Source of the DNA: Micromonospora sp. WMMA1363
GTDB lineage: Bacteria > Actinomycetota > Actinomycetes > Mycobacteriales > Micromonosporaceae
Length of the DNA stretch: 64,000 bases
Reading direction: 5' to 3'
Assembly (NCBI RefSeq): GCF_030345795.1
Contig: NZ_JAUALB010000004.1
Coordinates: 62,001 to 126,000 of the forward strand
Below, piece after piece: positions 1 through 64,000 of the stretch. Both the position numbers and the translations under genes were made by a program. Positions within the stretch are counted from its first letter, which is position 1; the number at the start of each line of letters is the position of its first letter. The notes under the pieces are model-generated. The model was not told the origin of the DNA and ran no database searches. It saw nothing but the letters and a program-made list of their open reading frames with translations.

Positions 1-1
1 A

Positions 2-1072
2 GCCGAGATCGCTCGCATCCAACTCGACCGCGACGCGAAGGTCACCGCCGCCGACACCGCCCGGTTCGACGCCGTACGCAGGGCACAGGAGGCCGAAGCC
101 CTCCTCATAGAAGCCACCGAGCACGCCAACGAGGTGCAGGAGAAGCGCGAGGACGCTGACCAGCGCGCCGAGCAGGCCGCCACCGCAGCGGCCGCCGCCG
201 AAGAACGCGCCGCACAGGCCGAACAGGACGCCCGGCAGGCCCGAGCCGAAACCGACGCCGCCCACCGGGACCGCGACGAAGCAACGTCCGCGCTCGCCCA
301 AGCCCAAGCCAACCGGGACGCAGCGATCGAGGCCCGCGACGAAGCGCTGACCACCGCCGAGCAGGCCCGCCAAACCACCGAACAGGCCCGCACCGCCGCC
401 GCCGAGGCCGAGCACCGCGCGGCCACCGTCGCACAGGACGCCCAACGGCGGATCACCGAGGCCAACAACGCCAAGGCCCGAGCCGACGCTGACCGCGACG
501 CCGCCAACGAGGCCCGCCGAACCGCCGACGCCACCGCCGCCCGCGCCGAGGAACGCGCCACCACCGCGCAGCAAACAGCAGCCACCGCCGAAGCCGCCCG
601 AGAGCAAGCCGCCACCACAGCCGACGAGCTGCGCACCCGGGTCGCCGAACTCGCACGAGATCTCGCCACCGCAACCGCCGGCCGTGACGCCGCCAACCAG
701 GCCCGAGACGACGCCCGCGCCCAGCTCGAAACCCTCACCCAGCGCCTAACCGACACCGAACGGCGCCTCACCGACACCAACGCCGAACGCCGCGCCGCCG
801 ACACCGCCCGAGCCACCGCCGAGGAAGCCACCAACCGTCTCCGCGAGCAACACGAAACGCTCCTGCGCGACCACACCCAGACCGAACGCCGCGTCGCCAC
901 CCTCGAAGCCGAACTCGACGCCGCCCGCCGCGAACAGGCAACGGCCGACACCAACGCCGAACGCCGCATCACCGACCTACGCCAAATGTACGAGGCCCGC
1001 ATCGCCGACCTGCACCGCGACCAAACCACCGACGCCACCGACGGTGAAACCCCACGGGCCACCGAGCGATGA
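2..1072 (+). CDS. Coiled-coil protein, C-terminal part (KfrA-like?)
   Basis: The frame is open from the left edge of the window, so the start lies outside. The roughly 356 visible residues are almost entirely Ala, Glu, Arg, Gln, Thr and Asp in heptad-like order, with repeated blocks such as RDAANQARDDARAQLE, so a very long coiled coil is expected. No membrane segment or enzyme motif is visible. Plasmid KfrA-type proteins have an N-terminal DNA-binding domain followed by a long Ala-rich coiled coil. That fits the plasmid-like context, but the diagnostic N-terminus is missing. A Tn3-family transposon is inserted 17 bases after the stop codon. It could equally be another structural coiled-coil protein. 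Confidence 0.75.
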   Translation, partial: AEIARIQLDRDAKVTAADTARFDAVRRAQEAEALLIEATEHANEVQEKREDADQRAEQAATAAAAAEERAAQAEQDARQARAETDAAHRDRDEATSALAQAQANRDAAIEARDEALTTAEQARQTTEQARTAAAEAEHRAATVAQDAQRRITEANNAKARADADRDAANEARRTADATAARAEERATTAQQTAATAEAAREQAATTADELRTRVAELARDLATATAGRDAANQARDDARAQLETLTQRLTDTERRLTDTNAERRAADTARATAEEATNRLREQHETLLRDHTQTERRVATLEAELDAARREQATADTNAERRITDLRQMYEARIADLHRDQTTDATDGETPRATER

Positions 1073-1134
1073 GCCGCGCACCTCGACGGGCCCGCCCGTA
1101 GTTTCCAGCGAAAAAACAACGCTAAGAAGTTGAT

Positions 1135-1752
1135 CTAGCTACTCGCCTGGGTGTCGGATTCGGCGCTGAGGTAGCGGTGCAGCGAGGTCTTCGGGATGCC
1201 GGTTTTGGTCGCGATGGCGCCGAGGCTGGCACCTTGGGCCTTGAGGAGCCGGGCGTACTCGATCCGGTCAGCGGGATGGGCGACGGGCCGGCCGATGTGG
1301 CGGCCTTTGGCCTCGGCGATGGCGCGGGCGTTGGCGGCGCGTTCGGCGGTGAAGGTGCGTTCCATCTCGGCGAACAATGCGAGCAGCAGGAACGCGACGC
1401 GGCCCATGCCCTCGTCGGCGGTGTTGATCGGCAGCGGGTCGGCGAGGGACCGCACGCCGATGCGGCGTTCGGCGAGGTCGTGGACGAGGTTGAGGACCTC
1501 GCGCAGGTTGCGGCCGAGCCGATCGAGGGTGTGCACGACGATCGTGTCGCCTGGCCGGGCGTACTTCAGCAGGGCGGTCAGGCCGTCGCGGTCGACGGTG
1601 GCGCCGGTGCGCTTGTCGGTGAAGATCCGCTCGTCGGGGATGCCGGCGGCGGCGAGGGCGTCGAGTTGGCGTTCGAGGCTCTGCCTGGTGGTGGAGACGC
1701 GGGCGTAGCCGAGGTCGAGCCCGGCCGGCGGGTGCGGGGCGGCGGCGGTCAC
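1135..1752 (-). CDS. tnpR: Serine recombinase (Tn3 resolvase)
   Basis: About 205 residues, the usual size of a transposon resolvase. The N-terminal catalytic domain begins [16 protein letters not shown], with the nucleophile serine in RVST, and contains the conserved stretch [13 protein letters not shown]. After the long helix ([15 protein letters not shown]) comes a C-terminal helix-turn-helix ([22 protein letters not shown]). It should resolve transposition cointegrates at a res site in the divergent gap before the superoxide dismutase gene. I chose GTG 1752 as start. ATG 1880 is an in-frame alternative adding about 43 residues, and the open frame further upstream is only antisense to the dismutase gene. 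Confidence 0.88.
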
Positions 1753-1971
1753 TCCCGGATCGTACCGGTAGTCGTCGCCGTACCAGCGTTTCGGAACGGT
1801 GATTGTGGAACGAGTTGCGGAATGCTTGAAGGGCGGTTCTGGGTGGCTGGGCGGGCCGCTGTGCGGGTGTTCCACTTCCATGGATCTGGAACAGGCCGAG
1901 TCAGGCTCGGTAGGGTGCTTGTTACACACTCTTGGCAATAGCCATGCCGTTGCATCAACTGGAGGATCGTG
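1753..1971. promoter_or_regulatory. Divergent control region and candidate res site
   Basis: The 219-base gap between the divergent resolvase and superoxide dismutase genes is where Tn3-family res sites normally lie. It contains an inverted repeat TGTTCCA (1868-1874) / TGGAACA (1887-1893) and a further GGAAC at 1793-1797. A GGAGG ribosome-binding site at 1961-1965 serves ATG 1972. The res assignment is by position and symmetry only. Confidence 0.5.
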
Positions 1972-2595
1972 ATGGGCGCCTACACCCTGCCGGACATGCC
2001 GTACGACTACGGCGCACTGGAGCCGGCGATGTCCGGGCAGATTCTGGAGCTGCACCACAGCAAGCACCACGCCGCCTATGTCAAGGGCAGCAACGACGCC
2101 CTCGACCAGCTCGCCGAGGCCCGCGACAAGGGCGACTACACCGCGCTGGTCGGATTGGAGAAGACCCTCGCCTTCAACCTGTCCGGGCACGTGCTGCACT
2201 CGATCTTCTGGAACAACCTGTCTCCGGACGGCGGCGACCGGCCCGACGGCGAGCTGGCCGCGGCGATCGCCGAGCACTTTGGCTCGTTCGACGCGTTCGC
2301 CGCGCAGCTGTCGACGGCGACCAAGACCGTGCAGGGCTCCGGCTGGGGCGTGCTGGCGTGGGAGCCGCTCGGTCAGCGGTTGATCGTGGAGCAGGTCTAC
2401 GACCACCACGGCAACGTCGGGCAGGGCTCGACGCCGATCCTGGTGTTCGACGCCTGGGAGCACGCCTACTACCTGCAGTACAAGAACGTGCGCCCGGACT
2501 ACGTCGACCGGCTGTGGAACCTGGTCAACTGGGCCGACGTGACCGCGCGGTTCGACGCGGCCCGGGCGGCCGGCCCGGCGATCCCCGGCCTGTGA
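1972..2595 (+). CDS. sodA: Superoxide dismutase, Fe/Mn family
   Basis: 207 residues, full length for the family; converts superoxide to hydrogen peroxide and oxygen. Metal ligands are readable as H28 (in LELHHSKHH), H76 ([11 protein letters not shown]), and D160 and H164 ([10 protein letters not shown]). The signature [20 protein letters not shown] resembles cytosolic actinomycete Fe/Mn enzymes. No signal peptide is seen. GGAGG at 1961-1965 supports ATG 1972 rather than the adjacent GTG 1969. The gene lies between resolvase and transposase of a Tn3 transposon, so it is transposon cargo, and its stop overlaps the next start (TGATG). The metal preference cannot be set from sequence alone. The symbol is by family only. 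Confidence 0.93.
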
Positions 2596-2873
2596 TGACG
2601 GCGCACCCGGACGCGGCCCGACTGTTCGGCCACGCTCAGCAGGCCGCCGGCGTCATCGCCGCCAAGCACCGCGGTGACCTCGCCGGCGCCGAGGCGCTGC
2701 TCGCGGCGTTCCCGGACGACCCGGCCCGGGTTCGCGGGTTCAGCCTGCTCGCCGAGCTGGCCCTGTCGCTGGTGCGGGCGCAGACCGGACAGAGCATGGA
2801 CGACCTGGTGCAGGAGCTGAGTCTGCACATGGCCGCCGCCGCCCTGCAGCCGCCACCGGGCGCCGCGGCCTGA
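2595..2873 (+). CDS. Small protein coupled to superoxide dismutase
   Basis: 92 residues starting at ATG 2595, which overlaps the dismutase stop codon (TGATG), so translation is probably coupled. The sequence is Ala/Leu rich and looks like a helical globular protein ([20 protein letters not shown]). It has no membrane segment or recognised motif. I do not recognise the family. Its place in the transposon cargo and coupling to sod suggest a shared role or a conserved passenger gene. It ends shortly before a strong convergent terminator hairpin. Confidence 0.7.
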
Positions 2874-2881
2874 CCCGCGCG

Positions 2882-2927
2882 GATGCCCTCCGGTTCCGGT
2901 GCTCGGACGTCCGGGCCGGAGGGCGTC
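2882..2927. terminator. Hairpin terminator between convergent genes
   Basis: A near-perfect inverted repeat, GATGCCCTCCGG at 2882-2893 and CCGGAGGGCGTC at 2916-2927, lies between the end of the sod-linked gene and the end of the convergent transposase gene. No clear U tract, as is common in actinomycetes. Confidence 0.65.
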
Positions 2928-5900
2928 TACCCAGCGGCGTGCTCCGAGTCGCCGTCGGCCAGGCGCAGCGGCCGGTAGCCGTCGGCGTCGAGCTGGGCGA
3001 GTTCACCGTCGATGTCGACGGCGTGGGTGCCGTAGAAGTGCACGTTCTCGTGGTGGGTCGGCCAGATGTGCGCCAGCACCTCGTCGTCGACGACCCGGCC
3101 TTCTCTGCGCACGGCACCGACGGCCAGGCCGTGGTACTCCGTCGACCAGCACACGATCGCGTTAGTGGCCAGGGTCAGGCACCACATCTGCTCGGTCTGC
3201 TGCTCGTGGTGCCGTCGCCGCAGCGCCCCCTCACCGGCGTAGGCCAGGGAGCGGCGCAAGGCGTGCAGGTTCTCACCTTTGTTGAGCTGCCGGGCGATGC
3301 GCCGCCGGTAGGTCTCGTCGGCTAGGTAGCGGGCGGCGTAGACGGTGCGCCGCAGCGCCCCGTACTCCTTGATCGCGGAGGTGAGCGCGTTCTGCTGACG
3401 CTTCGACGAGCACAGCTTGCCCACTACCAGGGCGGCGGTGGCGTGCCCGCCCTGTACCGAGGCCGCGACCCGCAGCAGGTCGTCCCACATGCCGGTGATC
3501 AGGTCGGTGTTGAGCCGGCGGGTCAGCAACGCCCCCGCCCGCGGGTACCGGGCCAAGACGTCGGCGCGGGGTCCGGTCCGGTACAAGGTGATCTTCCCCA
3601 GGTCGCGGATACGCGGCGAGAGCTGTTTACCGACCAGGTCGAACAGGGCGAAGTTCGCCAGGGTCGCGCCGTGGGTGTCGGTGGCGTGCTCAAAGGTGGG
3701 CAGGTCGGTCTCGTTGCCCAGCAGCCCGTCGAGCACGTAGTGCGACTCCGGCGCCGTGGCCACGATGACCTTCGTGTCAAACGTGGAGTGCTGGTCCGAG
3801 ACGTGGGTGTAGGTGGACACGCCCTGCCCGCGGGCGAAGTAGCGCGACAGGTGCCGCGCGGTCAGGCTCTTGCCCTTGACCGGGAACCGCTGCCCGTCCG
3901 AGCTGGACAGGGTGCCCGAGCCGAACGCCTGCGTCAGCGGCAGCCGGTGGTGGTAGTTGACCACCGCGGCGTTCGCCGCCTCCAGGGTCTCGGGACGGAA
4001 GTACCACTCGGCGGTCCAGGCGAGCACGTCGTAGGGCACCCCGCACGACTCGGCCATCGCCGACAGGCCCATGTTGGTCGCCTCGGCGATGATCACGTAC
4101 AGCAGGTTGCGCTTGAGCTCGGCCGGCCGGTTCACCTTCCCGCCGGCGTGGACGAGGTGATCGGTGAACCCGGTCCGGGCGTCGACCTCGACCAGCACCG
4201 ACGCGATCGGCACCCGGGGCAGCATCGCCGCGAGCTCAGCACGCAGCGCGTCCGCCTCTCCCGGCACGTCCTCGGCGGTCAGCGGCGGGATGATCAGCTC
4301 CCCGTCGTCGGTGAGCCGTACCTCACCGGGATCACCCTTGGCCAGCTGCGTCTCCAGGTCGGACAGCGCGGTGTGCAGCTCGTCGTCGGCCTGGGCCAGG
4401 GCGTCGGCCGCCTGCGCCGGCTTGCCGACCAGGTGGCAGAACTCCAGCTTCTGCGGCGCCCACGCCTCGGCCGTGAGCAGGAACGACGCCGGGTCGGCGT
4501 ACCGGCGGGAGCCGGACACGAACACGTCGCCGGAGCGCAGCCCGTCGCGCAACCCGACCAACACCGCGATCTCCCAGTACCGGCGGTACGCGGTGGTGTC
4601 GCCGGCCTCGGCCGCCGCGGCGAGGTAGCCCGCCCACTTCGTCGGCACGAACCCGACCGGGGCGCCGGCCGGCACCTTCCGTGCGCCGGTGGCGTACAGC
4701 TCGGCGAGGATGGACACCGCGCGTAGCAGCTCGTCGGTGCCGGGCCCGCCGGCGAACCGCACTGCGCGCAGCACCTGCGGGGCGAACTGGCGCAGGTAGG
4801 TCATCGAGGCGTCCATCATCGCCAGATGCCCGTGGTCACGCGGTAGCCGCTCGCGTTTCTCGGCCCACGCCGCGCGCATCCGGTCCATGCCGATCCGCCC
4901 GCGCAGCAGCGGGCCGATCTGCTCGTCGCCGATCGCCGGGTCCAGCACGATGGTCAGGATCTCGTCGAGCAGCGCCTGCCGGTTCTCCCCGCCCTTGGCG
5001 CGTTCAGCCAGGGCCTCGGTCACCTTCTGCTTCGCCGCGCTCTCCCGGCCGCTGACGGCCTGGTCGAACAGCAGCAGCACCTCATCCAGCACGTCGACCG
5101 CGGACTGCGCGAGCAGCGTGAGCAGGATCGGGTAGCGCCGCTCGGGCTCGCGTCGTTGCAGCGCCTGGGCGGTCAGGCGGCGGCCGACGCCGGCGAGGAA
5201 CCGGCGTCGCTGTTCCGGCAGCGTCGACAGGTCCAGGGTGTGCGCGTCGAGCCGGCGTAGGTAGTCCAGCTTCTCCAGCTCCGCCTTCACCGCCGCCGGG
5301 CTCGACGAGGTCGGCCCGATGCCCAACCAGGCCAGCGGGGTGCGGCCGAGGTAGGCATCGGGCACCAGCAGCAGATCCAGCTCGTCGCGGCGCCGGTCGG
5401 TGAGCAGGTGCGCCACCCGCGTCCAGGTCTCCTCCCGAGCCCGCGCCCGGGCGGTGGCCACGTGCTCCAGCAGGTGCACCACGCCGGGCCGCACCACCCG
5501 TGACGAGATCAGGTACTCGCACGCCAGCCGGAACAGCAGCTTCGGCGAGTCGTGCTCCATCGCCCGGGCGAACAGGAACTCGTCCAAGTCCTTCCACTCG
5601 CCGGTGTCCACCGTGCGCCACCCGGCGTACGCGACGACCTCGCGCAGGTGATCGGTGCGGGTCTGCTCCCGCTCGCCGTACCCGCGCAGCTCACCCATCG
5701 CGATCCCGAGCCGCTGCGACAACCGGCCCACCGCGGCCGCCGGCGCCGCCGACACCTCATCGGGCACGAACCCCAGCCACGGCAGCGTGCACAACTGCAC
5801 CGCCACACCGAGCACGTTGCGCCCGGTCCGGAACTTCCGCAGGAACGCCTCATCCGCGCCGGTCAGCGTGAAATGCCGGATCAACTCGGCCCGGCCCAAC

Positions 5901-5959
5901 TCCGGGAACCCCCGCAGCCGCGCCAGATCCTCCTCCGAGAACACGTCCCGAGTCGCCAC
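2927..5959 (-). CDS. tnpA: Tn3-family transposase
   Basis: 1010 residues, the normal length for Tn3-family TnpA. The N-terminal DUF4158-type region starts DVFSEEDLARLRGFPELGRAE. The C-terminal DDE domain shows the acidic triad: Asp in VEVDARTGF near residue 590, Asp in EHATDTHGA near 760, and Glu in NKGENLHALRR near 894. It cuts and joins the inverted repeats at 1090-1125 and 6039-6074. The start codon is about 80 bases inside the right inverted repeat. No frameshift is visible, so the element is probably active together with the resolvase. Confidence 0.95.
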   Translation of the reverse strand: MATRDVFSEEDLARLRGFPELGRAELIRHFTLTGADEAFLRKFRTGRNVLGVAVQLCTLPWLGFVPDEVSAAPAAAVGRLSQRLGIAMGELRGYGEREQTRTDHLREVVAYAGWRTVDTGEWKDLDEFLFARAMEHDSPKLLFRLACEYLISSRVVRPGVVHLLEHVATARARAREETWTRVAHLLTDRRRDELDLLLVPDAYLGRTPLAWLGIGPTSSSPAAVKAELEKLDYLRRLDAHTLDLSTLPEQRRRFLAGVGRRLTAQALQRREPERRYPILLTLLAQSAVDVLDEVLLLFDQAVSGRESAAKQKVTEALAERAKGGENRQALLDEILTIVLDPAIGDEQIGPLLRGRIGMDRMRAAWAEKRERLPRDHGHLAMMDASMTYLRQFAPQVLRAVRFAGGPGTDELLRAVSILAELYATGARKVPAGAPVGFVPTKWAGYLAAAAEAGDTTAYRRYWEIAVLVGLRDGLRSGDVFVSGSRRYADPASFLLTAEAWAPQKLEFCHLVGKPAQAADALAQADDELHTALSDLETQLAKGDPGEVRLTDDGELIIPPLTAEDVPGEADALRAELAAMLPRVPIASVLVEVDARTGFTDHLVHAGGKVNRPAELKRNLLYVIIAEATNMGLSAMAESCGVPYDVLAWTAEWYFRPETLEAANAAVVNYHHRLPLTQAFGSGTLSSSDGQRFPVKGKSLTARHLSRYFARGQGVSTYTHVSDQHSTFDTKVIVATAPESHYVLDGLLGNETDLPTFEHATDTHGATLANFALFDLVGKQLSPRIRDLGKITLYRTGPRADVLARYPRAGALLTRRLNTDLITGMWDDLLRVAASVQGGHATAALVVGKLCSSKRQQNALTSAIKEYGALRRTVYAARYLADETYRRRIARQLNKGENLHALRRSLAYAGEGALRRRHHEQQTEQMWCLTLATNAIVCWSTEYHGLAVGAVRREGRVVDDEVLAHIWPTHHENVHFYGTHAVDIDGELAQLDADGYRPLRLADGDSEHAAG

Positions 5960-6271
5960 AACCCACCCACCCGAACATCGACCGGCACCGAACGGACCGG
6001 ACGCTACCGGGTCACCCCACGAAGCTGATCAATGGGCCTTAGCGTTGTTTTTTCGCTGGAAGCTACGGGTGGGCCGACGGCGCTGGCGCTACCCAACACC
6101 ACACCCGCCGACCCTGGTCAACGGCGTCCGAATCGAGTCGGCCCGTACTACCGGGACCCCAAGTAGCGCAAGACACAAACAAGCACATAAGCGCGAAGCA
6201 GCTTCACATGCGCCCGCTACGTCCGCGCCGCAAGCGGCCGCGTGCTTCGGGAAAGTTGGGGGAGAGAGGGG

Positions 6272-6290
6272 GTGATGCCGGCGGCATCAC
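6272..6290. repeat. Dispersed palindrome, copy at 6272
   Basis: GTGATGCCG G CGGCATCAC, a perfect 9+1+9 palindrome, just downstream of the 3' end of the MAB_1171c-like gene. This is one of about twenty copies. Others lie at 11944, 16101, 16768, 19182, 23650, 29588, 34079, 34562, 38734, 41412, 44018, 47426, 47640, 47687, 53102 and 53372, with weaker variants at 25499, 27755, 32091 and 32266. The function is unknown. Confidence 0.85.
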
Positions 6291-6310
6291 CCCTCAGAAC
6301 GTCACTGCCT

Positions 6311-7540
6311 CTACCGCCCATCGCCGACGGGCTCACCAGAAACCTCGGCCGCCGTATCGAGCACCATACCGTCCGACAACGCCATCGATATCAACGCGAG
6401 CCGTCGCGCATCGGCCTCCACATCGACATGCGCAACCTTCGTCGACTGCGGCTCCAAGCCCGGCTCGACCTCCTGCGTGGCAACATGCCCTTGCCCAAAC
6501 CGTCGCACGGCAACCAAGATCGCGGCGGCCTCACCAGCGGCGACCGCGCGGACGCTATCCCAGCCGGCCTCAGCCGCACGACGCTGAGCAACGGCCGCCA
6601 CCTGCGCATCCCGCGGGCCCAACGCCTGCAAGCCATCGCCGATCTCCACACACCGTCGATACAGCCGCTGGCCGACGCCCCACACCCACCACGGGTCCTT
6701 CTCCGGTCGCCGCATCGGGTCTAGCGCGATACTCGGAACCGCCCGGTACAGCAGGTACCACAACGCATGCAGATCCCGGTACATTGCGCTCCTGCGGGGC
6801 CAGGCACGGACGCCGTCGATCGCCTTCCATACGGTCGCAAGGACGAGACTCGAACAGATCAACACGACCGACATCGTGACCAAGGCCTGCGTCGCGATCG
6901 GCTCAGGCCAGGGAGGTGTCACCCCGGCCAGCTTCAGAGCGAGGAACAGGGCCTTGTGCGCCACGAACGCCGCGCCGAACACCGCGCCAGCACTAAGCAA
7001 CCGCAAAATGATCTTCAGTCGGGTAGCCGCGAACCGGGCGTAACGGAGCGACATCCGCAAAATGTCCACGACAGACACCCCGAGATACACCAGGAACGCG
7101 AGCATGTAGATGATGACCTGCGGCATGTCTCCGTAGCGCTCGGCGAAATGCAGCGGCTCTGACTCCGGGAAGTCGGCAGCCCAGAACATGGCGATCATCA
7201 CCGCGAGTACGAGAGCGAAGAACACCAGCCGCCACCGCATCAACCGACGCGCCCGCTGCGGGCCTCCCAGGTGCAGGAAGAGGAACTGGATCGCGGTGGC
7301 CGCGACCAGCGCCGAACCATGCTCGATTGGCTTGGCCAAGTTCGGCACCCCCGACACCCTGTCGATCAGGCTGTGAACCGGAGCCCAGCCCATCGTGACC
7401 GCAATCCCGCACCCCAGGCAGATCCCCACGCTCGCCAGGGTCTTCGGGTTCGACGGCTCGCGGCGCAACGCCCCCAGCTTCACAACCAGCGCCACCACGG
7501 CGACCAGCAGCGCGACGACATGACCAGCTGCCACCAACAT
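6311..7540 (-). CDS. MAB_1171c-like multi-pass membrane protein
   Basis: 409 residues. The first 230 or so hold seven or eight hydrophobic helices (for example VVALLVAVVALVVKLGAL and ALVTMSVVLICSSLVLATVW). The C-terminal half is soluble, with the motif DLHALWYLLYRAVPSIALDP. This pattern and the neighbouring ImmA/IrrE-type gene match the actinobacterial MAB_1171c putative transporter (DUF6545-type) family, whose function is unproven. It starts 15 bases after the protease stop, so the two form one operon read from the CCACAATAGTGG operator region near 8180. The IS3 element now sits upstream of that operator. Confidence 0.75.
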   Translation of the reverse strand: MLVAAGHVVALLVAVVALVVKLGALRREPSNPKTLASVGICLGCGIAVTMGWAPVHSLIDRVSGVPNLAKPIEHGSALVAATAIQFLFLHLGGPQRARRLMRWRLVFFALVLAVMIAMFWAADFPESEPLHFAERYGDMPQVIIYMLAFLVYLGVSVVDILRMSLRYARFAATRLKIILRLLSAGAVFGAAFVAHKALFLALKLAGVTPPWPEPIATQALVTMSVVLICSSLVLATVWKAIDGVRAWPRRSAMYRDLHALWYLLYRAVPSIALDPMRRPEKDPWWVWGVGQRLYRRCVEIGDGLQALGPRDAQVAAVAQRRAAEAGWDSVRAVAAGEAAAILVAVRRFGQGHVATQEVEPGLEPQSTKVAHVDVEADARRLALISMALSDGMVLDTAAEVSGEPVGDGR

Positions 7541-7555
7541 GCGTATCCCCCGCCT

Positions 7556-8065
7556 TTAGTCCGCCAGCGCGGCAGCGATCCGATACATCACCGCCGCCGT
7601 GTCGTCACCCAGGTCGTCGAAGACCCCGATGTGGTTGCCGCCGTCCAGCCGTGCGCCCAGGTAGGTCGCCAGCAGCTCGGCGTCACGTTCCTGTCGCTCG
7701 TCAACGAACGCCGACGTCGACCGTGCCAGCAGCACCTGCGCCTCCGTCGGGTTGAGCGAGCCCGAGAGCCGATCCACCCCCGAGAGCAGCGTTCTCCCAG
7801 TGTGCTTCAACGCGATGTGCATCAGCTCATGCAAGATCGTCTGGACCTGAAGCACGGGCGATGCCTCGCGGCTGTAGAGAACGTAGTCTGTCTCAGGCGT
7901 CGCCACCCACAGCCCACACGGCCCCGTAGGCTCATCGATCGTCATGGCAACGACCTGGATACGACGATCGCGCGCCGTCTCCAGGGCCGACACCACCCCC
8001 TGCACCGTCAATGGCGTCGGCAGGTCGACGTCGAGCTGGCGTATCAGCCGCTGTATCTTGCGCAT
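7556..8065 (-). CDS. ImmA/IrrE-like zinc metallopeptidase
   Basis: 169 residues with a zinc-protease HExxH motif at residues 79-83 (TILHELMHIALKH) and a likely third ligand Glu in ERDAELLATYL near 126. In this family small soluble proteases usually cleave or relieve an XRE-type repressor. The matching XRE gene here is at 10388-10807, now separated by an IS3 insertion and a PAP2-like gene. The downstream membrane-protein gene follows after 15 bases, so they are cotranscribed. Start ATG 8065 has no strong ribosome-binding site. Confidence 0.8.
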   Translation of the reverse strand: MRKIQRLIRQLDVDLPTPLTVQGVVSALETARDRRIQVVAMTIDEPTGPCGLWVATPETDYVLYSREASPVLQVQTILHELMHIALKHTGRTLLSGVDRLSGSLNPTEAQVLLARSTSAFVDERQERDAELLATYLGARLDGGNHIGVFDDLGDDTAAVMYRIAAALAD

Positions 8066-8179
8066 CGCCTGCTTTCACTCCCCTTGCTGGCCTTTCGACC
8101 CCGAGACGCCCCGATCCTGGGTGTCACCTGTCCCAGCATTGACCTGATCGGGCATTCAGTTGTCCGGCCCTGCGCCGAA

Positions 8180-8191
8180 CCACAATAGTGG
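8180..8191. promoter_or_regulatory. Palindromic operator CCAC-N4-GTGG
   Basis: CCACAATAGTGG, 115 bases upstream of the ImmA/IrrE-like gene. The same inverted repeat occurs upstream of the XRE gene: CCACCATTGTGG at 10832-10843, CCACAATAGTTG at 10862-10873 and CCACTGTTGTGG at 10916-10927. This suggests one regulator controls both promoters. Confidence 0.7.
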
Positions 8192-8307
8192 CAGCAGGCG
8201 CAAAGGGGCAGCATAGCTAGGCAGACCTACTTCTGGGATGGGCCTGACCCGGTTTGACGGACATCCCAGCTCAGAGGGGCTGTGTGCTCCTCGGGAGGAT
8301 GTTCATC

Positions 8308-8619
8308 ATGGAAGGCATGGGCAAGAAACCACGCCGGCCGCGCAGAGCGTTCACGCCGGAGTTCAAGGCGGAGATCGTCGAGGTGTGCCGGCGGGGTGAC
8401 CGATCGGTGGCGCAGGTCGTGAGGGACTTCGACCTGACCGAGACCGCGGTCCGTGAGTGGGTCAGGCAGGCCGACATCGACGCCGGCACCCGCAGCGACG
8501 GGTTGACCAGCGACGAGCGCGACGAGCTGGCGCGGCTGCGGCGGGAGAACCGCCGGCTCCGCGAGGACGTCGACATCCTGAAACGGGCCACGGCTTTCTT
8601 CGTGAGGGAGACCCGGTGA
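8308..8619 (+). CDS. IS3-family transposase OrfA
   Basis: 103 residues from ATG 8308, nine bases after a GGGAGG box (8293-8298). In-frame ATG 8299 and an upstream TTG are less likely starts. The N-terminal helix-turn-helix of IS3 OrfA (FTPEFKAEIVEVCRRGD ... TAVREWVRQ) is followed by a leucine-zipper-like helix (LARLRRENRRLREDVDILK). It binds the IS ends together with OrfB. Its stop overlaps the OrfB start (GTGA), consistent with coupling or frameshifting to an OrfAB fusion. Confidence 0.92.
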   Translation: MEGMGKKPRRPRRAFTPEFKAEIVEVCRRGDRSVAQVVRDFDLTETAVREWVRQADIDAGTRSDGLTSDERDELARLRRENRRLREDVDILKRATAFFVRETR

Positions 8620-9512
8620 ACGTGTACCCGTTCATCGAGGCGGAGAAGGCGCGGCCCGACGGGAACGTGAAGCGTTCCTGTGAGCTGCTGGAGGTCTCCC
8701 GGTCCGCCTACTACCAGCACCGTGCCGGGCCGTCGCGGCGGGAACGCGACGACGCAGACCTCGCCGCCCGCATCGCGCAGATCCACGCCGACTCGGCCGG
8801 CACCTACGGCGCACCCCGGGTCCGCGCCGAACTCGCCGCCCAGGGGCGGCGGCACTCCGGCAAGCGGGTCGCCCGGCTGATGCGGGGCGCCGGGTTGTGC
8901 GGCCGCACGCCGAAGCGGTGGCGCACCACGACCGTGCCCGACCCGGGGGCGGCGTTGTCGGCGGACCTGATCCGCCGGGACTTCGACGTCGCCGCCGGCC
9001 GGGTCGACACCCGCTGGTGCGGCGACATCACCTACATCCACACGTGGGAGGGCTGGCTGTACCTCGCCACCGTCATCGACATCGCCTCACGCCGGGTTGT
9101 GGGCTGGGCGACCGCCGACCACCTACGGACCGATCTGCCCGCTCAGGCGTTGTCCAACGCGATCGCCGTCCGACGCCCGACCGGGCCGGTGATCTTCCAC
9201 AGCGACCGGGGTTGCCAGTACACGAGTGCGCAGTACGCCCGGCTGGCCGACCGCAACGGGGTGCGGTTGTCGGTTGGTGGGCGGGGTCAGTGCTGGGACA
9301 ACGCCGTCGCGGAGTCGTTCTTCGCCACGATCAAGACCGAACTGCTCGACCGGAGGGCGTGGCCGACCCGGGCCGCCGCCCGTGCGGCGATCTTCGAGTG
9401 GATCGAGGGGTGGTACAACACCCGCCGCCGCCATTCCACCCTGGACTACATGAGCCCGGCCGAGTATGAGGCGACGGCCTATTCCCGCAGGCCAACGAGC
9501 AAGGTAGCGTGA
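8616..9512 (+). CDS. IS3-family transposase OrfB (DDE integrase)
   Basis: 298 residues from GTG 8616, overlapping the orfA stop. It has an N-terminal HTH_21-like region and a retroviral-type integrase core with the DDE triad: Asp in WCGDITYI, Asp in FHSDRGCQYTS and Glu in NAVAESFFATIKTE. The ending NTRRRHSTLDYMSPAEYE is standard for the family. It is complete, with no frameshift seen. Confidence 0.95.
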   Translation: MNVYPFIEAEKARPDGNVKRSCELLEVSRSAYYQHRAGPSRRERDDADLAARIAQIHADSAGTYGAPRVRAELAAQGRRHSGKRVARLMRGAGLCGRTPKRWRTTTVPDPGAALSADLIRRDFDVAAGRVDTRWCGDITYIHTWEGWLYLATVIDIASRRVVGWATADHLRTDLPAQALSNAIAVRRPTGPVIFHSDRGCQYTSAQYARLADRNGVRLSVGGRGQCWDNAVAESFFATIKTELLDRRAWPTRAAARAAIFEWIEGWYNTRRRHSTLDYMSPAEYEATAYSRRPTSKVA

Positions 9513-9758
9513 GATCAACTTACCGACCCTGTCCGTCAAACCGGGTCAACCCCAGGAGTCCCGCGAGACTGTGTTCGTGGAAGTTTCAGCGTAGGACGTA
9601 CCCCACATACGATGAAACCTATTCATATCGCCCCGGATGGATGGAGTGTCGTCCGTCATCGCCCTTGCGAGGAGGATCACACGACCCACCGCGTCTCCCC
9701 CGATGTGGGCTCCGCGCGGCACCGCCCGCACAGTGAGCCACTGCACGGTGACGGCAGA

Positions 9759-10379
9759 ATGCGAGGCGTGCACGACATCATCAACAGTCCGGGCCATCGA
9801 CCAACCCTCCGGGTAGCTCGCATCGTGACCGAAGTGTTCGCGCCAGCGCTGCTGGCCGCAGCCATGCCCATCGTCATCGGAGTGACCAGCGACCTGCCCA
9901 TCAGCACAGGCTTCGGATGGGCATTGGTCGGCGCACTGTTCTGCTCCGTCATCCCCAACACGTTGATCTGGTGGGGCGTGCACCGAGGCCGGCTGACCGA
10001 CCACCACATCCGGGTACGCCAGCAGCGAAGGACGCCACTGATCTATGGTCTACTGTCCGTCCTCGTCGGACTGGCTCTGATGATCGGCCTCGGCGCCCCG
10101 CGGCCAGTCACCGCAATGATCGTCGTGATGTTCGCTCTTGGCCTGGCGGTCACCGCGGCGAACCTCGTCTGGAAGCTCAGCATCCACGCCGCGGTGACCG
10201 CGGGCTCAGCGGCAGTGCTCGTGATCGAATTCGGCCCCGCACTTCTTGTCTCAGCACTCGTGGTGGCACTCGTCGGCTGGTCACGGGTTCGACTGCGCGA
10301 CCACACCGTAGCCCAAGTGATCGCTGGAACCGTGGTAGGCCTACTCGTCGCGGTCCCCACGTTCCTTCTCCTGAAATGA
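9759..10379 (+). CDS. PAP2-like membrane phosphatase
   Basis: About 206 residues with six hydrophobic segments. Near the C-terminus SRVRLRDHTVAQV fits the third PAP2 phosphatase motif (SR-x5-H), and KLSIHAAVTAGSA lies where the second motif (PSGH-like) should be; the first motif is poor. It may dephosphorylate a lipid or be a degenerate member. ATG 9759 (MRGVHDIINSPG) was chosen because the upstream open frame is not coding-like; GTG 9768 is an alternative. It converges with the XRE gene, ending nine bases from it. Such genes often accompany ImmA/XRE/MAB_1171c modules in actinomycetes. Confidence 0.65.
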   Translation: MRGVHDIINSPGHRPTLRVARIVTEVFAPALLAAAMPIVIGVTSDLPISTGFGWALVGALFCSVIPNTLIWWGVHRGRLTDHHIRVRQQRRTPLIYGLLSVLVGLALMIGLGAPRPVTAMIVVMFALGLAVTAANLVWKLSIHAAVTAGSAAVLVIEFGPALLVSALVVALVGWSRVRLRDHTVAQVIAGTVVGLLVAVPTFLLLK

Positions 10380-10387
10380 TCCTCGAC

Positions 10388-10807
10388 CTACGTGCCCGAG
10401 CGGCCCCGCCGTGCTTTGCTCTGCTCCTCCAACGCGGCGACGTGCTCGACAATCGTGCGCAGGCTCGCCCGCGACGCCCCCGCAGGCATCCGGCGCGCAA
10501 GCACGGTGATCGTCTCCAGATCCGGGTCCACATCCGCACGGACAGGGTCCGTATCAGTAACCGGATCGAAGAAGAAGTTCGGCTCAACCCGGAAGAAGTT
10601 GGCCAACTGCTGGATGGCCGAACGCGTAGGGTTGTCCCTCTCCCCGCTGAGCAGGTAGTTGACGTAGCTGGTTGACAGGCCCGTCGCCCTAGCGACCTCG
10701 TCCGGCGAGTACGGCTTGTCCGCGCCGGGTTTGAGATGCGTCTCGAACAGGTGCCTCAGCCGGACGGCGAAGGCGCCTGACCCATCGGCCCTGCCAGAGT
10801 CGGCCAT
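10388..10807 (-). CDS. XRE-family transcriptional regulator
   Basis: 139 residues from ATG 10807; a GTG six bases upstream is possible. A helix-turn-helix near residues 30-60 reads SPDEVARATGLSTSYVNYLL, followed by NPTRSAIQQLANFFRVEPNFFF, the usual layout of XRE regulators paired with ImmA-type proteases. Three CCAC-N4-GTGG palindromes sit upstream, between 10832 and 10927, so autoregulation is likely. A fourth lies before the protease gene at 8180. The IS3 insertion separates the regulator from its presumed partner. Confidence 0.85.
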   Translation of the reverse strand: MADSGRADGSGAFAVRLRHLFETHLKPGADKPYSPDEVARATGLSTSYVNYLLSGERDNPTRSAIQQLANFFRVEPNFFFDPVTDTDPVRADVDPDLETITVLARRMPAGASRASLRTIVEHVAALEEQSKARRGRSGT

Positions 10808-10831
10808 GACCACCTTTCCCGATCAACTTTG

Positions 10832-10927
10832 CCACCATTGTGGTTACTCAACCCCGCGCCGCCACAATAGTTGCAGGGACCTAGCGGATCGTGCTTGACT
10901 GACCACTACACCAGACCACTGTTGTGG
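10832..10927. promoter_or_regulatory. Operator cluster upstream of XRE gene
   Basis: Three copies of an inverted repeat: CCACCATTGTGG (10832-10843), CCACAATAGTTG (10862-10873, one half degenerate) and CCACTGTTGTGG (10916-10927). They match CCACAATAGTGG at 8180-8191. Confidence 0.7.
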
Positions 10928-11245
10928 CAGTGACACCGTAGCGGACAACCATAGTCACGCAACAGGCGGTCAAGAAAGCCAACAGCTGCCGGACCCGTAT
11001 CGGTTCGTCGGGCACCACAATCGCCAGCCGCGAGAGGAGACAGAACGGGGGATACGCAAGCCCGCCCACAGCGCGCATCACCACACGCTCGGGCAGTCGG
11101 CAATAAGGGGGGCAAGCTACACGCCGGTACGGCCCCGCGCATCGGGGGTCCTGTCACCCAACACGGCCTGGCGCCGGTGGCCCCGGGCATGAACGCCCGG
11201 GGCCACCAAAACCGCCACACCGACAACCACGGGGAGAGAACGGAG
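10928..11245. other. Gene-free stretch with a strong hairpin
   Basis: No convincing gene is seen. The main feature is a hairpin at 11176-11207, GGTGGCCCCGGGC, six-base loop, GCCCGGGGCCACC, 39 bases before the next start codon. It could be a terminator of incoming transcripts or a leader structure. Confidence 0.6.
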
Positions 11246-11734
11246 ATGCCGACCAGCACAGCCACACAGACCTCGGCCGCAACAAACCGATACACCTACA
11301 CGTGCCTCGACTGCGCCTTCAACGCAGGGGAACGCCGGTGGGACACCCTCGCCGACGCCGCCCGCGCCGCGACCCGCGCCCGCACCGCCCACGCGGACCA
11401 ATGCCGCGCGCGACTCGTCGTCGTCAGCCTGCCCACCACGGCCACGTCATACGGGCCCGACGACCTGATCCCGATCCCGGCCTGGGCAGCCACCATCGCC
11501 CGCAGCCTCACCGCCGCTATCGCCCACCGCGCCGCCCACGGATACGTCCTCGACTTCGCAGACCCCAACCACGCCACCCTCATCGCCGAGGCCGCCCTCG
11601 CCTTCAACCCGATCCCCGGCCAACCCACTCCCGCAGACGCAGACCAACTCGCCACACTGCTCCGCCGGACCTCCGACGCCATCACCGCCTCGGCCGAGCT
11701 GCGGCTCCCCCCCACCACCGACGACATGACCTGA
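11246..11734 (+). CDS. Hypothetical protein with Cys pairs
   Basis: 162 residues from ATG 11246, preceded by GGAGAGAACGGAG. The N-terminal part has YTCLDCAFNAGERRW followed by a Cys in HADQCRARL about 35 residues later, a possible zinc knuckle. The rest is Ala-rich and soluble (LTAAIAHRAAHGYVLDFADP). It is not a family I recognise. It is the first gene of the backbone run and is followed by the first copy of the 505-bp direct repeat. Confidence 0.6.
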   Translation: MPTSTATQTSAATNRYTYTCLDCAFNAGERRWDTLADAARAATRARTAHADQCRARLVVVSLPTTATSYGPDDLIPIPAWAATIARSLTAAIAHRAAHGYVLDFADPNHATLIAEAALAFNPIPGQPTPADADQLATLLRRTSDAITASAELRLPPTTDDMT

Positions 11735-11790
11735 CACCACCGGAGCCCACACCCACAGGTCCGCGACCACCCCGAGCACCCGCGCGGACT

Positions 11791-12295
11791 CCACAAAACC
11801 CTGATGTCGTACCTGCGTCGTGGTTCGGGCCGTTGCTCCCGCCGTCACCGGGCGGGGGCCCACCAGTGGGCCCCCTCGCCCTGCCATCTCCGCGTCCAGG
11901 ACCACACCGCGGCCCGCGGTTCGCCGGCGCCGGCCGGTCGCGGGTGATGCCGGCGGCATCACCAGAGGGCCGGGTCGTAGGGCCTCTCCCCCACCACGGT
12001 GACCGAGCTATCGACCCTGCGGGCCGATGGCCTTCAGCCGGACCAGCGTGCCGCCGCTGGACCGCGGCCCCTCCGGGGAGGAACACCACCAGGATGGGGG
12101 CCGATCCATCCCGGCGGCGCTGCCACAAGGGCAACCACGGCCAGCGCCGGGCCGCAACCAAACCCCGGTTGCAGCCCGACACCGACCGTGGTCGGTCACG
12201 ACCAGCGCCGCCGGGATGGATCTCACACCGAACCCCGGGCACGAAAAAACCCCAGGTCAACACCCCTCCAACCCAGCAAGTGTGCTAGAATTTTA
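11791..12295. repeat. 505-bp perfect direct repeat, copy 1
   Basis: Identical, as far as I can read, to 19029-19533. It holds a hairpin GGGGGCCCAC/GTGGGCCCCC (11854-11875), the dispersed palindrome (11944-11962), a 20-bp perfect inverted repeat (12103-12122 and 12203-12222) enclosing ACCGACC-GT-GGTCGGT (12181-12196), and at its right end the promoter box GTGCTAGAATTTTA. Short reading frames cross it but none has protein-like composition. A structured RNA or a control region is more likely than a gene. Confidence 0.92.
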
Positions 12296-12296
12296 G
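12280..12296 (+). promoter_or_regulatory. Promoter box 1 (extended -10)
   Basis: GTGTGCTAGAATTTTAG. TGC plus TAGAAT (12286-12291) reads as an extended -10 element. CTAGAATTTTAG is also an imperfect palindrome that a repressor could bind. Near-identical boxes lie at 14253, 15207 and 19518. No -35 hexamer is evident. It is 65 bases before the GTG of the diguanylate cyclase. Confidence 0.7.
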
Positions 12297-12360
12297 ATAT
12301 CGGCGGGACGGCGAACCCCACCGATCGCCACACCAGACCAACCTCTCTGAGGAGCGCTCA

Positions 12361-13053
12361 GTGCCCGGACTCACTGAAATCCTGCTCGGCACCACGACTG
12401 CATCCTGTCTCGCGCTGCTCTGGCGATGCGCCCGCCTCCAGACCGCCCTGACCACGGCCGAACACGACGCCCGTCACGACGCCCTGACCGGTCTGCCCAA
12501 CCGTCGCGCCCTGCTGGCTCACCTCCAGGCCCAGCTAGCCGACCGCACCCGCCCGGTCTCCGCCGCTCTGCTCGACCTCAACCGATTCAAGGACATCAAC
12601 GACGAGCACGGCCACGCCGCTGGCGACGCTGTCCTACGGCACGTCGCCCACACCCTCACGGCGCTGAATCTCCCCGGTGCCTACGTCGGCCGCCTCAGCG
12701 GCGATGAGTTCCTGATCATCACCAATGGCGGGTTTGACCACGGCGACGCCAACGCCCGCGCCGCCGCCCGCGCGCTGGCCGCAGCAACGGTGCCCTTCTT
12801 CGGAACAACCTTTCGATGCGCCGCCAGCATCGGCACCGCCACCGCCACCGCCACCGCCACCGCCGACGACAACGACACCAGCGCCGAGCAGTTGCTATCC
12901 CGCGCAGACGTCGCCATGTACCACGCGAAGCGCCTAGGCGAAGACGTCATGTCGCACTTCCCGTACATGGAGGAAGAAGCCGTGTCGCACCTCCCGTACC
13001 CCGAGGAAACGACCGTGCTCGCCCGACGAGTCCACCGCCGCCGCTTCCGGTAG
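12361..13053 (+). CDS. Diguanylate cyclase (GGDEF domain)
   Basis: 230 residues from GTG 12361, with GAGGAG just upstream. One N-terminal membrane helix (residues 4-21) is followed by a single GGDEF domain. DALTGLPNRRA is at 40-50, LDLNRFKDIND at 71-81 with the metal-binding Asp, and the active-site loop RLSGDEFLII has Ser for the first Gly (SGDEF, 113-117). It should make cyclic di-GMP from two GTP if the variant loop is active. No EAL or sensor domain is seen. A (ACCGCC)n tract near 12835-12866 encodes TATATATA and could vary in length. In actinomycetes c-di-GMP controls development through BldD, so a mobile element carrying a cyclase might alter host development. Confidence 0.88.
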   Translation: MPGLTEILLGTTTASCLALLWRCARLQTALTTAEHDARHDALTGLPNRRALLAHLQAQLADRTRPVSAALLDLNRFKDINDEHGHAAGDAVLRHVAHTLTALNLPGAYVGRLSGDEFLIITNGGFDHGDANARAAARALAAATVPFFGTTFRCAASIGTATATATATADDNDTSAEQLLSRADVAMYHAKRLGEDVMSHFPYMEEEAVSHLPYPEETTVLARRVHRRRFR

Positions 13054-13058
13054 CACCC

Positions 13059-13090
13059 GGTCGGGGCGGTCCGATGCGACCGCCCCGACC
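13059..13090. terminator. Intercistronic hairpin
   Basis: GGTCGGGGCGGTC, six-base loop, GACCGCCCCGACC, just after the diguanylate cyclase stop. Similar strong hairpins follow several genes in this run. They may terminate or attenuate transcription or protect mRNA 3' ends. Confidence 0.6.
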
Positions 13091-13154
13091 ACCCGCACAG
13101 CGAGAGGACCGGCGAACCCCTCTCGACAACCACCGAACCCAACCAGGAGAACCC

Positions 13155-13607
13155 GTGTCAGCCTCCACCGCACCCACGATGACCCTCCCGATCCTGACCA
13201 CCCCGCCCGCAGAACGCCGTATCCACCAGGTGTGCGAGCTGCTCGACCAGGCCCGCCAGCACATGGAGCAGGTGACGAGCCATCTGCATCTGTGCGAGCA
13301 CGCCCCCATGTGGCCCACGGCGACCATCAACGACGCCAGGACCGCTCACGACTTCCGCGCCACCACCGTGGAACTGATCAAGTACGCCCGCCGCCACCAG
13401 TGCGCCGACACGAACCCCGGCCGCATGCGCGCCCTGCTCCGACTCGCCGTGATGTGTCTGGACCTGTCGCAGATGGGCAAGCGCTACGTCTGCAATCCCA
13501 GCATCTACCCGCTCACCCTCACCCGCCGCACCGCACGGATGCTGCACGACACGGCGCGATGGGCCACCACCGGACAGGCTCGATACCTCCTCGGCCAGCC
13601 GACCTGA
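13155..13607 (+). CDS. Hypothetical protein
   Basis: 150 residues from GTG 13155 with AGGAGA eight bases upstream. It is mostly helical and soluble (RIHQVCELLDQARQHMEQVTSHL; NPGRMRALLRLAVMCLDLSQMG). It contains His and Cys residues but no clear metal motif or membrane segment. I do not recognise it. It belongs to the run of backbone genes behind promoter box 1 and is followed by a 12-bp stem hairpin at 13614-13642. Confidence 0.65.
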   Translation: MSASTAPTMTLPILTTPPAERRIHQVCELLDQARQHMEQVTSHLHLCEHAPMWPTATINDARTAHDFRATTVELIKYARRHQCADTNPGRMRALLRLAVMCLDLSQMGKRYVCNPSIYPLTLTRRTARMLHDTARWATTGQARYLLGQPT

Positions 13608-13613
13608 CCGCAC

Positions 13614-13642
13614 GTGCCCGGCCGCCGACAGCGGCCGGGCAC
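13614..13642. terminator. Intercistronic hairpin
   Basis: GTGCCCGGCCGC, loop CGACA, GCGGCCGGGCAC, seven bases after the preceding stop codon. Perfect 12-bp stem. Confidence 0.6.
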
Positions 13643-13729
13643 GACCGGACCGCCCAACGGCATCGACGCGCATCGAGCGCGCCGACGCCGGCTACCGCTC
13701 CCGTCACTCGCGATCGCAGGAGACCGACC

Positions 13730-14233
13730 ATGACCAGCACCACCGACCGTCCCCGCCCCACTCGCATGGATACTCTCACCATCGCCCCGTACCCCACCGG
13801 CCCCGAGTACGGCTGCGAACCGGCCGCCCGAGAAATCGCCGAAGCGGTCTGCCGCCTGTACGGCGGCGACGCATGGCGAGCCGAGCACCGATCGCCAGCA
13901 TGGCCCCACCCCGAGAACGAAATTCACGGCGAGTTGACCATCACGGTCAACAACCTGCGGACCGTCGTGCACCGGCACACCGTCCCCGCCCACACGCACC
14001 GGGACCTGTTCACCCTCACCGTGGACGGCCGCCCCGTGCCCGCCCACCTGCCTCGCCACCGCCTGTCCCACGCAACGGAAACCATCGTCGCCAACCTCTG
14101 GCGAGACCTGCACAAGATGTCGCCGGCCGGATGCGACCACTTGGGATGCCCCGACGTGCCCACGGTCCTCACGTTCGGCGCCGCCCTCTGCCCCGTCCAT
14201 GCCCAGCGGTACGCGGAAACCGGACTGACCTGA
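13730..14233 (+). CDS. Hypothetical protein
   Basis: 167 residues from ATG 13730 with AGGAGA upstream. The middle part is strand-rich (GELTITVNNLRTVVHRHTV; RDLFTLTVDGRPVPAHLP). The C-terminus has a possible zinc-binding pattern, CDHLGCPDVPTVL then CPVH. The family is unknown to me. It is in the backbone operon downstream of the diguanylate cyclase and just before promoter box 2. Confidence 0.65.
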   Translation: MTSTTDRPRPTRMDTLTIAPYPTGPEYGCEPAAREIAEAVCRLYGGDAWRAEHRSPAWPHPENEIHGELTITVNNLRTVVHRHTVPAHTHRDLFTLTVDGRPVPAHLPRHRLSHATETIVANLWRDLHKMSPAGCDHLGCPDVPTVLTFGAALCPVHAQRYAETGLT

Positions 14234-14252
14234 CTAACACTCAGGCTGGCAA

Positions 14253-14270
14253 GTGTGCTAGAATTTTAAG
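14253..14270 (+). promoter_or_regulatory. Promoter box 2
   Basis: GTGTGCTAGAATTTTAAG, with TAGAAT at 14259-14264 as extended -10, 36 bases upstream of the ArdC-like gene. It is identical to boxes 1 and 4 over the first 16 bases. Confidence 0.7.
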
Positions 14271-14305
14271 TACAGGGCCGAGTGGCCCAGGACAGGAGTT
14301 CACCC

Positions 14306-15205
14306 ATGCCCCGCAAGTCGACCGCCCGAACCGCCACCCCCCGCCAGCGCGCCAGCCGGTACAGCGCCGAGCAGATCCAGGAGTTCCGCCAGCGTGACCG
14401 GCAGGTTATGAACAGCTCCACCGAGCACCTCGAAGACGCCGAAGGGATCCGCCGCTTCGCGCAACACGCCGCGATGGGCGGCGTGTCCCTGCGGATCCTC
14501 TCCTACAGCCTGCGAAACCAGGCCCTGCTAGCGCAGCAGGCGGACGAACGCGGTTTCGTCCTGTCCGACGTGGACAGCTTCAAGGGATGGCGGCAGCGCG
14601 GCCGGTTCGTCAAGAAGGGTGAAACCGGACTGCGGCTGATCAAGCCTGTCGGCAAGGACAAGAAGGACACCGACGCCGACGAGCCGGAGACCTCCGACGA
14701 GCACGACGACGACAACACCGAGGACGCCGACGAGACGGGCGAGGACACCGGCAAGCCCAAATTCCGCACCGGCGTTGTCTATGACATCGCCCAGACCGCC
14801 GAGATCCCGCCCGAGGAGCGCGGCGAGTGCGCCGCCTGCAACGCCGAGGTTGGCGAGCCGTGCAACCCCGGATGCCTCTGCCCCACCTGCACCAACTATG
14901 AGCCGGTGAGCGACGCCGCAGAGATCATGTGGAACAACCTCCTCGACCAGCTCACCGCCGCCGGGTACGCCCTCGACTGGCCCGCCCCGGCAGACGCCCT
15001 GCACGGCCACCGCGTGCACGTCGACCACGACGGCCGCACCGTCGCCGCCGCATACGAAGTCACGGCCGAGCACCCCGCCGCCGTGGCCGACCTCGCCGCC
15101 GCCGTGGCGCAGATCATCGCGCGCAGCGACCGAGAGCGGGAAACCCGCCGGGAACAGCGCCGCGTCGCTCGCGCCACCCTCGCTGCAACGCCTGCCACCG
15201 CATAG
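14306..15205 (+). CDS. ArdC-like antirestriction protein
   Basis: 299 residues from ATG 14306 (AGGAG upstream). The N-terminal half matches the ArdC N-terminal ssDNA-binding domain: YSLRNQALLAQQADERG, then VDSFKGWRQRGRFVKKGETG and LRLIKPVG. A long acidic linker (Asp/Glu/Thr, about residues 115-150) separates it from a Cys-rich patch (CAACNAEVGEPCNPGC) and a helical C-terminus. ArdC proteins protect incoming plasmid ssDNA from restriction; the metalloprotease half of classical ArdC is not evident. Promoter box 2 directly precedes it and box 3 directly follows. Confidence 0.75.
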   Translation: MPRKSTARTATPRQRASRYSAEQIQEFRQRDRQVMNSSTEHLEDAEGIRRFAQHAAMGGVSLRILSYSLRNQALLAQQADERGFVLSDVDSFKGWRQRGRFVKKGETGLRLIKPVGKDKKDTDADEPETSDEHDDDNTEDADETGEDTGKPKFRTGVVYDIAQTAEIPPEERGECAACNAEVGEPCNPGCLCPTCTNYEPVSDAAEIMWNNLLDQLTAAGYALDWPAPADALHGHRVHVDHDGRTVAAAYEVTAEHPAAVADLAAAVAQIIARSDRERETRREQRRVARATLAATPATA

Positions 15206-15206
15206 C

Positions 15207-15221
15207 GTGCTAGAATTTTAG
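15207..15221 (+). promoter_or_regulatory. Promoter box 3
   Basis: GTGCTAGAATTTTAG, with TAGAAT at 15211-15216, starting two bases after the ArdC-like stop codon and 48 bases upstream of the DUF2786 gene. Confidence 0.7.
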
Positions 15222-15269
15222 GCACGGGGAGGGTGCGCCCTCCCCGTGCCTCCTCACCAGGGAGGCACC

Positions 15270-15998
15270 ATGACCAGCCCCACCGACCCCCGCGCAAAGA
15301 TCGCCGCGCGCATCGCCGCCTGCCTCGCAGTCGCCGAAAGGGAGACAACACCGCTCGGCGAACGCGAGGCCGCCGCCGCGAAGGCCGCCGAACTCATCGC
15401 CCGCCACGGCATCACCGCCGACCAGGCAGCCGCCGCCCGAGGCGACGCCCCCGAAGGCATCACCTGTGCACCCGTCGCCCTGCTCAACACCGACGGGCAC
15501 GGCGAAGCCCGCGCCGGCCTGGCGGACGACGTCGCCCGAGCGATGGGCTGCCGCGCCATCTTGAAGCCCACTCGCGCCCCACGCCCCTACACCGTGATTG
15601 TGGTCGGTGCGACGTCCGACGTTCACCACCTGCGGCAACTCCTTCCGCTGATTCTCGCCCAAGCCCAGGCCGCCGCCGCGAACACCGATCCCGAGCAGCG
15701 CCGCGCCCGAGACTTCCTCTCCTCGTTCCTGTCCGGCTACGGCGACACCGTCGCCGAGCGGATCACCGCGCGCCGCCGCCCGCTGACCGACCCAACCACC
15801 AACCCCGGCGCAGCGCTCATCCTCGCCGACCGCGCCAAGCGGATTGACGCCTTCATCGCCGAGCGATTCGGCGACCTCAACGAGCGCACCCACCAGGCCA
15901 GCCGGGACGGAAAGAACGCCGGCCGCACCGCCGCCCGCCGCGCCGACATCGGAGACCCCGGCGTCAAGGCCACCAGCCGCCGCGCCCTGCCGACGTAA
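15270..15998 (+). CDS. DUF2786-domain protein
   Basis: 242 residues from ATG 15270 with GGGAGG upstream. The N-terminal helical pair (ACLAVAERETTPLGEREAAA ... AAELIARHGITADQAAAA) is the DUF2786 signature. The middle carries GHGEARAGLADDVARAMGC and a VIVVGATSDV strand, and the C-terminus is basic (SRDGKNAGRTAARRADIG). DUF2786 proteins are common on phages and plasmids but have no settled function. A shorter paralogue follows at 16137. It is transcribed from promoter box 3. Confidence 0.8.
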   Translation: MTSPTDPRAKIAARIAACLAVAERETTPLGEREAAAAKAAELIARHGITADQAAAARGDAPEGITCAPVALLNTDGHGEARAGLADDVARAMGCRAILKPTRAPRPYTVIVVGATSDVHHLRQLLPLILAQAQAAAANTDPEQRRARDFLSSFLSGYGDTVAERITARRRPLTDPTTNPGAALILADRAKRIDAFIAERFGDLNERTHQASRDGKNAGRTAARRADIGDPGVKATSRRALPT

Positions 15999-16009
15999 CC
16001 GCCGGCCAC

Positions 16010-16117
16010 GGGGTCGGGCGCTCGATGCGCCCGACCCCGCGCGGGGCGCTCACGCGCCGCCCCCGCACCCCGGCTACCCCGCCCCACTCACCCACCGACC
16101 GATGCCGCCGGCATCAC
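16010..16117. repeat. Hairpin-palindrome block, copy 1
   Basis: The hairpin GGGGTCGGGCGC-tcgat-GCGCCCGACCCC (16010-16038) is followed by GCGGGGCGCTCACGCGCCGC and ends with the dispersed palindrome core (16101-16115). The block recurs at 16677-16785, and without the palindrome at 21221-21300. Stem bases differ between copies but stay paired. Confidence 0.85.
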
Positions 16118-16136
16118 CCGAAAGGCAGACCCGAAG

Positions 16137-16664
16137 ATGATCACGCCCACCCCCAACCCCATCGACCACATCGCCGCACACCTCACCGTCGCCACCGACC
16201 CGACCGCCCCCGCCGCCGTGCGCGAGAACGCCCGTCGCACCGCGGCAGAGCTCATTGCCCGCCACGACATCACCCCCGCCGAAGCCCGAGCGGCCTGCGG
16301 CACCCGACACTCACGACTCACCATCACCACGCACCCCGTTTCCGTTGCCGACGGCCACGGCGAGGCCCGCGCAAGCCTCCTCATCGGCATCGCCGAAGCG
16401 CTCCGCTGCGAAGGCGTCCACCAACCCGCCACCACACCCGACGACTACGGAGTCGTGCTACTCGGCACCGCCGCAGAGGTCCGCGCCGCCCGCCGGCTCA
16501 CCGACGGGATCTTCGCCGACATCGACAACGCCTTCCCCACCGGCGACCCCCAGCTACCCGACATCCTCGCCACCATGCGCCAGCGCCTGCGCGCCGCCGC
16601 CGAAGACCTCCGCGCCGTCCACCAGTGCGCCGAAGACCTCACCGAGCACCAGCCCCGAACCTGA
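16137..16664 (+). CDS. DUF2786-like protein (paralogue)
   Basis: 175 residues from ATG 16137 with a GAAAGG box upstream. It shares the DUF2786-type N-terminus with the preceding gene (AAELIARHDITPAEARAACG versus AAELIARHGITADQAAAARG) and the GHGEARASLLIGIAEALRC segment, but lacks the long basic C-terminus. It is a tandem duplicate that has diverged. It lies between two copies of the hairpin-palindrome block, suggesting the block and gene were duplicated together. Function unknown. Confidence 0.75.
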   Translation: MITPTPNPIDHIAAHLTVATDPTAPAAVRENARRTAAELIARHDITPAEARAACGTRHSRLTITTHPVSVADGHGEARASLLIGIAEALRCEGVHQPATTPDDYGVVLLGTAAEVRAARRLTDGIFADIDNAFPTGDPQLPDILATMRQRLRAAAEDLRAVHQCAEDLTEHQPRT

Positions 16665-16676
16665 CCGCCGCCACCA

Positions 16677-16785
16677 GGGCCGGGCGCATCGAGCGCCCGG
16701 CCCCGGGCGGGGCGCTCACGCGCCGCCCCCGCACCCCCGGCTACGCCGTCCCACTCACCCACCGACCGATGCCGCCGGCATCACC
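16677..16785. repeat. Hairpin-palindrome block, copy 2
   Basis: GGGCCGGGCGC-atcga-GCGCCCGGCCC (16677-16703), then GCGGGGCGCTCACGCGCCGC and the dispersed palindrome core (16768-16782). It follows the DUF2786-like paralogue and precedes the next gene. Confidence 0.85.
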
Positions 16786-16807
16786 GGACACGAACGGACC
16801 AACCCCC

Positions 16808-17401
16808 ATGGCCACCGCGCCCCGATGGAACCAGCACCACACCGCCGAAGACGTCCCATGTCTCTGGTCGCTCATCCCCACCACCGACCCGGCCACCACC
16901 TCGCGATGCCCCGCCGGATGCGCGACCAGCATCATCGAACAGCCCGGCCACGCCCGCCTGGACGCCCTCAACGTGATGGCCCTCGCGGTGCTCCACCACG
17001 CCGCCGAGACCCACCACACCATCCGCGGCGCCGACATCCCCACCGAAGTCCACGACAGGCTCCTGCGCACCAGACACCTCACCCCCGACCCCGCCCGCCC
17101 CGGCACCTACCGCGCCGCCCTGCCGTGCAAGTGCCCGCCCGGCGAGCCCATCGCCGGCCAGCACCGGCGCGACTGCCCCGTCACCAGGACCTACGACCAC
17201 CTCGCCGACGCCCTCGACGAGCTGACCCACAAGGCCGCCCAGGCCAGCGAGGCGTACGACGACCTCGCCACCCTGCTCACCCCTGCCGACGCCGCCGACC
17301 TGGCCGACCACCTCGCCCTTCTCGACCAAGCCACCACCGCCCTGGCCCAGCTGCGCGACCACGCCGACCGCATGACCAACCCCGCCGCCGCACCCCACTG
17401 A
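16808..17401 (+). CDS. Hypothetical protein with Cys pairs
   Basis: 197 residues from ATG 16808. ATG 16769, inside the palindrome, is an in-frame alternative, and neither has a good ribosome-binding site. The N-terminus WNQHHTAEDVPCLWSL, then CPAGCATSIIEQPGHA, resembles the 98-aa protein at 21349 (WNYHRNGYDDWCPWSM, then CPADCPASTIEPATAGH), so the two are paralogues. The middle has CKCPPGEP...RDCPV and the C-terminus is a helical hairpin. Possible zinc-binding protein of unknown role. Confidence 0.6.
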   Translation: MATAPRWNQHHTAEDVPCLWSLIPTTDPATTSRCPAGCATSIIEQPGHARLDALNVMALAVLHHAAETHHTIRGADIPTEVHDRLLRTRHLTPDPARPGTYRAALPCKCPPGEPIAGQHRRDCPVTRTYDHLADALDELTHKAAQASEAYDDLATLLTPADAADLADHLALLDQATTALAQLRDHADRMTNPAAAPH

Positions 17402-17409
17402 CAACCCCG

Positions 17410-17435
17410 GGGCGCGGCCGGCACCGGCCGCGCCC
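17410..17435. terminator. Intercistronic hairpin
   Basis: GGGCGCGGCCG, four-base loop, CGGCCGCGCCC, eight bases after the stop of the preceding gene and 15 bases before the next ATG. Confidence 0.55.
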
Positions 17436-17450
17436 GACCCGGAGCACACC

Positions 17451-18284
17451 ATGACCGACCGCCGCACCCTCCCCCTACCCAGCCCCTACACCGACCTCAA
17501 CACCGCCGAAACCATCAACCCCGACACCGGCCGCGTCACCTACCGATTCCGCGCACCCCGCGCCGCCGGAACGACCGTCATCGGACCCGAGTTCCGAGGC
17601 GAAGACTCCCCCATCCCCACCCTCATCTACGCCCAGTTCGGCGACGACGCCTACAACGACAACGACCGCGCCGACCGACCCGTCATCAACGGCGTCACCA
17701 TCACCGGCGGCATCATCCTCAACCCCACCGAATACCTCGCCCGCCCCGACGGCGGCTACATCGGACTCCGCCGCAGCATCGACCGCTGGACGAACACCAG
17801 CGCACCGGTCGCGACCAGCCGCTACGGATCCGCCATCATCCGAACCCTGCTCACCGCCTGGCACGAACGCCCCGACCGCGACGACCTCATCCACGCCGCC
17901 GCCCGACACGCCGCGCCCCGACGCCTCGCAGAACTGCGCCGACACACGATCGACCCGATCAAGGCGCAGATCGACAAGCTTTCCGACCAGCTCGTCGACC
18001 ACTACGCCCTCGCCGGCCAACTGACCCGCCTCGCCGCCGAGTACGAAGCCACCCGCACCGACCCCCAGCACCCCGACCCGGAGCGCACACCCTCATGGCA
18101 CCGACCGACGCCACCACCGCGCCCACCCGATACCCTGACCGGCGTACGGCAACCGCCCGCCGCCCGCCCACCAGCGGCCGTAGGGCGGCTCGCCGTACGG
18201 CCGCCGCACCACCGCCGTATCCCCTCACCGGCCCAGGTCCGGCGACCACCGTCGCCCGCACCCGAGCCCGCGAGGACCCCGTGA
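17451..18284 (+). CDS. Hypothetical protein
   Basis: 277 residues from ATG 17451 (GGAGCACACC upstream). The first 200 residues look folded (GRVTYRFRAPRAAGTTVIGPE; PTLIYAQFGDDAYND; RYGSAIIRTLLTAW) and end in a helical pair (QIDKLSDQLVDHYALAGQL). The last 70 residues are Pro/Arg-rich and probably disordered. The family is unknown to me. Its stop overlaps the next start (GTGA), so the two genes are translationally coupled. Confidence 0.65.
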   Translation: MTDRRTLPLPSPYTDLNTAETINPDTGRVTYRFRAPRAAGTTVIGPEFRGEDSPIPTLIYAQFGDDAYNDNDRADRPVINGVTITGGIILNPTEYLARPDGGYIGLRRSIDRWTNTSAPVATSRYGSAIIRTLLTAWHERPDRDDLIHAAARHAAPRRLAELRRHTIDPIKAQIDKLSDQLVDHYALAGQLTRLAAEYEATRTDPQHPDPERTPSWHRPTPPPRPPDTLTGVRQPPAARPPAAVGRLAVRPPHHRRIPSPAQVRRPPSPAPEPARTP

Positions 18285-18829
18285 CCACACCCGGCCAGCA
18301 CGACCGCACCGACGACCCCGCCGTGCCCACCCGCCTGGTCGACGGCCACCTCTGCACCAACCGCGCCGGCATCGCCCACCTAGCCGGCTGGACCCCCGGC
18401 AACTCCGTCAACGTCCGCGCCCGCACCGACCCCGACTTCCCCACCCACCTACGAAAGATCGGCCGCGACTACTGGTACCCAATGGACCGAGTCGACACCT
18501 ACCTCGCAGCCCTCGCCGAACGCGCCGCCGCGAAAAAACCACCCGCCGTCAAACCCGGCGACCCAGACGACGACCTCCACGGCGACGAGGCCGCAGACGC
18601 CCTCCACATCGCTGCGGCAACCCTGCGCAGCTACGTCCGGTACTCCATCCCCTACTGGACCGGCGAGAGGGAAGGCCGCCCCCTCCTCCCCCCGCCAGAC
18701 ATCGAGGAAGAACGCGAAAACAAATTCGGCCCCTACACCCACCGAGCCTGGTACCGACGCACCCTCGCAGCCCACCAAGCCCAGCGCCCCGGCCCCGGCA
18801 CCGGAGCCGGCCGCCCCCGCGAACAGTAG
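18281..18829 (+). CDS. Putative DNA-binding protein with two HTH-like segments
   Basis: 182 residues from GTG 18281, overlapping the preceding stop by four bases; the longer upstream open frame is read-through of the previous gene. Two similar segments resemble winged-helix/excisionase folds: NRAGIAHLAGWTPGNSVNV ... DYWYPMDRVDTYLAAL and DEAADALHIAAATLRSYV ... YTHRAWYRRTLAAH. A role in excision, replication or regulation of the element is plausible but not shown. A strong terminator hairpin follows at 18850-18888. Confidence 0.65.
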   Translation: MTTPGQHDRTDDPAVPTRLVDGHLCTNRAGIAHLAGWTPGNSVNVRARTDPDFPTHLRKIGRDYWYPMDRVDTYLAALAERAAAKKPPAVKPGDPDDDLHGDEAADALHIAAATLRSYVRYSIPYWTGEREGRPLLPPPDIEEERENKFGPYTHRAWYRRTLAAHQAQRPGPGTGAGRPREQ

Positions 18830-18849
18830 CCAGCACCCCGAAACACACA

Positions 18850-18888
18850 ACGGCCGGAGGGCAAGTTTGGCGAACCCCCTCCGGCCGT
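18850..18888 (+). terminator. Terminator hairpin
   Basis: ACGGCCGGAGGG (18850-18861) and CCCTCCGGCCGT (18877-18888), perfect 12-bp stem, 20 bases after the stop codon of the preceding gene. It closes the first block of backbone genes. Confidence 0.75.
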
Positions 18889-19028
18889 CTAGCGACGACG
18901 CCACACCGGCCCCAACCAGGCCAAACGCCGAACACCTACCCCCCATCCTACCGAAACAACCACCAGCCGCTGCGTCGGGACCGCGGCCCACACAACCTGG
19001 CCCCAACCGACCACAGCCCGCTCCGAAC

Positions 19029-19533
19029 CCACAAAACCCTGATGTCGTACCTGCGTCGTGGTTCGGGCCGTTGCTCCCGCCGTCACCGGGCGGGGGCCCA
19101 CCAGTGGGCCCCCTCGCCCTGCCATCTCCGCGTCCAGGACCACACCGCGGCCCGCGGTTCGCCGGCGCCGGCCGGTCGCGGGTGATGCCGGCGGCATCAC
19201 CAGAGGGCCGGGTCGTAGGGCCTCTCCCCCACCACGGTGACCGAGCTATCGACCCTGCGGGCCGATGGCCTTCAGCCGGACCAGCGTGCCGCCGCTGGAC
19301 CGCGGCCCCTCCGGGGAGGAACACCACCAGGATGGGGGCCGATCCATCCCGGCGGCGCTGCCACAAGGGCAACCACGGCCAGCGCCGGGCCGCAACCAAA
19401 CCCCGGTTGCAGCCCGACACCGACCGTGGTCGGTCACGACCAGCGCCGCCGGGATGGATCTCACACCGAACCCCGGGCACGAAAAAACCCCAGGTCAACA
19501 CCCCTCCAACCCAGCAAGTGTGCTAGAATTTTA
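19029..19533. repeat. 505-bp perfect direct repeat, copy 2
   Basis: Same sequence as 11791-12295, offset by 7238 bases, including the palindrome (19182-19200), the long inverted repeat and the promoter box at the right end. The stretch 18889-19028 before it holds nothing I recognise. Confidence 0.92.
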
Positions 19534-19535
19534 AG
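19518..19535 (+). promoter_or_regulatory. Promoter box 4
   Basis: GTGTGCTAGAATTTTAAG, with TAGAAT at 19524-19529. The leader that follows resembles the one after box 1 (GACGGCGAACCCC, then ACACCAGACCAACC). 67 bases before ATG 19603. Confidence 0.7.
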
Positions 19536-19602
19536 TGTGAGGGAGGGGGACGGCGAACCCCCCAACCGCACACCACACCAGACCAACCACTGAGGGAAAC
19601 CT

Positions 19603-21105
19603 ATGACCACCCACGGCGATGGCCCCACGCCAGACGTCCAGCGATACGGCTGCGCAACCTGCCGTACCCCCCTGAACACGTTCGAGAGCCCCGGCAACCC
19701 GGTTGTCTTTCTCCACCCCGGTAACACCACCGCGAACCACGACCCCGACCCGGTGCCACTGAGCCAGCTGCCCACGGTTGAGGCCGTCTGCGACTTCTGC
19801 TCCGCGCCCAACCCGGTCGCCTCCTTCGCCTTCAGCAGCCTCGAAATCGTCACGGTCGACGAAGACGACAGCCCCACGATGACGCACGACCTAGGCGGTA
19901 ACTGGGCCGCGTGCGAAGGATGCGCCCGCCTTGTCGCGACACGCGACGTTGCAGGCCTGACGGCCCGCGCCGCCAGACGAGCCCGCCGACGCGGCATCCC
20001 CGCCACCGCAGCGACATTCGGGCCACTGCATCAAGCGCTGTTCGCCGCGACGCCCCTCACCCCACCCCGCCTGCCGTTGCGCGGCACCGCCGCCCAGCCG
20101 TCCACCACCCCCGACGTTCGATCGATCCGACCCCAAGCGTTGCCCAAGGTGCGCGATCGACTCGTCAGGTTCTGGCGCAACGCCGGCGAAGCCTTCGTCC
20201 TAGAGTCGCTTAACATCGGAGCCGGCTACAGCGTCCCCGGCCACATGATCCCCGGAGCACCGCTGCACGCCTCCGTCATCCGCGACCTCACCGGCGAACT
20301 CATCAACCAGTACACCGCCCTTATGAGCAACCACGTCGAGAACGGCAGGCTGTTTTGGGTGGACAGCGAGTTTACGGCTCTCGCCGCCCATGCCGCTCGG
20401 GACCTCCCCGATATCCGCGTCCAGCCGGCCGAACTGCCCACGTCTGACGGCCTGCTCGTCTGGCAGGACCCGATCGCATGGCTCAACGATCACGAAGCGG
20501 GCACCACCATGCCGGTAACGGCCGTCTCCTGGGGACCGATCCCCGGAGGCGTCTGGGTCGTGTTCTACACGCCAGCCGAAACCGTCCTCACCGAATCCGG
20601 CCAGATCACCGAACAGCGGTTCCAACGCCTTCGCGATCGCATCGGATGGTTCGCGCCCGTGCACACCGGTACCGCACTGGTCTACGGCGAGAACCACGAC
20701 GCCGAGTCCGACGACAGTCGCAAGCTCCTTACCGCCCTCATTGCGACATGGATCCTCACCACCCAGCCCGACGCCGAAATCACCGAAAAACCGGCCGACA
20801 AGGCCACCCGCAAGGCGTACAAACGAACCAAGCGCCCCGCGCCCGTCGTGCGTCTGGTCAGCCTGCGCCGCAAACAGCAGACCCGCACCGAGGAGACCAC
20901 CACCGGCAAGACCCGCACCTACACCCGCCGATGGTGGGTAGCGGGATTCTTCCGCGAACAGCCCTACGGCCCCGGCCGCGCCCTACGCCGCCGTACCTAT
21001 GTGCGCCCACACATCAAAGGCCCAGCCGACGCCCCGCTCATCCTCACCGACCAGGTAAACATCCTCGGCCGCAACACCGACCAGCATCCGAGGGAGAACC
21101 GATGA
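19603..21105 (+). CDS. Large hypothetical backbone protein
   Basis: 500 residues from ATG 19603 (GAGGGAAACCT upstream). The N-terminal 130 residues have three Cys pairs (CATCRTPL; CDFCSAPN; CEGCARLV), probably zinc sites. The middle is a mixed alpha/beta region (VWVVFYTPAETVLTESGQ). The C-terminus RRWWVAGFFREQPYGPGRAL ... RRRTYVRPHIKGP is a motif I have seen in proteins of actinobacterial plasmids and phages without a known function. It has its own promoter (box 4 at the end of the second 505-bp repeat), which suggests a central backbone role. It could be involved in replication, but nothing proves that. Confidence 0.75.
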   Translation: MTTHGDGPTPDVQRYGCATCRTPLNTFESPGNPVVFLHPGNTTANHDPDPVPLSQLPTVEAVCDFCSAPNPVASFAFSSLEIVTVDEDDSPTMTHDLGGNWAACEGCARLVATRDVAGLTARAARRARRRGIPATAATFGPLHQALFAATPLTPPRLPLRGTAAQPSTTPDVRSIRPQALPKVRDRLVRFWRNAGEAFVLESLNIGAGYSVPGHMIPGAPLHASVIRDLTGELINQYTALMSNHVENGRLFWVDSEFTALAAHAARDLPDIRVQPAELPTSDGLLVWQDPIAWLNDHEAGTTMPVTAVSWGPIPGGVWVVFYTPAETVLTESGQITEQRFQRLRDRIGWFAPVHTGTALVYGENHDAESDDSRKLLTALIATWILTTQPDAEITEKPADKATRKAYKRTKRPAPVVRLVSLRRKQQTRTEETTTGKTRTYTRRWWVAGFFREQPYGPGRALRRRTYVRPHIKGPADAPLILTDQVNILGRNTDQHPRENR

Positions 21106-21173
21106 GCCACCACGACCAGCGCCCCGCAGTTCTAGCGGTATCCGAGGCCCGCGAATTGTTCCGGCTCTGCTGA
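21102..21173 (+). CDS. 23-aa peptide coupled to large backbone gene
   Basis: ATG 21102 overlaps the stop of the preceding gene (ATGA) and opens a 23-codon frame ending in TGA. GAGGGAGAACCG precedes it, a good ribosome-binding site. Either a leader-type peptide or chance. Confidence 0.35.
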   Translation: MSHHDQRPAVLAVSEARELFRLC

Positions 21174-21220
21174 CCACCGGCATGTCCGGGGCTCGACAAG
21201 ACCGGACCACCGCCGGCCAC

Positions 21221-21300
21221 GGGTTCGGGCGCATCGAGCGCCCGAACCCGTGCGGGGCGCTCACGCGCCGCCCCCGCACCCCCGGCTACCCCGCCTCACC
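21221..21300. repeat. Hairpin block, copy 3
   Basis: GGGTTCGGGCGC-atcga-GCGCCCGAACCC (21221-21249) then GCGGGGCGCTCACGCGCCGC, as in the copies at 16010 and 16677 but without the palindrome. The following gene is a paralogue of the one after copy 2. Confidence 0.85.
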
Positions 21301-21348
21301 CTCCGCGCCAAACCTGGCCACCCACAGGAACACCACCGGAGCGACGAC

Positions 21349-21645
21349 ATGCCGAACACCGACCAACATCGATGGAACTATCACCGCAACGGCTACGACG
21401 ACTGGTGCCCGTGGTCGATGTGCTTCACCACTGCCGACCCCGCAGGCGACGACACCCGCTGCCCGGCCGACTGCCCCGCCAGCACCATCGAACCCGCCAC
21501 CGCCGGCCACCCTCCCGTCCCGCACCACGCCACGGCCCGCACCACCCCGAGAACCACGCCTCCAAGCCGCTACCCTGACGGCGATACGAAGCCGGCGAGC
21601 CCTCCGCCGCCCGGTCGGGCCGAGGCGAGGCGCAACGCAAAGTAG
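21349..21645 (+). CDS. Small Cys-containing protein
   Basis: 98 residues from ATG 21349. The first 50 residues match the start of the 197-aa protein at 16808 (tryptophan/Cys pattern WCPWSMCFTT, then CPADCPASTIEP). The rest is a Pro/Thr-rich tail. It is a shortened paralogue, duplicated together with the upstream hairpin block. Function unknown. Confidence 0.55.
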   Translation: MPNTDQHRWNYHRNGYDDWCPWSMCFTTADPAGDDTRCPADCPASTIEPATAGHPPVPHHATARTTPRTTPPSRYPDGDTKPASPPPPGRAEARRNAK

Positions 21646-21660
21646 TCAAACAACCCATCT

Positions 21661-21710
21661 AAAACAGTTTTGATATCTAAGAAAGTTTAGATACTATAGA
21701 CGTGTGAGTC
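21661..21710 (+). promoter_or_regulatory. AT-rich operator/promoter before parB
   Basis: AAAACAGTTTT (21661-21671) is followed by a palindrome, TATCTAA (21674-21680), six-base spacer, TTAGATA (21687-21693), and TACTAT as a possible -10. This is strikingly AT-rich for the window. It lies about 110 bases upstream of the ParB-like start and could be an autoregulatory or partition site. Confidence 0.6.
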
Positions 21711-21819
21711 GGAAGTCGTAAGGCGGAAGACGAACAACGATTGTGGGGGCGGCCGACCGCCCAGGACAAGCCACCCCCACAACAGATCACCCACCCACAG
21801 TGTACCCAAGGAGCCCGAC

Positions 21820-23538
21820 ATGGCCCGCAGAGGTAGTGGCCTCGCAAGCAACCCGCTCGCCCAGCTCAAGCAGGAAGAAGAGCGGATGGAGAAGGCAGCC
21901 GTCGAGGCTGCCCAGGCCACCGGTGCCACCATCCAGGAACTGACCATCGGGGAGGTCGCCCCGGACCCTGAAAACCCCGAGAGCCGCCTCTCCCCCGACG
22001 ACAAGCTCGTTGCGTCGATCAAGGCCGAAGGCCAACTGTCGGCCGGAGTGGTCGTCCCGGTCGACGTCTGGGTGAGCTACGGCAACGACGTGACCCTGCT
22101 CTACACCGCCACGGCTTCCCTGATCTTCGGCGTGCCGGTCGACTCTGTGACCGACGAGCAGCGCGACAAGGCCAAGGAGCAGATCAAGTACGTCATCAAC
22201 TTTGGTCACCGCCGGTGGGCCGCAGCCCGCGCCGCCGGACTGAACGCCTACCGCGCGGTCGTGTCCGACACGCTCAAGGACAACACCACCAAGCGCATCC
22301 ACCGGCTGACGGAGAACGTCCTTCGCGAGAGCTACACACCGCTGGAAGAGGCCCGCGAGTTCAAGCGCCTCATCGAGGAGGACAAGCTGGGCCAACGGGA
22401 GATCAGCCGCCGCACCGGCATCCCGCAGCCGTACATCTCCAAGCGGATCGGTCTGCTCAACCTCCCCGACGACGCCCAAGCCGCACTCCGCGAGGGAATC
22501 ATCCCTGTCGAGGCCGCCGTCGAGCTGGCAAAGATCGCGAAGGACGCCGCCCGCATCAAGAAGGTCATCGACGCTGTCGTTGCCATGCCCGCCAAGACCG
22601 ACGCCGACCTCACCGCCCGTTCCCGCCTCGCCGTCGACCAGGCCCGCAAGGAGTACAACGCCCACAAGGCCATCAAGGACAAAGCCGACAAGCGCAAGAA
22701 GCTCACCGCAGAGGGCATCGTCCCCATCGACAACCCCACCACCTACTTCTCCGACAAGCCCGGAACCCGGTTCGACTACCAGATCCACGACGACGACCAG
22801 ATCACCGCCGCCCGCGAGGCAGGAACCCTCGCCGCCTACGTCGTCACCGGCGATCACATCGAGTACTACCTGACCGAGCTGCCGCAGCCGCCCGAGCCCG
22901 AGGAGCCGGAGGGAACCGACGACGAGTCGCAACCCACCGACCCGGACGCCGAGGCCGCCGACGCCGAGACGACCGCCGACGCGGACAGCGAGACCACGCC
23001 CACCGCCACGGGCACCGTCGTGAAGGTCGAGCGCACCAGCACCACGATCCCCGCGCCCCGCGCCACCCAACCGCAGGAGACGGAGGAACAGCGGGCACGC
23101 CGGGAGGAACGCGAAAACGAGGAGCGCGAACACGCGGCAGCCGCCAACGCCCGCGCGGCAGCCTGCGCCCGGATCGCCGCCAAAGCACCCAGCCGCGAAG
23201 CCCTCACCGCCCGACTCGCCCGCCGAATCCTGCTGGTCGAGGAAGACCACAACTTCGAGGCGCAACAACTCGCCGTGAAGTGGCTCAAGGCCGCCACCGT
23301 CGTCGACGAGTCCACCACCGTCTACACCCTGTTCGGCTACGACACCAACATCGACGCCAAACTCGCCGCCCGCGCCGCCTACGTCTACGACCTGGCCCTG
23401 TCCGAGATCCGGGCGCAGGACAGCATCGAATACGACACCGAGGACGCCCAGCACATCAAGCGGCTCATGGACGACGCCGCCTACGAGCCGGCCGAGTGGG
23501 AGCAGCAGGCCCTCCTCGAAGCAGCCGACGAGAAGTAG
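21820..23538 (+). CDS. ParB/KorB-like partition protein
   Basis: 572 residues from ATG 21820 with AAGGAG upstream. The N-terminal ParB/Srx-like domain carries INFGHRRWAAARAAGLNAYRA and RLTENVLRESYTPLEEAREF. The central helix-turn-helix is KLGQREISRRTGIPQPYISK. The C-terminal 250 residues include a long acidic linker and a helical domain ending near 572. These are ParB/RepB/KorB hallmarks: binding centromere or operator DNA and possibly spreading with CTP. It precedes parA and is much longer than typical plasmid ParB. A second, small ParB-like gene follows parA, so this protein may instead be a global KorB-like repressor of the backbone promoters. Confidence 0.85.
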   Translation: MARRGSGLASNPLAQLKQEEERMEKAAVEAAQATGATIQELTIGEVAPDPENPESRLSPDDKLVASIKAEGQLSAGVVVPVDVWVSYGNDVTLLYTATASLIFGVPVDSVTDEQRDKAKEQIKYVINFGHRRWAAARAAGLNAYRAVVSDTLKDNTTKRIHRLTENVLRESYTPLEEAREFKRLIEEDKLGQREISRRTGIPQPYISKRIGLLNLPDDAQAALREGIIPVEAAVELAKIAKDAARIKKVIDAVVAMPAKTDADLTARSRLAVDQARKEYNAHKAIKDKADKRKKLTAEGIVPIDNPTTYFSDKPGTRFDYQIHDDDQITAAREAGTLAAYVVTGDHIEYYLTELPQPPEPEEPEGTDDESQPTDPDAEAADAETTADADSETTPTATGTVVKVERTSTTIPAPRATQPQETEEQRARREERENEEREHAAAANARAAACARIAAKAPSREALTARLARRILLVEEDHNFEAQQLAVKWLKAATVVDESTTVYTLFGYDTNIDAKLAARAAYVYDLALSEIRAQDSIEYDTEDAQHIKRLMDDAAYEPAEWEQQALLEAADEK

Positions 23539-23628
23539 AGCCAGCCCCAGGGTGGACGCGTCGCAGCACCCGGCGGCGCGCCCACCCTTCACCCCTCCCG
23601 ACCGCCCAGACCGCACCAGGAGCCCGTC

Positions 23629-24552
23629 ATGCCCAACGCTGCCGCAACCGATGCCGCCGGCATCACCCCGCCCAACCAGCGAACCCCCGGAAACCGGGAA
23701 ACACGACGCGCCGCCGCCCGCATCACCCGGAGACTGATCCGCGCGGTCGTCATCGCAGTGGCGAACCAGAAGGGAGGCAGTGGCAAGACCACCACCATCC
23801 TCGCCCTCGCCGGTGAACTCGCCCGACGCGGCTACCGAGTCCTCGTCATCGACTGCGACGAACAGGGCAACGCCACCACCGGCCTCGGTGTCCCCGTCGC
23901 CCAGGGGGACACCGAAGGCACCTACTACCTGCTCATGGACGACGAGGCCAAACCGGCCGACGTCATCGTGCCCACCCCGCACGAGAACGTCTCCCTCATC
24001 GCCGGAGGCGAGAAGCTGTCCGAGGTCGCGGCAGCACTCGCCAGCGAGATGGGCAACCACACCTTCCTCTCAGCACACGTCGGGACCCTGCGCGACGAGT
24101 TCGACGTCATCCTGCTCGACACCCCGCCCGCGCTGTCCCTGCTGACCATCAACGCCCTCTACGCCGCTGACGAGATCGCCACCCCGATCAACCCAGGAGA
24201 GTTCGACCTGCGCGGCATCGCGCAGCTGACGAAGACCGTCAAGCGGATCAACACGCGACTGAACAAGACCATCGAGATCGCCCACGTCTTCCTCATCAAC
24301 TTCCGGCCCCGCCGCCGCAACGACCAGGACGCCTACCGCTTCGTCAAAGAGGCATTCCCCAACGCCCTGATCGACACGGCCGACCCGCAGCCCGACGAGG
24401 AATGGCACGGCAGCGGAGTTCCCCAATCCGCGACGGTAAACAGCTCACAGAGCGCCGGTGTACCCCTCACCCTCTTCGAGCCCCGCACAGCGGTCAGCCG
24501 TGCCTACTGCCGCATCGCCGATGTCATCGAGCGCAGGAGCCTCCGTGGCTAG
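23629..24552 (+). CDS. parA: ParA-family partition ATPase
   Basis: 307 residues from ATG 23629 (AGGAG six bases upstream). Deviant Walker A is NQKGGSGKTT (residues 46-55), followed by VLVIDCDEQGNATTGLG and the Walker B-like strand FDVILLDTPPALSL. It positions plasmid copies by ATP-dependent binding to nucleoid DNA. The N-terminal extension before the ATPase fold contains the dispersed palindrome as coding sequence (DAAGIT, 23650-23664). Its stop overlaps the start of a small gene that fits the partner centromere-binding protein. A 34-base stretch (24131-24164) reappears inverted at 38670-38703. Confidence 0.92.
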   Translation: MPNAAATDAAGITPPNQRTPGNRETRRAAARITRRLIRAVVIAVANQKGGSGKTTTILALAGELARRGYRVLVIDCDEQGNATTGLGVPVAQGDTEGTYYLLMDDEAKPADVIVPTPHENVSLIAGGEKLSEVAAALASEMGNHTFLSAHVGTLRDEFDVILLDTPPALSLLTINALYAADEIATPINPGEFDLRGIAQLTKTVKRINTRLNKTIEIAHVFLINFRPRRRNDQDAYRFVKEAFPNALIDTADPQPDEEWHGSGVPQSATVNSSQSAGVPLTLFEPRTAVSRAYCRIADVIERRSLRG

Positions 24553-24856
24553 GCGAAAACCAGAACCCCCCGCCGGGCGTCGCGACAGCGACGCCCCGGC
24601 GGCGTCCGGTGACACCCCCAAAGAACGATCCATCAGCGCCAAGATCGGCCACGACACCGCCGAACGCGCGATGAACGCGTTCTACAGCGCGCCCCACGGC
24701 CTGCCACGCTGGCGCGACTACCTAGAGCAAGCACTCGCGGAGTACACCGAACGACTGGAACGCGAACACAACAACGGCGACCCCTTCCCCCAACGACCCA
24801 CCGACACCCTCACACCGGGGCGCAAGGTCGGCATCTCCCCACGCCGCGCCGGCTGA
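24545..24856 (+). CDS. Small centromere-binding ParB-like protein
   Basis: 103 residues from GTG 24545, overlapping the parA stop by eight bases, a typical parAB coupling. The sequence ISAKIGHDTAERAMNAFYSA, then PRWRDYLEQALAEYTERLE, then EHNNGDPFP fits small ribbon-helix-helix ParB partners of actinobacterial ParA proteins. The N-terminal 40 residues are basic and probably disordered. It would bind a parS site, which I could not identify. Confidence 0.75.
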   Translation: MARRKPEPPAGRRDSDAPAASGDTPKERSISAKIGHDTAERAMNAFYSAPHGLPRWRDYLEQALAEYTERLEREHNNGDPFPQRPTDTLTPGRKVGISPRRAG

Positions 24857-24859
24857 CCG

Positions 24860-24964
24860 TCAACCAGCAACCACCGCGACCGCGAAAGCGAACGCGTCGT
24901 GCAACTCCCGCACCGACACCGCGTGCTTCAACCGCGGATACGCGGTCCGCTCGATCGACGCCAC
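24860..24964 (-). pseudogene. Tn3-type transposase N-terminal remnant
   Basis: 34 codons from GTG 24964 to a stop at 24860 read VASIERTAYPRLKHAVSVRE followed by LHDAFAF. This matches the start of a Tn3-family transposase subgroup different from the intact one at 2927. The frame ends directly after, so only the first part of the gene is left. It marks an old transposon insertion or deletion next to the partition genes. Confidence 0.6.
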
Positions 24965-25194
24965 GAAGCCACCACCCGATCACCAACCGGACAAAGGCCC
25001 CCGCGCCGCCGCAGACTCTAACCAACATCAATCCCCGCAGGGAAATCCCCAGCTCAACGTGATCCTCAACCGCCTATTGCCGGTCTCCGGCGTACTCCGG
25101 TCGGCCCCCAACGAACGGCATCGCCGAAGCACCTATCCGCACATGGCGCCTGCTCCCTCACCACAGGGCAGGCACCATGTGCGAACCCAGGCAG

Positions 25195-25809
25195 TCAGAA
25201 CAGCCGCGCCTGCTCCGCAGGCTGCAACGCCGCCACTGCGGCCTCCATCCGGGCAACATCCCAGCCATAGTCTCTGACCACATCGCGCAGCGCTCGCGAC
25301 CGAGCAGCCCGCGCCCGCCGGTCAAGCCCTCTCGCATGCCACGGCCGCGGCGTCCCCCCGCCCCGGCCCAGACGCCCCATCTGCGACAGGTTCTCCGCCT
25401 GACTGCTCACCACCACGTGCGCAAGGCCGCCTTCGACAAGGCCCTCATGCGCCCGCACGCAGATCGGCTCGTCGCACACCTCGTGAGCAGCGACGATTGA
25501 TGCCGTCAGCATCACCCTGTGCGTCGCCGCGAGGGCGTACCGGGGCGCGCTGACAACGTGCTCACGCATCAACACCCGACCCGACCTCGACGACGGCCGC
25601 GCCCGCCCCTGCTCATCGAGCGCCGGCCGACGGATCGAGAAACTGCCGTACCCGTCATCACCCACCGCCCCGGCCCAGATCCAGCACGCCGAGCCCGGCC
25701 CGCGAACCACCTTGGCCCAAAACCGGGCAACCTCATCACGGCACGCCACCGCATCGACCGCCAGGACGAAGCCGCTCACCGTGGCATCACACCCCCTCGT
25801 CCGCTCCAC
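25195..25809 (-). CDS. HNH endonuclease-like protein
   Basis: 204 residues from GTG 25809. The pattern CWIWAGAVGDDGYGSFSI, then HRVMLTASIVAAHEVCDEPI and CVRAHEGLVEGGLAHVVVSS fits phage-type HNH endonucleases that recognise a substrate and nick DNA. The C-terminal 50 residues are Arg/Ala rich. It overlaps the end of the next upstream gene by 23 bases, so they are cotranscribed leftward, away from the relaxase gene. The catalytic His pair is plausible but not fully canonical. Confidence 0.65.
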   Translation of the reverse strand: MERTRGCDATVSGFVLAVDAVACRDEVARFWAKVVRGPGSACWIWAGAVGDDGYGSFSIRRPALDEQGRARPSSRSGRVLMREHVVSAPRYALAATHRVMLTASIVAAHEVCDEPICVRAHEGLVEGGLAHVVVSSQAENLSQMGRLGRGGGTPRPWHARGLDRRARAARSRALRDVVRDYGWDVARMEAAVAALQPAEQARLF

Positions 25810-26194
25810 TCATCCCCCGGACGCCCGCCTCGCCCGTTTCCTCGTCCGAGACGCCGACGGTCGGCCCGGCCCCATCCGCCGCCGCCCGAGCGCGTCGACG
25901 CGCGGCGCGGACGTCCGCCAGCGACAGGCCGAGCAGCGCCGCCACCGCGTCCGTCCGTTCCCCCAGCTCCACCAGCTCGCCCACGGCACGATCCGCCGCC
26001 GCCCTGTGCTCCGTGATCTGCCTATCGGCGCGATCCCGAACCTCCTGCACCATGGCCAGGGCCACCGCATGCGTGTCGGCGAGATCACGGATACGCCGCT
26101 CGCGCTCCCGCCGCGCCTCCATCGCCACCGACACACGCGACCTCGCCGCAGCCCTCGCCTGAGCCGCCACCGTCGAAGACCGTCGTACCGCCAT
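25787..26194 (-). CDS. Helical protein with C-terminal HTH-like segment
   Basis: 135 residues from ATG 26194. Strongly helical and charged (MEARRERERRIRDLADTHAV; ADRAVGELVELGERTDAVAA) with a C-terminal segment AALLGLSLADVRAARRRARA that reads as a helix-turn-helix. It is divergent from the relaxase gene and next to the candidate oriT, so an accessory role in DNA processing or control of transfer is possible. I do not recognise the family. Confidence 0.6.
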   Translation of the reverse strand: MAVRRSSTVAAQARAAARSRVSVAMEARRERERRIRDLADTHAVALAMVQEVRDRADRQITEHRAAADRAVGELVELGERTDAVAALLGLSLADVRAARRRARAAADGAGPTVGVSDEETGEAGVRGMSGADEGV

Positions 26195-26293
26195 CGACCC
26201 CCCCCGAAAACTAGCGGTTGCCGGGCCGAGGCCATGGGAATCGGCGCCGGCCGATGATCGACCACCCTACCCGCGCCGCACAAGAGCCGCCAA

Positions 26294-26339
26294 CGATCAT
26301 CCACAGGTGACCAGCGGGCTGGTCACCTGTGGATGATCG
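26294..26339. other. 22-bp perfect palindrome, candidate oriT element
   Basis: Two 22-bp arms (26294-26315 and 26318-26339) separated by two bases; the inner part reads CACAGGTGACCAGC-GG-GCTGGTCACCTGTG. A second small hairpin, GCGCCGAAGGCGC, follows near 26342. The palindrome lies in the 261-base gap upstream of the relaxase gene, where origins of transfer of MobF systems often lie. The nic site was not identified. A regulator site or terminator is the alternative. Confidence 0.55.
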
Positions 26340-26455
26340 ACGCGCCGAAGGCGCGTGCTGACCGACGAAGCGGAGCCGCAAGCGGCCCAGCACTTTCTGA
26401 CCAGTCGATCAGCTACACACCTACTGCACTATTAGTGATCTTGTAAGGTAGAAGC

Positions 26456-29400
26456 GTGATGACCCTTCACCCACTGCACGGTGGCGACGGCTACACCTAC
26501 CTCACTCGCGAGGTAGCCACGGCCGACTTCCGCCGTACCCGAGGTGAGGCGATCACCGACTACTACCACGCCGACGGCAACCCACCTGGCCAATGGGTCG
26601 GCCGCGCCCGCGAAGAACTCGACATCTCCGGCACGGTCAAGGAACACCAGATGCGGGCCCTTTTCGGGGAAGGACTGCACCCCAACGCCGACGCCATCAT
26701 CGAGAAACTGATCGACGGCGGCGTCGACCCCAAGAAGGCCGAAGCCCAAGCTCGCCTCGGCCGCAAGCCGCTCACCTACGAGCCCACCGACACCTACCAG
26801 GAACGCGTCAACGAGCGGTACGCGGCCCACCGCCGTATCACCGGAACCGACCCCACCGACCACGAGAAGACCCGCCTCGCCCGAGCGGTCGGCGCCAGAA
26901 TGTTCGCCGAACAGCACGGCCGCCGACCCCGCGACATCACCGAACTCAACCAGTACATCGCCCAGGTCGCCAAACCACAGCCGCAGGCCGTCACCGGCTA
27001 CGACCTCGTCTTCACCCCGCCCAAGTCGGCGTCCGTGCTGTGGGCACTCGGCGACGACGCCACCCGCCGCGCCATCGAGGACGCGCACGAACAGGCATGG
27101 CGGTCGGTCCTTGCCGATGCCGAGAACACCGTCATCAAAACCCGCGCCGGGAGGGCCGGAGTCGCCCAACTCGACGCCACCAGCGGCGTCATCGCCGCCG
27201 CGTTCCGACACCACGACAGCCGGGCCGGCGACCCCCTCCTCCACACCCACCTGGCCATCGCCAACCGGGTCAAGGCCCCTGACGGCCGCTGGCGCACCAT
27301 CGACGGCCGCGCTCTCTTCGCCGCCAAGGTCCAGATGTCCGAGAGCTACAACGCCCGCGTCATGCACGGCATCGCGCAGCGCCTGGACGTCGCCGTCGTG
27401 CCCGTCGACGCCGGCCGCGGACGCCGCCCCGTCTACGAGATCGCGGGCATCCCCGCTGGCCTACGCACCCTGTTCAGCGACCGCCGCGCGAGCATCAACG
27501 CCCGCACCACGGAACTCGTCGACGCCTACGTGCGCGACCATGGCCACGCCCCCACCGAAGAGGTGCGCCACCAACTCGCCCAGCAGGCCACACTGGATGC
27601 CCGAGCGCAGAAACAGCACGCCCGCAGCCTCGCGACCATGCGCGGTGAATGGCGACAACGGGCCGTCGCCGAAGTCGGCGAACGCCGGGTGACCAGCCTC
27701 CTCAACGACGCCCGCAAAGAGGCCCGCCGCCTCGCCCGGGACGCGGCCAAACGCGGTGATGCCGCCGACATCACCGCCGAGGTCTCCGACGAGCGGGTCA
27801 CGCAACTGGCTCGCTCCGCCGTGACCACCGTGGAGCAGCAACGCGCCACCTGGACCCGCCATCACATCGAGGCGGAGGTACACCGACAGCTATCCGCCGC
27901 CGGCCTCGGCACCCGCGCAGACGTCGCCGAACGAGTCAGCGCCGCAGCGCTCCAGCGCGAGTCGGTCCGCATCACCGCACCAACGACCGAGCCCGTCATG
28001 CCGGACCTGATGCGCCGCGACGGCGAGTCCGTATTCACCCACACGCAAACCGTCCGCTACAGCTCCGAGCGCATCCTCAACGCCGAACAGCGGGTCATCG
28101 AGGCCGCCCGGACCACGGTCATCGCACCCATCTCCGGCCAGACCTTCGACCGCACACTCGCCGCATTCGAGGCGACGCCGGGCAACCGCCGGCTCGACCC
28201 CGGACAGGCCGCAGTCGCCCGCGCGTTCACCACCGACGCGCGGCTTGTGGTGGCCGGCATCGGACCCGCAGGCGCCGGCAAGACGACCACCATGCGCGTG
28301 GTCGCACGGGCCGTCGAAGCCGGCGGAAGCCGCGTCATCGCCCTCGCCCCATCAGCCCGGTCCGCCGCCGTTCTCGCCGAGGAGCTATCGGTCCCAGCGC
28401 ACACCATCCACCGGTGGCTGTGGCACCGCAACGCCGGCACACGCGCCGACACCTGGCAGCTTCGCGCCGGTGACGTGATCCTCGTCGACGAGGCTGGCAT
28501 GGCCGGCACCCTCAACCTCGATGCCGTCATCGCCGCAGCTCGCCAGGCCGGCGCTGTCGTCCGGGTCCTCGGCGACCCGCAGCAGCTCGGCGCCGTCGAG
28601 AGCGGCGGGATGCTTCGCCTGATCCAGCGCGAGGCCGGCGCCGTCGAACTACACCACCTGCACCGCTTCGCCAACACCGACGAAGCACTCGCGTCGCTGA
28701 AGCTGCGCGACGGAGCCGACGACTCATGGCGCTGGTACTGGAGCAAGGACCGCATCCGCCACGGCGACCGGGACGCCATGCTCGACGCGGTCTACCAGGC
28801 ATGGCGGACCGAGAACACCGCCGGTGACGTGTCCCTGATGATCGCCCCCACCAACGACGACACCCGCCGCCTCAACGACCGCGCCCGCACCGACCTGATC
28901 GCCGCCGGGCACGTCGAAGCAACCGGTGTAGAGCTACACGACGGCACCACCGCCGGCCGCGGCGACCTCATCGTCACCCGCCGCAACGAGAGCCGACTCC
29001 GCCTGTTCCGAGGCCGGGACATGGTGCTCAACGGCGACGTGTGGCGCGTCGAGGATCGGCACCGCGACGGTAGCCTCACCGTCCAGCACACCCAGCACGG
29101 TGCCCGCATCAGCCTTCCCCGCGCCTACGTCGCCGCAGACGTCGAGCTGGCCTACGCCACCACCATCCACCGCACCCAGGGCATGACCGTCGACAAGGTA
29201 CACGCCATCGTCGATGGCCCGGTCAACCGCGTCCAGGCGTACGTCGCACTCACTCGGGGCCGCCTCGCCAACCGGCTCTACGTCACCACCGACGCCGGCG
29301 CCCGCCGCGTCCACGCTGTGCTCGACTCGATCCGGCGCAACGTCGGCGCCGCCGTGTCGGCAACCGAGGAGATGCGCGAATCCCTCGCCGCAGCCGAGTA

Positions 29401-31024
29401 CCTGCCCAACCTCGCCGACAACTACTTGCACGCGGCCGACGTCGCCGCCGCCCAACGGCACCAGAACGCCGTAGCCAGCGCGCTCGGGGCCACCGCCAAG
29501 GACGTGCTCCGGTCCCCCTCATGGGCGCGCGTCAGCGCAGCCATCACCCGCGCCGAACGCGCCGGCTGGTCCGCCCCCGACATCCTCGATGCCGCCGGCA
29601 TCACCGGACTCGACAAGGCCGACGACCCCGGCGCCGTGCTCACCCACCGCATCCGCGCTACCCAGGACCGCGCCGCCCAGCAGCTCGCCAACGCACCCGA
29701 GCGGCCGCTCGCCGGAGTGACCGATACGACGCTGCACCGTCTGCGCGACCGGGCCGCCGAACGCCTCGCCGACGCCGAAAAGGCGCTCGCGTGGGCGCGC
29801 CACGACACCGCCCACCTCCCCGCCCCAGTCCGCGCCCGAGGCCGCGAACACCCGGCCTGGCCCGACCGTCCACACGGCGCGCTGACCGACGGCGCGCTGG
29901 CCGACGCCCGCCGCGACAGCCGCGAACGCCTGGACCACATCGAGCGCCGGCTGACCGCCGCGCGGCGCCGCGTCCACGAGGCCCGCACCCCCGAGCAGTC
30001 CGCCGCCACCGGGCACCGCGCCCACGTCGAGGCCGACGCCCGCACCGAACGCGCCCAGGCCGAGCAGCTGGACTACGAACAGCGGGTGCGCCGCACCATG
30101 CGCGCCGGCGACCGCGCCCGCGAGGCCGCGCAACGCGCCGACACCAGCACCCCGGCAACCGCCGACACACTCGCCCAGGCCAGCACCACCACCGCCGACA
30201 TGACCGATCTGGCCGTCGAGCGTGTCGAGCGAGCCCGCCTCATCGTGCAGCGCATGGACGACGAGGCCGCGCTTCGCCGCCGCCTGCCCACCGCCGTCCG
30301 CGCCGCCGAACAGGCGTACCGCGACGGCCGCCAGCCCGCGCCGCAGCCGGCCGTCCCCGACTGGATCGCCGACACCCGACACCGCCTCACCAACGACACC
30401 TCGAAGTGGGGGCAGCACCTGGACGAACGCCGCGAGCACCTCGCGCAGCGGCTCAACGACATGGCCCGCGACATCGCCGCGCAGCAACCACAGTGGGCGA
30501 TTGACACCCTCGGCCAGCGCCCCGACGACACCCGGGCCGCGCTCGCCTGGGACCGCGCCGCCAGCCTCGCCGCGGCCTATCGGCAGATGTACGCCGTGCC
30601 CGACGAGGAGCCGCGCGTCCTCGGCCGCGAACCCCGACCCCAGGACCCACGCCGCCAGGCATACGAGGAAACCCGCCAGGCCATCGAGCCCGTCCGCGCC
30701 GACCGTGCCCGCGCGAACCGGGCCGCGTCCGCCGAACAAGCCCGCGACGAACTGCGCCGCAAACTCCGGCAAGTCGCGCAACGGCCGCCGATCGACCCCA
30801 CCACCGGCCGCGATTCGAGCACCGAACGAACCGCCCGTCAAGACCGCCAAGCGCAGGCAGCCCGCACCCAGCAAGACCAGCAGCGCCAAGCCGAACAGCG
30901 TACGGCCGAGCAACAACACCGCGCCGAGCAGCAGCGGCGCCAAGCCCAGCAGCGCCAGCTAGACGAGCAGCGCCGTCAGGCCGAACAGCAACGGCGTGGC
31001 CCTCAACGAGGCCCACACCTGTAG
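26456..31024 (+). CDS. traA: MobF relaxase-helicase (TraA/TrwC type)
   Basis: 1522 residues from GTG 26456, with ATG 26459 next to it. The N-terminal TrwC relaxase domain has candidate catalytic tyrosines in DGYTYLTREV and ITDYYHADG and the three-His metal site FRHHDSRAGDPLLHTHLAIA near residues 250-269. A RecD-like helicase follows: Walker A GIGPAGAGKTTT near 600, Walker B VILVDEAGM near 675, and the C-terminal motif ATTIHRTQGMTVDKV and AYVALTRGR near 900-930. The last 500 residues are charged coiled coil ending in Gln/Arg-rich repeats. It nicks oriT, stays linked to the strand and unwinds it for conjugation. No coupling protein or type IV secretion genes are visible in the window. Two copies of the dispersed palindrome (27755, 29588) lie inside the gene. 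Confidence 0.93.
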   Translation: MMTLHPLHGGDGYTYLTREVATADFRRTRGEAITDYYHADGNPPGQWVGRAREELDISGTVKEHQMRALFGEGLHPNADAIIEKLIDGGVDPKKAEAQARLGRKPLTYEPTDTYQERVNERYAAHRRITGTDPTDHEKTRLARAVGARMFAEQHGRRPRDITELNQYIAQVAKPQPQAVTGYDLVFTPPKSASVLWALGDDATRRAIEDAHEQAWRSVLADAENTVIKTRAGRAGVAQLDATSGVIAAAFRHHDSRAGDPLLHTHLAIANRVKAPDGRWRTIDGRALFAAKVQMSESYNARVMHGIAQRLDVAVVPVDAGRGRRPVYEIAGIPAGLRTLFSDRRASINARTTELVDAYVRDHGHAPTEEVRHQLAQQATLDARAQKQHARSLATMRGEWRQRAVAEVGERRVTSLLNDARKEARRLARDAAKRGDAADITAEVSDERVTQLARSAVTTVEQQRATWTRHHIEAEVHRQLSAAGLGTRADVAERVSAAALQRESVRITAPTTEPVMPDLMRRDGESVFTHTQTVRYSSERILNAEQRVIEAARTTVIAPISGQTFDRTLAAFEATPGNRRLDPGQAAVARAFTTDARLVVAGIGPAGAGKTTTMRVVARAVEAGGSRVIALAPSARSAAVLAEELSVPAHTIHRWLWHRNAGTRADTWQLRAGDVILVDEAGMAGTLNLDAVIAAARQAGAVVRVLGDPQQLGAVESGGMLRLIQREAGAVELHHLHRFANTDEALASLKLRDGADDSWRWYWSKDRIRHGDRDAMLDAVYQAWRTENTAGDVSLMIAPTNDDTRRLNDRARTDLIAAGHVEATGVELHDGTTAGRGDLIVTRRNESRLRLFRGRDMVLNGDVWRVEDRHRDGSLTVQHTQHGARISLPRAYVAADVELAYATTIHRTQGMTVDKVHAIVDGPVNRVQAYVALTRGRLANRLYVTTDAGARRVHAVLDSIRRNVGAAVSATEEMRESLAAAEYLPNLADNYLHAADVAAAQRHQNAVASALGATAKDVLRSPSWARVSAAITRAERAGWSAPDILDAAGITGLDKADDPGAVLTHRIRATQDRAAQQLANAPERPLAGVTDTTLHRLRDRAAERLADAEKALAWARHDTAHLPAPVRARGREHPAWPDRPHGALTDGALADARRDSRERLDHIERRLTAARRRVHEARTPEQSAATGHRAHVEADARTERAQAEQLDYEQRVRRTMRAGDRAREAAQRADTSTPATADTLAQASTTTADMTDLAVERVERARLIVQRMDDEAALRRRLPTAVRAAEQAYRDGRQPAPQPAVPDWIADTRHRLTNDTSKWGQHLDERREHLAQRLNDMARDIAAQQPQWAIDTLGQRPDDTRAALAWDRAASLAAAYRQMYAVPDEEPRVLGREPRPQDPRRQAYEETRQAIEPVRADRARANRAASAEQARDELRRKLRQVAQRPPIDPTTGRDSSTERTARQDRQAQAARTQQDQQRQAEQRTAEQQHRAEQQRRQAQQRQLDEQRRQAEQQRRGPQRGPHL

Positions 31025-31028
31025 GACA

Positions 31029-31064
31029 AAGGCCGGACATCCACGGGGGGAGATGTCCGGCCTT
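31029..31064 (+). terminator. Terminator after relaxase gene
   Basis: AAGGCCGGACAT (31029-31040) and ATGTCCGGCCTT (31053-31064), perfect 12-bp stem, five bases after the relaxase stop codon. Confidence 0.85.
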
Positions 31065-31436
31065 CAAAGGAAAATGAAACCACACGACATCGGCTAACCG
31101 CTAGCCCAGAACGGAAGAAAGATCCACACTGCAACAAACCCCGATCCCTCCAAGCCCCCGGTGCCCATCGACGGGCACCGCAAAACCCTGGTCACGCCCC
31201 CGGCATCACCAGCGACGAGTCAAACAACCCGGGAAAGGACAGGCAGAACGCTCGAAGATGTGATAAAAGCAAGCGCGCGGCCTCACCGGTCACCCCGACA
31301 CCCCTACCCGCAGCGCGCACGCCTGCGGCAAAACCGCCCACCGCGCCCGTAGGCTGACACGACAAAACCCCGGCGGCGTACCCAAAGGGCAGGGGCGACC
31401 GGGGTCTACGCAGACAACGGTACAGGGAGCGGCCTC
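31065..31436. other. Gene-free stretch
   Basis: No convincing gene. A 63-codon frame at 31161 is not protein-like. A hairpin ACCCCGG/CCGGGGT spans about 31373-31410, just before the Abi-like gene, and half of the dispersed palindrome (GGCATCACC) is at 31202. Confidence 0.5.
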
Positions 31437-32183
31437 GTGACGCCAGCGGAACTCGCCGTTCTGGAGACCCGGCTCTCAGTCGAACGGCTGGCCCCGTACC
31501 GCACAGCCAGCGGCGATGACCTGCGGGCCGCAGTGCGGCTCTACGAGTTCAACCGCGAGGTAGCCGCCGCATTCGGCGCCACCCTCGGGGACCTCGAAGT
31601 GCTGCTGCGCAACGCGATGCACGACCAACTCACCGTCTGGTCCTCAACGCAGCACAACGAGCCCCGCTGGTATCTCGACCCGGGCAGGCTGCTGACTACC
31701 GATGCGTTGGACGACATCGCCCGGGCGCGGCGCCGAGCCACCCGCACCGGCCGCCCAGAGACACCGGGCCGGGTGGTGGCCGAGCTGACCCTGGGATTCT
31801 GGCGCTACCTGCTGGCCAGCCGCTACGAACGAACCCTGTGGCTACCATGTCTGCGCGGCGCGTTCCCCCACCTGCGCGGCATCCGCCGCGACGTCGGCGA
31901 CGCCGTTCGCGACCTACACCTGCTGCGCAACCGGATCGCGCACCACGAGCGCATCCATGACCGGCCGCTGCTGGCTCTGCACGCCACGACGATGAACGTT
32001 GCCGCGTGGATGTGCCCGGTCAGCCACCGGTGGATCGAAAGCCGATGTCGGGTGGAATCCCTGCTGGCCACCCAGCCCCCGACAGCCGCCGTGATGCCGC
32101 CGACATCACCGGACACAGGCCGCCCCGCGTCGCCACCGCCAGCTCCCCGCTCGCCCAACCCTGTCCCCCGCACCTCGGGATGA
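31437..32183 (+). CDS. Abi-like protein (abortive infection, HEPN)
   Basis: 248 residues from GTG 31437. The Abi_2-type signature is clear: YEFNREVAAAFGATLGDLEV with LLRNAMHDQL, WYLDPGRLL, LTLGFWRYLLASRYERTLW and, near the end, LLRNRIAHHERI with the HEPN RNase-like R-x4-H motif at residues 164-169. Members are thought to be RNases that stop growth upon phage infection. The last 40 residues are Pro-rich and contain a palindrome variant (32091-32109), so the original protein may have ended near residue 215. It is a likely defence gene on the element. Confidence 0.82.
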   Translation: MTPAELAVLETRLSVERLAPYRTASGDDLRAAVRLYEFNREVAAAFGATLGDLEVLLRNAMHDQLTVWSSTQHNEPRWYLDPGRLLTTDALDDIARARRRATRTGRPETPGRVVAELTLGFWRYLLASRYERTLWLPCLRGAFPHLRGIRRDVGDAVRDLHLLRNRIAHHERIHDRPLLALHATTMNVAAWMCPVSHRWIESRCRVESLLATQPPTAAVMPPTSPDTGRPASPPPAPRSPNPVPRTSG

Positions 32184-32711
32184 CTGTTCCGCCCCGGGTT
32201 TGATGGAGACATCATCGAGCACCCACACCGACTGGAACCAGGGCGGTAAGAGGCCGACAACCGCCATGATGCTGCCGGCATCACTGGCGCTGAATCCAGC
32301 CCAGCTCGACCACACCGACTACCTGCAAGGCCGCGCGCCAGATATGTAGCCAACAAACTCAGCAGTGCGAGAGGTGTGGTCTTTTCCCATTCACGCACGC
32401 CTCGTAGTGTGTCAGTCGAGGTAGGTCTTGGAAATCGGAAAGCGCCGACTGGTGAGCTGCGCCCCGCGTTGAAGTATGCCGCTTCCGCATGCCTCGAATA
32501 ATTGAATTACCTACAATGGTCGAACGCCTTTCGCTTTACGTTCCAATTTATGAGACAAGCGTTTTAGGGTAGATCCGATTGTGTATCATCTTTTCTGGGC
32601 TGCTAACGGCAGCCCCGGGCCGGCGGTGTACGTCTTTTGCGATCCCGGCGCCTACGAGTCCTGATTTGAGAGAGCACGATACCGCCGGCCACTGAAAAGA
32701 CGGGAAGAGGC
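32184..32711. other. AT-richer gap and IS110 5' region
   Basis: No gene seen. Part of it (about 32400-32590) is clearly less GC-rich than the rest. A hairpin GGGCTGC-taacg-GCAGCCC (32597-32615) lies about 100 bases before the IS110 transposase start. In IS110-group elements this upstream region encodes the bridge RNA. A palindrome variant is at 32266-32284. Confidence 0.5.
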
Positions 32712-33971
32712 GTGTCGAGAGGCAACTACTACTGTGGAATTGACTGGGCTGAAAAGCATCTCGATTATGCGGTGATCAACGGCCAGGGGCACACCCTCGC
32801 CGAAGGACGCATCGGACACGACCCCGCCGGCGTGAACGAACTCTTCCAGGCGTTTCGGGTGGCCGCGCGACGACGGAAAGCCGTCCAGGTTGCTATCGAG
32901 ACTGACCGGGGAGCCTTCGTCGCGGCACTAAGAGCCGCCGGTCAGCAGGTAACCGTCCTCGATCCGAGCAAAGTCGCCCGGTACCGGGGCAGACGCACCG
33001 CACACGGCGGCAAGAGCGACAGGGCAGACGCCCGGATGCTCGCCCAGGTACTGCGGTGGGGCGGCGACGAACTGCGTCCGCTACCAGCCTCGTCGCCCGC
33101 CGCACTGGCCATCCGGGAGCTAGCACGCGCCCAGGTCGAGGCAGGCCGACAACGCTGGATCGTGGCCTGCCAAATCCGAAGCCTTCTACGAGAATTCCAT
33201 GGGCACGCATTCGGCGCGTGGTCGGGACGCCAAGGAGGGCCGAACGGACTCCTCCGGCCCGAGGTCCGTGCTGTGCTCGCGGTGGCGCCGACCCCCGCCC
33301 ACGCCCGCCGGTTGAGCCGGCAACAGCTGCGAGCGGCACTGGAGGCGAGTGGCCGTAAACGGCTCCTCGACCGCGAGGCCGACCGCCTTCACGCCCTGTT
33401 CCGGAGCCCGGCGTTGCGCCACCCCGCCCCGGTCGAGGACGCGATGGGCGAGCGGATACTGGCGCTACTGCATGTGCTCAACCGAGCGTGCGAATGCACA
33501 GACGATCTGACAGCCCGTCTCGCGGAACGGTTCCACACGCACCCACACGCGCCGATCTATGCGAGTTTTCCAGGGCTCGGGCCAGTCCTCGGCGCCAGAC
33601 TCCTGGGCGAGTTCGGCGACGACCCCACCAGGTTCGCCGATGCTCGCGCCCGAGCGGCGTGGGCCGGTGCGAGTCCCATCACGATTGCCAGCGGCGCCTC
33701 GCACGCGGTACGTCGCCGCCGGCACGCCAACTCGATCCTCATGGGCGCCGCCTTCCACTGGCCGTTCGCGGCGTTGTCGAGGTCCCCAGGCGCTCGCATG
33801 CACTATGACCGGCGACGCGAAGCCGGCGACCGGCACGCAACGGCATTGCGCAACCTGTACCGGCGTCTCGTCTCACAATTGCACCACTGCCTCATGACAG
33901 GAGAGGCATACGACGAGGCTCGGGCGTACCCCGCACACGAAATCGAGGCGGGTGGAGATGGCGACCGGTGA
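32712..33971 (+). CDS. IS110-family transposase (DEDD recombinase)
   Basis: 419 residues from GTG 32712. The N-terminal RuvC-like DEDD domain has YYCGIDWAEKHLDYAVIN, Glu in QVAIETDRG and Asp pair in HGGKSDRADARMLAQVL. The C-terminal transposase_20 domain has PGLGPVLGARLLGEFGDDPT and the Ser motif WAGASPITIASGAS. IS110 recombinases are guided by a bridge RNA from the non-coding end of the element. The gene is full length. The IS borders cannot be set because the family lacks clear inverted repeats. Confidence 0.92.
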   Translation: MSRGNYYCGIDWAEKHLDYAVINGQGHTLAEGRIGHDPAGVNELFQAFRVAARRRKAVQVAIETDRGAFVAALRAAGQQVTVLDPSKVARYRGRRTAHGGKSDRADARMLAQVLRWGGDELRPLPASSPAALAIRELARAQVEAGRQRWIVACQIRSLLREFHGHAFGAWSGRQGGPNGLLRPEVRAVLAVAPTPAHARRLSRQQLRAALEASGRKRLLDREADRLHALFRSPALRHPAPVEDAMGERILALLHVLNRACECTDDLTARLAERFHTHPHAPIYASFPGLGPVLGARLLGEFGDDPTRFADARARAAWAGASPITIASGASHAVRRRRHANSILMGAAFHWPFAALSRSPGARMHYDRRREAGDRHATALRNLYRRLVSQLHHCLMTGEAYDEARAYPAHEIEAGGDGDR

Positions 33972-34078
33972 TGTCTCAAGGAGCACCCAGGGCCCTACCA
34001 GCCCCAGCGCGGGAGTGACACCCGGTCGCCTTCCCTACCCGTCTCGCAGCCTCGCCCTCAACTCGCCGAACGCCGCCG

Positions 34079-34097
34079 GTGATGCCGCCGGCATCAC
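34079..34097. repeat. Dispersed palindrome, copy at 34079
   Basis: GTGATGCCG C CGGCATCAC, at the 3' end of the small protein gene at 34094-34498, reaching its stop codon. Confidence 0.8.
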
Positions 34098-34498
34098 CGC
34101 GGATCCTTCAAGGGCCCTGCGCGGTGGGGCGCGCAGTCGGAGCCCGGTGCCGGATCAAACAGGACGTCCCCACACTGGCCGGTGGCATCATGCCATCGGC
34201 AGCGATAGATTTCATGGCCAGGGCAGGCGGCGCACGACGCCCAGCCCATGAGTGGACGGGTCGCGGAACCGCCCCCGTACCGGTGGCCGTGACGACAGCG
34301 CTCAGGCGCCTCGCCCTGCATCGTGTCAATGGACCGATAGCGGTAGCCGGTCACGAGCCGGTCCGTCCGGGCGGCCTGGACGAGCAGCCTGAGCTGCGCG
34401 GGGGTGGCTACGTGGGTGACCCACGTCGTCGTGGCGTACGGGCTGTGCTCGGCCCGCGCCCAGCGGACCGTCACCTCCCATCGTCGCTCCCACCGCAT
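34094..34498 (-). CDS. Hypothetical Cys/His-containing protein
   Basis: 134 residues from ATG 34498. The N-terminal half looks like a small alpha/beta domain (WEVTVRWARAEHSPYATTTW; THVATPAQLRLLVQAARTD). The C-terminal half has several Cys and His residues (CRHGHRYG; CAACPGHEIYRCRWHDATG; CAPHR) that could bind zinc. I do not recognise the family. It stands alone between IS110 and a large palindromic hairpin. Confidence 0.6.
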   Translation of the reverse strand: MRWERRWEVTVRWARAEHSPYATTTWVTHVATPAQLRLLVQAARTDRLVTGYRYRSIDTMQGEAPERCRHGHRYGGGSATRPLMGWASCAACPGHEIYRCRWHDATGQCGDVLFDPAPGSDCAPHRAGPLKDPR

Positions 34499-34939
34499 CA
34501 ACCCACCCTATCGAACGTCTGTGCTAACAGAGTTCGGGTGGTCAGTGGTTCCGAGGTCTGGGTGATGCCGACGGCATCACCCAGACCTCGGAACCCCCAC
34601 ATGGTCAGCGGGACGTCGCGTCGTTCCTGTCGCGGAGACCCCGCAGTCGACGGTCCTCGATAGCTCGGGCGCGACATGCGATGTCACGAGCCCGCCGGCC
34701 CTCGCCCGCTCGGACGCGGCCGCCATCTCCCCCACTGAGCGCGCTCGCGCTGATCGCTTCAATTCCCCCGTGCACAATAACTCCCCGTGTCGCCGTTGTC
34801 GGAGCCCACCACCATAGGCGTCGGGTACGACAAATCCCGCCAGCCGGCGGGACTTCGGATAGCCGAGCGCACCGCCAGAGTGACGGTGGTGCCCATATTT
34901 CTATGTTTATTCTTTGAACTCATCGGATATGATGTGGTG
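34499..34939. other. Gene-free stretch with 49-base perfect hairpin
   Basis: The perfect hairpin at 34547-34595 has 24-bp arms and a one-base loop, centred on the dispersed palindrome (34562-34580) and extended outward by GGTTCCGAGGTCTGG. The rest holds nothing recognisable. TATGAT at 34928-34933 is a good -10 for a leaderless transcript starting at ATG 34940. Confidence 0.6.
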
Positions 34940-35194
34940 ATGACGAATGCGGGGGTGTCATTGGAAATGCTGACGGATCGGCAGCGTCAGGTGCTTGACG
35001 CGGTCAGCGACGAGGTGGAGCGGAACGGCTATCCGCCGACCGTGCGTCAGATCGCTGAACGAGTCGGGCTCAGGTCGCCGTCGTCGGTGACCCATCACCT
35101 GACCAGGCTCCAGGAACTGGGGCTGCTTGAGCGTGCATACGGCAAACCACGAGCCGTGGACATTTGCCCGGCGCAGCGCCAACGTCGGGTATGA
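34940..35194 (+). CDS. LexA-type DNA-binding domain protein
   Basis: 84 residues from ATG 34940. It matches the N-terminal winged helix of LexA almost end to end: LTDRQRQVLDAVSDEVERNG, then YPPTVRQIAERVGLRSPSSV and HLTRLQELGLLERAYGKPRA. The autocleavage (peptidase) domain is absent, so it cannot self-inactivate as LexA does. With TATGAT seven bases before the start the mRNA may be leaderless. It may compete for or borrow SOS-type sites, or regulate local genes. Confidence 0.82.
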   Translation: MTNAGVSLEMLTDRQRQVLDAVSDEVERNGYPPTVRQIAERVGLRSPSSVTHHLTRLQELGLLERAYGKPRAVDICPAQRQRRV

Positions 35195-35636
35195 GAGACG
35201 GGGTTCCTTGCACCGTGGTGACCATCTCCATCCCGTCCCCCACATCAGCCTGCGTGCGCGCATCCCTGATCGCCTCCCCCACGGGCCATTCCCGAACGCG
35301 CCACGGCCACGCCCGCCCCGACCCCCCACCGAACGAAGGCCATAACGGAGGAACCCGGAACGTCCGGACGCTGCAAAGGGTTACGGGGTGCTGGCCTACC
35401 GGTCGGACAGCCGAACAAGCCACCGGATATGACACGGGCTGGCCGGGGTGGAGTTGGTCTACCCTGTAGGTGGCCGACTACGCCGGCCGGACTCCGAGCC
35501 CTGCACCGCGCGCCCACGCCGCGCACCCGGGGCGCCGAGGACAAGGGTCACCGACTCGCGTGTCCAAGATCCTCTGCCCGCTCTTGGTCGACGCCACGGC
35601 GGGATCGCGTGGGGATCCTGCTGAAGGGGACCGACC
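35195..35636. other. Gene-free stretch
   Basis: Several overlapping open frames occur but none has a start with ribosome-binding site and protein-like composition. No strong repeats. AAGGGGACCGACC at its right end is the ribosome-binding region of the next gene. Confidence 0.45.
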
Positions 35637-36969
35637 ATGACGCAGGACAAGGCCCGCAAGAAGGCCATCCGCGAGCGCGCCAGCACGACCGGGGAGAGCT
35701 ACACCGCCGCCGCTCGGGCCCTCGCCCAGCCGCAGACCCACATGTTCCGGCCCAACCGGCACACCTACCTCGGCGACCCCGCCTACCGGGGGTGGAAGGG
35801 CAGTCAGCCGACGTGCACGGTCCGGGGCTGTCGGCAGGAAGCGCAGCACCCGGCGCACTGGATCGGCGGGACGGTGCCCCCGATCCAGTGGATGGGTACC
35901 GCCGCGCCGGCGATGCTGTCGACCTTCCGCGAGGGCGTCGACGGGCCGCGGGTCGTGCAGGTGCTCGACTCGGCGACGGGGGCGGTGCTGGCGTCGACGA
36001 GCGTGTCGTGGCGGCCGGCGGAGGACCTGGTCGCGGAGTACGAGGCGGCTGGGCTGCTCGCCAGGATCGGTGACCGGGTACGGGCGGGGCTGGGCCGCCC
36101 TGACCTGGTGGCGCACCGGATCGGCTACGAGGGCCGCCTGGAGTGGCAGGAGTGGCCTGACGGGAGCTGGCGCACCTCGGCCTGGCCGATGACCCGCCGG
36201 CATCTGGTCACCGCTGCGCCGTTGGGCCCGCACACCAGAGACCTGGCCGCCATCACCGTCCGGGAGTACCCCGGCGGGCAGGTGGTTGTCAACGACATCG
36301 TGGACCCGGTCGCCCCGGAGGACACGCGCGCGCTGAATACGGCGCTTGACCGCCTCGGGTACACCGTGGCGACCACTGGGTGGGTCGACCTGCCCGGCGG
36401 GATCCGATACGCGGCAGCACGGCCCGGTCACCTCGCCGAGCGGGACTGGTGGACCCTCGCCCGGGTGCGGATCGTGCGGGAGACCACCGTGGGCGCGGTC
36501 GACCCGATGGTGGACCGCACCTTCCGCGTCGGCGAGGAGCTGACGATGAACCAGCGCGGCCGGGCCGGTGACGAGGTGCTGCGGGACTGCTGGTGGTCGT
36601 CGACCGACATCGACGGCGCGCACATCATCGACGCCGACTGCTCCGAGGTCATCGAGATCCTGGAGGACATCCCCCCCGACCTGGGCCGCCGCCGAGCTGA
36701 CCGCCGAGCAGATCACCCACCTCCTCGCCCCGCACCACCCCGGCGCGGCCGAGGCCGCCGCGGCGTGGATCGCCGCCGGCCTGCACGTCTCCCACACCCA
36801 CGACGCCCTGGCCATCCGCACCCCCAGCCCCGAGTACCGGAAGATTGGGCAGGTGCCCCGCGACTACTGGAACGGCAACCGGTTCACCAAGCCATACGAG
36901 GTGGTGGTCGACCCGGAGCGCAGCTGGCTCAACCGCAAGCTCGACGCCCTGCCCCTGGATCCGACCTGA
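35637..36969 (+). pseudogene. Hypothetical gene with frameshift in a C7 run
   Basis: From ATG 35637 the frame is protein-like to about residue 347 (TYLGDPAYRGWKGSQPTC; ITVREYPGGQVVVNDIVDPV; CSEVIEILEDIPP). It then turns into Arg/Pro-rich sequence, while the +1 frame becomes protein-like (AELTAEQITHLLAPHHPG ... PSPEYRKIGQVPRDYWNG) and ends at 36969. The switch is at the run of seven C at 36671-36677; six C would join the frames into a protein of about 443 residues. Either a real inactivating insertion, phase variation, or a sequencing error. I do not recognise the protein. Confidence 0.65.
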
Positions 36970-37125
36970 CCTTGCTGTCATCTCAGGGCCGCCGCCGGAT
37001 GAGTAAGTCGTCCTCGGTGCGAACGGAGGGGTAGCGGGCGAAGCCCCGGTAGCGTGCCGTCCGATCAATCGGCGGGAGGGGCGAGGCGCCGTGGATGGCG
37101 CATCGTTGCCGGCCCCGCGGCCTAA

Positions 37126-38505
37126 TACTGCAACGGCGGGTCGTGACTTATGGCGGTTTGAGTCGTTTGCGGTAGTGGGCGGCTCGGGCTTGTTCCTGGC
37201 GGCGACGGCGGAAGTCGGACCAGCGCAGGATGTGGTCGGCTCGACGGCGGGTGGTCAGGACGAGGTGGGCGAACAGGCGGCGGATTTCGTTGCTGCTCAG
37301 CGGGATCTGGCTGCGCTCGTTTGCGGTGGTGCCCCCTTTGCGGCTTCGAGGGCGCGGGTGACGACGAGGAACGCGGCGGCGGCCATCGCGAGGGTGATGT
37401 GGGCGTACCAGGCGTCGTAGCGGCGGACCTGGTACTGGTCCAGGCCGACCTCGTTCTTCGCGGTCTGGAACGATTCCTCCACCGACCAACGGCTACCGGC
37501 GACCCGCACCAGGTCGCGTAGTCGGGTGCCGCGGGGGCCGAAGCAGACGTAGTAGGCGATGTCGCCGGGATCCGTGATCGAGCGTCGGGCCAGGACCCAG
37601 CCGCGGCGGCCGTGGGCAAAGGTGCGGCGGATCGGCAGCCGAGCCCAGTCGTAGCGGCGCGGCCCGTGCGCGCCGTCACCACACGACAGTCGTTGCCACG
37701 CGCCCGCACGCACCCTGCCGATCAGCTCGTCGACACCGGTGGTGGTGTGCAGCCCGGAGGGCACCCGATCGTCGCGTCGGGTGGCCATCACGTACGCGAT
37801 GTCCCGATCCTCCAACCAGCCCCGCAGGCCAGGGTTCTGCCCGTAGGCCTCATCGGCCGTGAACCACGAAAACGGCACCCCCGCGGTGACCGCCCGCTCC
37901 AGCATGGCCTGCGCCTGCTGCGGCTTGGTCGCGAACCCGACGGCGTCCGGGATCGCCGAGCGCCGGCACCGGTCCCGATCACCGGTCCACGACTTCGGCA
38001 GGTACAACTCCCGATCGATCAACGCCCGACCCCGCGGCGTGGCGTAGCACAGGAACGTGCCGATCTGGCAGTTCTCGGTCTTGCCCGCCGTACCCGAATA
38101 CTGCCGTTGGACCCCCGCCGACGCACGGCCCTTCTTGACGAACCCCGTCTCGTCAGCGATGAGCACCCCGGCCGCATCGCCGATCTGGTCCACCACGTAA
38201 TCGCGCACGTCATCGCGGACCGCGTCCCGGTCCCACGCCGCGCTGCACAGCATGCCCTGCAACCCGTCCGGCGACACATGCCCAGCCTGCTCCGCGAGGG
38301 TCCAGCCGTTACGCCGCTCCAACGGTGCCAGTAGCCCCCGCACATACGCCCATGCCCGCCGCCGCGGCTCCACCCGCTCAAACCGATGCGCGAACCGGAA
38401 GAACAACTCCTCCAACCCGGCATCCCACGACCCGACCACCCGCGCATCCACCACAACCAACCAACGAATGATCAGCACCCGAAGCTACGACCCGCCGTTG
38501 CAGTA
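37126..38505 (-). mobile_element. IS701-family insertion sequence
   Basis: Inverted repeats TACTGCAACGGCGGGTCGT (37126-37144) and its exact complement (38487-38505), flanked by CTAA on both sides (37122-37125, 38506-38509). A 4-bp YTAR target duplication is characteristic of IS701. Confidence 0.92.
37297..38478 (-). CDS. IS701-family transposase
   Basis: 393 residues from ATG 38478. The DDE-type core shows DAAGVLIADETGFVKKGRAS, VPFSWFTADEAYGQNPGLRG and, near the end, RVAGSRWSVEESFQTAKNEV with GLDQYQVRRYDAWY, all typical of IS701 transposases. The reading frame is complete. About 150 bases between the gene end and the left inverted repeat hold no further gene. Confidence 0.93.
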   Translation of the reverse strand: MLIIRWLVVVDARVVGSWDAGLEELFFRFAHRFERVEPRRRAWAYVRGLLAPLERRNGWTLAEQAGHVSPDGLQGMLCSAAWDRDAVRDDVRDYVVDQIGDAAGVLIADETGFVKKGRASAGVQRQYSGTAGKTENCQIGTFLCYATPRGRALIDRELYLPKSWTGDRDRCRRSAIPDAVGFATKPQQAQAMLERAVTAGVPFSWFTADEAYGQNPGLRGWLEDRDIAYVMATRRDDRVPSGLHTTTGVDELIGRVRAGAWQRLSCGDGAHGPRRYDWARLPIRRTFAHGRRGWVLARRSITDPGDIAYYVCFGPRGTRLRDLVRVAGSRWSVEESFQTAKNEVGLDQYQVRRYDAWYAHITLAMAAAAFLVVTRALEAAKGAPPQTSAARSR

Positions 38506-38509
38506 CTAA

Positions 38510-39004
38510 GTGGTCACAGGCAAGGGTTAGAGGAAAGTCGGAGCCCTGGCCCCAAATGGGGCCAGGGAAAGAACGTCCGAAAATCGGTGCAGGTTGCACG
38601 ACCCGCATCGCCGCAACAGAGCACAGTGCCAGAACACACCGGAAAATCAGCGGCGAGAGCGCCACCGTAGCGTAGAGGGCGTTGATGGTCAGCAGGGACA
38701 GCGATCCTGATGGCAGGAAAACCAGCGATAGCGGTGATGCCGGCGGCATCAGTCGAGTTGCGCCGTGAGCCCATACACCGCCTGTTGTGCGCTGCGGTCG
38801 TAGGTGTGGCGGAGGTATCGGCCGCCGGTGCCGGTGGGGTGGCCGAGGACCTGGTCGACGACCGGGCGGGGCGCGCCGGCAGTCTCGGCCGGTAGCCGGT
38901 CGTGAGCCGGTCCCCCGCCGGTAGGCAATAGACCAGATCAGCACGCTTGGTCTACTGCCTACGTCAGGTGCGTGGCGTATTCCGGTCGGCCCCCGCTGAG
39001 ATCG
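38510..39004. other. Scar region: gene fragments, hairpin and palindrome
   Basis: It contains a hairpin CCCTGGCCCC-aaat-GGGGCCAGGG (38544-38567), 34 bases (38670-38703) identical in inverse orientation to parA 24131-24164, the dispersed palindrome (38734-38751), and a fragment of a tyrosine recombinase gene (38749-38897). No intact gene. Confidence 0.75.
38749..38897 (-). pseudogene. Tyrosine recombinase C-terminal fragment
   Basis: The minus strand reads PRPVVDQVLGHPTGTGGRY, then LRHTYDRSAQQAVYGLTAQL and a stop. It is the counterpart of the intact recombinase end (39501-39627), with close to 90 percent base identity by eye. The catalytic Tyr is present but the rest of the gene is missing. 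The stop codon lies in the dispersed palindrome. Confidence 0.8.
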
Positions 39005-39400
39005 TCAGGTGGCCGCGCCGGGTGCGACGTGGTCCTGCGGGTCGGGACCGAAGCGGTTTGGACCGGTGGTGCCGTCCTGCACGAAGAACACCAGCAGGAC
39101 AATCGCACCGATAAGCGGGACCAGCCCGATCAGAACCAACCAGCCGGAACGGTCGGTGTCGTGCAGGCGTCGCACGGCGACCGCCAGCGACGGCAGCCAG
39201 AGCGCCAGGGTGGCGATCAGGTTGAAGAGGCCAGTGGACGCGCCCAGTTCGTCGGTGCCCAGCGCGATATCGAGGATCAAGGTCACGATGCCGACGAGGA
39301 CCGAGAAGAGGAAGAACCACCAGTACTCGGCGCGGCGGGCCCGCCCGCTGAACCCGATGTACTGGGAAAGAACCGAACGGACAGCAGCGGTAAAGGACAT
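39005..39400 (-). CDS. DUF805 membrane protein
   Basis: 131 residues from ATG 39400, with GGAG upstream. The N-terminal signature YIGFSGRARRAEYWWFFLFS is that of DUF805, followed by three hydrophobic helices (LVGIVTLILDIALG; NLIATLALWLPSLAVAV; WLVLIGLVPLIGAIVLLVFF) and the family motif VRRLHDTDRSGW. It is an inner-membrane protein of unknown function. It sits between recombinase fragment and intact recombinase, so it may be recent cargo. Confidence 0.88.
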   Translation of the reverse strand: MSFTAAVRSVLSQYIGFSGRARRAEYWWFFLFSVLVGIVTLILDIALGTDELGASTGLFNLIATLALWLPSLAVAVRRLHDTDRSGWLVLIGLVPLIGAIVLLVFFVQDGTTGPNRFGPDPQDHVAPGAAT

Positions 39401-39431
39401 AACGACTCCAGCGCCTCACTGTGAAGTGGTC

Positions 39432-40709
39432 TCAATTCGCTGGTGGATCATGGCACGGCGGCGCAACCTCGGCGGTATCGGCCGGGTGTAGCTGTGCGGC
39501 GAGCCCATACACCGCCTGTTGTGCGCTGCCGTCGAAGGTGTGGCGGACGTATCGGCCGCCGGTGCCGGTGGAGTGGCCGAGGACCCGGTCGACGACCGGG
39601 CGGGGCACGCCGGCGGCCTCGGCGGTGGTGGCGAACCCGGCGCGCAGGCTGTGGCCGGCGAGCTGGTCGACGATCTCGGGTCTCTGGCCGGAGGCGGTGG
39701 CGGTGGTTTTCACGACGCGGGCGACGTGCCGGTCGGTGAGCGCGGTGGCGCGGAACCGGGCGCCGGCGGTGATCCCTGACAGCAGCGGCACGGCACCGGT
39801 GCGGGCCCGGCCGGGGCGGTGCAGGTGCGGGCGGCGGCCGGTGGCGTCGAGCCAGGCGAGGGTGGCGCGGACCGGGCACAGCCAGGCCACCTGCGGTGGC
39901 GCCTCGGGCAGGTCGACGCGCCGCCCGCCACCGGTCTGGTCGGCTTTCGATCGGGCGACGAGCAGCCGTAGGCCCTCGGGGCGTAGCTCCAGGTGGTCGA
40001 CGGGCAGCCCGGCCAACTCCTCGCGGCGCAGCGCGGCGGCGAACCCGACGGTGAGCAGGCAGCGGTCGCGGATCGCGGCGAGGTGCGCCCGGCGCTGCGG
40101 CAGGTGCGTGGTCGGGTCGGGTGTGTCGGTGGGCAGGGTGGCGAGCATCGCGGCGAGCATGGGCAGTCCGATGGCGTCGACGCCTTCGGCCGGCCGCCCG
40201 CGTACCCGCCGTACGCCGTCGCGGATGCGTCGTAGTCGCGGGTCGTCGGTGGGTGGCAGCAGCCCGGCGTCGAGGTGCCGGTCGCGGATCGCGGCCAGCC
40301 GGCCGTCCATGGTGGAGGTGGCGAGGTGGTCGCGGCCCATCTGCGCGAGGTAGAGCGCAACCACCTCCACCGCGGCCGGCGGCCCGGCCTGGAAGCCGAA
40401 CTCCGCGCACCAGTCGGCGAACGCCTTCCAGCCGGTGTCGTACTTGCGTCGTGTCGCGGTGGCACGGGACGCCTGCGCGTAGGTGGCGACGTCGGCGGCG
40501 AGGTCACGCAGCCGGGCCAGGTCCGCTCCGGGCCGGGGCCGGTGCGCGGCCAGCCACCGGTCGACGTCGAGGCGAGCCGGACCGGTCGCCGGCACGCCGG
40601 TGTCGGCCGTGGGTGGGGCGAGCACGTCGCCGTGCAGCACCGGCGGCTGCCCTGCCGGCGGGGTGCGGGGCGCCGGTGCTCCGGTGGCCGCGGTGGTGGG
40701 GCCGGTCAT
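39432..40709 (-). CDS. Tyrosine recombinase/integrase
   Basis: 425 residues from ATG 40709. A SAM-like N-terminal core-binding domain (ATRRKYDTGWKAFADWCAEF) is followed by the catalytic domain with all expected residues: R228 (AALRREEL), K255 (RSKADQ), H353 and R356 (HSLRAGF), H379 (LGHS) and nucleophile Y387 (GGRYVRHT). The start overlaps the stop of the AbrB-PIN gene (ATGA), so they form an operon. It may resolve replicon dimers or integrate a cassette; no excisionase is adjacent. A degenerate copy of its end lies downstream at 38749. Confidence 0.92.
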   Translation of the reverse strand: MTGPTTAATGAPAPRTPPAGQPPVLHGDVLAPPTADTGVPATGPARLDVDRWLAAHRPRPGADLARLRDLAADVATYAQASRATATRRKYDTGWKAFADWCAEFGFQAGPPAAVEVVALYLAQMGRDHLATSTMDGRLAAIRDRHLDAGLLPPTDDPRLRRIRDGVRRVRGRPAEGVDAIGLPMLAAMLATLPTDTPDPTTHLPQRRAHLAAIRDRCLLTVGFAAALRREELAGLPVDHLELRPEGLRLLVARSKADQTGGGRRVDLPEAPPQVAWLCPVRATLAWLDATGRRPHLHRPGRARTGAVPLLSGITAGARFRATALTDRHVARVVKTTATASGQRPEIVDQLAGHSLRAGFATTAEAAGVPRPVVDRVLGHSTGTGGRYVRHTFDGSAQQAVYGLAAQLHPADTAEVAPPCHDPPAN

Positions 40710-41515
40710 ACCGGCGTGGGCGTAGGCGTGGCCGGGTCGGCGACGGCCGGGACCAGGTCGCGGTGGTCCACCACCGTGACCGGTACCGCGTCGGGTACCT
40801 CACGGCGGGGGCGGCCGAGTAGCGCCGGAACGCCGTGGTGGGCGGCGAGCGCCAGCACCGACCGTTCGGCGAGGGACAGCCCGGGGTTGGCCTGGTCCAG
40901 GTCGTACTCCAGCGCGCGCACCGGCCCCCATTCCGTGTGTTCGAGGGCCGCGATCCGCACGCCGAGCGCCGTGAGTGTGTCCATCATCTGTTCGTAGGGG
41001 TCACACCAGGCGGACTCGGTGCAACCCGCCACGTCCGAGGTCGTGGTGAGCCCGGCGGCGAGCAGGAGCCGGAACAGGTCGTGCTGGACCGCCTCGGTGA
41101 TGACGAGCCGGGGCAGCAGCGGGGCCAGGGCCGAGCGGCCCGCCGCCGCGCCGCCGTCGAGGACCGCGACGATCGGCGCGGCGTCGCAGATGATCGGCCC
41201 GTCGTCGGGCAGGTGCGCCGGGATGCCGGCCGCCGGTGCGGGCGTGGTCCGCCGGAGTGGGGCGAGTGTGGGCAGCAGCGGCCGGGCGACGGTGCGGGTG
41301 TCGGTGGGGATCGTGCCGAGGGTGGCGCGTACCCGGGCGAGGGCGGCGCTGGGCGTGGCCACCACCAGTTCCCCCGGGTGGTCTCCGCGCAGCACCACGA
41401 CCGGTCCCGGGGTGATGCCGGCGGCATCAGCCAGGGGCGCGGGCAGCGTGACCCGGCGCCGACCATCCATGGTGGATGGCCGGGCGATGGTGCCGATACC
41501 GGTCTCCAGGATCAT
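40706..41515 (-). CDS. AbrB-like/PIN-like fusion protein
   Basis: 269 residues from ATG 41515 (GAGAGG upstream). Residues 9-60 resemble a SpoVT-AbrB swapped-hairpin DNA-binding domain (TMDGRRRVTLPAPLADAAGI; GPVVVLRGDHPGELVVATP). From about 105 a PIN-like nuclease fold follows (DGPIICDAAPIVAVLDGG; RLVITEAVQHDLFRLLLAAG; LDQANPGLSLAERSVLALAA; VVDHRDLV) with several acidic residues. Toxin and antitoxin of VapBC type would thus be one polypeptide, or the protein is a regulator. It is translationally coupled to the recombinase gene. The dispersed palindrome (41412-41429) encodes part of the AbrB-like domain. Confidence 0.65.
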   Translation of the reverse strand: MILETGIGTIARPSTMDGRRRVTLPAPLADAAGITPGPVVVLRGDHPGELVVATPSAALARVRATLGTIPTDTRTVARPLLPTLAPLRRTTPAPAAGIPAHLPDDGPIICDAAPIVAVLDGGAAAGRSALAPLLPRLVITEAVQHDLFRLLLAAGLTTTSDVAGCTESAWCDPYEQMMDTLTALGVRIAALEHTEWGPVRALEYDLDQANPGLSLAERSVLALAAHHGVPALLGRPRREVPDAVPVTVVDHRDLVPAVADPATPTPTPV

Positions 41516-42483
41516 TGACGCGTACCTCTCTGAGTACCGTGCCGGGCGGGGCGGCCCGTCCGGGTCGACCGCCGCGGTCATCGTCGGCTGGCCGCCCGAC
41601 CGGTCCATGGTGGTCAGCAGTCGCATCCGGGGGTACGGTGAGCGATGGGGGACTTTGGCGAGGATAGCCCACACCAACCAGGACGTGGGTAACCATGACA
41701 CCGTGCCCCCATACCCACAGCTTTCCCACGTCACTGATCTCCCCCCACACCAGGGCCAGCCACCCAGTGCTACTGGACAGCCCCCGCTCTGGCAGTCTGC
41801 CCGCGCTTTGTGGACAGGGGATCGTCGACAGGCAGGGGTAGGTGTCACGATCGCCCCCGGCCCAGACCACTCCCCCGCTCCCCGGAGCCGCCCGCGTGAA
41901 CCCTGTGTCGGGGCGGGATCCACAGGTGCGGGCGAGGCCCTACCGGCGATTAAGGTCCGGGAATGTTCCCTTCCCGGACCTAACTCCGCCGCCGGCCGGG
42001 GCCCTGTGAACGGCCTTCCTGTCTGGCAGACGACACTGGTGTCGGCTGCCAAACGAAGCAAGGCACTGCCAATGGATCTGAGGCATCAGGCTCCCCGCCG
42101 GGCGGGTCCGAGCCTGTGACCAGCGGCAGCTCGACGCGAAGCGCGGCGGTTTGCCTCAACTTGACTGGCAGAACACGCACCCGGTGCCTGCCAGTCAAGT
42201 TGAGGCACCGCAGGTCAGCGCATTTGGCGTGCCTCAGGTCAACTGGCAGACGACAACTGGCTCAGTGCACCTGATGCGGCGCAGTGAAGTTGATGTTGCC
42301 GCCGCATGCGGTGGAGGCGGGTAGTCGTTCGTAGTCGCGGCGGTGCGGCGGCAGCGGTTGATCCAGGAGGATGGTGCGCTCGGCGCACCAGCGGCGGTGC
42401 AGTACGACGAATGTGTTGGCGATCTTGTCGGGGACCTTGACGCGCGTCGCTTGCGGCGCGGTGTCGGCCATCCTGTACGGGCG
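41516..42483. other. Long gene-free region with repeats
   Basis: No gene that I can support in 968 bases. The right part has the inverted repeat at 42152-42207 and related copies. TGTGGACAGG near 41813 resembles an actinomycete DnaA box with one mismatch, a single weak match. The region could hold the promoter and recombination or replication sites of the recombinase operon. Confidence 0.5.
42152..42249. repeat. 20-bp inverted repeat plus third copy
   Basis: TGCCTCAACTTGACTGGCAG (42152-42171) and its exact complement (42188-42207) are separated by 16 bases. A third related unit, TGCCTCAGGTCAACTGGCAG, is at 42230-42249, and CTGGCAGACGAC occurs at both 42018 and 42243. Possible recombinase-binding or control site. 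Confidence 0.75.
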
Positions 42484-43080
42484 CTACTGACCGCCGGCCA
42501 TCAGCTCCAGGCTCCTCTGTGCGTAAGCGGTGAGGACGGCCTCCGCCGCGGATTCCTCGGGCACGGACGAAGCATGGATCATGATCGTGACGGACACCAT
42601 AGCCGGGCCCTTCACCACTGTGAGTTGGTCTTGGCGAGAGGTGATCTCTCCCCCGAGCAGCTCGTTCGGACGACTGATCGGCTTGCCGAACAGGATCCAA
42701 CCCCGGTCTCCCACGTTATCCAGCAGTCTTGCCGATTTTGGAAGCCCGATGTCCAGAGGCTCCGAGCGGTCGACCCGCGTGTGGACTGTGACCAGGATCA
42801 CTGTCTGCTGGTCTGTGGTCACGGTGCCGGCGTGGCATCTGCGGTGGTCCTTACCGGCGGGCAGCGGCTCGAAGGCCTTGAATTTCGGAGGTACCCCGGC
42901 CAGCCGGATGGACCAGTTGTGGTCCAGTTGCTCGCAGAGGTCGTCTAGGAGGCGGTAGGCGGCCGCCGGAGTGACCGGTGCCGTCGGCGTAGCAGGTGGC
43001 GAGGACGAGACGTTCGCACACGCGGACAGAGTCAGCGCAAGGAGCGCAACAGCGACCCGGCGAGTGACAGTCGTGATCAC
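42484..43080 (-). CDS. Putative lipoprotein
   Basis: 198 residues from GTG 43080. The N-terminus is a lipoprotein signal: basic start, hydrophobic VAVALLALTLSAC with lipobox LSAC, then a Ser/Pro/Thr-rich linker. The mature part has a helical start (AAYRLLDDLCEQLDHNWSIR) and strands (QQTVILVTVHTRVD; LTVVKGPAMVSVTIMIH). It is a small secreted lipid-anchored domain of unknown function. It stands alone between the repeat region and the graspetide cluster. Confidence 0.75.
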   Translation of the reverse strand: MITTVTRRVAVALLALTLSACANVSSSPPATPTAPVTPAAAYRLLDDLCEQLDHNWSIRLAGVPPKFKAFEPLPAGKDHRRCHAGTVTTDQQTVILVTVHTRVDRSEPLDIGLPKSARLLDNVGDRGWILFGKPISRPNELLGGEITSRQDQLTVVKGPAMVSVTIMIHASSVPEESAAEAVLTAYAQRSLELMAGGQ

Positions 43081-43240
43081 AGGCGCGAGGATCCCACATC
43101 TGACCCGGCAGCATTGTCCCTCGCATCGCTCCACACGCGCGACGCGTCCCGGAAGCGTTGCGCGGTGGAGTGCGGCATCAACCGGCTGACCCGAAACCGC
43201 GCGGTGGCCACCCCGGTACGACAACTTCGTCGCGATCAAG

Positions 43241-43981
43241 CTAGGCCACGACGCCGGTGCGGCACAGGAGTGCGAGCTGGTGGAGGGTGAGTTCCTGTGT
43301 GTGGGCGGCTGCTTGGCTGCTGGTCCATTTGAGAACGGTGTCGGCTGGCAGCTCGTTCGGTGTGCCCGGGGCGGCGTCGTACCCGTCGGACGCCACAATC
43401 TTCTCGATCATCCGGGCGAGTTCGGTGGGTCCGCTGCCGTGATATCCGGTGCCGTATCCGGCGGCCTGCTTTTCGGGCAGGATGTGCAGGGTGCCTCGGT
43501 CGGTGCGGGCCCAGACCATGTGGGCTTCGCGGTCGATGATGAGCGTGGTCAGGCGTTCGCCGTCGGGCAGCGCAAGTGGGGCGTAGGTGTGGTACTTCCA
43601 GTGCTCGTGCTTGCCGGTGACAGTTCGGTAGTGGTGTACGGCGACGGGCAGCCAGGTGATCGGGTCGCGGAACGTCTGCCAGCACACGCATCCGTCGCCG
43701 GCGATCGCAGACGGTGAATCGGGGTCGTCGTAGACGCAGGGATGCCACAGTTTGGGCGCGTCGTCTGGGGTGACGAGGGAGACGTGCAGGGCGTCGGGGG
43801 CGCATAGGGTGAGCCTGTCGCGCCATTCGGCCGCGTAGCGGCTGGCGGAGGCGTCGAGCTGCTGGGCGGCGTTGATGGCGCTGCCGGTGTGTCCCGGTGG
43901 CTCGATGTAGAGCATGAAGTGCCAGTAGCCCCGCTCAGGGCTGTAGGTGAGATGCAGGTCCTGGTGGTGTTGGTAGGTCAT
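43241..43981 (-). CDS. Hypothetical protein of graspetide cluster
   Basis: 246 residues from ATG 43981 with AGGAG upstream. It overlaps the end of the methyltransferase gene by 47 bases. The sequence is mixed alpha/beta (DLHLTYSPERGYWHFMLYIE; WKYHTYAPLALPDGERLTTL; IIDREAHMVWARTDRGTLHI) and has no membrane segment. The last 50 residues may form an HTH-like tail (QAAAHTQELTLHQLALLCRT). The overlap suggests cotranscription with the RiPP genes, but it is not a known Tgm component. Confidence 0.6.
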   Translation of the reverse strand: MTYQHHQDLHLTYSPERGYWHFMLYIEPPGHTGSAINAAQQLDASASRYAAEWRDRLTLCAPDALHVSLVTPDDAPKLWHPCVYDDPDSPSAIAGDGCVCWQTFRDPITWLPVAVHHYRTVTGKHEHWKYHTYAPLALPDGERLTTLIIDREAHMVWARTDRGTLHILPEKQAAGYGTGYHGSGPTELARMIEKIVASDGYDAAPGTPNELPADTVLKWTSSQAAAHTQELTLHQLALLCRTGVVA

Positions 43982-45197
43982 CTGGGTGGTCTCCTGTCCT
44001 GACCTGGCGGCGATTAGGTGATGCCGCCGGCATCACGTGCGCTGGCGCCGGCTGGTCCGGTGGCCGGGTGGTGACGATGGTCGTGCTGGTGTGGTCGTGG
44101 TCGAGCCAGATGTGGTGACGGCCGTCGTCGTGGGCGGTGATGCCGTACCGGTCGATGCTGGGGCGGTGCCAGCGGTGCCAGCGGTGCCAGGTGTCGTTGA
44201 CGGTGGGCCACAGCGGTCGGGGGCCGCCGTAGGTGACGGTGGCGGTGTCCCGGCCGGGCCGGTACTGGATCCAGGAGCAGTCCTCGGCGTGGAGGAACAC
44301 GCCGTCGCCGCCGTCTGGTAGGTGGCCACTGATGGGGCCGAGGTTGGGCAGGGCGGTCTGGAGCAGGAACCGGAAGCTGCGGTCGGTGAACGCGTCGACG
44401 GGGATGTCGGTGGTGGCGTGTTCCGGGTCGGTGAAGTCGAACACGGTGGTCGGGTCGGTGCCGTTGCGGAGGGGGTGCTCGGCGCGGGCGCGCAGCCACA
44501 TGAAGTGCCCGGGTGTGTCGTGGAACCGGCCGCGTACCTGGTGGGGGCCGGTTTTGTCGGCGATGATCAGCGCGGAGGCCAGTTCGCCGCGGATGTCGGC
44601 CACGATCCTGCCGCGGTCGGTGAGTTGGGTGATCCACGTCGGGGGGATGGCGGTGACCGCCGCGGTGGCGATGATCCTGTCGAACGGGGCGTGGGCGGGC
44701 ACGCCGCCTGCGCCGTCTCCTGCTGTTAGGTGCGGGTGGTAGCCGAGGCTGGCCAGCCGTGTGCGTGCGGTCTCGACGAGCAGGGGGTCGATGTCGATGC
44801 TGGCTACCTGCCGGTCGCCGAGGCGGTGGCATAGCAGGGCGGTGTTGTAGCCGGTGCCGGTGCCGATCTCCAGGACCGTCGTGTTGTCGGTGACGTCGAG
44901 CATGTCCAGCATCCGCGCCATCAGGCTCGGCCGAGTCGACGAGCTGGTGGGGACCGTGAAGCCGCCCCCGGGGTGCGGGGCGACCTGCGTGACCAGCGAC
45001 TCGTCGGCGTAGACCGCGGCGAGCCCGGCCGGGGTGTCCGCGTCGACGCGGCTGTTGCTGTCGTCTTCGAGGTAGAAGTGGGGGACGAAGATGTGTCGGG
45101 GAGTCTGGGTGAACGCCGCTCGCCAGCCAGGGGTCAGGGCCCCGGCGCGGGTCAGGGCCGCGGCCAGTTCGTCCGCGTGCCGCTGCCACGTGCTCAT
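43935..45197 (-). CDS. tgmC: Protein-L-isoaspartate O-methyltransferase-like enzyme of graspetide cluster
   Basis: 420 residues from ATG 45197. The N-terminal 200 residues are PIMT-like: TPRHIFVPHFYLEDD, the motif TSSSTRPSLMARMLDML (84-100), SAM-binding VLEIGTGTGYNTALL (108-122), VASIDIDPLLVETAR and FDRIIATAAVTAIPP. A C-terminal extension (about 210-400) is typical of methyltransferases paired with ATP-grasp peptide maturases. In fuscimiditide-type pathways this enzyme methylates an Asp of the ester-crosslinked peptide, which then becomes aspartimide. Its start overlaps the maturase stop (ATGA). The extreme C-terminus runs through the dispersed palindrome at 44018. Confidence 0.85.
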   Translation of the reverse strand: MSTWQRHADELAAALTRAGALTPGWRAAFTQTPRHIFVPHFYLEDDSNSRVDADTPAGLAAVYADESLVTQVAPHPGGGFTVPTSSSTRPSLMARMLDMLDVTDNTTVLEIGTGTGYNTALLCHRLGDRQVASIDIDPLLVETARTRLASLGYHPHLTAGDGAGGVPAHAPFDRIIATAAVTAIPPTWITQLTDRGRIVADIRGELASALIIADKTGPHQVRGRFHDTPGHFMWLRARAEHPLRNGTDPTTVFDFTDPEHATTDIPVDAFTDRSFRFLLQTALPNLGPISGHLPDGGDGVFLHAEDCSWIQYRPGRDTATVTYGGPRPLWPTVNDTWHRWHRWHRPSIDRYGITAHDDGRHHIWLDHDHTSTTIVTTRPPDQPAPAHVMPAASPNRRQVRTGDHPDDLPTPPGPASHLQP

Positions 45198-46186
45198 CCC
45201 CGTGTTCCTTGCAGCAGCAGCTCCGCGATGGCGTCAGCGATGGGGGCGCCGGTCTCGTGTTCCAGCCACAACCAGTGGCCGACCGGGTTGCACTCCAGGA
45301 AGATCCACTGCTCGGATGGGGTGACGGCGAAGTCGAACGCGCCGTAGGCCAGGCCCATCTGGGTCAGGAATCGGTCGATGCCCGACGCCACCGCCTCGGG
45401 CACGGAGACCCGGCCGTAGGTGAGCGAGTCGTAGTCGGCGCGCCAGTCCACCCGGCCGGCCGGCGAGGACGAGCGGATCGACACGGCGAGCAGCGTCTTC
45501 CCGGCCGCCGTGACCCGGACCTCGTAGGCCTTGTTGATGTACTCCTGCACCAGGTGCGCGGTCATCGCGAACGCGTCCGGGTCGACCGACGCGGGGTCGA
45601 TGATCGTGGTGTAGGTCTTGGTCGGCTCCTCGCCGTTCTCGGCGAACACCAGTGAGGACAACGGTTTACACACCACCGGGCCCCCGATCTGGCGGGCGAA
45701 GTCGACTACATCGGTGTGCACGTTGCTCACCAGCGTGCGCGGCACCGCGAGCCCGCACCGCGCGGCCACCGACAGCTGCAACGGCTTGTACTCGGCGGCG
45801 GCACTGCGGACCGGATCGTTGACCCACCGCGCATCCAGGCTCGCCAGGAGACCGCCCCAGCCGTGGCGGGCCTCGACAGCCGCCCACACCTCATCGGCCG
45901 GTGACATCCCCGACGGCAGCCGGAAACTGGTCGGACGCCAGTAGAACACCGATCGAACCCGCTCCAGGTCCAGCACGCCCCAGGCGCCGGTCACCGACCC
46001 GGCCCAGCCGCCCGCCGCCGCGGTTGTCGCCGACAACCCCAACCCGAGTGGGAAGTCACCCGTGTCGAACCGGGCGATGGTGGCCCCGGCCCGCGCCAAC
46101 GCGCAGACCACCGCCTCCGCTGTCGGATCCCCCGCGCTGGTCAAGACCAGGACCGTGTCCCTGGACGTCACGTCCCGACGGCCCAC
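45194..46186 (-). CDS. tgmB: ATP-grasp ribosomal peptide maturase (graspetide)
   Basis: 330 residues from ATG 46186. An N-terminal MvdD-like pre-ATP-grasp domain (VLVLTSAGDPTAEAVVCALA; SVFYWRPTSFRL) is followed by the ATP-grasp fold: GPVVCKPLSS with K174, HLVQEYINKAYEVRV (212-225) and the metal-binding end WIFLECNPVGHWLWLE with E298 and N300. Such enzymes join Ser/Thr to Asp/Glu side chains of a precursor by ester bonds. The putative precursor gene ends three bases upstream and the methyltransferase overlaps downstream, giving an A-B-C operon. A start a few codons later is possible. Confidence 0.9.
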   Translation of the reverse strand: MGRRDVTSRDTVLVLTSAGDPTAEAVVCALARAGATIARFDTGDFPLGLGLSATTAAAGGWAGSVTGAWGVLDLERVRSVFYWRPTSFRLPSGMSPADEVWAAVEARHGWGGLLASLDARWVNDPVRSAAAEYKPLQLSVAARCGLAVPRTLVSNVHTDVVDFARQIGGPVVCKPLSSLVFAENGEEPTKTYTTIIDPASVDPDAFAMTAHLVQEYINKAYEVRVTAAGKTLLAVSIRSSSPAGRVDWRADYDSLTYGRVSVPEAVASGIDRFLTQMGLAYGAFDFAVTPSEQWIFLECNPVGHWLWLEHETGAPIADAIAELLLQGTRG

Positions 46187-46189
46187 CCG

Positions 46190-46456
46190 CTAGCTGTCCG
46201 AGCCCGTGTCGGCCTGACTGTCACGGCGCACCGTGCCGTCAGACGACGTCTCCGTCGCCATGTTCGTGCGCGGAGAGGTGGCGGTGGTGTGGTGCTTACC
46301 CTGCACCGGCATCGGCACCGCCAGACTCGCCCCATACGGGCGACGCCGACCCGGCGCATGCGCCATCGGATAGCTCACCCCGCCAGGCTCCCCCATCGGC
46401 AGCAGCGCCGCGGGCGAGAACAACGGGGCAACCACCCTGGGCAACGATCGCGTCAT
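46190..46456 (-). CDS. tgmA: Putative graspetide precursor peptide
   Basis: 88 residues from ATG 46456, ending three bases before the maturase start. The first 55 residues act as a likely leader (Pro/Arg-rich; PGRRRPYGASLAVPMPVQGK). The last 30 residues are rich in Thr, Ser, Asp and Glu (TNMATETSSDGTVRRDSQAD) as expected for a core that is ester-crosslinked by an ATP-grasp enzyme. The position directly before the maturase and the composition are the main evidence. The exact core boundary and crosslinks cannot be read. Confidence 0.8.
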   Translation of the reverse strand: MTRSLPRVVAPLFSPAALLPMGEPGGVSYPMAHAPGRRRPYGASLAVPMPVQGKHHTTATSPRTNMATETSSDGTVRRDSQADTGSDS

Positions 46457-46709
46457 ACCGCACAGTCCCTTCCCGCATCAGATCGCAGGCGTACCCGGCC
46501 TGCACCATGTGGCGCCGATGGGTGCGCTGCCTCAGCACCGTAGGACGAAACGGGTAACCGCGCCACCACCCCGCCCGGCCACCCACGACCGGCTCGCGCG
46601 GCGAGGGGCGCCGGTACCCCGATTGAGGTTGTGGATGATGAGTCCATCGGCCGGGTAGCGTCCTCGGCTGCACAACTTCCAGGCAGCCGAGGACGAACGG
46701 TAGGCGACA

Positions 46710-47372
46710 GTGGAGCACGATGACGGGTGGCGTTTCCACACCGGCATTCCCCGCGCCGACCAAGCGCGGCTACTGCACTTCATGATCCGTCGATGGCGCT
46801 GGGGAACCCTGCGGCACGGATGGCGCGGCCCCTTGGGCATCGCCGCCGTGGTCGGTGCTGCCGGCGCCGGCATCGCCGGGATCATCGCCACGATGCTGAT
46901 GCCATGGGCCCCGGAACTGCTGGTGCTGCCGCTGGCCGTGATACCAGCCGTGATCATCGCAGTCGCGACGGGACAGGTGGCGATCCGACGAGTCTGGCAG
47001 CGACGGCTCCAACACCCCGAACGTGGGTGGGTGCCGCACTGGTGCGAAGGCCCCCACGGTGAACTCGCCATCCGGTGGACCCAGCCGCTGTCGGCCGATC
47101 ACCGCCCGGAACGCTGGTACGGCATGGACCTCTACGGCAGCGGCGGAGCCGGTCGACGCCTCCTGCACTGGCTGCAACGGCGCGCTGACGCCCGCGGCGC
47201 TGTCCTCGTCATCCGGACCACCCGGCCACCGCTGGTCACCTACTACCAGAGCTGCGGCTTCATGATCAGCAAGGAAACACCGGTACGCCTGGGCCGATGG
47301 ACGCAGATCGGCGCCACCGTGCTGTACTACCCCGCCACCAGCACGTGGCGCCCCGGACGCAAGGCCAGGTAA
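46710..47372 (+). CDS. Membrane-anchored GNAT-like protein
   Basis: 220 residues from GTG 46710. Two adjacent hydrophobic helices (about residues 43-63 and 68-88) form a membrane hairpin. The C-terminal half ends in a GNAT-like pattern: GMDLYGSGGAGRRLLHWLQR as a possible acetyl-CoA loop, VLVIRTTRPP, then LVTYYQSCGFMISKE, the usual last helix and strand. It may acetylate a membrane or secreted substrate; the classical Q/RxxGxG/A loop is only partly kept. It is divergent from the graspetide operon with a 253-base gap, so could serve it (self-resistance or export-linked modification) or be unrelated. Confidence 0.6.
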   Translation: MEHDDGWRFHTGIPRADQARLLHFMIRRWRWGTLRHGWRGPLGIAAVVGAAGAGIAGIIATMLMPWAPELLVLPLAVIPAVIIAVATGQVAIRRVWQRRLQHPERGWVPHWCEGPHGELAIRWTQPLSADHRPERWYGMDLYGSGGAGRRLLHWLQRRADARGAVLVIRTTRPPLVTYYQSCGFMISKETPVRLGRWTQIGATVLYYPATSTWRPGRKAR

Positions 47373-47889
47373 CCACCGCGCTACACCTCCTTGACCACAC
47401 CCCCACCCGACAACCGCAGTAGCTCGATGCCGCCGGCATCACCGGTACGGCCACGCCGGCAACGATCGCGCCCGATGGGCAAATCGGCTGATGGATGAGC
47501 CCCCGAAGCTCGCGCCGAGCTGGCCCGCCCGCCACGGGGGGTGCACGCGTACCGCACCAAGCGCGAGAGTCGCGGCGGGCGTCCCGACGAATTTGTCGTC
47601 GCCGGGTAGGCACCCCGGTGCCTCAGGTATCTGGTGCCTGATGCCGGCGGCATCACCCGGACCGGCCTATCACCCCAACCACCACGGTGATGCCGGCGGC
47701 ATCACTCTCCTCGACATCACCTCTGCCACCAGACGATCTGCATGCAATCCCTCAACGTCGGCCACCGTATACACGATCCCCTGTCCGCACTTCGAGTCCA
47801 ACCGCTGCGCCTTGCCCGACACTGGAGTAGGGAGTACGCCCGGAAAACCGGCAGTGAAAGCCACCGAGCTGGCCGAATACCGCCGGGTA
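47373..47889. other. Gene-free stretch with three palindromes
   Basis: Copies of the dispersed palindrome at 47426-47440, 47640-47654 and 47687-47705, the densest cluster in the window; the last two are 33 bases apart. No gene supported. Confidence 0.7.
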
Positions 47890-48843
47890 TCAAGGCCACC
47901 AAGTCCGGTGGCAACGGCGACAGCTACGTAGCAGCCCGGCCGCGCTGGTGACCTGTCGGCGGATGATCTGTTCCACGCGAACGTCGTCGGCGTCATCGGC
48001 GGCGGATGCGGCCTGGCGTAGGAACCAGGCGGCGCTCCAGAGGCGATGCCAGCCCAGTGCCCACACGTCGGCGGGTTGGCCGCCGCGAGGGTCGAGCACG
48101 CGTGGGTCGCCGCCTGCGTGGATGTACGCGTGAAGTTGGGTGTCGATGCGGGCGGTGTCGGGTGGCTGCCGGGTGCCTTGCCAGGTCGCGAGGTCGAAGA
48201 TGCCTGGTCCGACATAGGCCATGGCGAAGTCGATCATGTGTACGCCGTGGCGCCCGATGTGTAGCGCGGTCGGGTGGAACTCGCCGTGCACGACGCCGAA
48301 CGGCGGGGTTTCGGCACCGGAAACCAGGCGCCGGGCATCCCGGGCGAGCAGGTCAAGGGGCCGCAGGAGGTCCGCAGCGCCGGGGAGCCGGCCATCGGCC
48401 CGTAACCCGGTCAGCAGCGCGATCGCGCTGGACGGGATGTCTGCGAGCTGGGCTTCGCCCCACACGTGCAGGCCACCAGGCTCGATCGTGGCCTGGTGCA
48501 AGGCCGCAGCAGCCGCCGCACCGTCGATGTCATCGGGCTCGCGTACGGGATCCCCGAGATCATCCATGACCATGACCAGCCTGTTGTCGTGGATTGTGGC
48601 GGCGAGGACGGCGGGCACGGGTACCCCGGCGTCGGCGGCGGCCCGCAGTACCCGGGCCTCTCCGGTGAACGGCGCCATGGCGTATTTGACGATCACGGTG
48701 TGGCCGTCGGCCAGGGTGAGCCGTTGCACTCCGGACAGTTCCCACACCCGGATGGCCTCACGCCTGGTTGGGGCGGCGAGGCCCGCGCGCTGGCACAGCT
48801 CCTCGCAGACCGCGTTGAGCTGGGGCACATCGAGTGGGCTCAT
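47890..48843 (-). CDS. Phosphotransferase-like protein (APH fold)
   Basis: 317 residues from ATG 48843, overlapping the stop of the HD gene (ATGA). APH-type kinase fold: RLTLADGHTVIVKYAMAPFT (nucleotide-binding lysine), a hinge-like LVMVMDDLGDP and the catalytic loop VVHGEFHPTALHIGRHG. There, compared with HGDxxxxN, Asp is replaced by Glu (E188) and Asn by His (H195). VHMIDFAMAYVGPGIFDLAT provides the metal-binding Asp (D205). The replacements suggest altered or lost activity. The C-terminal end is basic and Cys-rich. It is probably cotranscribed with the HD hydrolase; substrate unknown. Confidence 0.78.
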   Translation of the reverse strand: MSPLDVPQLNAVCEELCQRAGLAAPTRREAIRVWELSGVQRLTLADGHTVIVKYAMAPFTGEARVLRAAADAGVPVPAVLAATIHDNRLVMVMDDLGDPVREPDDIDGAAAAAALHQATIEPGGLHVWGEAQLADIPSSAIALLTGLRADGRLPGAADLLRPLDLLARDARRLVSGAETPPFGVVHGEFHPTALHIGRHGVHMIDFAMAYVGPGIFDLATWQGTRQPPDTARIDTQLHAYIHAGGDPRVLDPRGGQPADVWALGWHRLWSAAWFLRQAASAADDADDVRVEQIIRRQVTSAAGLLRSCRRCHRTWWP

Positions 48844-49421
48844 GATCTGGAGACCGCCGCTGTGGCCTCGGCGAGGTCGACCAAAACGGTGTCGAGAGCC
48901 GCGCTGAGGCTTGCGGGTACGGCGTCGACGCTCGTGCGCTGGAAGGTGCGGAAGAAGGCGAGCAGGTCAAGCAGCGGACGGCGGCGGGCGAAGAACGCAG
49001 TGACGTCGCCGGACAGGCCCGCCCGGCGCAGCAGCGACCGCAGGGCGACGACCTTGTCCGCCGTTGACAGCAGCATGAGGTGGCCGTCGGCGGGGTCGGG
49101 GATGACCGGCTCCTGGCGGTCGATGGCATCGTGCTCGGACTGCATGCCCCGGATCAGCCGGCGGACCTCCGCGCCGAACCGATCGTCGAGGAACCCGTCG
49201 AGGTCCAGGGTGGCGGGCGCGAACTCGGGCGCGTCGTGCAGCAGCGCGGCGGCCACGACGTCGGCGTCCACGTCAGGCTGGTGTTCGCCGACGGTGACGG
49301 CGACGCGGGCGGCGTGGGTGAGCGCGGGCCGGTCGTCGATCGTGCGCCCCGCGCACCATTGCTTAGCCACCGCCAGGGCGTCCTCGACGACCGGCGCCCG
49401 GGGCGGCGCGAAAATCGTCAT
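48840..49421 (-). CDS. HD-domain phosphohydrolase
   Basis: 193 residues from ATG 49421; a perfect AGGAGG lies eight bases upstream (49430-49435 on the + strand). HD motif: RPALTHAARVAVTVGEH for the first His and VVAAALLHDAPEFAPA for the His-Asp pair, with a later Asp in LLSTADKVVALRSLL. This is the arrangement of RelA/SpoT-like or dNTPase HD hydrolases acting on nucleotides. Its stop overlaps the start of the phosphotransferase-like gene. The region upstream is a short divergent promoter shared with the gene at 49458. Confidence 0.85.
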   Translation of the reverse strand: MTIFAPPRAPVVEDALAVAKQWCAGRTIDDRPALTHAARVAVTVGEHQPDVDADVVAAALLHDAPEFAPATLDLDGFLDDRFGAEVRRLIRGMQSEHDAIDRQEPVIPDPADGHLMLLSTADKVVALRSLLRRAGLSGDVTAFFARRRPLLDLLAFFRTFQRTSVDAVPASLSAALDTVLVDLAEATAAVSRS

Positions 49422-49457
49422 CGCCAATACCTCCTGTTCAGCCCCTACGATGTGAGG

Positions 49458-49910
49458 GTGGAAGGTCCGCTGGAGCGCTGGTGCGAAGAGACGTGCGGGA
49501 TCTGCCCCGCGCAGCTGCTCGCGCCCGGCCGGTTCGACGTCGTCGCCCGGCCCGCCCGTGAACTGGCGTTCAACCAGCGGCTCGGCTGGCGGGCGACCCC
49601 TTCGGGGACCCCGGTGTGCGTGCACCCGTACCGGGTGGGGATGCCGCCCGGGGCGTACGCATCGGCTCGTGAGCCGTTGCCGGACCTGGCGCATCTCCAA
49701 GTCCTTGAGCCACCGCAGGAAGCGCTCGTGCTGCCCGACTCGCTGGATGATCTGAGCGCGTGGATGGTGGCGCATCTGCGGACCACCGGCCCGGACCGGA
49801 TCTTCACCGTGGTGGCTCGGCTGGAACGGATCGCCGGGGAGAGGTTCGCACCCGGCGAGGTCGTGAAGATCCTGCGCCGGGTGCTGTCGGTCGAGATGGC
49901 CAGGGTTTAG
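49458..49910 (+). CDS. Hypothetical protein
   Basis: 150 residues from GTG 49458; GTG 49452 is an in-frame alternative. TACGAT at 49446-49451 could serve as a -10 for a nearly leaderless transcript. The N-terminus has a Cys cluster (WCEETCGICPAQLL), the rest looks folded and soluble (RELAFNQRLGWRATPSGTPV; FAPGEVVKILRRVLSVEMAR). I do not recognise it. It is divergent from the HD gene and its 3' end overlaps the convergent gene by four bases. Confidence 0.6.
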   Translation: MEGPLERWCEETCGICPAQLLAPGRFDVVARPARELAFNQRLGWRATPSGTPVCVHPYRVGMPPGAYASAREPLPDLAHLQVLEPPQEALVLPDSLDDLSAWMVAHLRTTGPDRIFTVVARLERIAGERFAPGEVVKILRRVLSVEMARV

Positions 49911-50509
49911 ACGGCCACCCGCTCGGCGTCGTCGCCGAACATGGCGTCGAAGTCGATGTCATGCGACCGGCCGCCCGCCGTGATGCCGACGGTGCCGTAC
50001 AGCTCGTTGAGGTGGGCGATGCGCCGGTTGACCTCGCGGGAGTCGAGCCAGTAGCGCACCGGCTGCTCGCCCCAGCCGGCCGCGGCGTAGTACACGTCGG
50101 TGACGCACCCGCGGGTGTAGGTGAAGTCCTCCAAGTCGGTGTCGTGCGGGAACAGCACCCCGAGGTCACGCTCGATCCACGACATGACGGTGTGCTGGGC
50201 CAGGACGGCGTGAACCATGTCGTCGACGGGCAACGACAGCAGCAGCTCGGCGACCTTCTCGTCGCCGCCCGACAGTTCGAACACGGCAGCCTTGAGCGCG
50301 AGCGCCCGCATCGCCTCGACCAACAGCGGCTGCCCATCCGAGTCCAGGTTGAACCGGCTGATGGAGGGCATGCCGGTGTAGGTCGCCCAACACGGGCTGT
50401 ACTTCATGCTGCTGGTCGTGAACCGCTCCCAGAGCTTGTGAGCCTGCATCTGGCTCAGGATCTCGGCGGCGCGGGCGCCAACGGCCGCGGGATCGAGTGT
50501 GGTTTCCAT
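49907..50509 (-). CDS. Hypothetical protein
   Basis: 200 residues from ATG 50509 with AAGGAGCG upstream. Helical, soluble, acidic (EILSQMQAHKLWERFTTSSM; VAELLLSLPVDDMVHAVLAQ; TVMSWIERDLGVLFPHDTDL; RYWLDSREVNRRIAHLNELY). No catalytic motif seen and the family is unknown to me. It ends convergently with the previous gene. A hairpin with arms GGGGGCACGCC and GGCGTGCCCCC (about 50582-50641) separates it from the small gene upstream. Confidence 0.65.
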   Translation of the reverse strand: METTLDPAAVGARAAEILSQMQAHKLWERFTTSSMKYSPCWATYTGMPSISRFNLDSDGQPLLVEAMRALALKAAVFELSGGDEKVAELLLSLPVDDMVHAVLAQHTVMSWIERDLGVLFPHDTDLEDFTYTRGCVTDVYYAAAGWGEQPVRYWLDSREVNRRIAHLNELYGTVGITAGGRSHDIDFDAMFGDDAERVAV

Positions 50510-50642
50510 GATCGCTCCTTCGCTATCGCCAGCAGGGACGGGACACCCCTGCTTCTGGGCCCCGGTGCAGGTCCGTTGAGGCGGGGGCACGCCGGGCCCG
50601 GTCCGGGGTGCGGTCGGCGCCGTACCCGGGCGTGCCCCCGGC

Positions 50643-50834
50643 TCAGGACCGCATGGCGAGCAGGCGTCGCCAGGCAGACGACAGCAGCGGCGCGACGCCG
50701 GCGCGGTCGCCGATCAGCGAATGCAGCTGCTGGGTCGGGGCGGCCAGGGCAGCGGCCGGGCACGGCAGGTCACCGCCGCAGGAGCACACCTCACGCCCCC
50801 GCTCGTACGACCACGTGACGCGGTGCTGGCCCAT
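50643..50834 (-). CDS. Small Cys-containing protein
   Basis: 63 residues from ATG 50834, with GGAGG seven bases upstream, much better than the longer frame that runs into the regulator promoter. The N-terminus HRVTWSYERGREVCSCGGDL then PCPAAAL holds three Cys residues. The rest is helical. Likely a small accessory protein of the neighbouring XRE regulator; function unknown. Confidence 0.5.
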   Translation of the reverse strand: MGQHRVTWSYERGREVCSCGGDLPCPAAALAAPTQQLHSLIGDRAGVAPLLSSAWRRLLAMRS

Positions 50835-51021
50835 AGTCCACCTCCGACTCCGGCAGGGTCCGGGTGCAGCGGCCCGGAGGCTCGTGTCACGGACCACCAC
50901 GTCCCGTGGGCCGACCGTAGTCCCATCGACGGACATGACTGGTGCCAAGTGGCACCGCAACGTCTACCCTGGTGGCAGGCGATGACCAGACAAGTCGATC
51001 GTCCACAAGGGAAGGAAAGTG

Positions 51022-52224
51022 ATGCGGCCACCGCGCCTGATCTCCGACGAACCGATCGGCGATCGCATCAAACTGCTGCGCCAGCAGCGCGGCTGGTCGA
51101 TCCGCTACGCCGCCAGCGTCGCCCGGATAAGCCACACCACGTGGTCGCGCATCGAGAACGGCCTGCGGTCGGCCGACAACCGGTTCGTCCTCGCCGAGAT
51201 CGCCACCGCGCTGCGGGTGCCGCTGTCCGACCTGACCACGACCGGGGTACTGCCCGGTGACAAGGGCCAGTCCCGCGAGGCGATCCACGGCATCACCAAG
51301 GCGATCATCGAAGCCGACCTCGACTACCCGGCCACCGTCGCGGCCGGACCGCTCCCGCCGCTGCTGCAACAGCTCGACACCGTGGCCGCGCTGCGGTTCG
51401 GCTGCGACTACCTCGGTGCCGCCCGCCTCCTACCCGAACTCCTGGCGGGTCTGCACGCCGCAGCCGCCGGCAGCCAACGCGCCGAAGCGCTCAAGGCCCT
51501 GGTGATCACCGCCGACGCGGCCTCGTTCGTCATCCGATACCTCGGCGAACCCGCCTCCGCCGTACTCGTGGCCGACCGCGCCCGGCAAGCCGCGACCGCC
51601 CTTGACGACCCGATCATGCTGGGCATGGCCGCCTGGTCGCAGGCCCACGCCGCCAGCGGCATCGGCCTCTACACCCGCGCGCAGATCATCGCCGAGCAGG
51701 GCGCCACCGCGCTGCAAGGGCACCTGGCCAAGCCCGGCGGCCTCGAACTGCTCGGACAGCTGGTCACCCTGTCCGGGTTCGCCAAGTACGCCCAAGGCGA
51801 CATCGACGGCGCCGCCGCCGCGGTCACCGAGGCCGCCGACATCGCCGCGCGCACCGGCCAATCCGACGCGCTCGGCCTCAACTTCGGCCCCACCAACATC
51901 GACTTCTGGCGCATCAGCATGGAAGCCGACGGCAACGATCCCGGCCACGCCGTGCACATCGCCCGCGGCGTGACCCCGCACCTCGTCCCGGCCGTGTCCC
52001 GGCAGGTCGCGTTCTACATCGACCTCGCCCGCGCCCTGTCGAATACCGGCAAGGACACCGAGGCAGTGCGGATGCTCCTGGTCGGCGAACGCCTCGCGCC
52101 GCAGCGCGTGCGCAGCTCCCCGATCGTGGCCGAAACCCTGCGCGGCGCCCTGGACCGGGCCCGGCGTGGCTCGGGCTGGGCCGAGCTGCGCGGCCTGTGC
52201 GAACGTGTCGGCATCCAGCTCTGA
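51022..52224 (+). CDS. XRE-family regulator with TPR-like C-terminus
   Basis: 400 residues from ATG 51022 (GGAAAG upstream; GTG 51019 also possible). An N-terminal helix-turn-helix (IGDRIKLLRQQRGWSIRYAA ... VARISHTTWSRIENGLR) is followed by a long all-helical region with TPR-like repeats (LGEPASAVLVADRARQAATA; DIDGAAAAVTEAADIAARTG). This is the layout of actinobacterial regulators that sense a peptide or small molecule. Its stop is followed closely by the deoxyribosyltransferase-like gene, so they form an operon. Confidence 0.85.
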   Translation: MRPPRLISDEPIGDRIKLLRQQRGWSIRYAASVARISHTTWSRIENGLRSADNRFVLAEIATALRVPLSDLTTTGVLPGDKGQSREAIHGITKAIIEADLDYPATVAAGPLPPLLQQLDTVAALRFGCDYLGAARLLPELLAGLHAAAAGSQRAEALKALVITADAASFVIRYLGEPASAVLVADRARQAATALDDPIMLGMAAWSQAHAASGIGLYTRAQIIAEQGATALQGHLAKPGGLELLGQLVTLSGFAKYAQGDIDGAAAAVTEAADIAARTGQSDALGLNFGPTNIDFWRISMEADGNDPGHAVHIARGVTPHLVPAVSRQVAFYIDLARALSNTGKDTEAVRMLLVGERLAPQRVRSSPIVAETLRGALDRARRGSGWAELRGLCERVGIQL

Positions 52225-52256
52225 TGACCAGCCACCCAGCAGCAAGGAGAACCCCC

Positions 52257-53231
52257 ATGGGAAAGACGGTCGTCGTGTACGCCGGCGAGCAACCGCCCGG
52301 CGCCTGGCAGGCGTCAATGTTCGTCGCCGGGCCGATGCCCCGCGATCCCGACGCGCCGTCGTGGCGACCCGAAGCGCTACACCTGATCGTCGACGGCTGG
52401 ACCGGGCCGGGAACCCTCGTCGTGTTCGTCCCCGAGGCCCGCGACCGCCACCGGCCGCAGGCCGGCTACATCTCCCAGGACTGGGAGGAACGCTGGATGG
52501 CCGTCGCCGACGTCATCATGTTCTGGGTACCACGCCGGATGCCCGACCTGCCGGGGCTGAACACCAACATCGAGTACGGGCGGACGGAAACCTCCGGCCG
52601 TGTCGTGCTCGGCCTGCCGCCCGATGCGGTCAGCGTCCACTACCTGCGCCGCGGCGCCGAGGCCCACGGCGTACCCGTCCGCGACACCCTCGACGCCACC
52701 ATCGGCGCCGTCCTCGCGATCATCGGCGACGGCGCGCAGCGCGACGGCGCGGACCGCGACGTGCCGCTACTGATCTGGCGCACTGACACCTTCCAAGCAT
52801 GGCGTCGCCGCAAGCCAGCCGAACTGACCTCGGCACGAGTGCTGTGGGCGTGGACACCACCGCCGACGTTCGAACTAGCCGCGTGGGCGATGAAGGTCGA
52901 AGTGACGCCGCTGGACTACGACGACGCGCACACGATGCTAGTCACTGCGATCGGCGACGGCACGACGACCCATATTGCCATCGCCGACCATGACCGATAC
53001 ACCACAGAGCCACAGGCAGCGCGTTCAGCCAAGAGCCGCCGAACGCCAGCAAGAGCAACGTCGGTCGCGGGCGACCCGGCGGGATGGTCACCCCCGCTGA
53101 TGATGCCGCCGGCATCACGGGCAGACACTCCCATGGCCCTCAACGAGCGGCCGGGTGAGGATGCCGGAGCGGCAGGTAGACGCGGCGCACGCCGGTCACC
53201 ACTGCCAGCGTCACGGACGGACTCGTGTTGA
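52257..53231 (+). CDS. Nucleoside 2-deoxyribosyltransferase-like protein
   Basis: 324 residues from ATG 52257 with AAGGAG upstream; ATG 52224, overlapping the regulator stop, is an alternative. The first 160 residues match the family: ASMFVAGPMPRDPDAPSWRP, TLVVFVPEARDRHRPQAGYI, EERWMAVADVIMFWVPRR and NTNIEYGRTETSGRVVLGLP. The enzyme type exchanges bases on 2'-deoxynucleosides or hydrolyses N-glycosidic bonds; in mobile DNA it can be linked to nucleotide signalling. The C-terminal 75 residues are basic and low-complexity and contain the dispersed palindrome (53102-53116), so the true domain ends earlier. Confidence 0.78.
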   Translation: MGKTVVVYAGEQPPGAWQASMFVAGPMPRDPDAPSWRPEALHLIVDGWTGPGTLVVFVPEARDRHRPQAGYISQDWEERWMAVADVIMFWVPRRMPDLPGLNTNIEYGRTETSGRVVLGLPPDAVSVHYLRRGAEAHGVPVRDTLDATIGAVLAIIGDGAQRDGADRDVPLLIWRTDTFQAWRRRKPAELTSARVLWAWTPPPTFELAAWAMKVEVTPLDYDDAHTMLVTAIGDGTTTHIAIADHDRYTTEPQAARSAKSRRTPARATSVAGDPAGWSPPLMMPPASRADTPMALNERPGEDAGAAGRRGARRSPLPASRTDSC

Positions 53232-53442
53232 GCAACGCGGAGACGTCGGTAGCCGACACCGCTGATGCCGGCTACCGTCTGCGATACTGTGCTGGTTATC
53301 GATGTCCTGATCCAGGGTCGGCGTCCGACCGCAGCGTCGGGTCGCAGGAACAAGGCGGGCCGCCAGCATCGGTGATGCTGCCGGCATCACCGCACGAACG
53401 GGGCAGTGTGGTCCTGGGTGGCATCGTTCGATGCCACCAGGG

Positions 53443-53664
53443 TCACTTGCCGAAGTTGTTCTTCTTGACAGCGCCTACGAACGCATCCCATCCGGCGTCT
53501 GTGAAGTGCAGGATCGGACCCTCGCCGTTGTCCTTTGTGTCCCTCATATACACGGCGCCGGCGAGGTTGAGGGCGACCTCAACGCATCCCTGACCGTTGT
53601 TGCTTCTGCTGCTTTTGAACCATCGGGCTCCGACCAGTTCTCCGGGCCTGACCAGCTTTACCAT
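53443..53664 (-). CDS. DUF397 protein
   Basis: 73 residues from ATG 53664 with AAGGA upstream. Family hallmarks: ARWFKSSRSNNGQGCVEVAL and VYMRDTKDNGEGPILHFTDA, then GWDAFVGAVK. DUF397 proteins are encoded next to WhiJ-like XRE regulators in actinomycetes, where they act as antitoxin- or co-regulator-like partners. The cognate regulator gene ends upstream at 53770, so the two are one transcription unit. Confidence 0.92.
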   Translation of the reverse strand: MVKLVRPGELVGARWFKSSRSNNGQGCVEVALNLAGAVYMRDTKDNGEGPILHFTDAGWDAFVGAVKKNNFGK

Positions 53665-53769
53665 CGTTGTGTCCTTACATCGTCGAATGAGAGTACGAAA
53701 CCGTTATCCGAGGGAGCAATGCGAGCGCACCCACGGGGAAAAATCCTGGGCAACGCCGGCCCAGCTCGT

Positions 53770-54717
53770 TTAGCGGGACCTTTCCTGTGCTTTCGATCGC
53801 ATCATCTCCTTCAAGCGTTCCTCGATCAGCGCTCTGGAGTCGTCCGCCGTGAGCGCCCGTTCCTTCAGGTCCTTCCACACGGCGTCATAGGCCTCTACGT
53901 CGCTGACGGTTTGGGTGTACATGGCGCCGGTGAAGGTTTCGACGTAGGCGAGCGCGGGTTCGGCGATGGAGTCATTCATTGCCGAACCGTTTCCGTTGGC
54001 GGCTGTTGCTGTTTCAGGGAAGTCGAGCAGTGTGAAATCGGAGGCGGCCATGCCGGCGTGCACGCCGGTCCCGAAGGGAATGATCCGCACGCTGGCGTTG
54101 TCGCGTTCGGTCAGACGCAGGATTCGTTCCAGTTGCCGCCTCATGGTGTCGGCTCCCCCGACCATTCGGTGTAGCGCTCCTTCAGAGCCGATGGCCTCGA
54201 AAACGACTGAGCTGCGTTCCAGTAGTCGCTGACGGTGTAGCCGAGACTCGACGCGGCGTTCCACTTCCTCGCGCGGTTCCCTGCCCGGCGGGACGCTGAT
54301 GACGGCACGAGCGTACGCCGGCTCCTGGACCAGGCCGGGAAGCAGATCCCCGAAATGCACACGGATGCGCTTCGCGAACTCCTCCAGCGACAGATAGAGA
54401 CTGAACCAGGCTGGTACCTCGGAGCTGGTGTAGTTCTGCCACCAGGACTGTTGTCGACCGTTACGTGTCTCGGCGGCGAGCGCGAGGAGGAGTTGGCGTT
54501 CCTTGTCGTCGGCGCCGAACAAATCAGCCATCGCGTCGACCAGTCGAACAGGCAATTTCACGCCGTCCTCGGCTGTCTCCAGCCGAAGGATCGTGGCGCG
54601 GCCAAGTTCCAGTTCCTTCGCGGCTCGATCCTGCGTCACCTGCGCGCGAGTGCGCAGAGTAAAGAACAAACGGGCGAAACTACGTCGAACGGGGTCCAGT
54701 CCGACTAGATCGGCCAC
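53770..54717 (-). CDS. WhiJ-like XRE regulator (DUF5753)
   Basis: 315 residues from GTG 54717, which has GAGGAG just upstream; a GTG nine codons earlier (54744) has none. The helix-turn-helix reads LRTRAQVTQDRAAKELELGR then ATILRLETAE, followed by the DUF5753 domain (VPAWFSLYLSLEEFAKRIRV; FGDLLPGLVQEPAYARAVIS; ASVRIIPFGTGVHAGMAASD). This is the actinomycete WhiJ-like family, paired with DUF397. Repeated GGATGTCTCA half-sites upstream (54734-54888) are likely its operators. Confidence 0.9.
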   Translation of the reverse strand: MADLVGLDPVRRSFARLFFTLRTRAQVTQDRAAKELELGRATILRLETAEDGVKLPVRLVDAMADLFGADDKERQLLLALAAETRNGRQQSWWQNYTSSEVPAWFSLYLSLEEFAKRIRVHFGDLLPGLVQEPAYARAVISVPPGREPREEVERRVESRLHRQRLLERSSVVFEAIGSEGALHRMVGGADTMRRQLERILRLTERDNASVRIIPFGTGVHAGMAASDFTLLDFPETATAANGNGSAMNDSIAEPALAYVETFTGAMYTQTVSDVEAYDAVWKDLKERALTADDSRALIEERLKEMMRSKAQERSR

Positions 54718-54733
54718 GGTCGCCTCCTCACAG

Positions 54734-54888
54734 GGATGTCTCACTCAAATGATACGCGCACCCAGGAGGGGTGTCGCCGTTGGGCTTGTCGCTCGGGAGT
54801 CAACTTTGCCTGAACGCAGTTTCGATAGAGACATCCTTAGTTGAAGGTGTTGCTTTTTAGGATGTCTCAAAGTTCAATGAGGACATCC
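54734..54888. promoter_or_regulatory. Operator repeats GGATGTCTCA
   Basis: GGATGTCTCA at 54734-54743, GAGACATCC inverted at 54828-54836, GGATGTCTCA at 54860-54869 paired with TGAGGACATCC at 54878-54888. They lie directly upstream of the WhiJ-like gene. The following 54889-55139 shows no gene or repeat that I can name. Confidence 0.7.
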
Positions 54889-55165
54889 CCGCCGTCGGTC
54901 GCTATGAGGGCAGCGGCGGCGGGTGACCCGGGGCGGTGCAGTGGCTTTGGCGCTGCCCCAGACCCCTGTGTGTCGCCTCGTCATGCCTGCCGGAGCGGCC
55001 TTGGGGGGGTGTGGTGGTCGGGCGGGTGTGCTCGGAGGTGCCGCCCGGCCGCCACGACCGGCTCGTGCGCCGAATACTCCAGGATGGATGAGGAGACGAG
55101 GGTGTCGTATCCAGGCGATGAGTTGCAGCGGTTTGGTTAGGGTGCGGCTCCTCTGAGGTGATCGT

Positions 55166-55486
55166 CTATTGTGGGATGGCACCGCCGAGGTAGCGGCTGT
55201 TGTGGATGCGTTGTTGTTCCTGGGCCAGGTGCCAGGTCCAGTACTGGTCGAAGTCGCCGTTGCTGATCAGGGTGCGGAGTTTGAGGATTGCTTCGGCGCC
55301 GTCGAGGCCCCAGCGGGCGCCGGTGACGTCCATACGATCTTTGACCAGGTGGCGGCAGGCGCCTTCGATCACCCCGGTGGCGATCGGCCACCCGTTGGCC
55401 AGCGCGGTCGGGTAGTCCAGGTACGGTTTTTTGGCCAGCAGGTAGGCGGCGGCGACATCGGCGGGTTTGCGTTTGCTGGGGTCCAG
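55166..55486 (-). pseudogene. ISKra4 transposase, C-terminal piece
   Basis: Reads [60 protein letters not shown] and ends at TAG 55166. This is the standard C-terminal end of ISKra4 transposases. It begins at the target duplication GTCCAG of the inserted IS1182-type element and continues in frame from the middle piece at 57357. Confidence 0.85.
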
Positions 55487-57356
55487 GACTCTGCTGCCGA
55501 ATTCGTGACACGCCGTCGGGATCGTTCGTACTGGCCGGTTACGGGGTCATGATCCCTGTTCGCGGTCGTGTTCCTTCCGTCGGTGGCTGCGGGATGGGGT
55601 GTACGGGTGTCGATGCAGCCGCGGTCGCGGGTCCAGATTCCTGATCAGACGGTGCTGGTGGCCCGCGCGGCGTTCCCGAACGGCAGCGTGGCGATATCAG
55701 CGCGTGACCACCTGGGTGAGGTGTTCACCGACGAACAGTTCGCTGCCGCGTTCGGTGTCCGGGGCGCTCCGGCCGAATCGCCGGGCGCCTTAGCGCTGGT
55801 GACCGCGTTGCAGTTCGCGGAGAACCTGACCGATCGGCAGGCCGCGCGGATGGTCGCCCGGGCGATCGACTGGAAGTACGCGCTCGGCCTGGAGCTGACC
55901 GATCCCGGCTTCGACGCCAGCGTGCTGTCCAAGTTCCGTACCCGGCTGGTCGAGCACGGCCTGGAAGAACAGGTCTTCACCGCGATGCTGACCGTGTCGA
56001 CCGGCAAGGGCCTGATCGCGGCTGGTGGTAAGCAGCGCACCGATTCCACTCACGTGATCAGCGCGGTGCGAGACCTCAACCGTCTGGAGGTGGCCGGCGA
56101 GTCGGTACGGGCCTGCCTGGAAACGTTGTCGGTGGCCGCACCGGACTGGCTGGCCACCGCTATCGACGTCGGCGAGTGGGCGCACCGGTAGCGGGCCACG
56201 CATCGATTCCTGGCGGCTACCCGCCTCGCAGGCCAAGCGGGACCGCCTCGCCCAGGTCTACGGCACCGACGCCGTCGCCCTGCTGCGCGCGGTGTTCGCC
56301 CCTGCCGCCCCGGTCTGGCTGGCCGAACTGCCCGCGGTGCGGACGCTGCGCACCGTGCTGGTGCAGAACTATCTGATCACCACCGACAGCAGGGGGCGGG
56401 AGGTGATCCGGCGGCGGGAGGCGGACACGGACGGTCTCCCGCCCGCCAGATCCCGGATCACCTCCCCGTACGACACCGACACCCGGTGGGCCGCAAAAGG
56501 CGACGACCTGTTCTGGAACGGCTACAAGGTCCACCTGACCGAGACCTGCGACCCCGACACCGAGCACGGCACCACCAGCGACCACGACGGCCAGACCGGT
56601 CCCCGGCCGACACCGAACCTGATCGTCAACGTGGCCACCACGGCGGCCACCGTCCCCGACGTGAAAGCCACCACCGGCATCCACCAGCACCTGCACGACC
56701 GCCGGCTGCTGCCCGCCGAGCACTACCTCGACTCCGGCTACCCCTCAGCCGACACCATCGCCACCGCGCAGACTTTCGGCGTCACCATGGTCACCCCGGC
56801 CCTGCTCGACCAGTCCGCCCAGGCCCGTGCCCGCACCGGCTACGACAAGACCTGCTTCACCATCGACTTCGACACCCGGCAGGTCACCTGCCCCCAAGGA
56901 CACACCAACACCTCCTGGAGCCCCACGGTCCAACGCGGCACCGAGGTCATCGTGGTCAAGTTCCCCACCACCACCTGCGGCCCGTGCCCCGCCCGCGCCC
57001 AGTGCACCACCGCGAAACGCGGCGGCCGGCAACTCACCTTCTACCCCCGCGACCTCCACCACGCCCTCACCGCTGCCCGCACCCGACAGACCAGCGACAG
57101 CTGGCACGACAAGTACAAGCTGCGCGCCGGCGTCGAAGGCACCATCAACCAGGCCCTCGACATCACCGGCATCCGCCACACCCGCTACCGCGGCCTCGCG
57201 AAAACCCGCCTCCAACACGTGTTCTCCGCGATCGCCCTCAACCTCGTCCGACTCCACACCTGGTGGACCGACCACCCCCTACCAACAGCCCGGACCAGCA
57301 ACCTCCAACGCCTCGATCACGCCCTCGCCGCCTGAACCGAATTGGGCAGCAGAGTC
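55487..57356 (+). mobile_element. IS1182-family insertion sequence
   Basis: Inverted ends GACTCTGCTGCCGAATTCG (55487-55505) and, inverted, GACTCTGCTGCCCAATTCG (57338-57356), one mismatch, flanked by GTCCAG at 55481-55486 and 57357-57362. Inserted in an ISKra4 transposase gene. Confidence 0.88.
55613..57335 (+). pseudogene. IS1182-family transposase with one-base frameshift
   Basis: From ATG 55613 the first frame reads the typical N-terminus (FTDEQFAAAFGVRGAPAESP; GKQRTDSTHVISAVRDLNRL) and stops at 56191. Skipping one extra base near 56191 restores the frame (HRYGPRIDSWRLPASQAKRD) and the rest continues to 57335 with GYKVHLTETCD, CGPCPARAQCTTAKRGGRQL, then RAGVEGTINQALDITGIRHT and KTRLQHVFSAIALNLVRL. 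The joined protein of about 573 residues is normal for IS1182. The insertion inactivates it unless it is a sequencing error. Confidence 0.85.
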
Positions 57357-57902
57357 GTCCAGGCCGTGGTAGGTGGCCTTGCGTCGGATGGCTGCGGCGA
57401 CTATGCCGGCCCGTCCGGCCAACACCTGCCGGGCCTGGGCGCGGACCCACCGTTCGGCGTTCGGGTCGCCCTCCGGGTGGAAACACCAGGTGGCCTTCCA
57501 GAGGTACTCGATGACGTGGATGAAGTCCACAACAACCGGCAAGGTGATCTTGCGGGTTTTGGCCTCGGCGTGGATCCGGTCGATCTGGTGGGTGTTGCCG
57601 TCGACCAGGGCGATCCAGGTCCGAGCGTGGTCGGGGTCGCGGCGGTCGGCCTCGGCGAACCCGGCGGCGATCACCGCCGCGGCGTCGTCGGTCACGCTGG
57701 CGTGCAGCCACTTGCCGGAGGTGACCGGCGCCGGGGTAGCAGTTTGGGCCGCTTCGGGGTCCTCGGGCAGGATGTCGGCGATGGTGCGCGGCTTGCCGGT
57801 CACGTCGAAGACCGCGGCGACCTCGCACATCCGCTTGCGGTTGCGTTTCTCGCCCTTGGACCGGCGGCCGGCCAGTTTCTGGCTGACCGCGGCCTTGGCG
57901 GT
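57357..57902 (-). pseudogene. ISKra4 transposase, middle piece
   Basis: Reads RAGTAKAAVSQKLAGRRSKG, EKRNRKRMCEVAAVFDVTGK, TWIALVDGNTHQIDRIHAEA and VVVDFIHVIEYLWKATWCFH, ending at KATYHGL next to the IS1182-type element. Its upstream edge is the 8-bp target duplication of the IS256-type element (57903-57910). The motif order matches ISKra4 transposases. Confidence 0.85.
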
Positions 57903-57910
57903 GCCCGCGC

Positions 57911-59499
57911 GAGCCTGTCCGATTGTCTGTGTAACGCCCTACTCTGTCTAACTATCGGACATCGATGGGGATACGGCCTGGGAAGAAGATGTCGAGGGAG
58001 TTGAGGGCCTGCTTCCAGCCGTGGACGCCGGCGCCCTCGACGAGACGGGGCGGTGCCTGTCGGGCCTGGGTGCGGGGCTTGCCGGCCTCGGCGGCGCGTT
58101 GGCGGGCGCGTTTGTCCTCGATATCGGCGATGGCCAGCCAGATCAGTTTGACCACGGCGTCGTCGGTGGGGAAGTGTCCACGGTTCTTGATCACTTTGCG
58201 GATCTGGTAGTTGAACGACTCGATCGCGTTGGTGGTGTAGATGATCCGCCTCACCTCGGGTGGGAAGGCCAGGAACGGGCAGAAGCGGTCCCAGGCGCGT
58301 TCCCGGACGGCGACCGCGGCGGGGTACCGCTTGCCGAGAGGGCTGTCGGCGAAGGCGAGCAGGGCGGTCTCGGCGGCCTCGACCGTGGGCGCGGTGTAGA
58401 TGTCCTTGAGGGCGGTGACCATCGCCCGCCGGTCCTTGTGGGACACGAACCGCATCGCCGCTCTGATCAGGTGCACCACGCAGGTTTGCACGGTGGTGTG
58501 CGGCCAGACGGCCTCGATCGCCTCGGGTAGGCCGGTGAGCCCGTCGCAGCAGGCGATGAGGACATCTCGTACGCCCCGGTTACGCAGTTCGGTGCAGACC
58601 TGCATCCAGAACTTCGCGCCCTCGGTCTGCTGGACCCAGATCCCGAGGACGTGCTTGACCCCGTCGACGCCGACACCGACGACCAGGTAGCAGGCCTTGT
58701 TGCGCACCGTGCCGCCGTCACGGACCTTCACCATCAGCGCGTCGACGTAGGCGATCGGATACACCTCATCGAGGGGCCGGGTCTGCCACGCCTTCACCTC
58801 GTCGAGGACCTCGTCGGTGATGGTGGAGATGGTGTCCGGGCCGACCTCGGTGCCGTACACCCGATGCAGATGGTGGGAGATGTCGCGTACCGTCATCCCA
58901 CCCGCGTACAACGAGATGACCACATCCGACAGGCCCCCGAGACGGCGGGCGTTCTTCGGCAGCAGCACCGGGGTGAACGTGCCCGCCCGATCCCGCGGCA
59001 CCTTCACCTCGACAGGTCCGACCTCGGTCTGCACCGTCTTCGGCGTGTGCCCGTTCCGCGAGTTCCCCGACCCCTTACCGGACGGATCATGCTTGCCGTA
59101 GCCGAGATGCTCGGTCAACTCCGCCCGCAACCCACGCTCCAACACGGCCTTGACCAGTTCGGACAGGAACCCACCCGGCCCGGTCAACCGCAGCCCGTCG
59201 CCCTTGATCTGCGCCAACACCGCGTCCATCGCCTGATCGTCGACCAGGTCCGCGACCGCCTTCCGGGCGGCCCGCTTCGCGGCTTCCTCGTCGAGTACCG
59301 GCTCGGCCAGGGGCAGCCTCGGCCCGTCAGCGGAGAGCCGTTCCCGCAACCCACGCAGCTCGTCGGTGTCCACCAGGTCCTGGTCCTGCGGGTTGATCAT
59401 CGACATAGTCATCACACTTGTCCTATCTGCGCCGACCGGCTCCTACCGGCCATAACGGATATTCACCTCAATCCGTTACACAGATCTCTCTACAAGCCC
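57911..59499 (-). mobile_element. IS256-family insertion sequence
   Basis: The ends start GAGCCTGTCC (left) and GGGCTTGTAG (right, inverted) and share TCTGTGTAACG 15 bases in. Flanked by GCCCGCGC at 57903-57910 and 59500-59507, the 8-bp duplication usual for IS256. Inserted in the ISKra4 transposase gene. Confidence 0.92.
57952..59415 (-). CDS. IS256-family (mutator-type) transposase
   Basis: 487 residues; starts at ATG 59415 or shortly after. The mutator-type core is clear: GYGKHDPSGKGSGNSRNGHT, VGPVEVKVPRDRAGTFTPVL, then VISLYAGGMTVRDISHHLHR and VYPIAYVDALMVKVRDGGTV with the first catalytic Asp. VLIACCDGLTGLPEAIEAVW carries the second, and RRIIYTTNAIESFNYQIRKV the Glu. Intact and probably active. 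Confidence 0.95.
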   Translation of the reverse strand: MMTMSMINPQDQDLVDTDELRGLRERLSADGPRLPLAEPVLDEEAAKRAARKAVADLVDDQAMDAVLAQIKGDGLRLTGPGGFLSELVKAVLERGLRAELTEHLGYGKHDPSGKGSGNSRNGHTPKTVQTEVGPVEVKVPRDRAGTFTPVLLPKNARRLGGLSDVVISLYAGGMTVRDISHHLHRVYGTEVGPDTISTITDEVLDEVKAWQTRPLDEVYPIAYVDALMVKVRDGGTVRNKACYLVVGVGVDGVKHVLGIWVQQTEGAKFWMQVCTELRNRGVRDVLIACCDGLTGLPEAIEAVWPHTTVQTCVVHLIRAAMRFVSHKDRRAMVTALKDIYTAPTVEAAETALLAFADSPLGKRYPAAVAVRERAWDRFCPFLAFPPEVRRIIYTTNAIESFNYQIRKVIKNRGHFPTDDAVVKLIWLAIADIEDKRARQRAAEAGKPRTQARQAPPRLVEGAGVHGWKQALNSLDIFFPGRIPIDVR

Positions 59500-60138
59500 G
59501 CCCGCGCGGAGCCCGTCGGGGCGCATCACCACCCCTTTGGCGTCGAAGGACAACGCCAGCACATCATCATCGGCCGACCAGTCCGGGGCGTGGGCGGTGT
59601 AGAAGGCATCCACATCTATCGCCGCTGCGGCGGCCAACGCCTCGACCTGCCGTTTCCCGATACGCACCGTGGTGGCCCGCTCAATCGCGGCCGCCGCGTC
59701 GGTGAACGAGCCGCGGGCCGCCTCGGCCGCGGCCAACCGGCGCAGTCCATGCGAGTGCTTCTCCACGGGCAGGTTCAACACCGCGTCCGCCGGGTTCAGA
59801 TCGGCCCGCGCCCGCGCCCGGTAGGCGATACGCGTCACCACCACCTCACCGAACCGGGTGGCCAGCGTCCGCTGCCGCCCCCGCTCGGCCCACCCCCGCA
59901 GATGGCTATCGGCGTCGGTCACCTCGTCGAGCCGTTCCTCCCGACTGGCACGAAGATCCAGACTGTCCTGCAACAACTGACACAGCAACCGCATGCCATC
60001 GGTATGCAGCCGCTCCTCCAGTTCGGCGTGAGTCATCCCCGCCGCATGCTCACCGGACAGGAAGTCCACCATCGCGCCGAACCGCACGGATGAGCCGGCG
60101 AAAGCATCGTCCGCCGTCTCGGATGCGTACTCTTGCAC
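59500..60138 (-). pseudogene. ISKra4 transposase, N-terminal piece
   Basis: From GTG 60138 (GGGAG upstream) it reads MVDFLSGEHAAGMTHAELEE, RLHTDGMRLLCQLLQDSLDL, TRFGEVVVTRIAYRARARAD, then VLALSFDAKGVVMRPDGLRA, and breaks at the IS256-type insertion. In frame with the middle piece once the IS and one copy of GCCCGCGC are removed. Confidence 0.85.
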
Positions 60139-60270
60139 CGGGCTCCCTCTTTGCTGATGTTCGTGTCTCGCAACCGACGAACATAGCGGGAGGATCCCTT
60201 TCACCATCACAACCAGTAACACATCCCCAGGCCACACAGCGTGTCGCCGCACCTCACCAGAGCCGCACCC

Positions 60271-60564
60271 AAATCGATCATCGACCTGCGGCCGGTCTAC
60301 CACCGAGCCGAGGACCGCATCCGCGCCCACGTCCTGCTCTGCTGGCTCGCCCTGCTGCTCATCCGCATCACCGAGACCCGCACCGGACAGACCTGGCCCG
60401 CCGTCCGTGACGAACTCCAACGCCTTCACCTGGGCACCTTCACCGGCCCCGCCGGCTCCTTCCGCCAGCGAACCGAACTCACCACCGGCCAGAAGAAGAT
60501 CCTCACCGCCCTCGGCCTGCCCGAGCCCCGCCGTGTCTTCGAGGCCACCCCCGCAACCTCCTGA
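60271..60564 (+). pseudogene. IS1634-family transposase C-terminal fragment
   Basis: Reads IIDLRPVYHRAEDRIRAHVL, LCWLALLLIRITETRTGQTW and ends EPRRVFEATPATS. It matches the last 100 residues of the intact transposase at 60830-62530. Its 5' part is replaced by the ISKra4-type end at 60270. Confidence 0.85.
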
Positions 60565-60582
60565 CCAGCACGAACACCCCGG

Positions 60583-62566
60583 CCTAGTGACACGCCCCGC
60601 CACCGGGCCAACCCACGTTTCCCCAGCTCAACCCGCGATTTCGCGGACTAGCCAGCCACCTGATCTGTGGAACCCGGGATATAGTCGGCGTCGCGGTGTG
60701 AAGGTGCAGGTCAGGACGTTTCGACCTGGTGGGAACGGCGAAAACGCCTAGTGACACGCCTGCCTGTGGATAACTTGTCTGAGCTGCTGATCTATGCGTT
60801 GACGCATAGTCGGTGTACGGTCGTGCCTCGTGTACGTGAAAGCGTCGACGCGTAAGACCCGCGACGGGCAGACGATCCGCTACCTGCAACTGGCCCACAA
60901 TGAGTGGGACCCGGCCGCGAAGGCGTCCAAGACCCGGGTGCTGTACTCGTTCGGCCGTGAGGACCAGCTCGACGTCGCCGGGATCCGCCGCCTCGTCGAG
61001 GCGTTGTCGCGACTGCTTGCCCCCGCCGACGCCCTCGCCGCGGCCTCACCGGCCGGGTTGTCGTTCGTCGAGTCCCGTCCGCTGGGCGGGGCGTGGCTGC
61101 TCGATGGGCTGTGGCGCCGGCTGCGCATCGACACCGTCCTGCGGCCGCTGGTCGGCTCGTCCCGGCGGGAGATCGACGTCGAACGGGTGCTGTTCGCGCT
61201 GGTCGCCAACCGGGCACTGGCCCCGTCGAGCAAGCTGGCCGCCGCCGACTGGGTCTGCCAGGACGTGCACCTGCCCGGCCTGCCCCACGTCACCGACGAC
61301 GCCTGCTATCGGGCGATGGACCAGCTCATCGAGGTCGAGCCCGCGTTGACCCGCGGCGTCTACGACCAGATCGCCGACCTGCTCAACCTTGAGGTCGACC
61401 TGCTGTTCTTCGACACCACCAGCACCTACTTCGAACTCGACGAGGCCGACGAACCGCTGTGGCGCGACGCCTTGGGCAAACCGGTCGACGCCGACGACCC
61501 CGCGGCAGTGAAGCAGGCCGGGTTCCGCACCCATGGCAAGAGCAAGGACTCCCGCGACGACCTTCCCCAGGTCGTGGTCGGGATGGCCGTCACCCGTACC
61601 GGCATCCCCGTCCGCGTGTGGTGCTGGCCCGGCAACACCAGCGACTCGGCCCTGATCCGGCAGGTCAAGACCGACATGCGCGAGTGGAGCCTGGCCCGCA
61701 TCGTCTGGGTCGCCGACCGCGGCTTCGCCTCCGCCGAGAACCGCCGCTTCCTGCAACAGGGCGGCGGGCACTACATCCTCGGCGAGAAGCTACGCGCCGG
61801 CACCACCGAAGCCGACGCCGCGCTGTCCAGGCAGGGCCGCTACGCCACCGTCGCGGACAACCTGCAGGTCAAGGAAGTCAACATCGACACCGACGACCGG
61901 TTCGTCATCTGCTACAACCCGGAAGCCGCCGACCGCGACGCCGCCGTCCGGACCCGGCTACTGGCCCAGCTCACCGACCTGATCGACGACACCGACCGGC
62001 TGCCGGCCACCAAACGCGCCGAACTACGCGGCGTGATCTCCACCAAGCCGGGCCTGAACCGGTTCCTGCGCGTCACCCCGAAAGGCCTGCTCCGCCTCGA
62101 CCAGGCCAAGGTCAAAGCCGAGCAGCGCCTGGACGGCAAGTACCTGCTGCGCTGCTCCGACCCGACACTGTCGGCCGAGGACATCGCCCTGGGCTACAAA
62201 CAGCTCCTCGAAGTCGAACGCGGCTGGCGCGACATGAAGACCACCCTCGACCTGCGCCCGGTGTTCCACCGCCGCGAGGACCGCATCCGCGCCCACATCC
62301 TGCTCTGCTGGCTGGCCCTGCTGCTGATCCGCGTCGCCGAGACCGAGACCGGCCGCACCTGGACCGCGATCCGCACCGACATCGACCGTCTGCACCTGGG
62401 CGTGTTCACCGGCCCCGCCGGCACGTTCGCCCAGCGCACCAAGCTGTCCCAGCCCCAGAAGACCCTGCTCACCAAGCTGAAGATCGCCGAGCCACCCCGG
62501 ATCTTCGACGCGACACCCACAACCGCCTGACCAGCGACAACACCGCCGCCTAGTGACACGCCATGT
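60583..62566. repeat. Three copies of CCTAGTGACACGCC around IS1634-type genes
   Basis: The 14-mer occurs in the same orientation after the C-terminal fragment (about 60584), before the intact transposase (about 60749) and after it (about 62551). The sequence after the first and third copies is related for about 60 bases (CCGGGCC..., CCCAGCTCA, GCGGACTA), so those two mark right ends of related elements. The second is unexplained. I could not define inverted ends. The gap 60565-60829 has no gene; TGTGGATAA near 60770 matches a DnaA box once. Confidence 0.6.
60830..62530 (+). CDS. IS1634-family transposase
   Basis: 566 residues from GTG 60830. IS4-superfamily DDE transposase of IS1634 type: N-terminal YVKASTRKTRDGQTIRYLQL, then VDLLFFDTTSTYFELDEADE with the first Asp, FRTHGKSKDSRDDLPQVVVG, LARIVWVADRGFASAENRRF with the second Asp, and GYKQLLEVERGWRDMKTTLD with the Glu, followed by LRPVFHRREDRIRAHILLCW. 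Complete frame. A C-terminal fragment of a relative lies just upstream. Confidence 0.92.
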   Translation: MYVKASTRKTRDGQTIRYLQLAHNEWDPAAKASKTRVLYSFGREDQLDVAGIRRLVEALSRLLAPADALAAASPAGLSFVESRPLGGAWLLDGLWRRLRIDTVLRPLVGSSRREIDVERVLFALVANRALAPSSKLAAADWVCQDVHLPGLPHVTDDACYRAMDQLIEVEPALTRGVYDQIADLLNLEVDLLFFDTTSTYFELDEADEPLWRDALGKPVDADDPAAVKQAGFRTHGKSKDSRDDLPQVVVGMAVTRTGIPVRVWCWPGNTSDSALIRQVKTDMREWSLARIVWVADRGFASAENRRFLQQGGGHYILGEKLRAGTTEADAALSRQGRYATVADNLQVKEVNIDTDDRFVICYNPEAADRDAAVRTRLLAQLTDLIDDTDRLPATKRAELRGVISTKPGLNRFLRVTPKGLLRLDQAKVKAEQRLDGKYLLRCSDPTLSAEDIALGYKQLLEVERGWRDMKTTLDLRPVFHRREDRIRAHILLCWLALLLIRVAETETGRTWTAIRTDIDRLHLGVFTGPAGTFAQRTKLSQPQKTLLTKLKIAEPPRIFDATPTTA

Positions 62567-62710
62567 CACCGGGCCCACCGGCGTTTGCCCAGCTCACAGC
62601 CCAGATTTGCGGACTATATCGACGCCGAGCTGCGGAACGCAGGCGTCAGATGGCCCCGGGACGTTCCAGACCAGCCGGGGCCGGCGCGCGTCTTGGCGTG
62701 GCCGACCGGG

Positions 62711-63210
62711 TCAGGCGTCCTGGTGGAAGATTTCTCCACCGAGGGATTCGGCTACTGCCTGGCAGGTGGGCTTGTCCGGGCAGGTTATCGTCCAGTTTTT
62801 CCCGAGGACGAGATTCATCTCGGCGACGCCGTCAAGAAGTATGGCCAGGTCTTTGGGGTGTTGGCGGGCCTGGGCTGCGGACTCGTAGATGCCGATCATG
62901 TACTCCTTGTCGGCGACATGGCAGCTACCTGAAGCGACCGCGCCGATCGGATCGGTGACCGCCGCGTAGTCCAGGCAGGCGATGCCGCGTGTGACGAGCG
63001 CGTTGACGAGCCGGAGTGGGCTGTCGTAGCTGCCACCGTCCACCGGGGGCGGTGGCAGGGATGGGACGGGGGCGGTGCACTCGCCGTGGGAGACGGCGCT
63101 GTTGGCGGCGAGGTGGTGGGGGATTGGTCCGCGGTGGCCTGTGTGTTGCCGCTACAGGCGGCGAGCGCGGCGATGAGGGCGACGGCGGCGAGGTGGCGGG
63201 GTCGGACCAT
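62711..63210 (-). pseudogene. Lipoprotein gene with frameshift
   Basis: From ATG 63210 the signal MVRPRHLAAVALIAALAAC with lipobox LAAC is followed by a Thr/Pro/Ser linker. Around 63050-63075, in G/C-rich runs, the coding frame shifts. The other frame continues as VDGGSYDSPLRLVNALVTRG, IACLDYAAVTDPIGAVASGS and LDGVAEMNLVLGKNWTITCP, and ends at 62711. One base less or more would restore about 166 residues. Either inactivated or a sequencing error. Function unknown. Confidence 0.65.
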
Positions 63211-63433
63211 GCCCAGCAATGTAATAGCCGCATCGATGTCTGAGACGGTGTGGGTAGCGGTCGGCGTGCGGATCGCGTGATGGAGCTTCATCCGGTCGGT
63301 GAGTTTCGGGGGCATCGTCGGTGGTGGCCCACCGGTTCGGGGCGAAACGTGACGCGAGCAACTTCGCGGCGAAGCTGATTGACAGCAGCCCTTAGGCCGC
63401 TCATTATTTCCACGTTGGCGGTTTCTACCCAGG

Positions 63434-63856
63434 ATGGGCAGGGGCCGCTTTTTTCGTGCCCGATCGGGGGTGAGCGGTGTGGTGAGTCGTGTTCGGGGCC
63501 CCTTCGAGGAGGGTGGCCGGGCCGGGTCGGACCGGCAGCCGTTCGGCCGTTCCAATCTGGCGCCGCGCGGTGGGCGGCTGCCGGACGACTGGGATGAGCG
63601 GCGGGAGGAAGCGCTCCGGCTGAACCCGCAGCAGATCTGCCACGCGTGTGGACTGCCGGGCGGCACCGACCTGGACCACAAGAACGGTGACTGGCGGGAC
63701 GATCGGCAGCAGAACCTGGACTGGATCCATTCCTGGCGGGATGTTCGGGCCGGGCGGAGCAAGCGGAACTGCCACATGGCCAAGACCGGCGCCGAGGGTG
63801 CCGCGGCGCGCCCGCGGCTGTACCGGCCGGAGGAGGTTCACCCGGCGTTCCGGTGA
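63434..63856 (+). CDS. HNH endonuclease
   Basis: 140 residues from ATG 63434; a later GTG is possible because the first 40 residues are basic and poorly structured. The HNH core is QICHACGLPGGTDLDHKNGD then DDRQQNLDWIHSWRD and NCHMAKTG: Cys pair, Asp-His, Asn and final His typical of phage-type HNH nucleases located before terminase genes. A new frame starts at 63921. This may be the edge of a prophage beyond the window. Confidence 0.8.
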   Translation: MGRGRFFRARSGVSGVVSRVRGPFEEGGRAGSDRQPFGRSNLAPRGGRLPDDWDERREEALRLNPQQICHACGLPGGTDLDHKNGDWRDDRQQNLDWIHSWRDVRAGRSKRNCHMAKTGAEGAAARPRLYRPEEVHPAFR

Positions 63857-63920
63857 GAGACGCGCGGTGGTGTGTGCGGCGAACCTACCGGGGCCTGCCC
63901 GGGGAGGGACAGGGACGGTC

Positions 63921-64000
63921 GTGAGTCAGTCGGAGGAGCGGACACGCGGCCGGTCGTGGCCGCCGGCGTCGTTTGGGCGGGCATCCCAGCCTGAGCGGGA
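63921..64000 (+). CDS. Start of unknown gene, truncated by window end
   Basis: GTG 63921 opens a frame (VSQSEERTRGRSWPPASFGR) that runs off the window. GGAGGGACAGGGACG lies upstream. In phages a terminase small subunit often follows an HNH gene, but too little is visible to decide. Confidence 0.4.
   Translation, partial: MSQSEERTRGRSWPPASFGRASQPER

Follow-up and report, generated by a model that had tools for sequence, protein, structure and literature searches.

The 64,000-nucleotide stretch of DNA analysed here (the window) is part of a circular ~105.5-kb plasmid of Micromonospora, and carries two copies of a 505-bp unit within a block of genes running in one direction (Table 1). The host of this transferable plasmid is a soil actinomycete. 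The block comprises the genes behind both copies, an ArdC gene, and ParAB genes, and is followed by a relaxase of the MOBF type. The 500-residue protein encoded behind copy 2 has no Pfam match above the cut-off, with PF26125 appearing only in a precomputed column, and relatives at E ≤ 1e-8 are present in 45 of 151 genomes of the genus (its own included), most of which match only part of it. A PADLOC search with ten proteins of the block returned 0 matches.

Table 1. Positions (numbered from the first letter of the window) and supporting data of the features discussed in the text
Feature	Position	Strand	Data
Unit, copy 1	11791..12295	+	505/505 vs copy 2; upstream of GGDEF gene; counterpart in sister plasmid G124 85.2%
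Unit, copy 2	19029..19533	+	505/505 vs copy 1; upstream of 500-aa gene
10-bp hairpin	11854..11875 (copy 2: 19092-19113)		unchanged in G124
17-bp palindrome TGATGCCGGCGGCATCA	11945..11961 (copy 2: 19183-19199)		one of plasmid-wide dispersed sites
Perfect 20-bp inverted repeat around inner hairpin	12103..12222 (copy 2: 19341-19460)		arms 12103-12122 and 12203-12222
Extended -10-like promoter TGTGCTAGAATTTTA, copy 1	12281..12295	+	sequence
Extended -10-like promoter TGTGCTAGAATTTTA, copy 2	19519..19533	+	sequence
Third TGTGCTAGAATTTTA promoter, without long unit	14254..14268	+	before ArdC-N gene
One-base promoter variant CGTGCTAGAATTTTA	15206..15220	+	then hairpin 15226-15245; before DUF2786 gene
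5' leader hairpin of GGDEF gene, loop ACGGCGAAC	12287..12334	+	CM R1 52 bits, E 2e-13
5' leader hairpin of 500-aa gene, loop ACGGCGAAC	19529..19576	+	CM R1 55.6 bits, E 1.4e-14
Promoter-less intercistronic hairpin, GGCGAAC loop	13101..13125	+	before gene at 13137; CM R1 only E 1.1
GGDEF-domain gene, first after copy 1	12361..13053	+	Pfam PF00990, E 2.5e-32
ArdC N-terminal-domain (antirestriction-like) gene, between copies	14282..15205	+	Pfam PF08401, E 5.1e-9
DUF2786 gene, between copies	15246..15998	+	Pfam PF10979, E 2.7e-10
500-aa gene, first after copy 2	19603..21105	+	PHROG 15934, E 2.8e-36
ParB-like gene	21820..23538	+	Pfam PF17762, E 1.2e-12
ParA-like gene	23629..24552	+	Pfam PF13614, E 1.2e-48
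Predicted oriT nic region	26415..26437	-	minus strand CACTAATAGTG-CAGTAGGTGT^GT; predicted leftward transfer start into block
TrwC-type MOBF relaxase	26456..31024	+	Pfam PF08751, E 7.7e-77

The predicted nic region has a GGTGTG core in common with the nic region of F, in the same geometry, with the cut position set as in F. A nic-like motif of this kind occurs on the gene strand of 20 of 37 relaxase upstream regions, compared with 0 of 37 on the other strand and 3 of 1850 shuffled sequences, and at ≤ 2 mismatches in four of seven further plasmids (a raw count without a shuffle control). The remaining 17 of the 37 regions lack the motif at ≤ 2 mismatches, six of these showing a form one base longer when inspected by eye, and their number counts against the control-cassette reading set out below. 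The order of a GGDEF gene followed by a TrwC relaxase on the same strand is found in 8/8 related elements. The conserved motif before the relaxase suggests that the block is the leading region and that its genes probably enter a new cell first, with the predicted site making the minus strand the transferred strand (T-strand), and therefore the putative template of the block genes.

The copies of the unit are identical at all 505 positions, with exact identity ending at both edges, and lie 7,238 bp apart from start to start; no other full copies were found in the 6.48-Mb assembly. The initial annotation described a perfect direct repeat that did not look coding, and both points hold, with the alignment to the sister plasmid containing 14 gap openings over 506 columns, several of them of a single base. 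Two details need correcting: the spacing, given as 7.2 kb, is the start-to-start distance of 7,238 bp, and the “divergent genes” that the copies were said to flank are indeed different genes, but those around both copies all lie on the plus strand and are not divergently transcribed. The exact match stops short of the full module, since weaker homology runs on beyond the -10 box and takes in the 5' leader (96.9% over 572 bp). An assembly artefact, named earlier as a case that could undo the observation, is made unlikely by the occurrence of this duplication in a second genome. Such an artefact or a MITE-like mobile element, for either of which the two exact copies might speak, is a very improbable source of the pair, with neither target-site duplication nor terminal inverted repeats seen by eye at the edges, and with only two copies in the genome. 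As proposed, recombination between the copies could in principle remove the intervening 7.2 kb, and the authors of the F plasmid work describe the same possibility between Frpo1 and Frpo2 (PMC9849209); a pair is nevertheless retained by the sister plasmid and by two further, more distant elements.

The internal structures named previously, namely a 10-bp hairpin, the dispersed palindrome, and a perfect 20-bp inverted repeat, are all present. The length of the inverted repeat is reached in 0 of 100 dinucleotide shuffles for each copy (300 nt before the promoter), and in the sister plasmid a base pair is missing from both arms, with two further changes in the left arm unmatched. Of 16 modules, seven have a longest perfect inverted repeat that 8–100 of 100 shuffles equal, including both G124 units and the units of the more distant elements G109 and G033, which counts against the reading of the unit as a control cassette developed below. 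T-strand folds of six units are more stable than their own shuffles (z of -3.8 to -11.0, 12 shuffles each), with the Frpo regions of F giving z of -6.6 and -7.3 in the same test. Among ten 505-nt control stretches taken from the block, one has a lower raw fold energy than the unit (-160.8 vs -156.1), and the T-strand gives the more stable fold in 10/10 of these stretches too, again to the detriment of the cassette reading. The type-B unit shows no net covariation support (term +0.44, with two-sided change in 6/110 pairs), which tells in the same direction. Rfam 15 covariance models gave 0 matches at the gathering score in the window and 0 in four related loci; the two matches to the unit are both far below the cut-off, and it fits no described RNA family.

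Both copies end in the same extended -10 box before two different genes, as the initial annotation had recognised, and all occurrences of TGTGCTAGAATTTTA, together with the one-base variant, are on the plus strand. Each promoter of the pair is followed by a leader hairpin in which the loop core GGCGA is nearly invariant and the stem covaries, and which is also found between genes that lack a promoter. Among 14 distinct leader sequences, 20 cells are changed on both sides compared with 10.3 ± 2.4 in shuffles (0/500 reaching this value), and the covariation score of 0.220, compared with 0.101 in shuffles (0/500), lies above that of every slid register. For the number of pairs with two-sided change (8 vs 6.7), however, 136 of 500 shuffles do as well, which weighs against the cassette reading. 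The scores of both window hairpins in Table 1 are not independent, as these were among the sequences used to build CM R1. A scan of the genus with the leader model reveals the hairpin in eight further elements, with matches at E 9e-4 (G088 and G089) left out of the strong set. Across 397 genomes of the order, the model matches three places in other genera (E 4.1e-6, 7.1e-5, and 9.2e-5), which are not counted here; by eye none has a -10 in front, and the first two have related loops. The suggestion of a structured regulatory RNA is thereby borne out in part, with the 3' end of the unit leading into a covarying hairpin, and that of a duplicated control locus likewise in part, as a promoter-bearing module before two different genes; for a replication locus the analysis found no support.

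The unit itself occurs in 2 of 160 genomes of the genus, which also weighs against the cassette reading. In the sister plasmid, both loci are occupied by the same pair, with 99.6% identity between the copies of that plasmid and 85.2% between plasmids. In G109 and G033, an unrelated unit is duplicated before the same two genes, with identities of 99.8% and 98.1% within each element and 89% between them, whilst in G131 and G140 a long unit precedes only one of the two genes, contrary to the cassette reading. Identity is thus much higher between the copies of one element than across elements, and the pairs appear to be homogenised and kept. In Streptomyces, a promoter-leader module with an analogous hairpin has 18–25 matching places in each of six plasmids, and 21/21 tagged NTGGCR hairpins of pZL1 lie in the leading block on the gene strand.

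These observations bear on whether the unit is simply an ordinary duplicated double-strand promoter with terminator hairpins, its identity being a passive by-product of recombination with no link to entry. The plain extended -10-like box and the mixed outcome of the structure tests would fit such an origin, and long GC hairpins behind genes commonly serve as terminators in actinobacteria. We nevertheless consider it rather unlikely, given that these two genes are again preceded by a duplication where the unit sequence is unrelated, that the leader hairpin is conserved with covariation, and that pZL1 has its analogous tagged hairpins only in the leading block.

The unit resembles Frpo1/Frpo2 (ssi) of F and ColIb-P9, as these are described in PMC9849209 and PMC11541004, in forming a pair of almost identical non-coding blocks, separated by a few kb, ahead of early genes that run in one direction, in its fold being stronger than shuffles, and in the predicted use of the transferred strand as template, with which the nic-like motif of the predicted oriT and the gene orientation agree. 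Frpo1/2 of F act as single-strand promoters (PMC9849209), where folding of the entering T-strand brings the -35 and -10 into double-stranded form and so lets RNA polymerase initiate on single-stranded DNA. The anatomy in F, a 548-bp repeat of 90% identity with copies 5.4 kb apart, parallels the twins 7.2 kb apart in the predicted leading region here, and a strict mechanism of this type was initially favoured. It was dropped on account of the T-strand folds and the missing complement of the -10 region, and is now considered improbable: the best complement of the 20-mer has ten mismatches, the -10 does not lie within a hairpin of the kind that pairs the -35 and -10 boxes, and its hexamer stays largely unpaired when the T-strand of the window copies is folded, albeit partly paired in G124. 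Furthermore, no AT-rich hairpin was detected in the window unit, whereas Frpo2 of F has AT-rich paired segments, and, unlike Frpo1/Frpo2, a conserved leader hairpin follows the promoter.

The stable T-strand folds of the six units could alternatively reflect a single-strand initiation site, at which hairpins of the unit prime second-strand synthesis and a rightward run makes the promoter double-stranded first. The geometry fits, with extension from a primer at the unit running towards the promoter, the gene, and the predicted oriT. This too is unlikely, as wobble counts do not favour the T-strand as the folding strand (10 G.T and 11 A.C in Micromonospora leaders), the longest perfect inverted repeats of the seven modules noted above do not exceed chance, and the leader hairpin between genes is left unexplained. 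Such wobble counts, at 16 vs 6 in Streptomyces only suggestive of a folding strand, also tell against the cassette reading.

A further parallel is EGeRS1 of the pLS20-family Bacillus plasmids, reported as 420–750 bp, rich in inverted repeats, and directly upstream of several establishment operons, one with ardC (PMC8708921). The window unit likewise has inverted repeats and lies before genes of putative establishment role, albeit in two 505-bp copies only, with ArdC lying behind a promoter alone, without the unit. In the account given in PMC8708921, EGeRS1-B showed no (sigma-A-type) promoter and its T-strand is the non-template strand, whereas the window unit has a clear extended -10-like box and a T-strand predicted to be the template. 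Additionally, blastn of the unit against plasmids, which would have brought up a shared sequence with Frpo1/Frpo2 or EGeRS1, gave no similar sequence, nor did blastn of the promoter with its leader.

The repeat is, on balance, best read as a cassette that controls establishment genes and belongs to the predicted leading region of a conjugative MOBF plasmid, working like Frpo1/2 of F or EGeRS1 of pLS20 whilst being a member of neither. Identical non-coding copies stand before two different genes of a block that runs in one direction ahead of the relaxase; each copy is a structured 505-bp stretch with an extended -10-like promoter at its end, and the conserved, covarying leader hairpin comes next. 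With the transferred minus strand as the presumed template, the structured stretch may keep read-through away from the promoter, an effect demonstrated for EGeRS1-B of pLS20 (PMC8708921), and the promoter would fire on arrival of the plasmid in a new cell. The leader hairpin, found also between promoter-less genes, would act on the RNA through stability or translation, so that the establishment genes could answer together, and gene conversion may keep both copies alike.

A more tentative extension is that establishment genes are controlled at the RNA level in conjugative MOBF elements of several actinobacterial families. Many leading-region cistrons, with or without their own promoter, would start with a hairpin whose loop is conserved by lineage (GGCGAAC-type in Micromonospora, NTGGCR in Streptomyces, and AGGGCAAC in Kitasatospora). 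A single loop-reading factor, present in donors and missing in new recipients, could then bring about post-transcriptional zygotic induction, with the twin 505-bp cassettes as the main promoters. The SAS/ESAS of Cluster K mycobacteriophages, described as short repeats of which roughly half contain inverted repeats and which sit where translation of many genes begins (PMC3203893), are likewise tied to gene starts in an actinobacterial mobile genome, however their sequence differs, and the hairpin described here has a conserved loop and lies in conjugative elements.

How defence-blocking genes are switched on within minutes of conjugative entry has been worked out for few plasmids only, with F and ColIb using single-stranded DNA promoters and p576 a repressor. 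The mechanism of the similar repeats of pLS20 is still an open question in the field (PMC8708921). For actinobacteria, a leading-region island of Streptomyces is shown in a figure of PMC11541004, and our literature search found no study of plasmid entry control. For the twin cassettes and the conserved leader hairpin, a putative role in entry has somewhat more weight for than against. Twin cassettes, predicted nic site, and leader hairpin together provide a concrete model that can be put to the test, for which the 21 analogous hairpins of Streptomyces pZL1 are additional material.

The two copies of the non-coding 505-bp block (the unit) are, as the initial annotation had proposed, identical at 505 of 505 bases. 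The exact match stops on either side, and they are the only full copies in the whole assembly. The likeness of the two loci outlasts the exact block (96.9% over 572 bp), because both run on into a related 5′ leader. The proposal that the unit is non-coding also holds, with 14 gap openings in 506 columns, several of a single base, in its alignment to the sister plasmid of genome G124, and the extended −10-like box TGTGCTAGAATTTTA indeed forms the 3′ end of both copies on the plus strand. Contig C4 (143,715 bp, of which the window is C4:62001-126000) carries its first 38 kb a second time at the far end (99.8% identity, 64 gap openings), and is therefore a circular plasmid of ~105.5 kb read 1.36 times. 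This over-read suggests long reads behind the contig, and both unit copies lie inside its singly read portion.

The placeable genes between 11.2 and 31.0 kb are all on the plus strand, except for one low-scoring 54-aa ORF, as is every occurrence of TGTGCTAGAATTTTA. A GGDEF homolog and then the relaxase follow in the same order and on the same strand in all eight related elements, with the fetched stretches containing a homolog of the 13137 gene in seven of eight, the 500-aa gene in five of eight, and ParA/ParB in G124 only. A GGDEF gene is also present in the leading block of the Streptomyces plasmid pZL1, and, given this recurrence, a second messenger may matter on plasmid entry.

Features of the window and of the plasmid around it (window positions unless marked C4)
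Feature	Position	Strand	Remark
Fe/Mn superoxide dismutase gene	1969-2595		
Tn3-type transposase and two IS3-type-looking ORFs	2927-5959 and 8254-9512		adjoining block; the two ORFs from translations only
Unit, copy 1	11791-12295		
GGDEF gene	12361-13053	+	
Hairpin with leader loop	13101-13125		no −10; ahead of 13137 gene
Further TGTGCTAGAATTTTA	14254	+	
ArdC-N gene	14282 (start)	+	
One-base variant of TGTGCTAGAATTTTA	15206	+	
DUF2786 gene	15246 (start)	+	
GCATCGAGC-type hairpins	15998-16093, 16664-16759, 21209-21304		intercistronic
Unit, copy 2	19029-19533		
500-aa gene	19603 (start)	+	
ParB gene	21820 (start)	+	
ParA gene	23629 (start)	+	
46-nt palindrome	26294-26339		22-bp perfect arms, 2-nt loop
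ACACACCTCTTGCA motif, two mismatches	26415-26428		candidate nic; flanked 5′ (minus-strand sense) by the small inverted repeat CACTAATAGTG
TrwC-type relaxase gene	26456 (start)	+	
48-bp tandem array	C4:50910-51125		about four units

At E <= 1e-20 the unit is found in two of 160 genus genomes, those of WMMA1363 and G124, the latter also having two copies ahead of the same two genes, 99.6% identical over 557 bases within the plasmid and 85.2% identical to the WMMA1363 unit. In G124 a short stretch with an additional promoter and leader separates the first copy from the GGDEF gene. Four further elements (G109, G033, G131, and G140) have a different unit sequence, type B, ahead of the 500-aa gene. 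In G109 and G033 this unit also precedes the GGDEF gene, with within-element identities of 99.8% of 432 and 98.1% of 471 bases and 89% identity between the two elements, while G131 and G140 have just ~110–170 bp common to the two loci. The copies are thus homogenised within elements of two lineages, far beyond the likeness between elements, which points either to copies evolving in concert or to the same two genes having gained a duplicate more than once.

The perfect 20-bp inverted repeat of the WMMA1363 unit is reached by none of 100 shuffles, and in nine of 16 modules the longest perfect repeat stands out from chance, matched by at most one shuffle in 100; in the other seven, the G124, G109, and G033 units among them, it does not. 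Six units are more stable than their own shuffles on the predicted transferred strand (z −3.8 to −11.0, 12 shuffles each), with the Frpo regions of F giving z of −6.6 and −7.3 in the same test. Among ten control windows of 505 nt taken from this block, one has a lower raw folding energy than the unit, and the asymmetry of the unit towards the transferred strand proves nothing, since all ten controls also fold better on that strand. The four type-B units share a long consensus hairpin, yet one without net covariation support.

Immediately 3′ of the −10, the modules carry a leader hairpin with the loop ACGGCGAAC (rare variants occur) and a stem that varies between modules. Over 18 leaders (14 distinct) with a 15-pair stem, none of 500 shuffles reached the observed paired cells (68.1% vs 58.3%), cells with two-sided change (20 vs 10.3 ± 2.4), or covariation score (0.220 vs 0.101, slid registers scoring lower), while the number of pairs with two-sided change was not above shuffles (reached by 136/500). 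With a cut-off of E <= 1e-3, a model built from the leaders picks up 11 of 151 genomes of the genus, WMMA1363 included and two marginal, and has three putative matches outside the genus among 397 genomes of the order (E 4.1e-6 to 9.2e-5); a short loop-plus-stem rule alone is unspecific, with 37 gene-strand and 15 other-strand matches over 614 kb. The same loop recurs in five elements, WMMA1363 among them, in hairpins that lack a −10 and lie just ahead of the 13137 gene or its homologs. This attachment to genes with or without a promoter speaks for action on RNA. A wobble-pair test of the folding strand favoured neither strand in Micromonospora, and in Streptomyces the counts of 16 G.T vs 6 A.C weakly favoured RNA.

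The F plasmid is laid out in the same way: a 548-bp repeat stands ahead of early genes, its copies 90% identical and 5.4 kb apart. Excerpts of PMC9849209 report that its single-strand promoters Frpo1 and Frpo2, 92% alike and ~5 kb apart, are needed for early expression. The hairpin promoter that defines Frpo was not found here, the best complement of the −10 20-mer having 10 mismatches, and the AT-rich paired segments of Frpo2 are not a feature of the WMMA1363 unit. The EGeRS1 repeats of Bacillus pLS20, as described in excerpts of PMC8708921, are 420–750 bp long with many inverted repeats and lie ahead of five operons, one of which includes ardC. In its native orientation EGeRS1-B stops read-through; it lacks a promoter, and the transferred strand there is the non-template one. 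By the tests made, the unit is a member of neither family, and by analogy it may work like either. Each cassette is most likely an insulator, promoter, and RNA leader of an establishment regulon, in which the first part would insulate, the genes behind would be expressed early, the leader would act on RNA, and gene conversion would keep the two main copies equal.

Transfer polarity is predicted from the motif ACACACCTCTTGCA, found on the gene strand at −39 to −380 of TrwC-type relaxases in 20 of 37 upstream regions at <= 2 mismatches, compared with 0/37 on the opposite strand and 3/1850 in shuffled sequences. The 37 regions, two shorter than 400 bases, comprise 30 loci listed of 83 matching genomes (this plasmid included) and seven related elements. 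By eye, six relatives have a form one base longer. Among seven further plasmids, four carry the motif inside 600 bases with no more than 2 mismatches. The pattern TGC-N4-GGTGTG is common to the complement of the motif, TGCAAGAGGTGTGT, and the nic region of F; in F it lies on the minus strand at 66156, right of the plus-strand leading genes, and has one other match within the 24-kb stretch compared. If the motif ahead of the relaxase is oriT, the minus strand would enter first, leftwards, as template of these genes. The 46-nt palindrome directly ahead of the relaxase is kept in G124.

In three Streptomyces and one Kitasatospora MOBF plasmids the pre-relaxase genes are nearly all co-directional; those of three Micrococcales plasmids are more mixed. 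Type IV secretion-like genes lie past the relaxase on the opposite strand in five of seven actinobacterial MOBF plasmids. One rule identifies 31 distinct hairpins with an NTGGCR loop, every one on the gene strand: 11, 10, and 9 in the three Streptomyces stretches, which have 17, 15, and 17 gene starts, and one in Kitasatospora. Several of them are intergenic without a visible promoter. In complete pZL1, 21/21 hairpins with a downstream CTCGAA tag lie in the leading block (bounds set by us from annotation) on the gene strand, 14 without a −10 by the pattern used and one 58 bases 5′ of the GGDEF gene; a looser rule places 23/28 there. A 61-base pZL1 module has 141 matching places in total, 18–25 per plasmid in six Streptomyces plasmids plus two in another, with no annotated feature underneath the best place of each plasmid. 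A literature search found no description of these leading-region hairpins, and the main text of PMC11541004 mentions neither ArdC, GGDEF, DUF2786, nor a hairpin. No such motif was found in the three Micrococcales plasmids (Curtobacterium, Arthrobacter, and Cryobacterium), with only CAGAAATCTA recurring in Arthrobacter, ahead of 4/12 genes. In Kitasatospora, the 10-mer GAGGGCAACC precedes 7/13 genes and CATCGAGCCG 5/13, the latter noted alongside the second hairpin family, with the GCATCGAGC-type loop; sequence resembling that family also lies ahead of the relaxase in related elements.

On the 105.5-kb plasmid the 17-bp palindrome TGATGCCGNCGGCATCA, spread in the window across 6273-53389, has 39 sites with up to 2 mismatches. 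The sister plasmid (119 kb) has 43, whereas seven other elements have at most one each in the stretches fetched. As ParB/ParA are found, among these elements, only in the two palindrome-rich plasmids, the palindrome may be a site for ParB across the whole plasmid. Each unit of the 48-bp tandem array contains one such palindrome, making the array a candidate centromere or origin.
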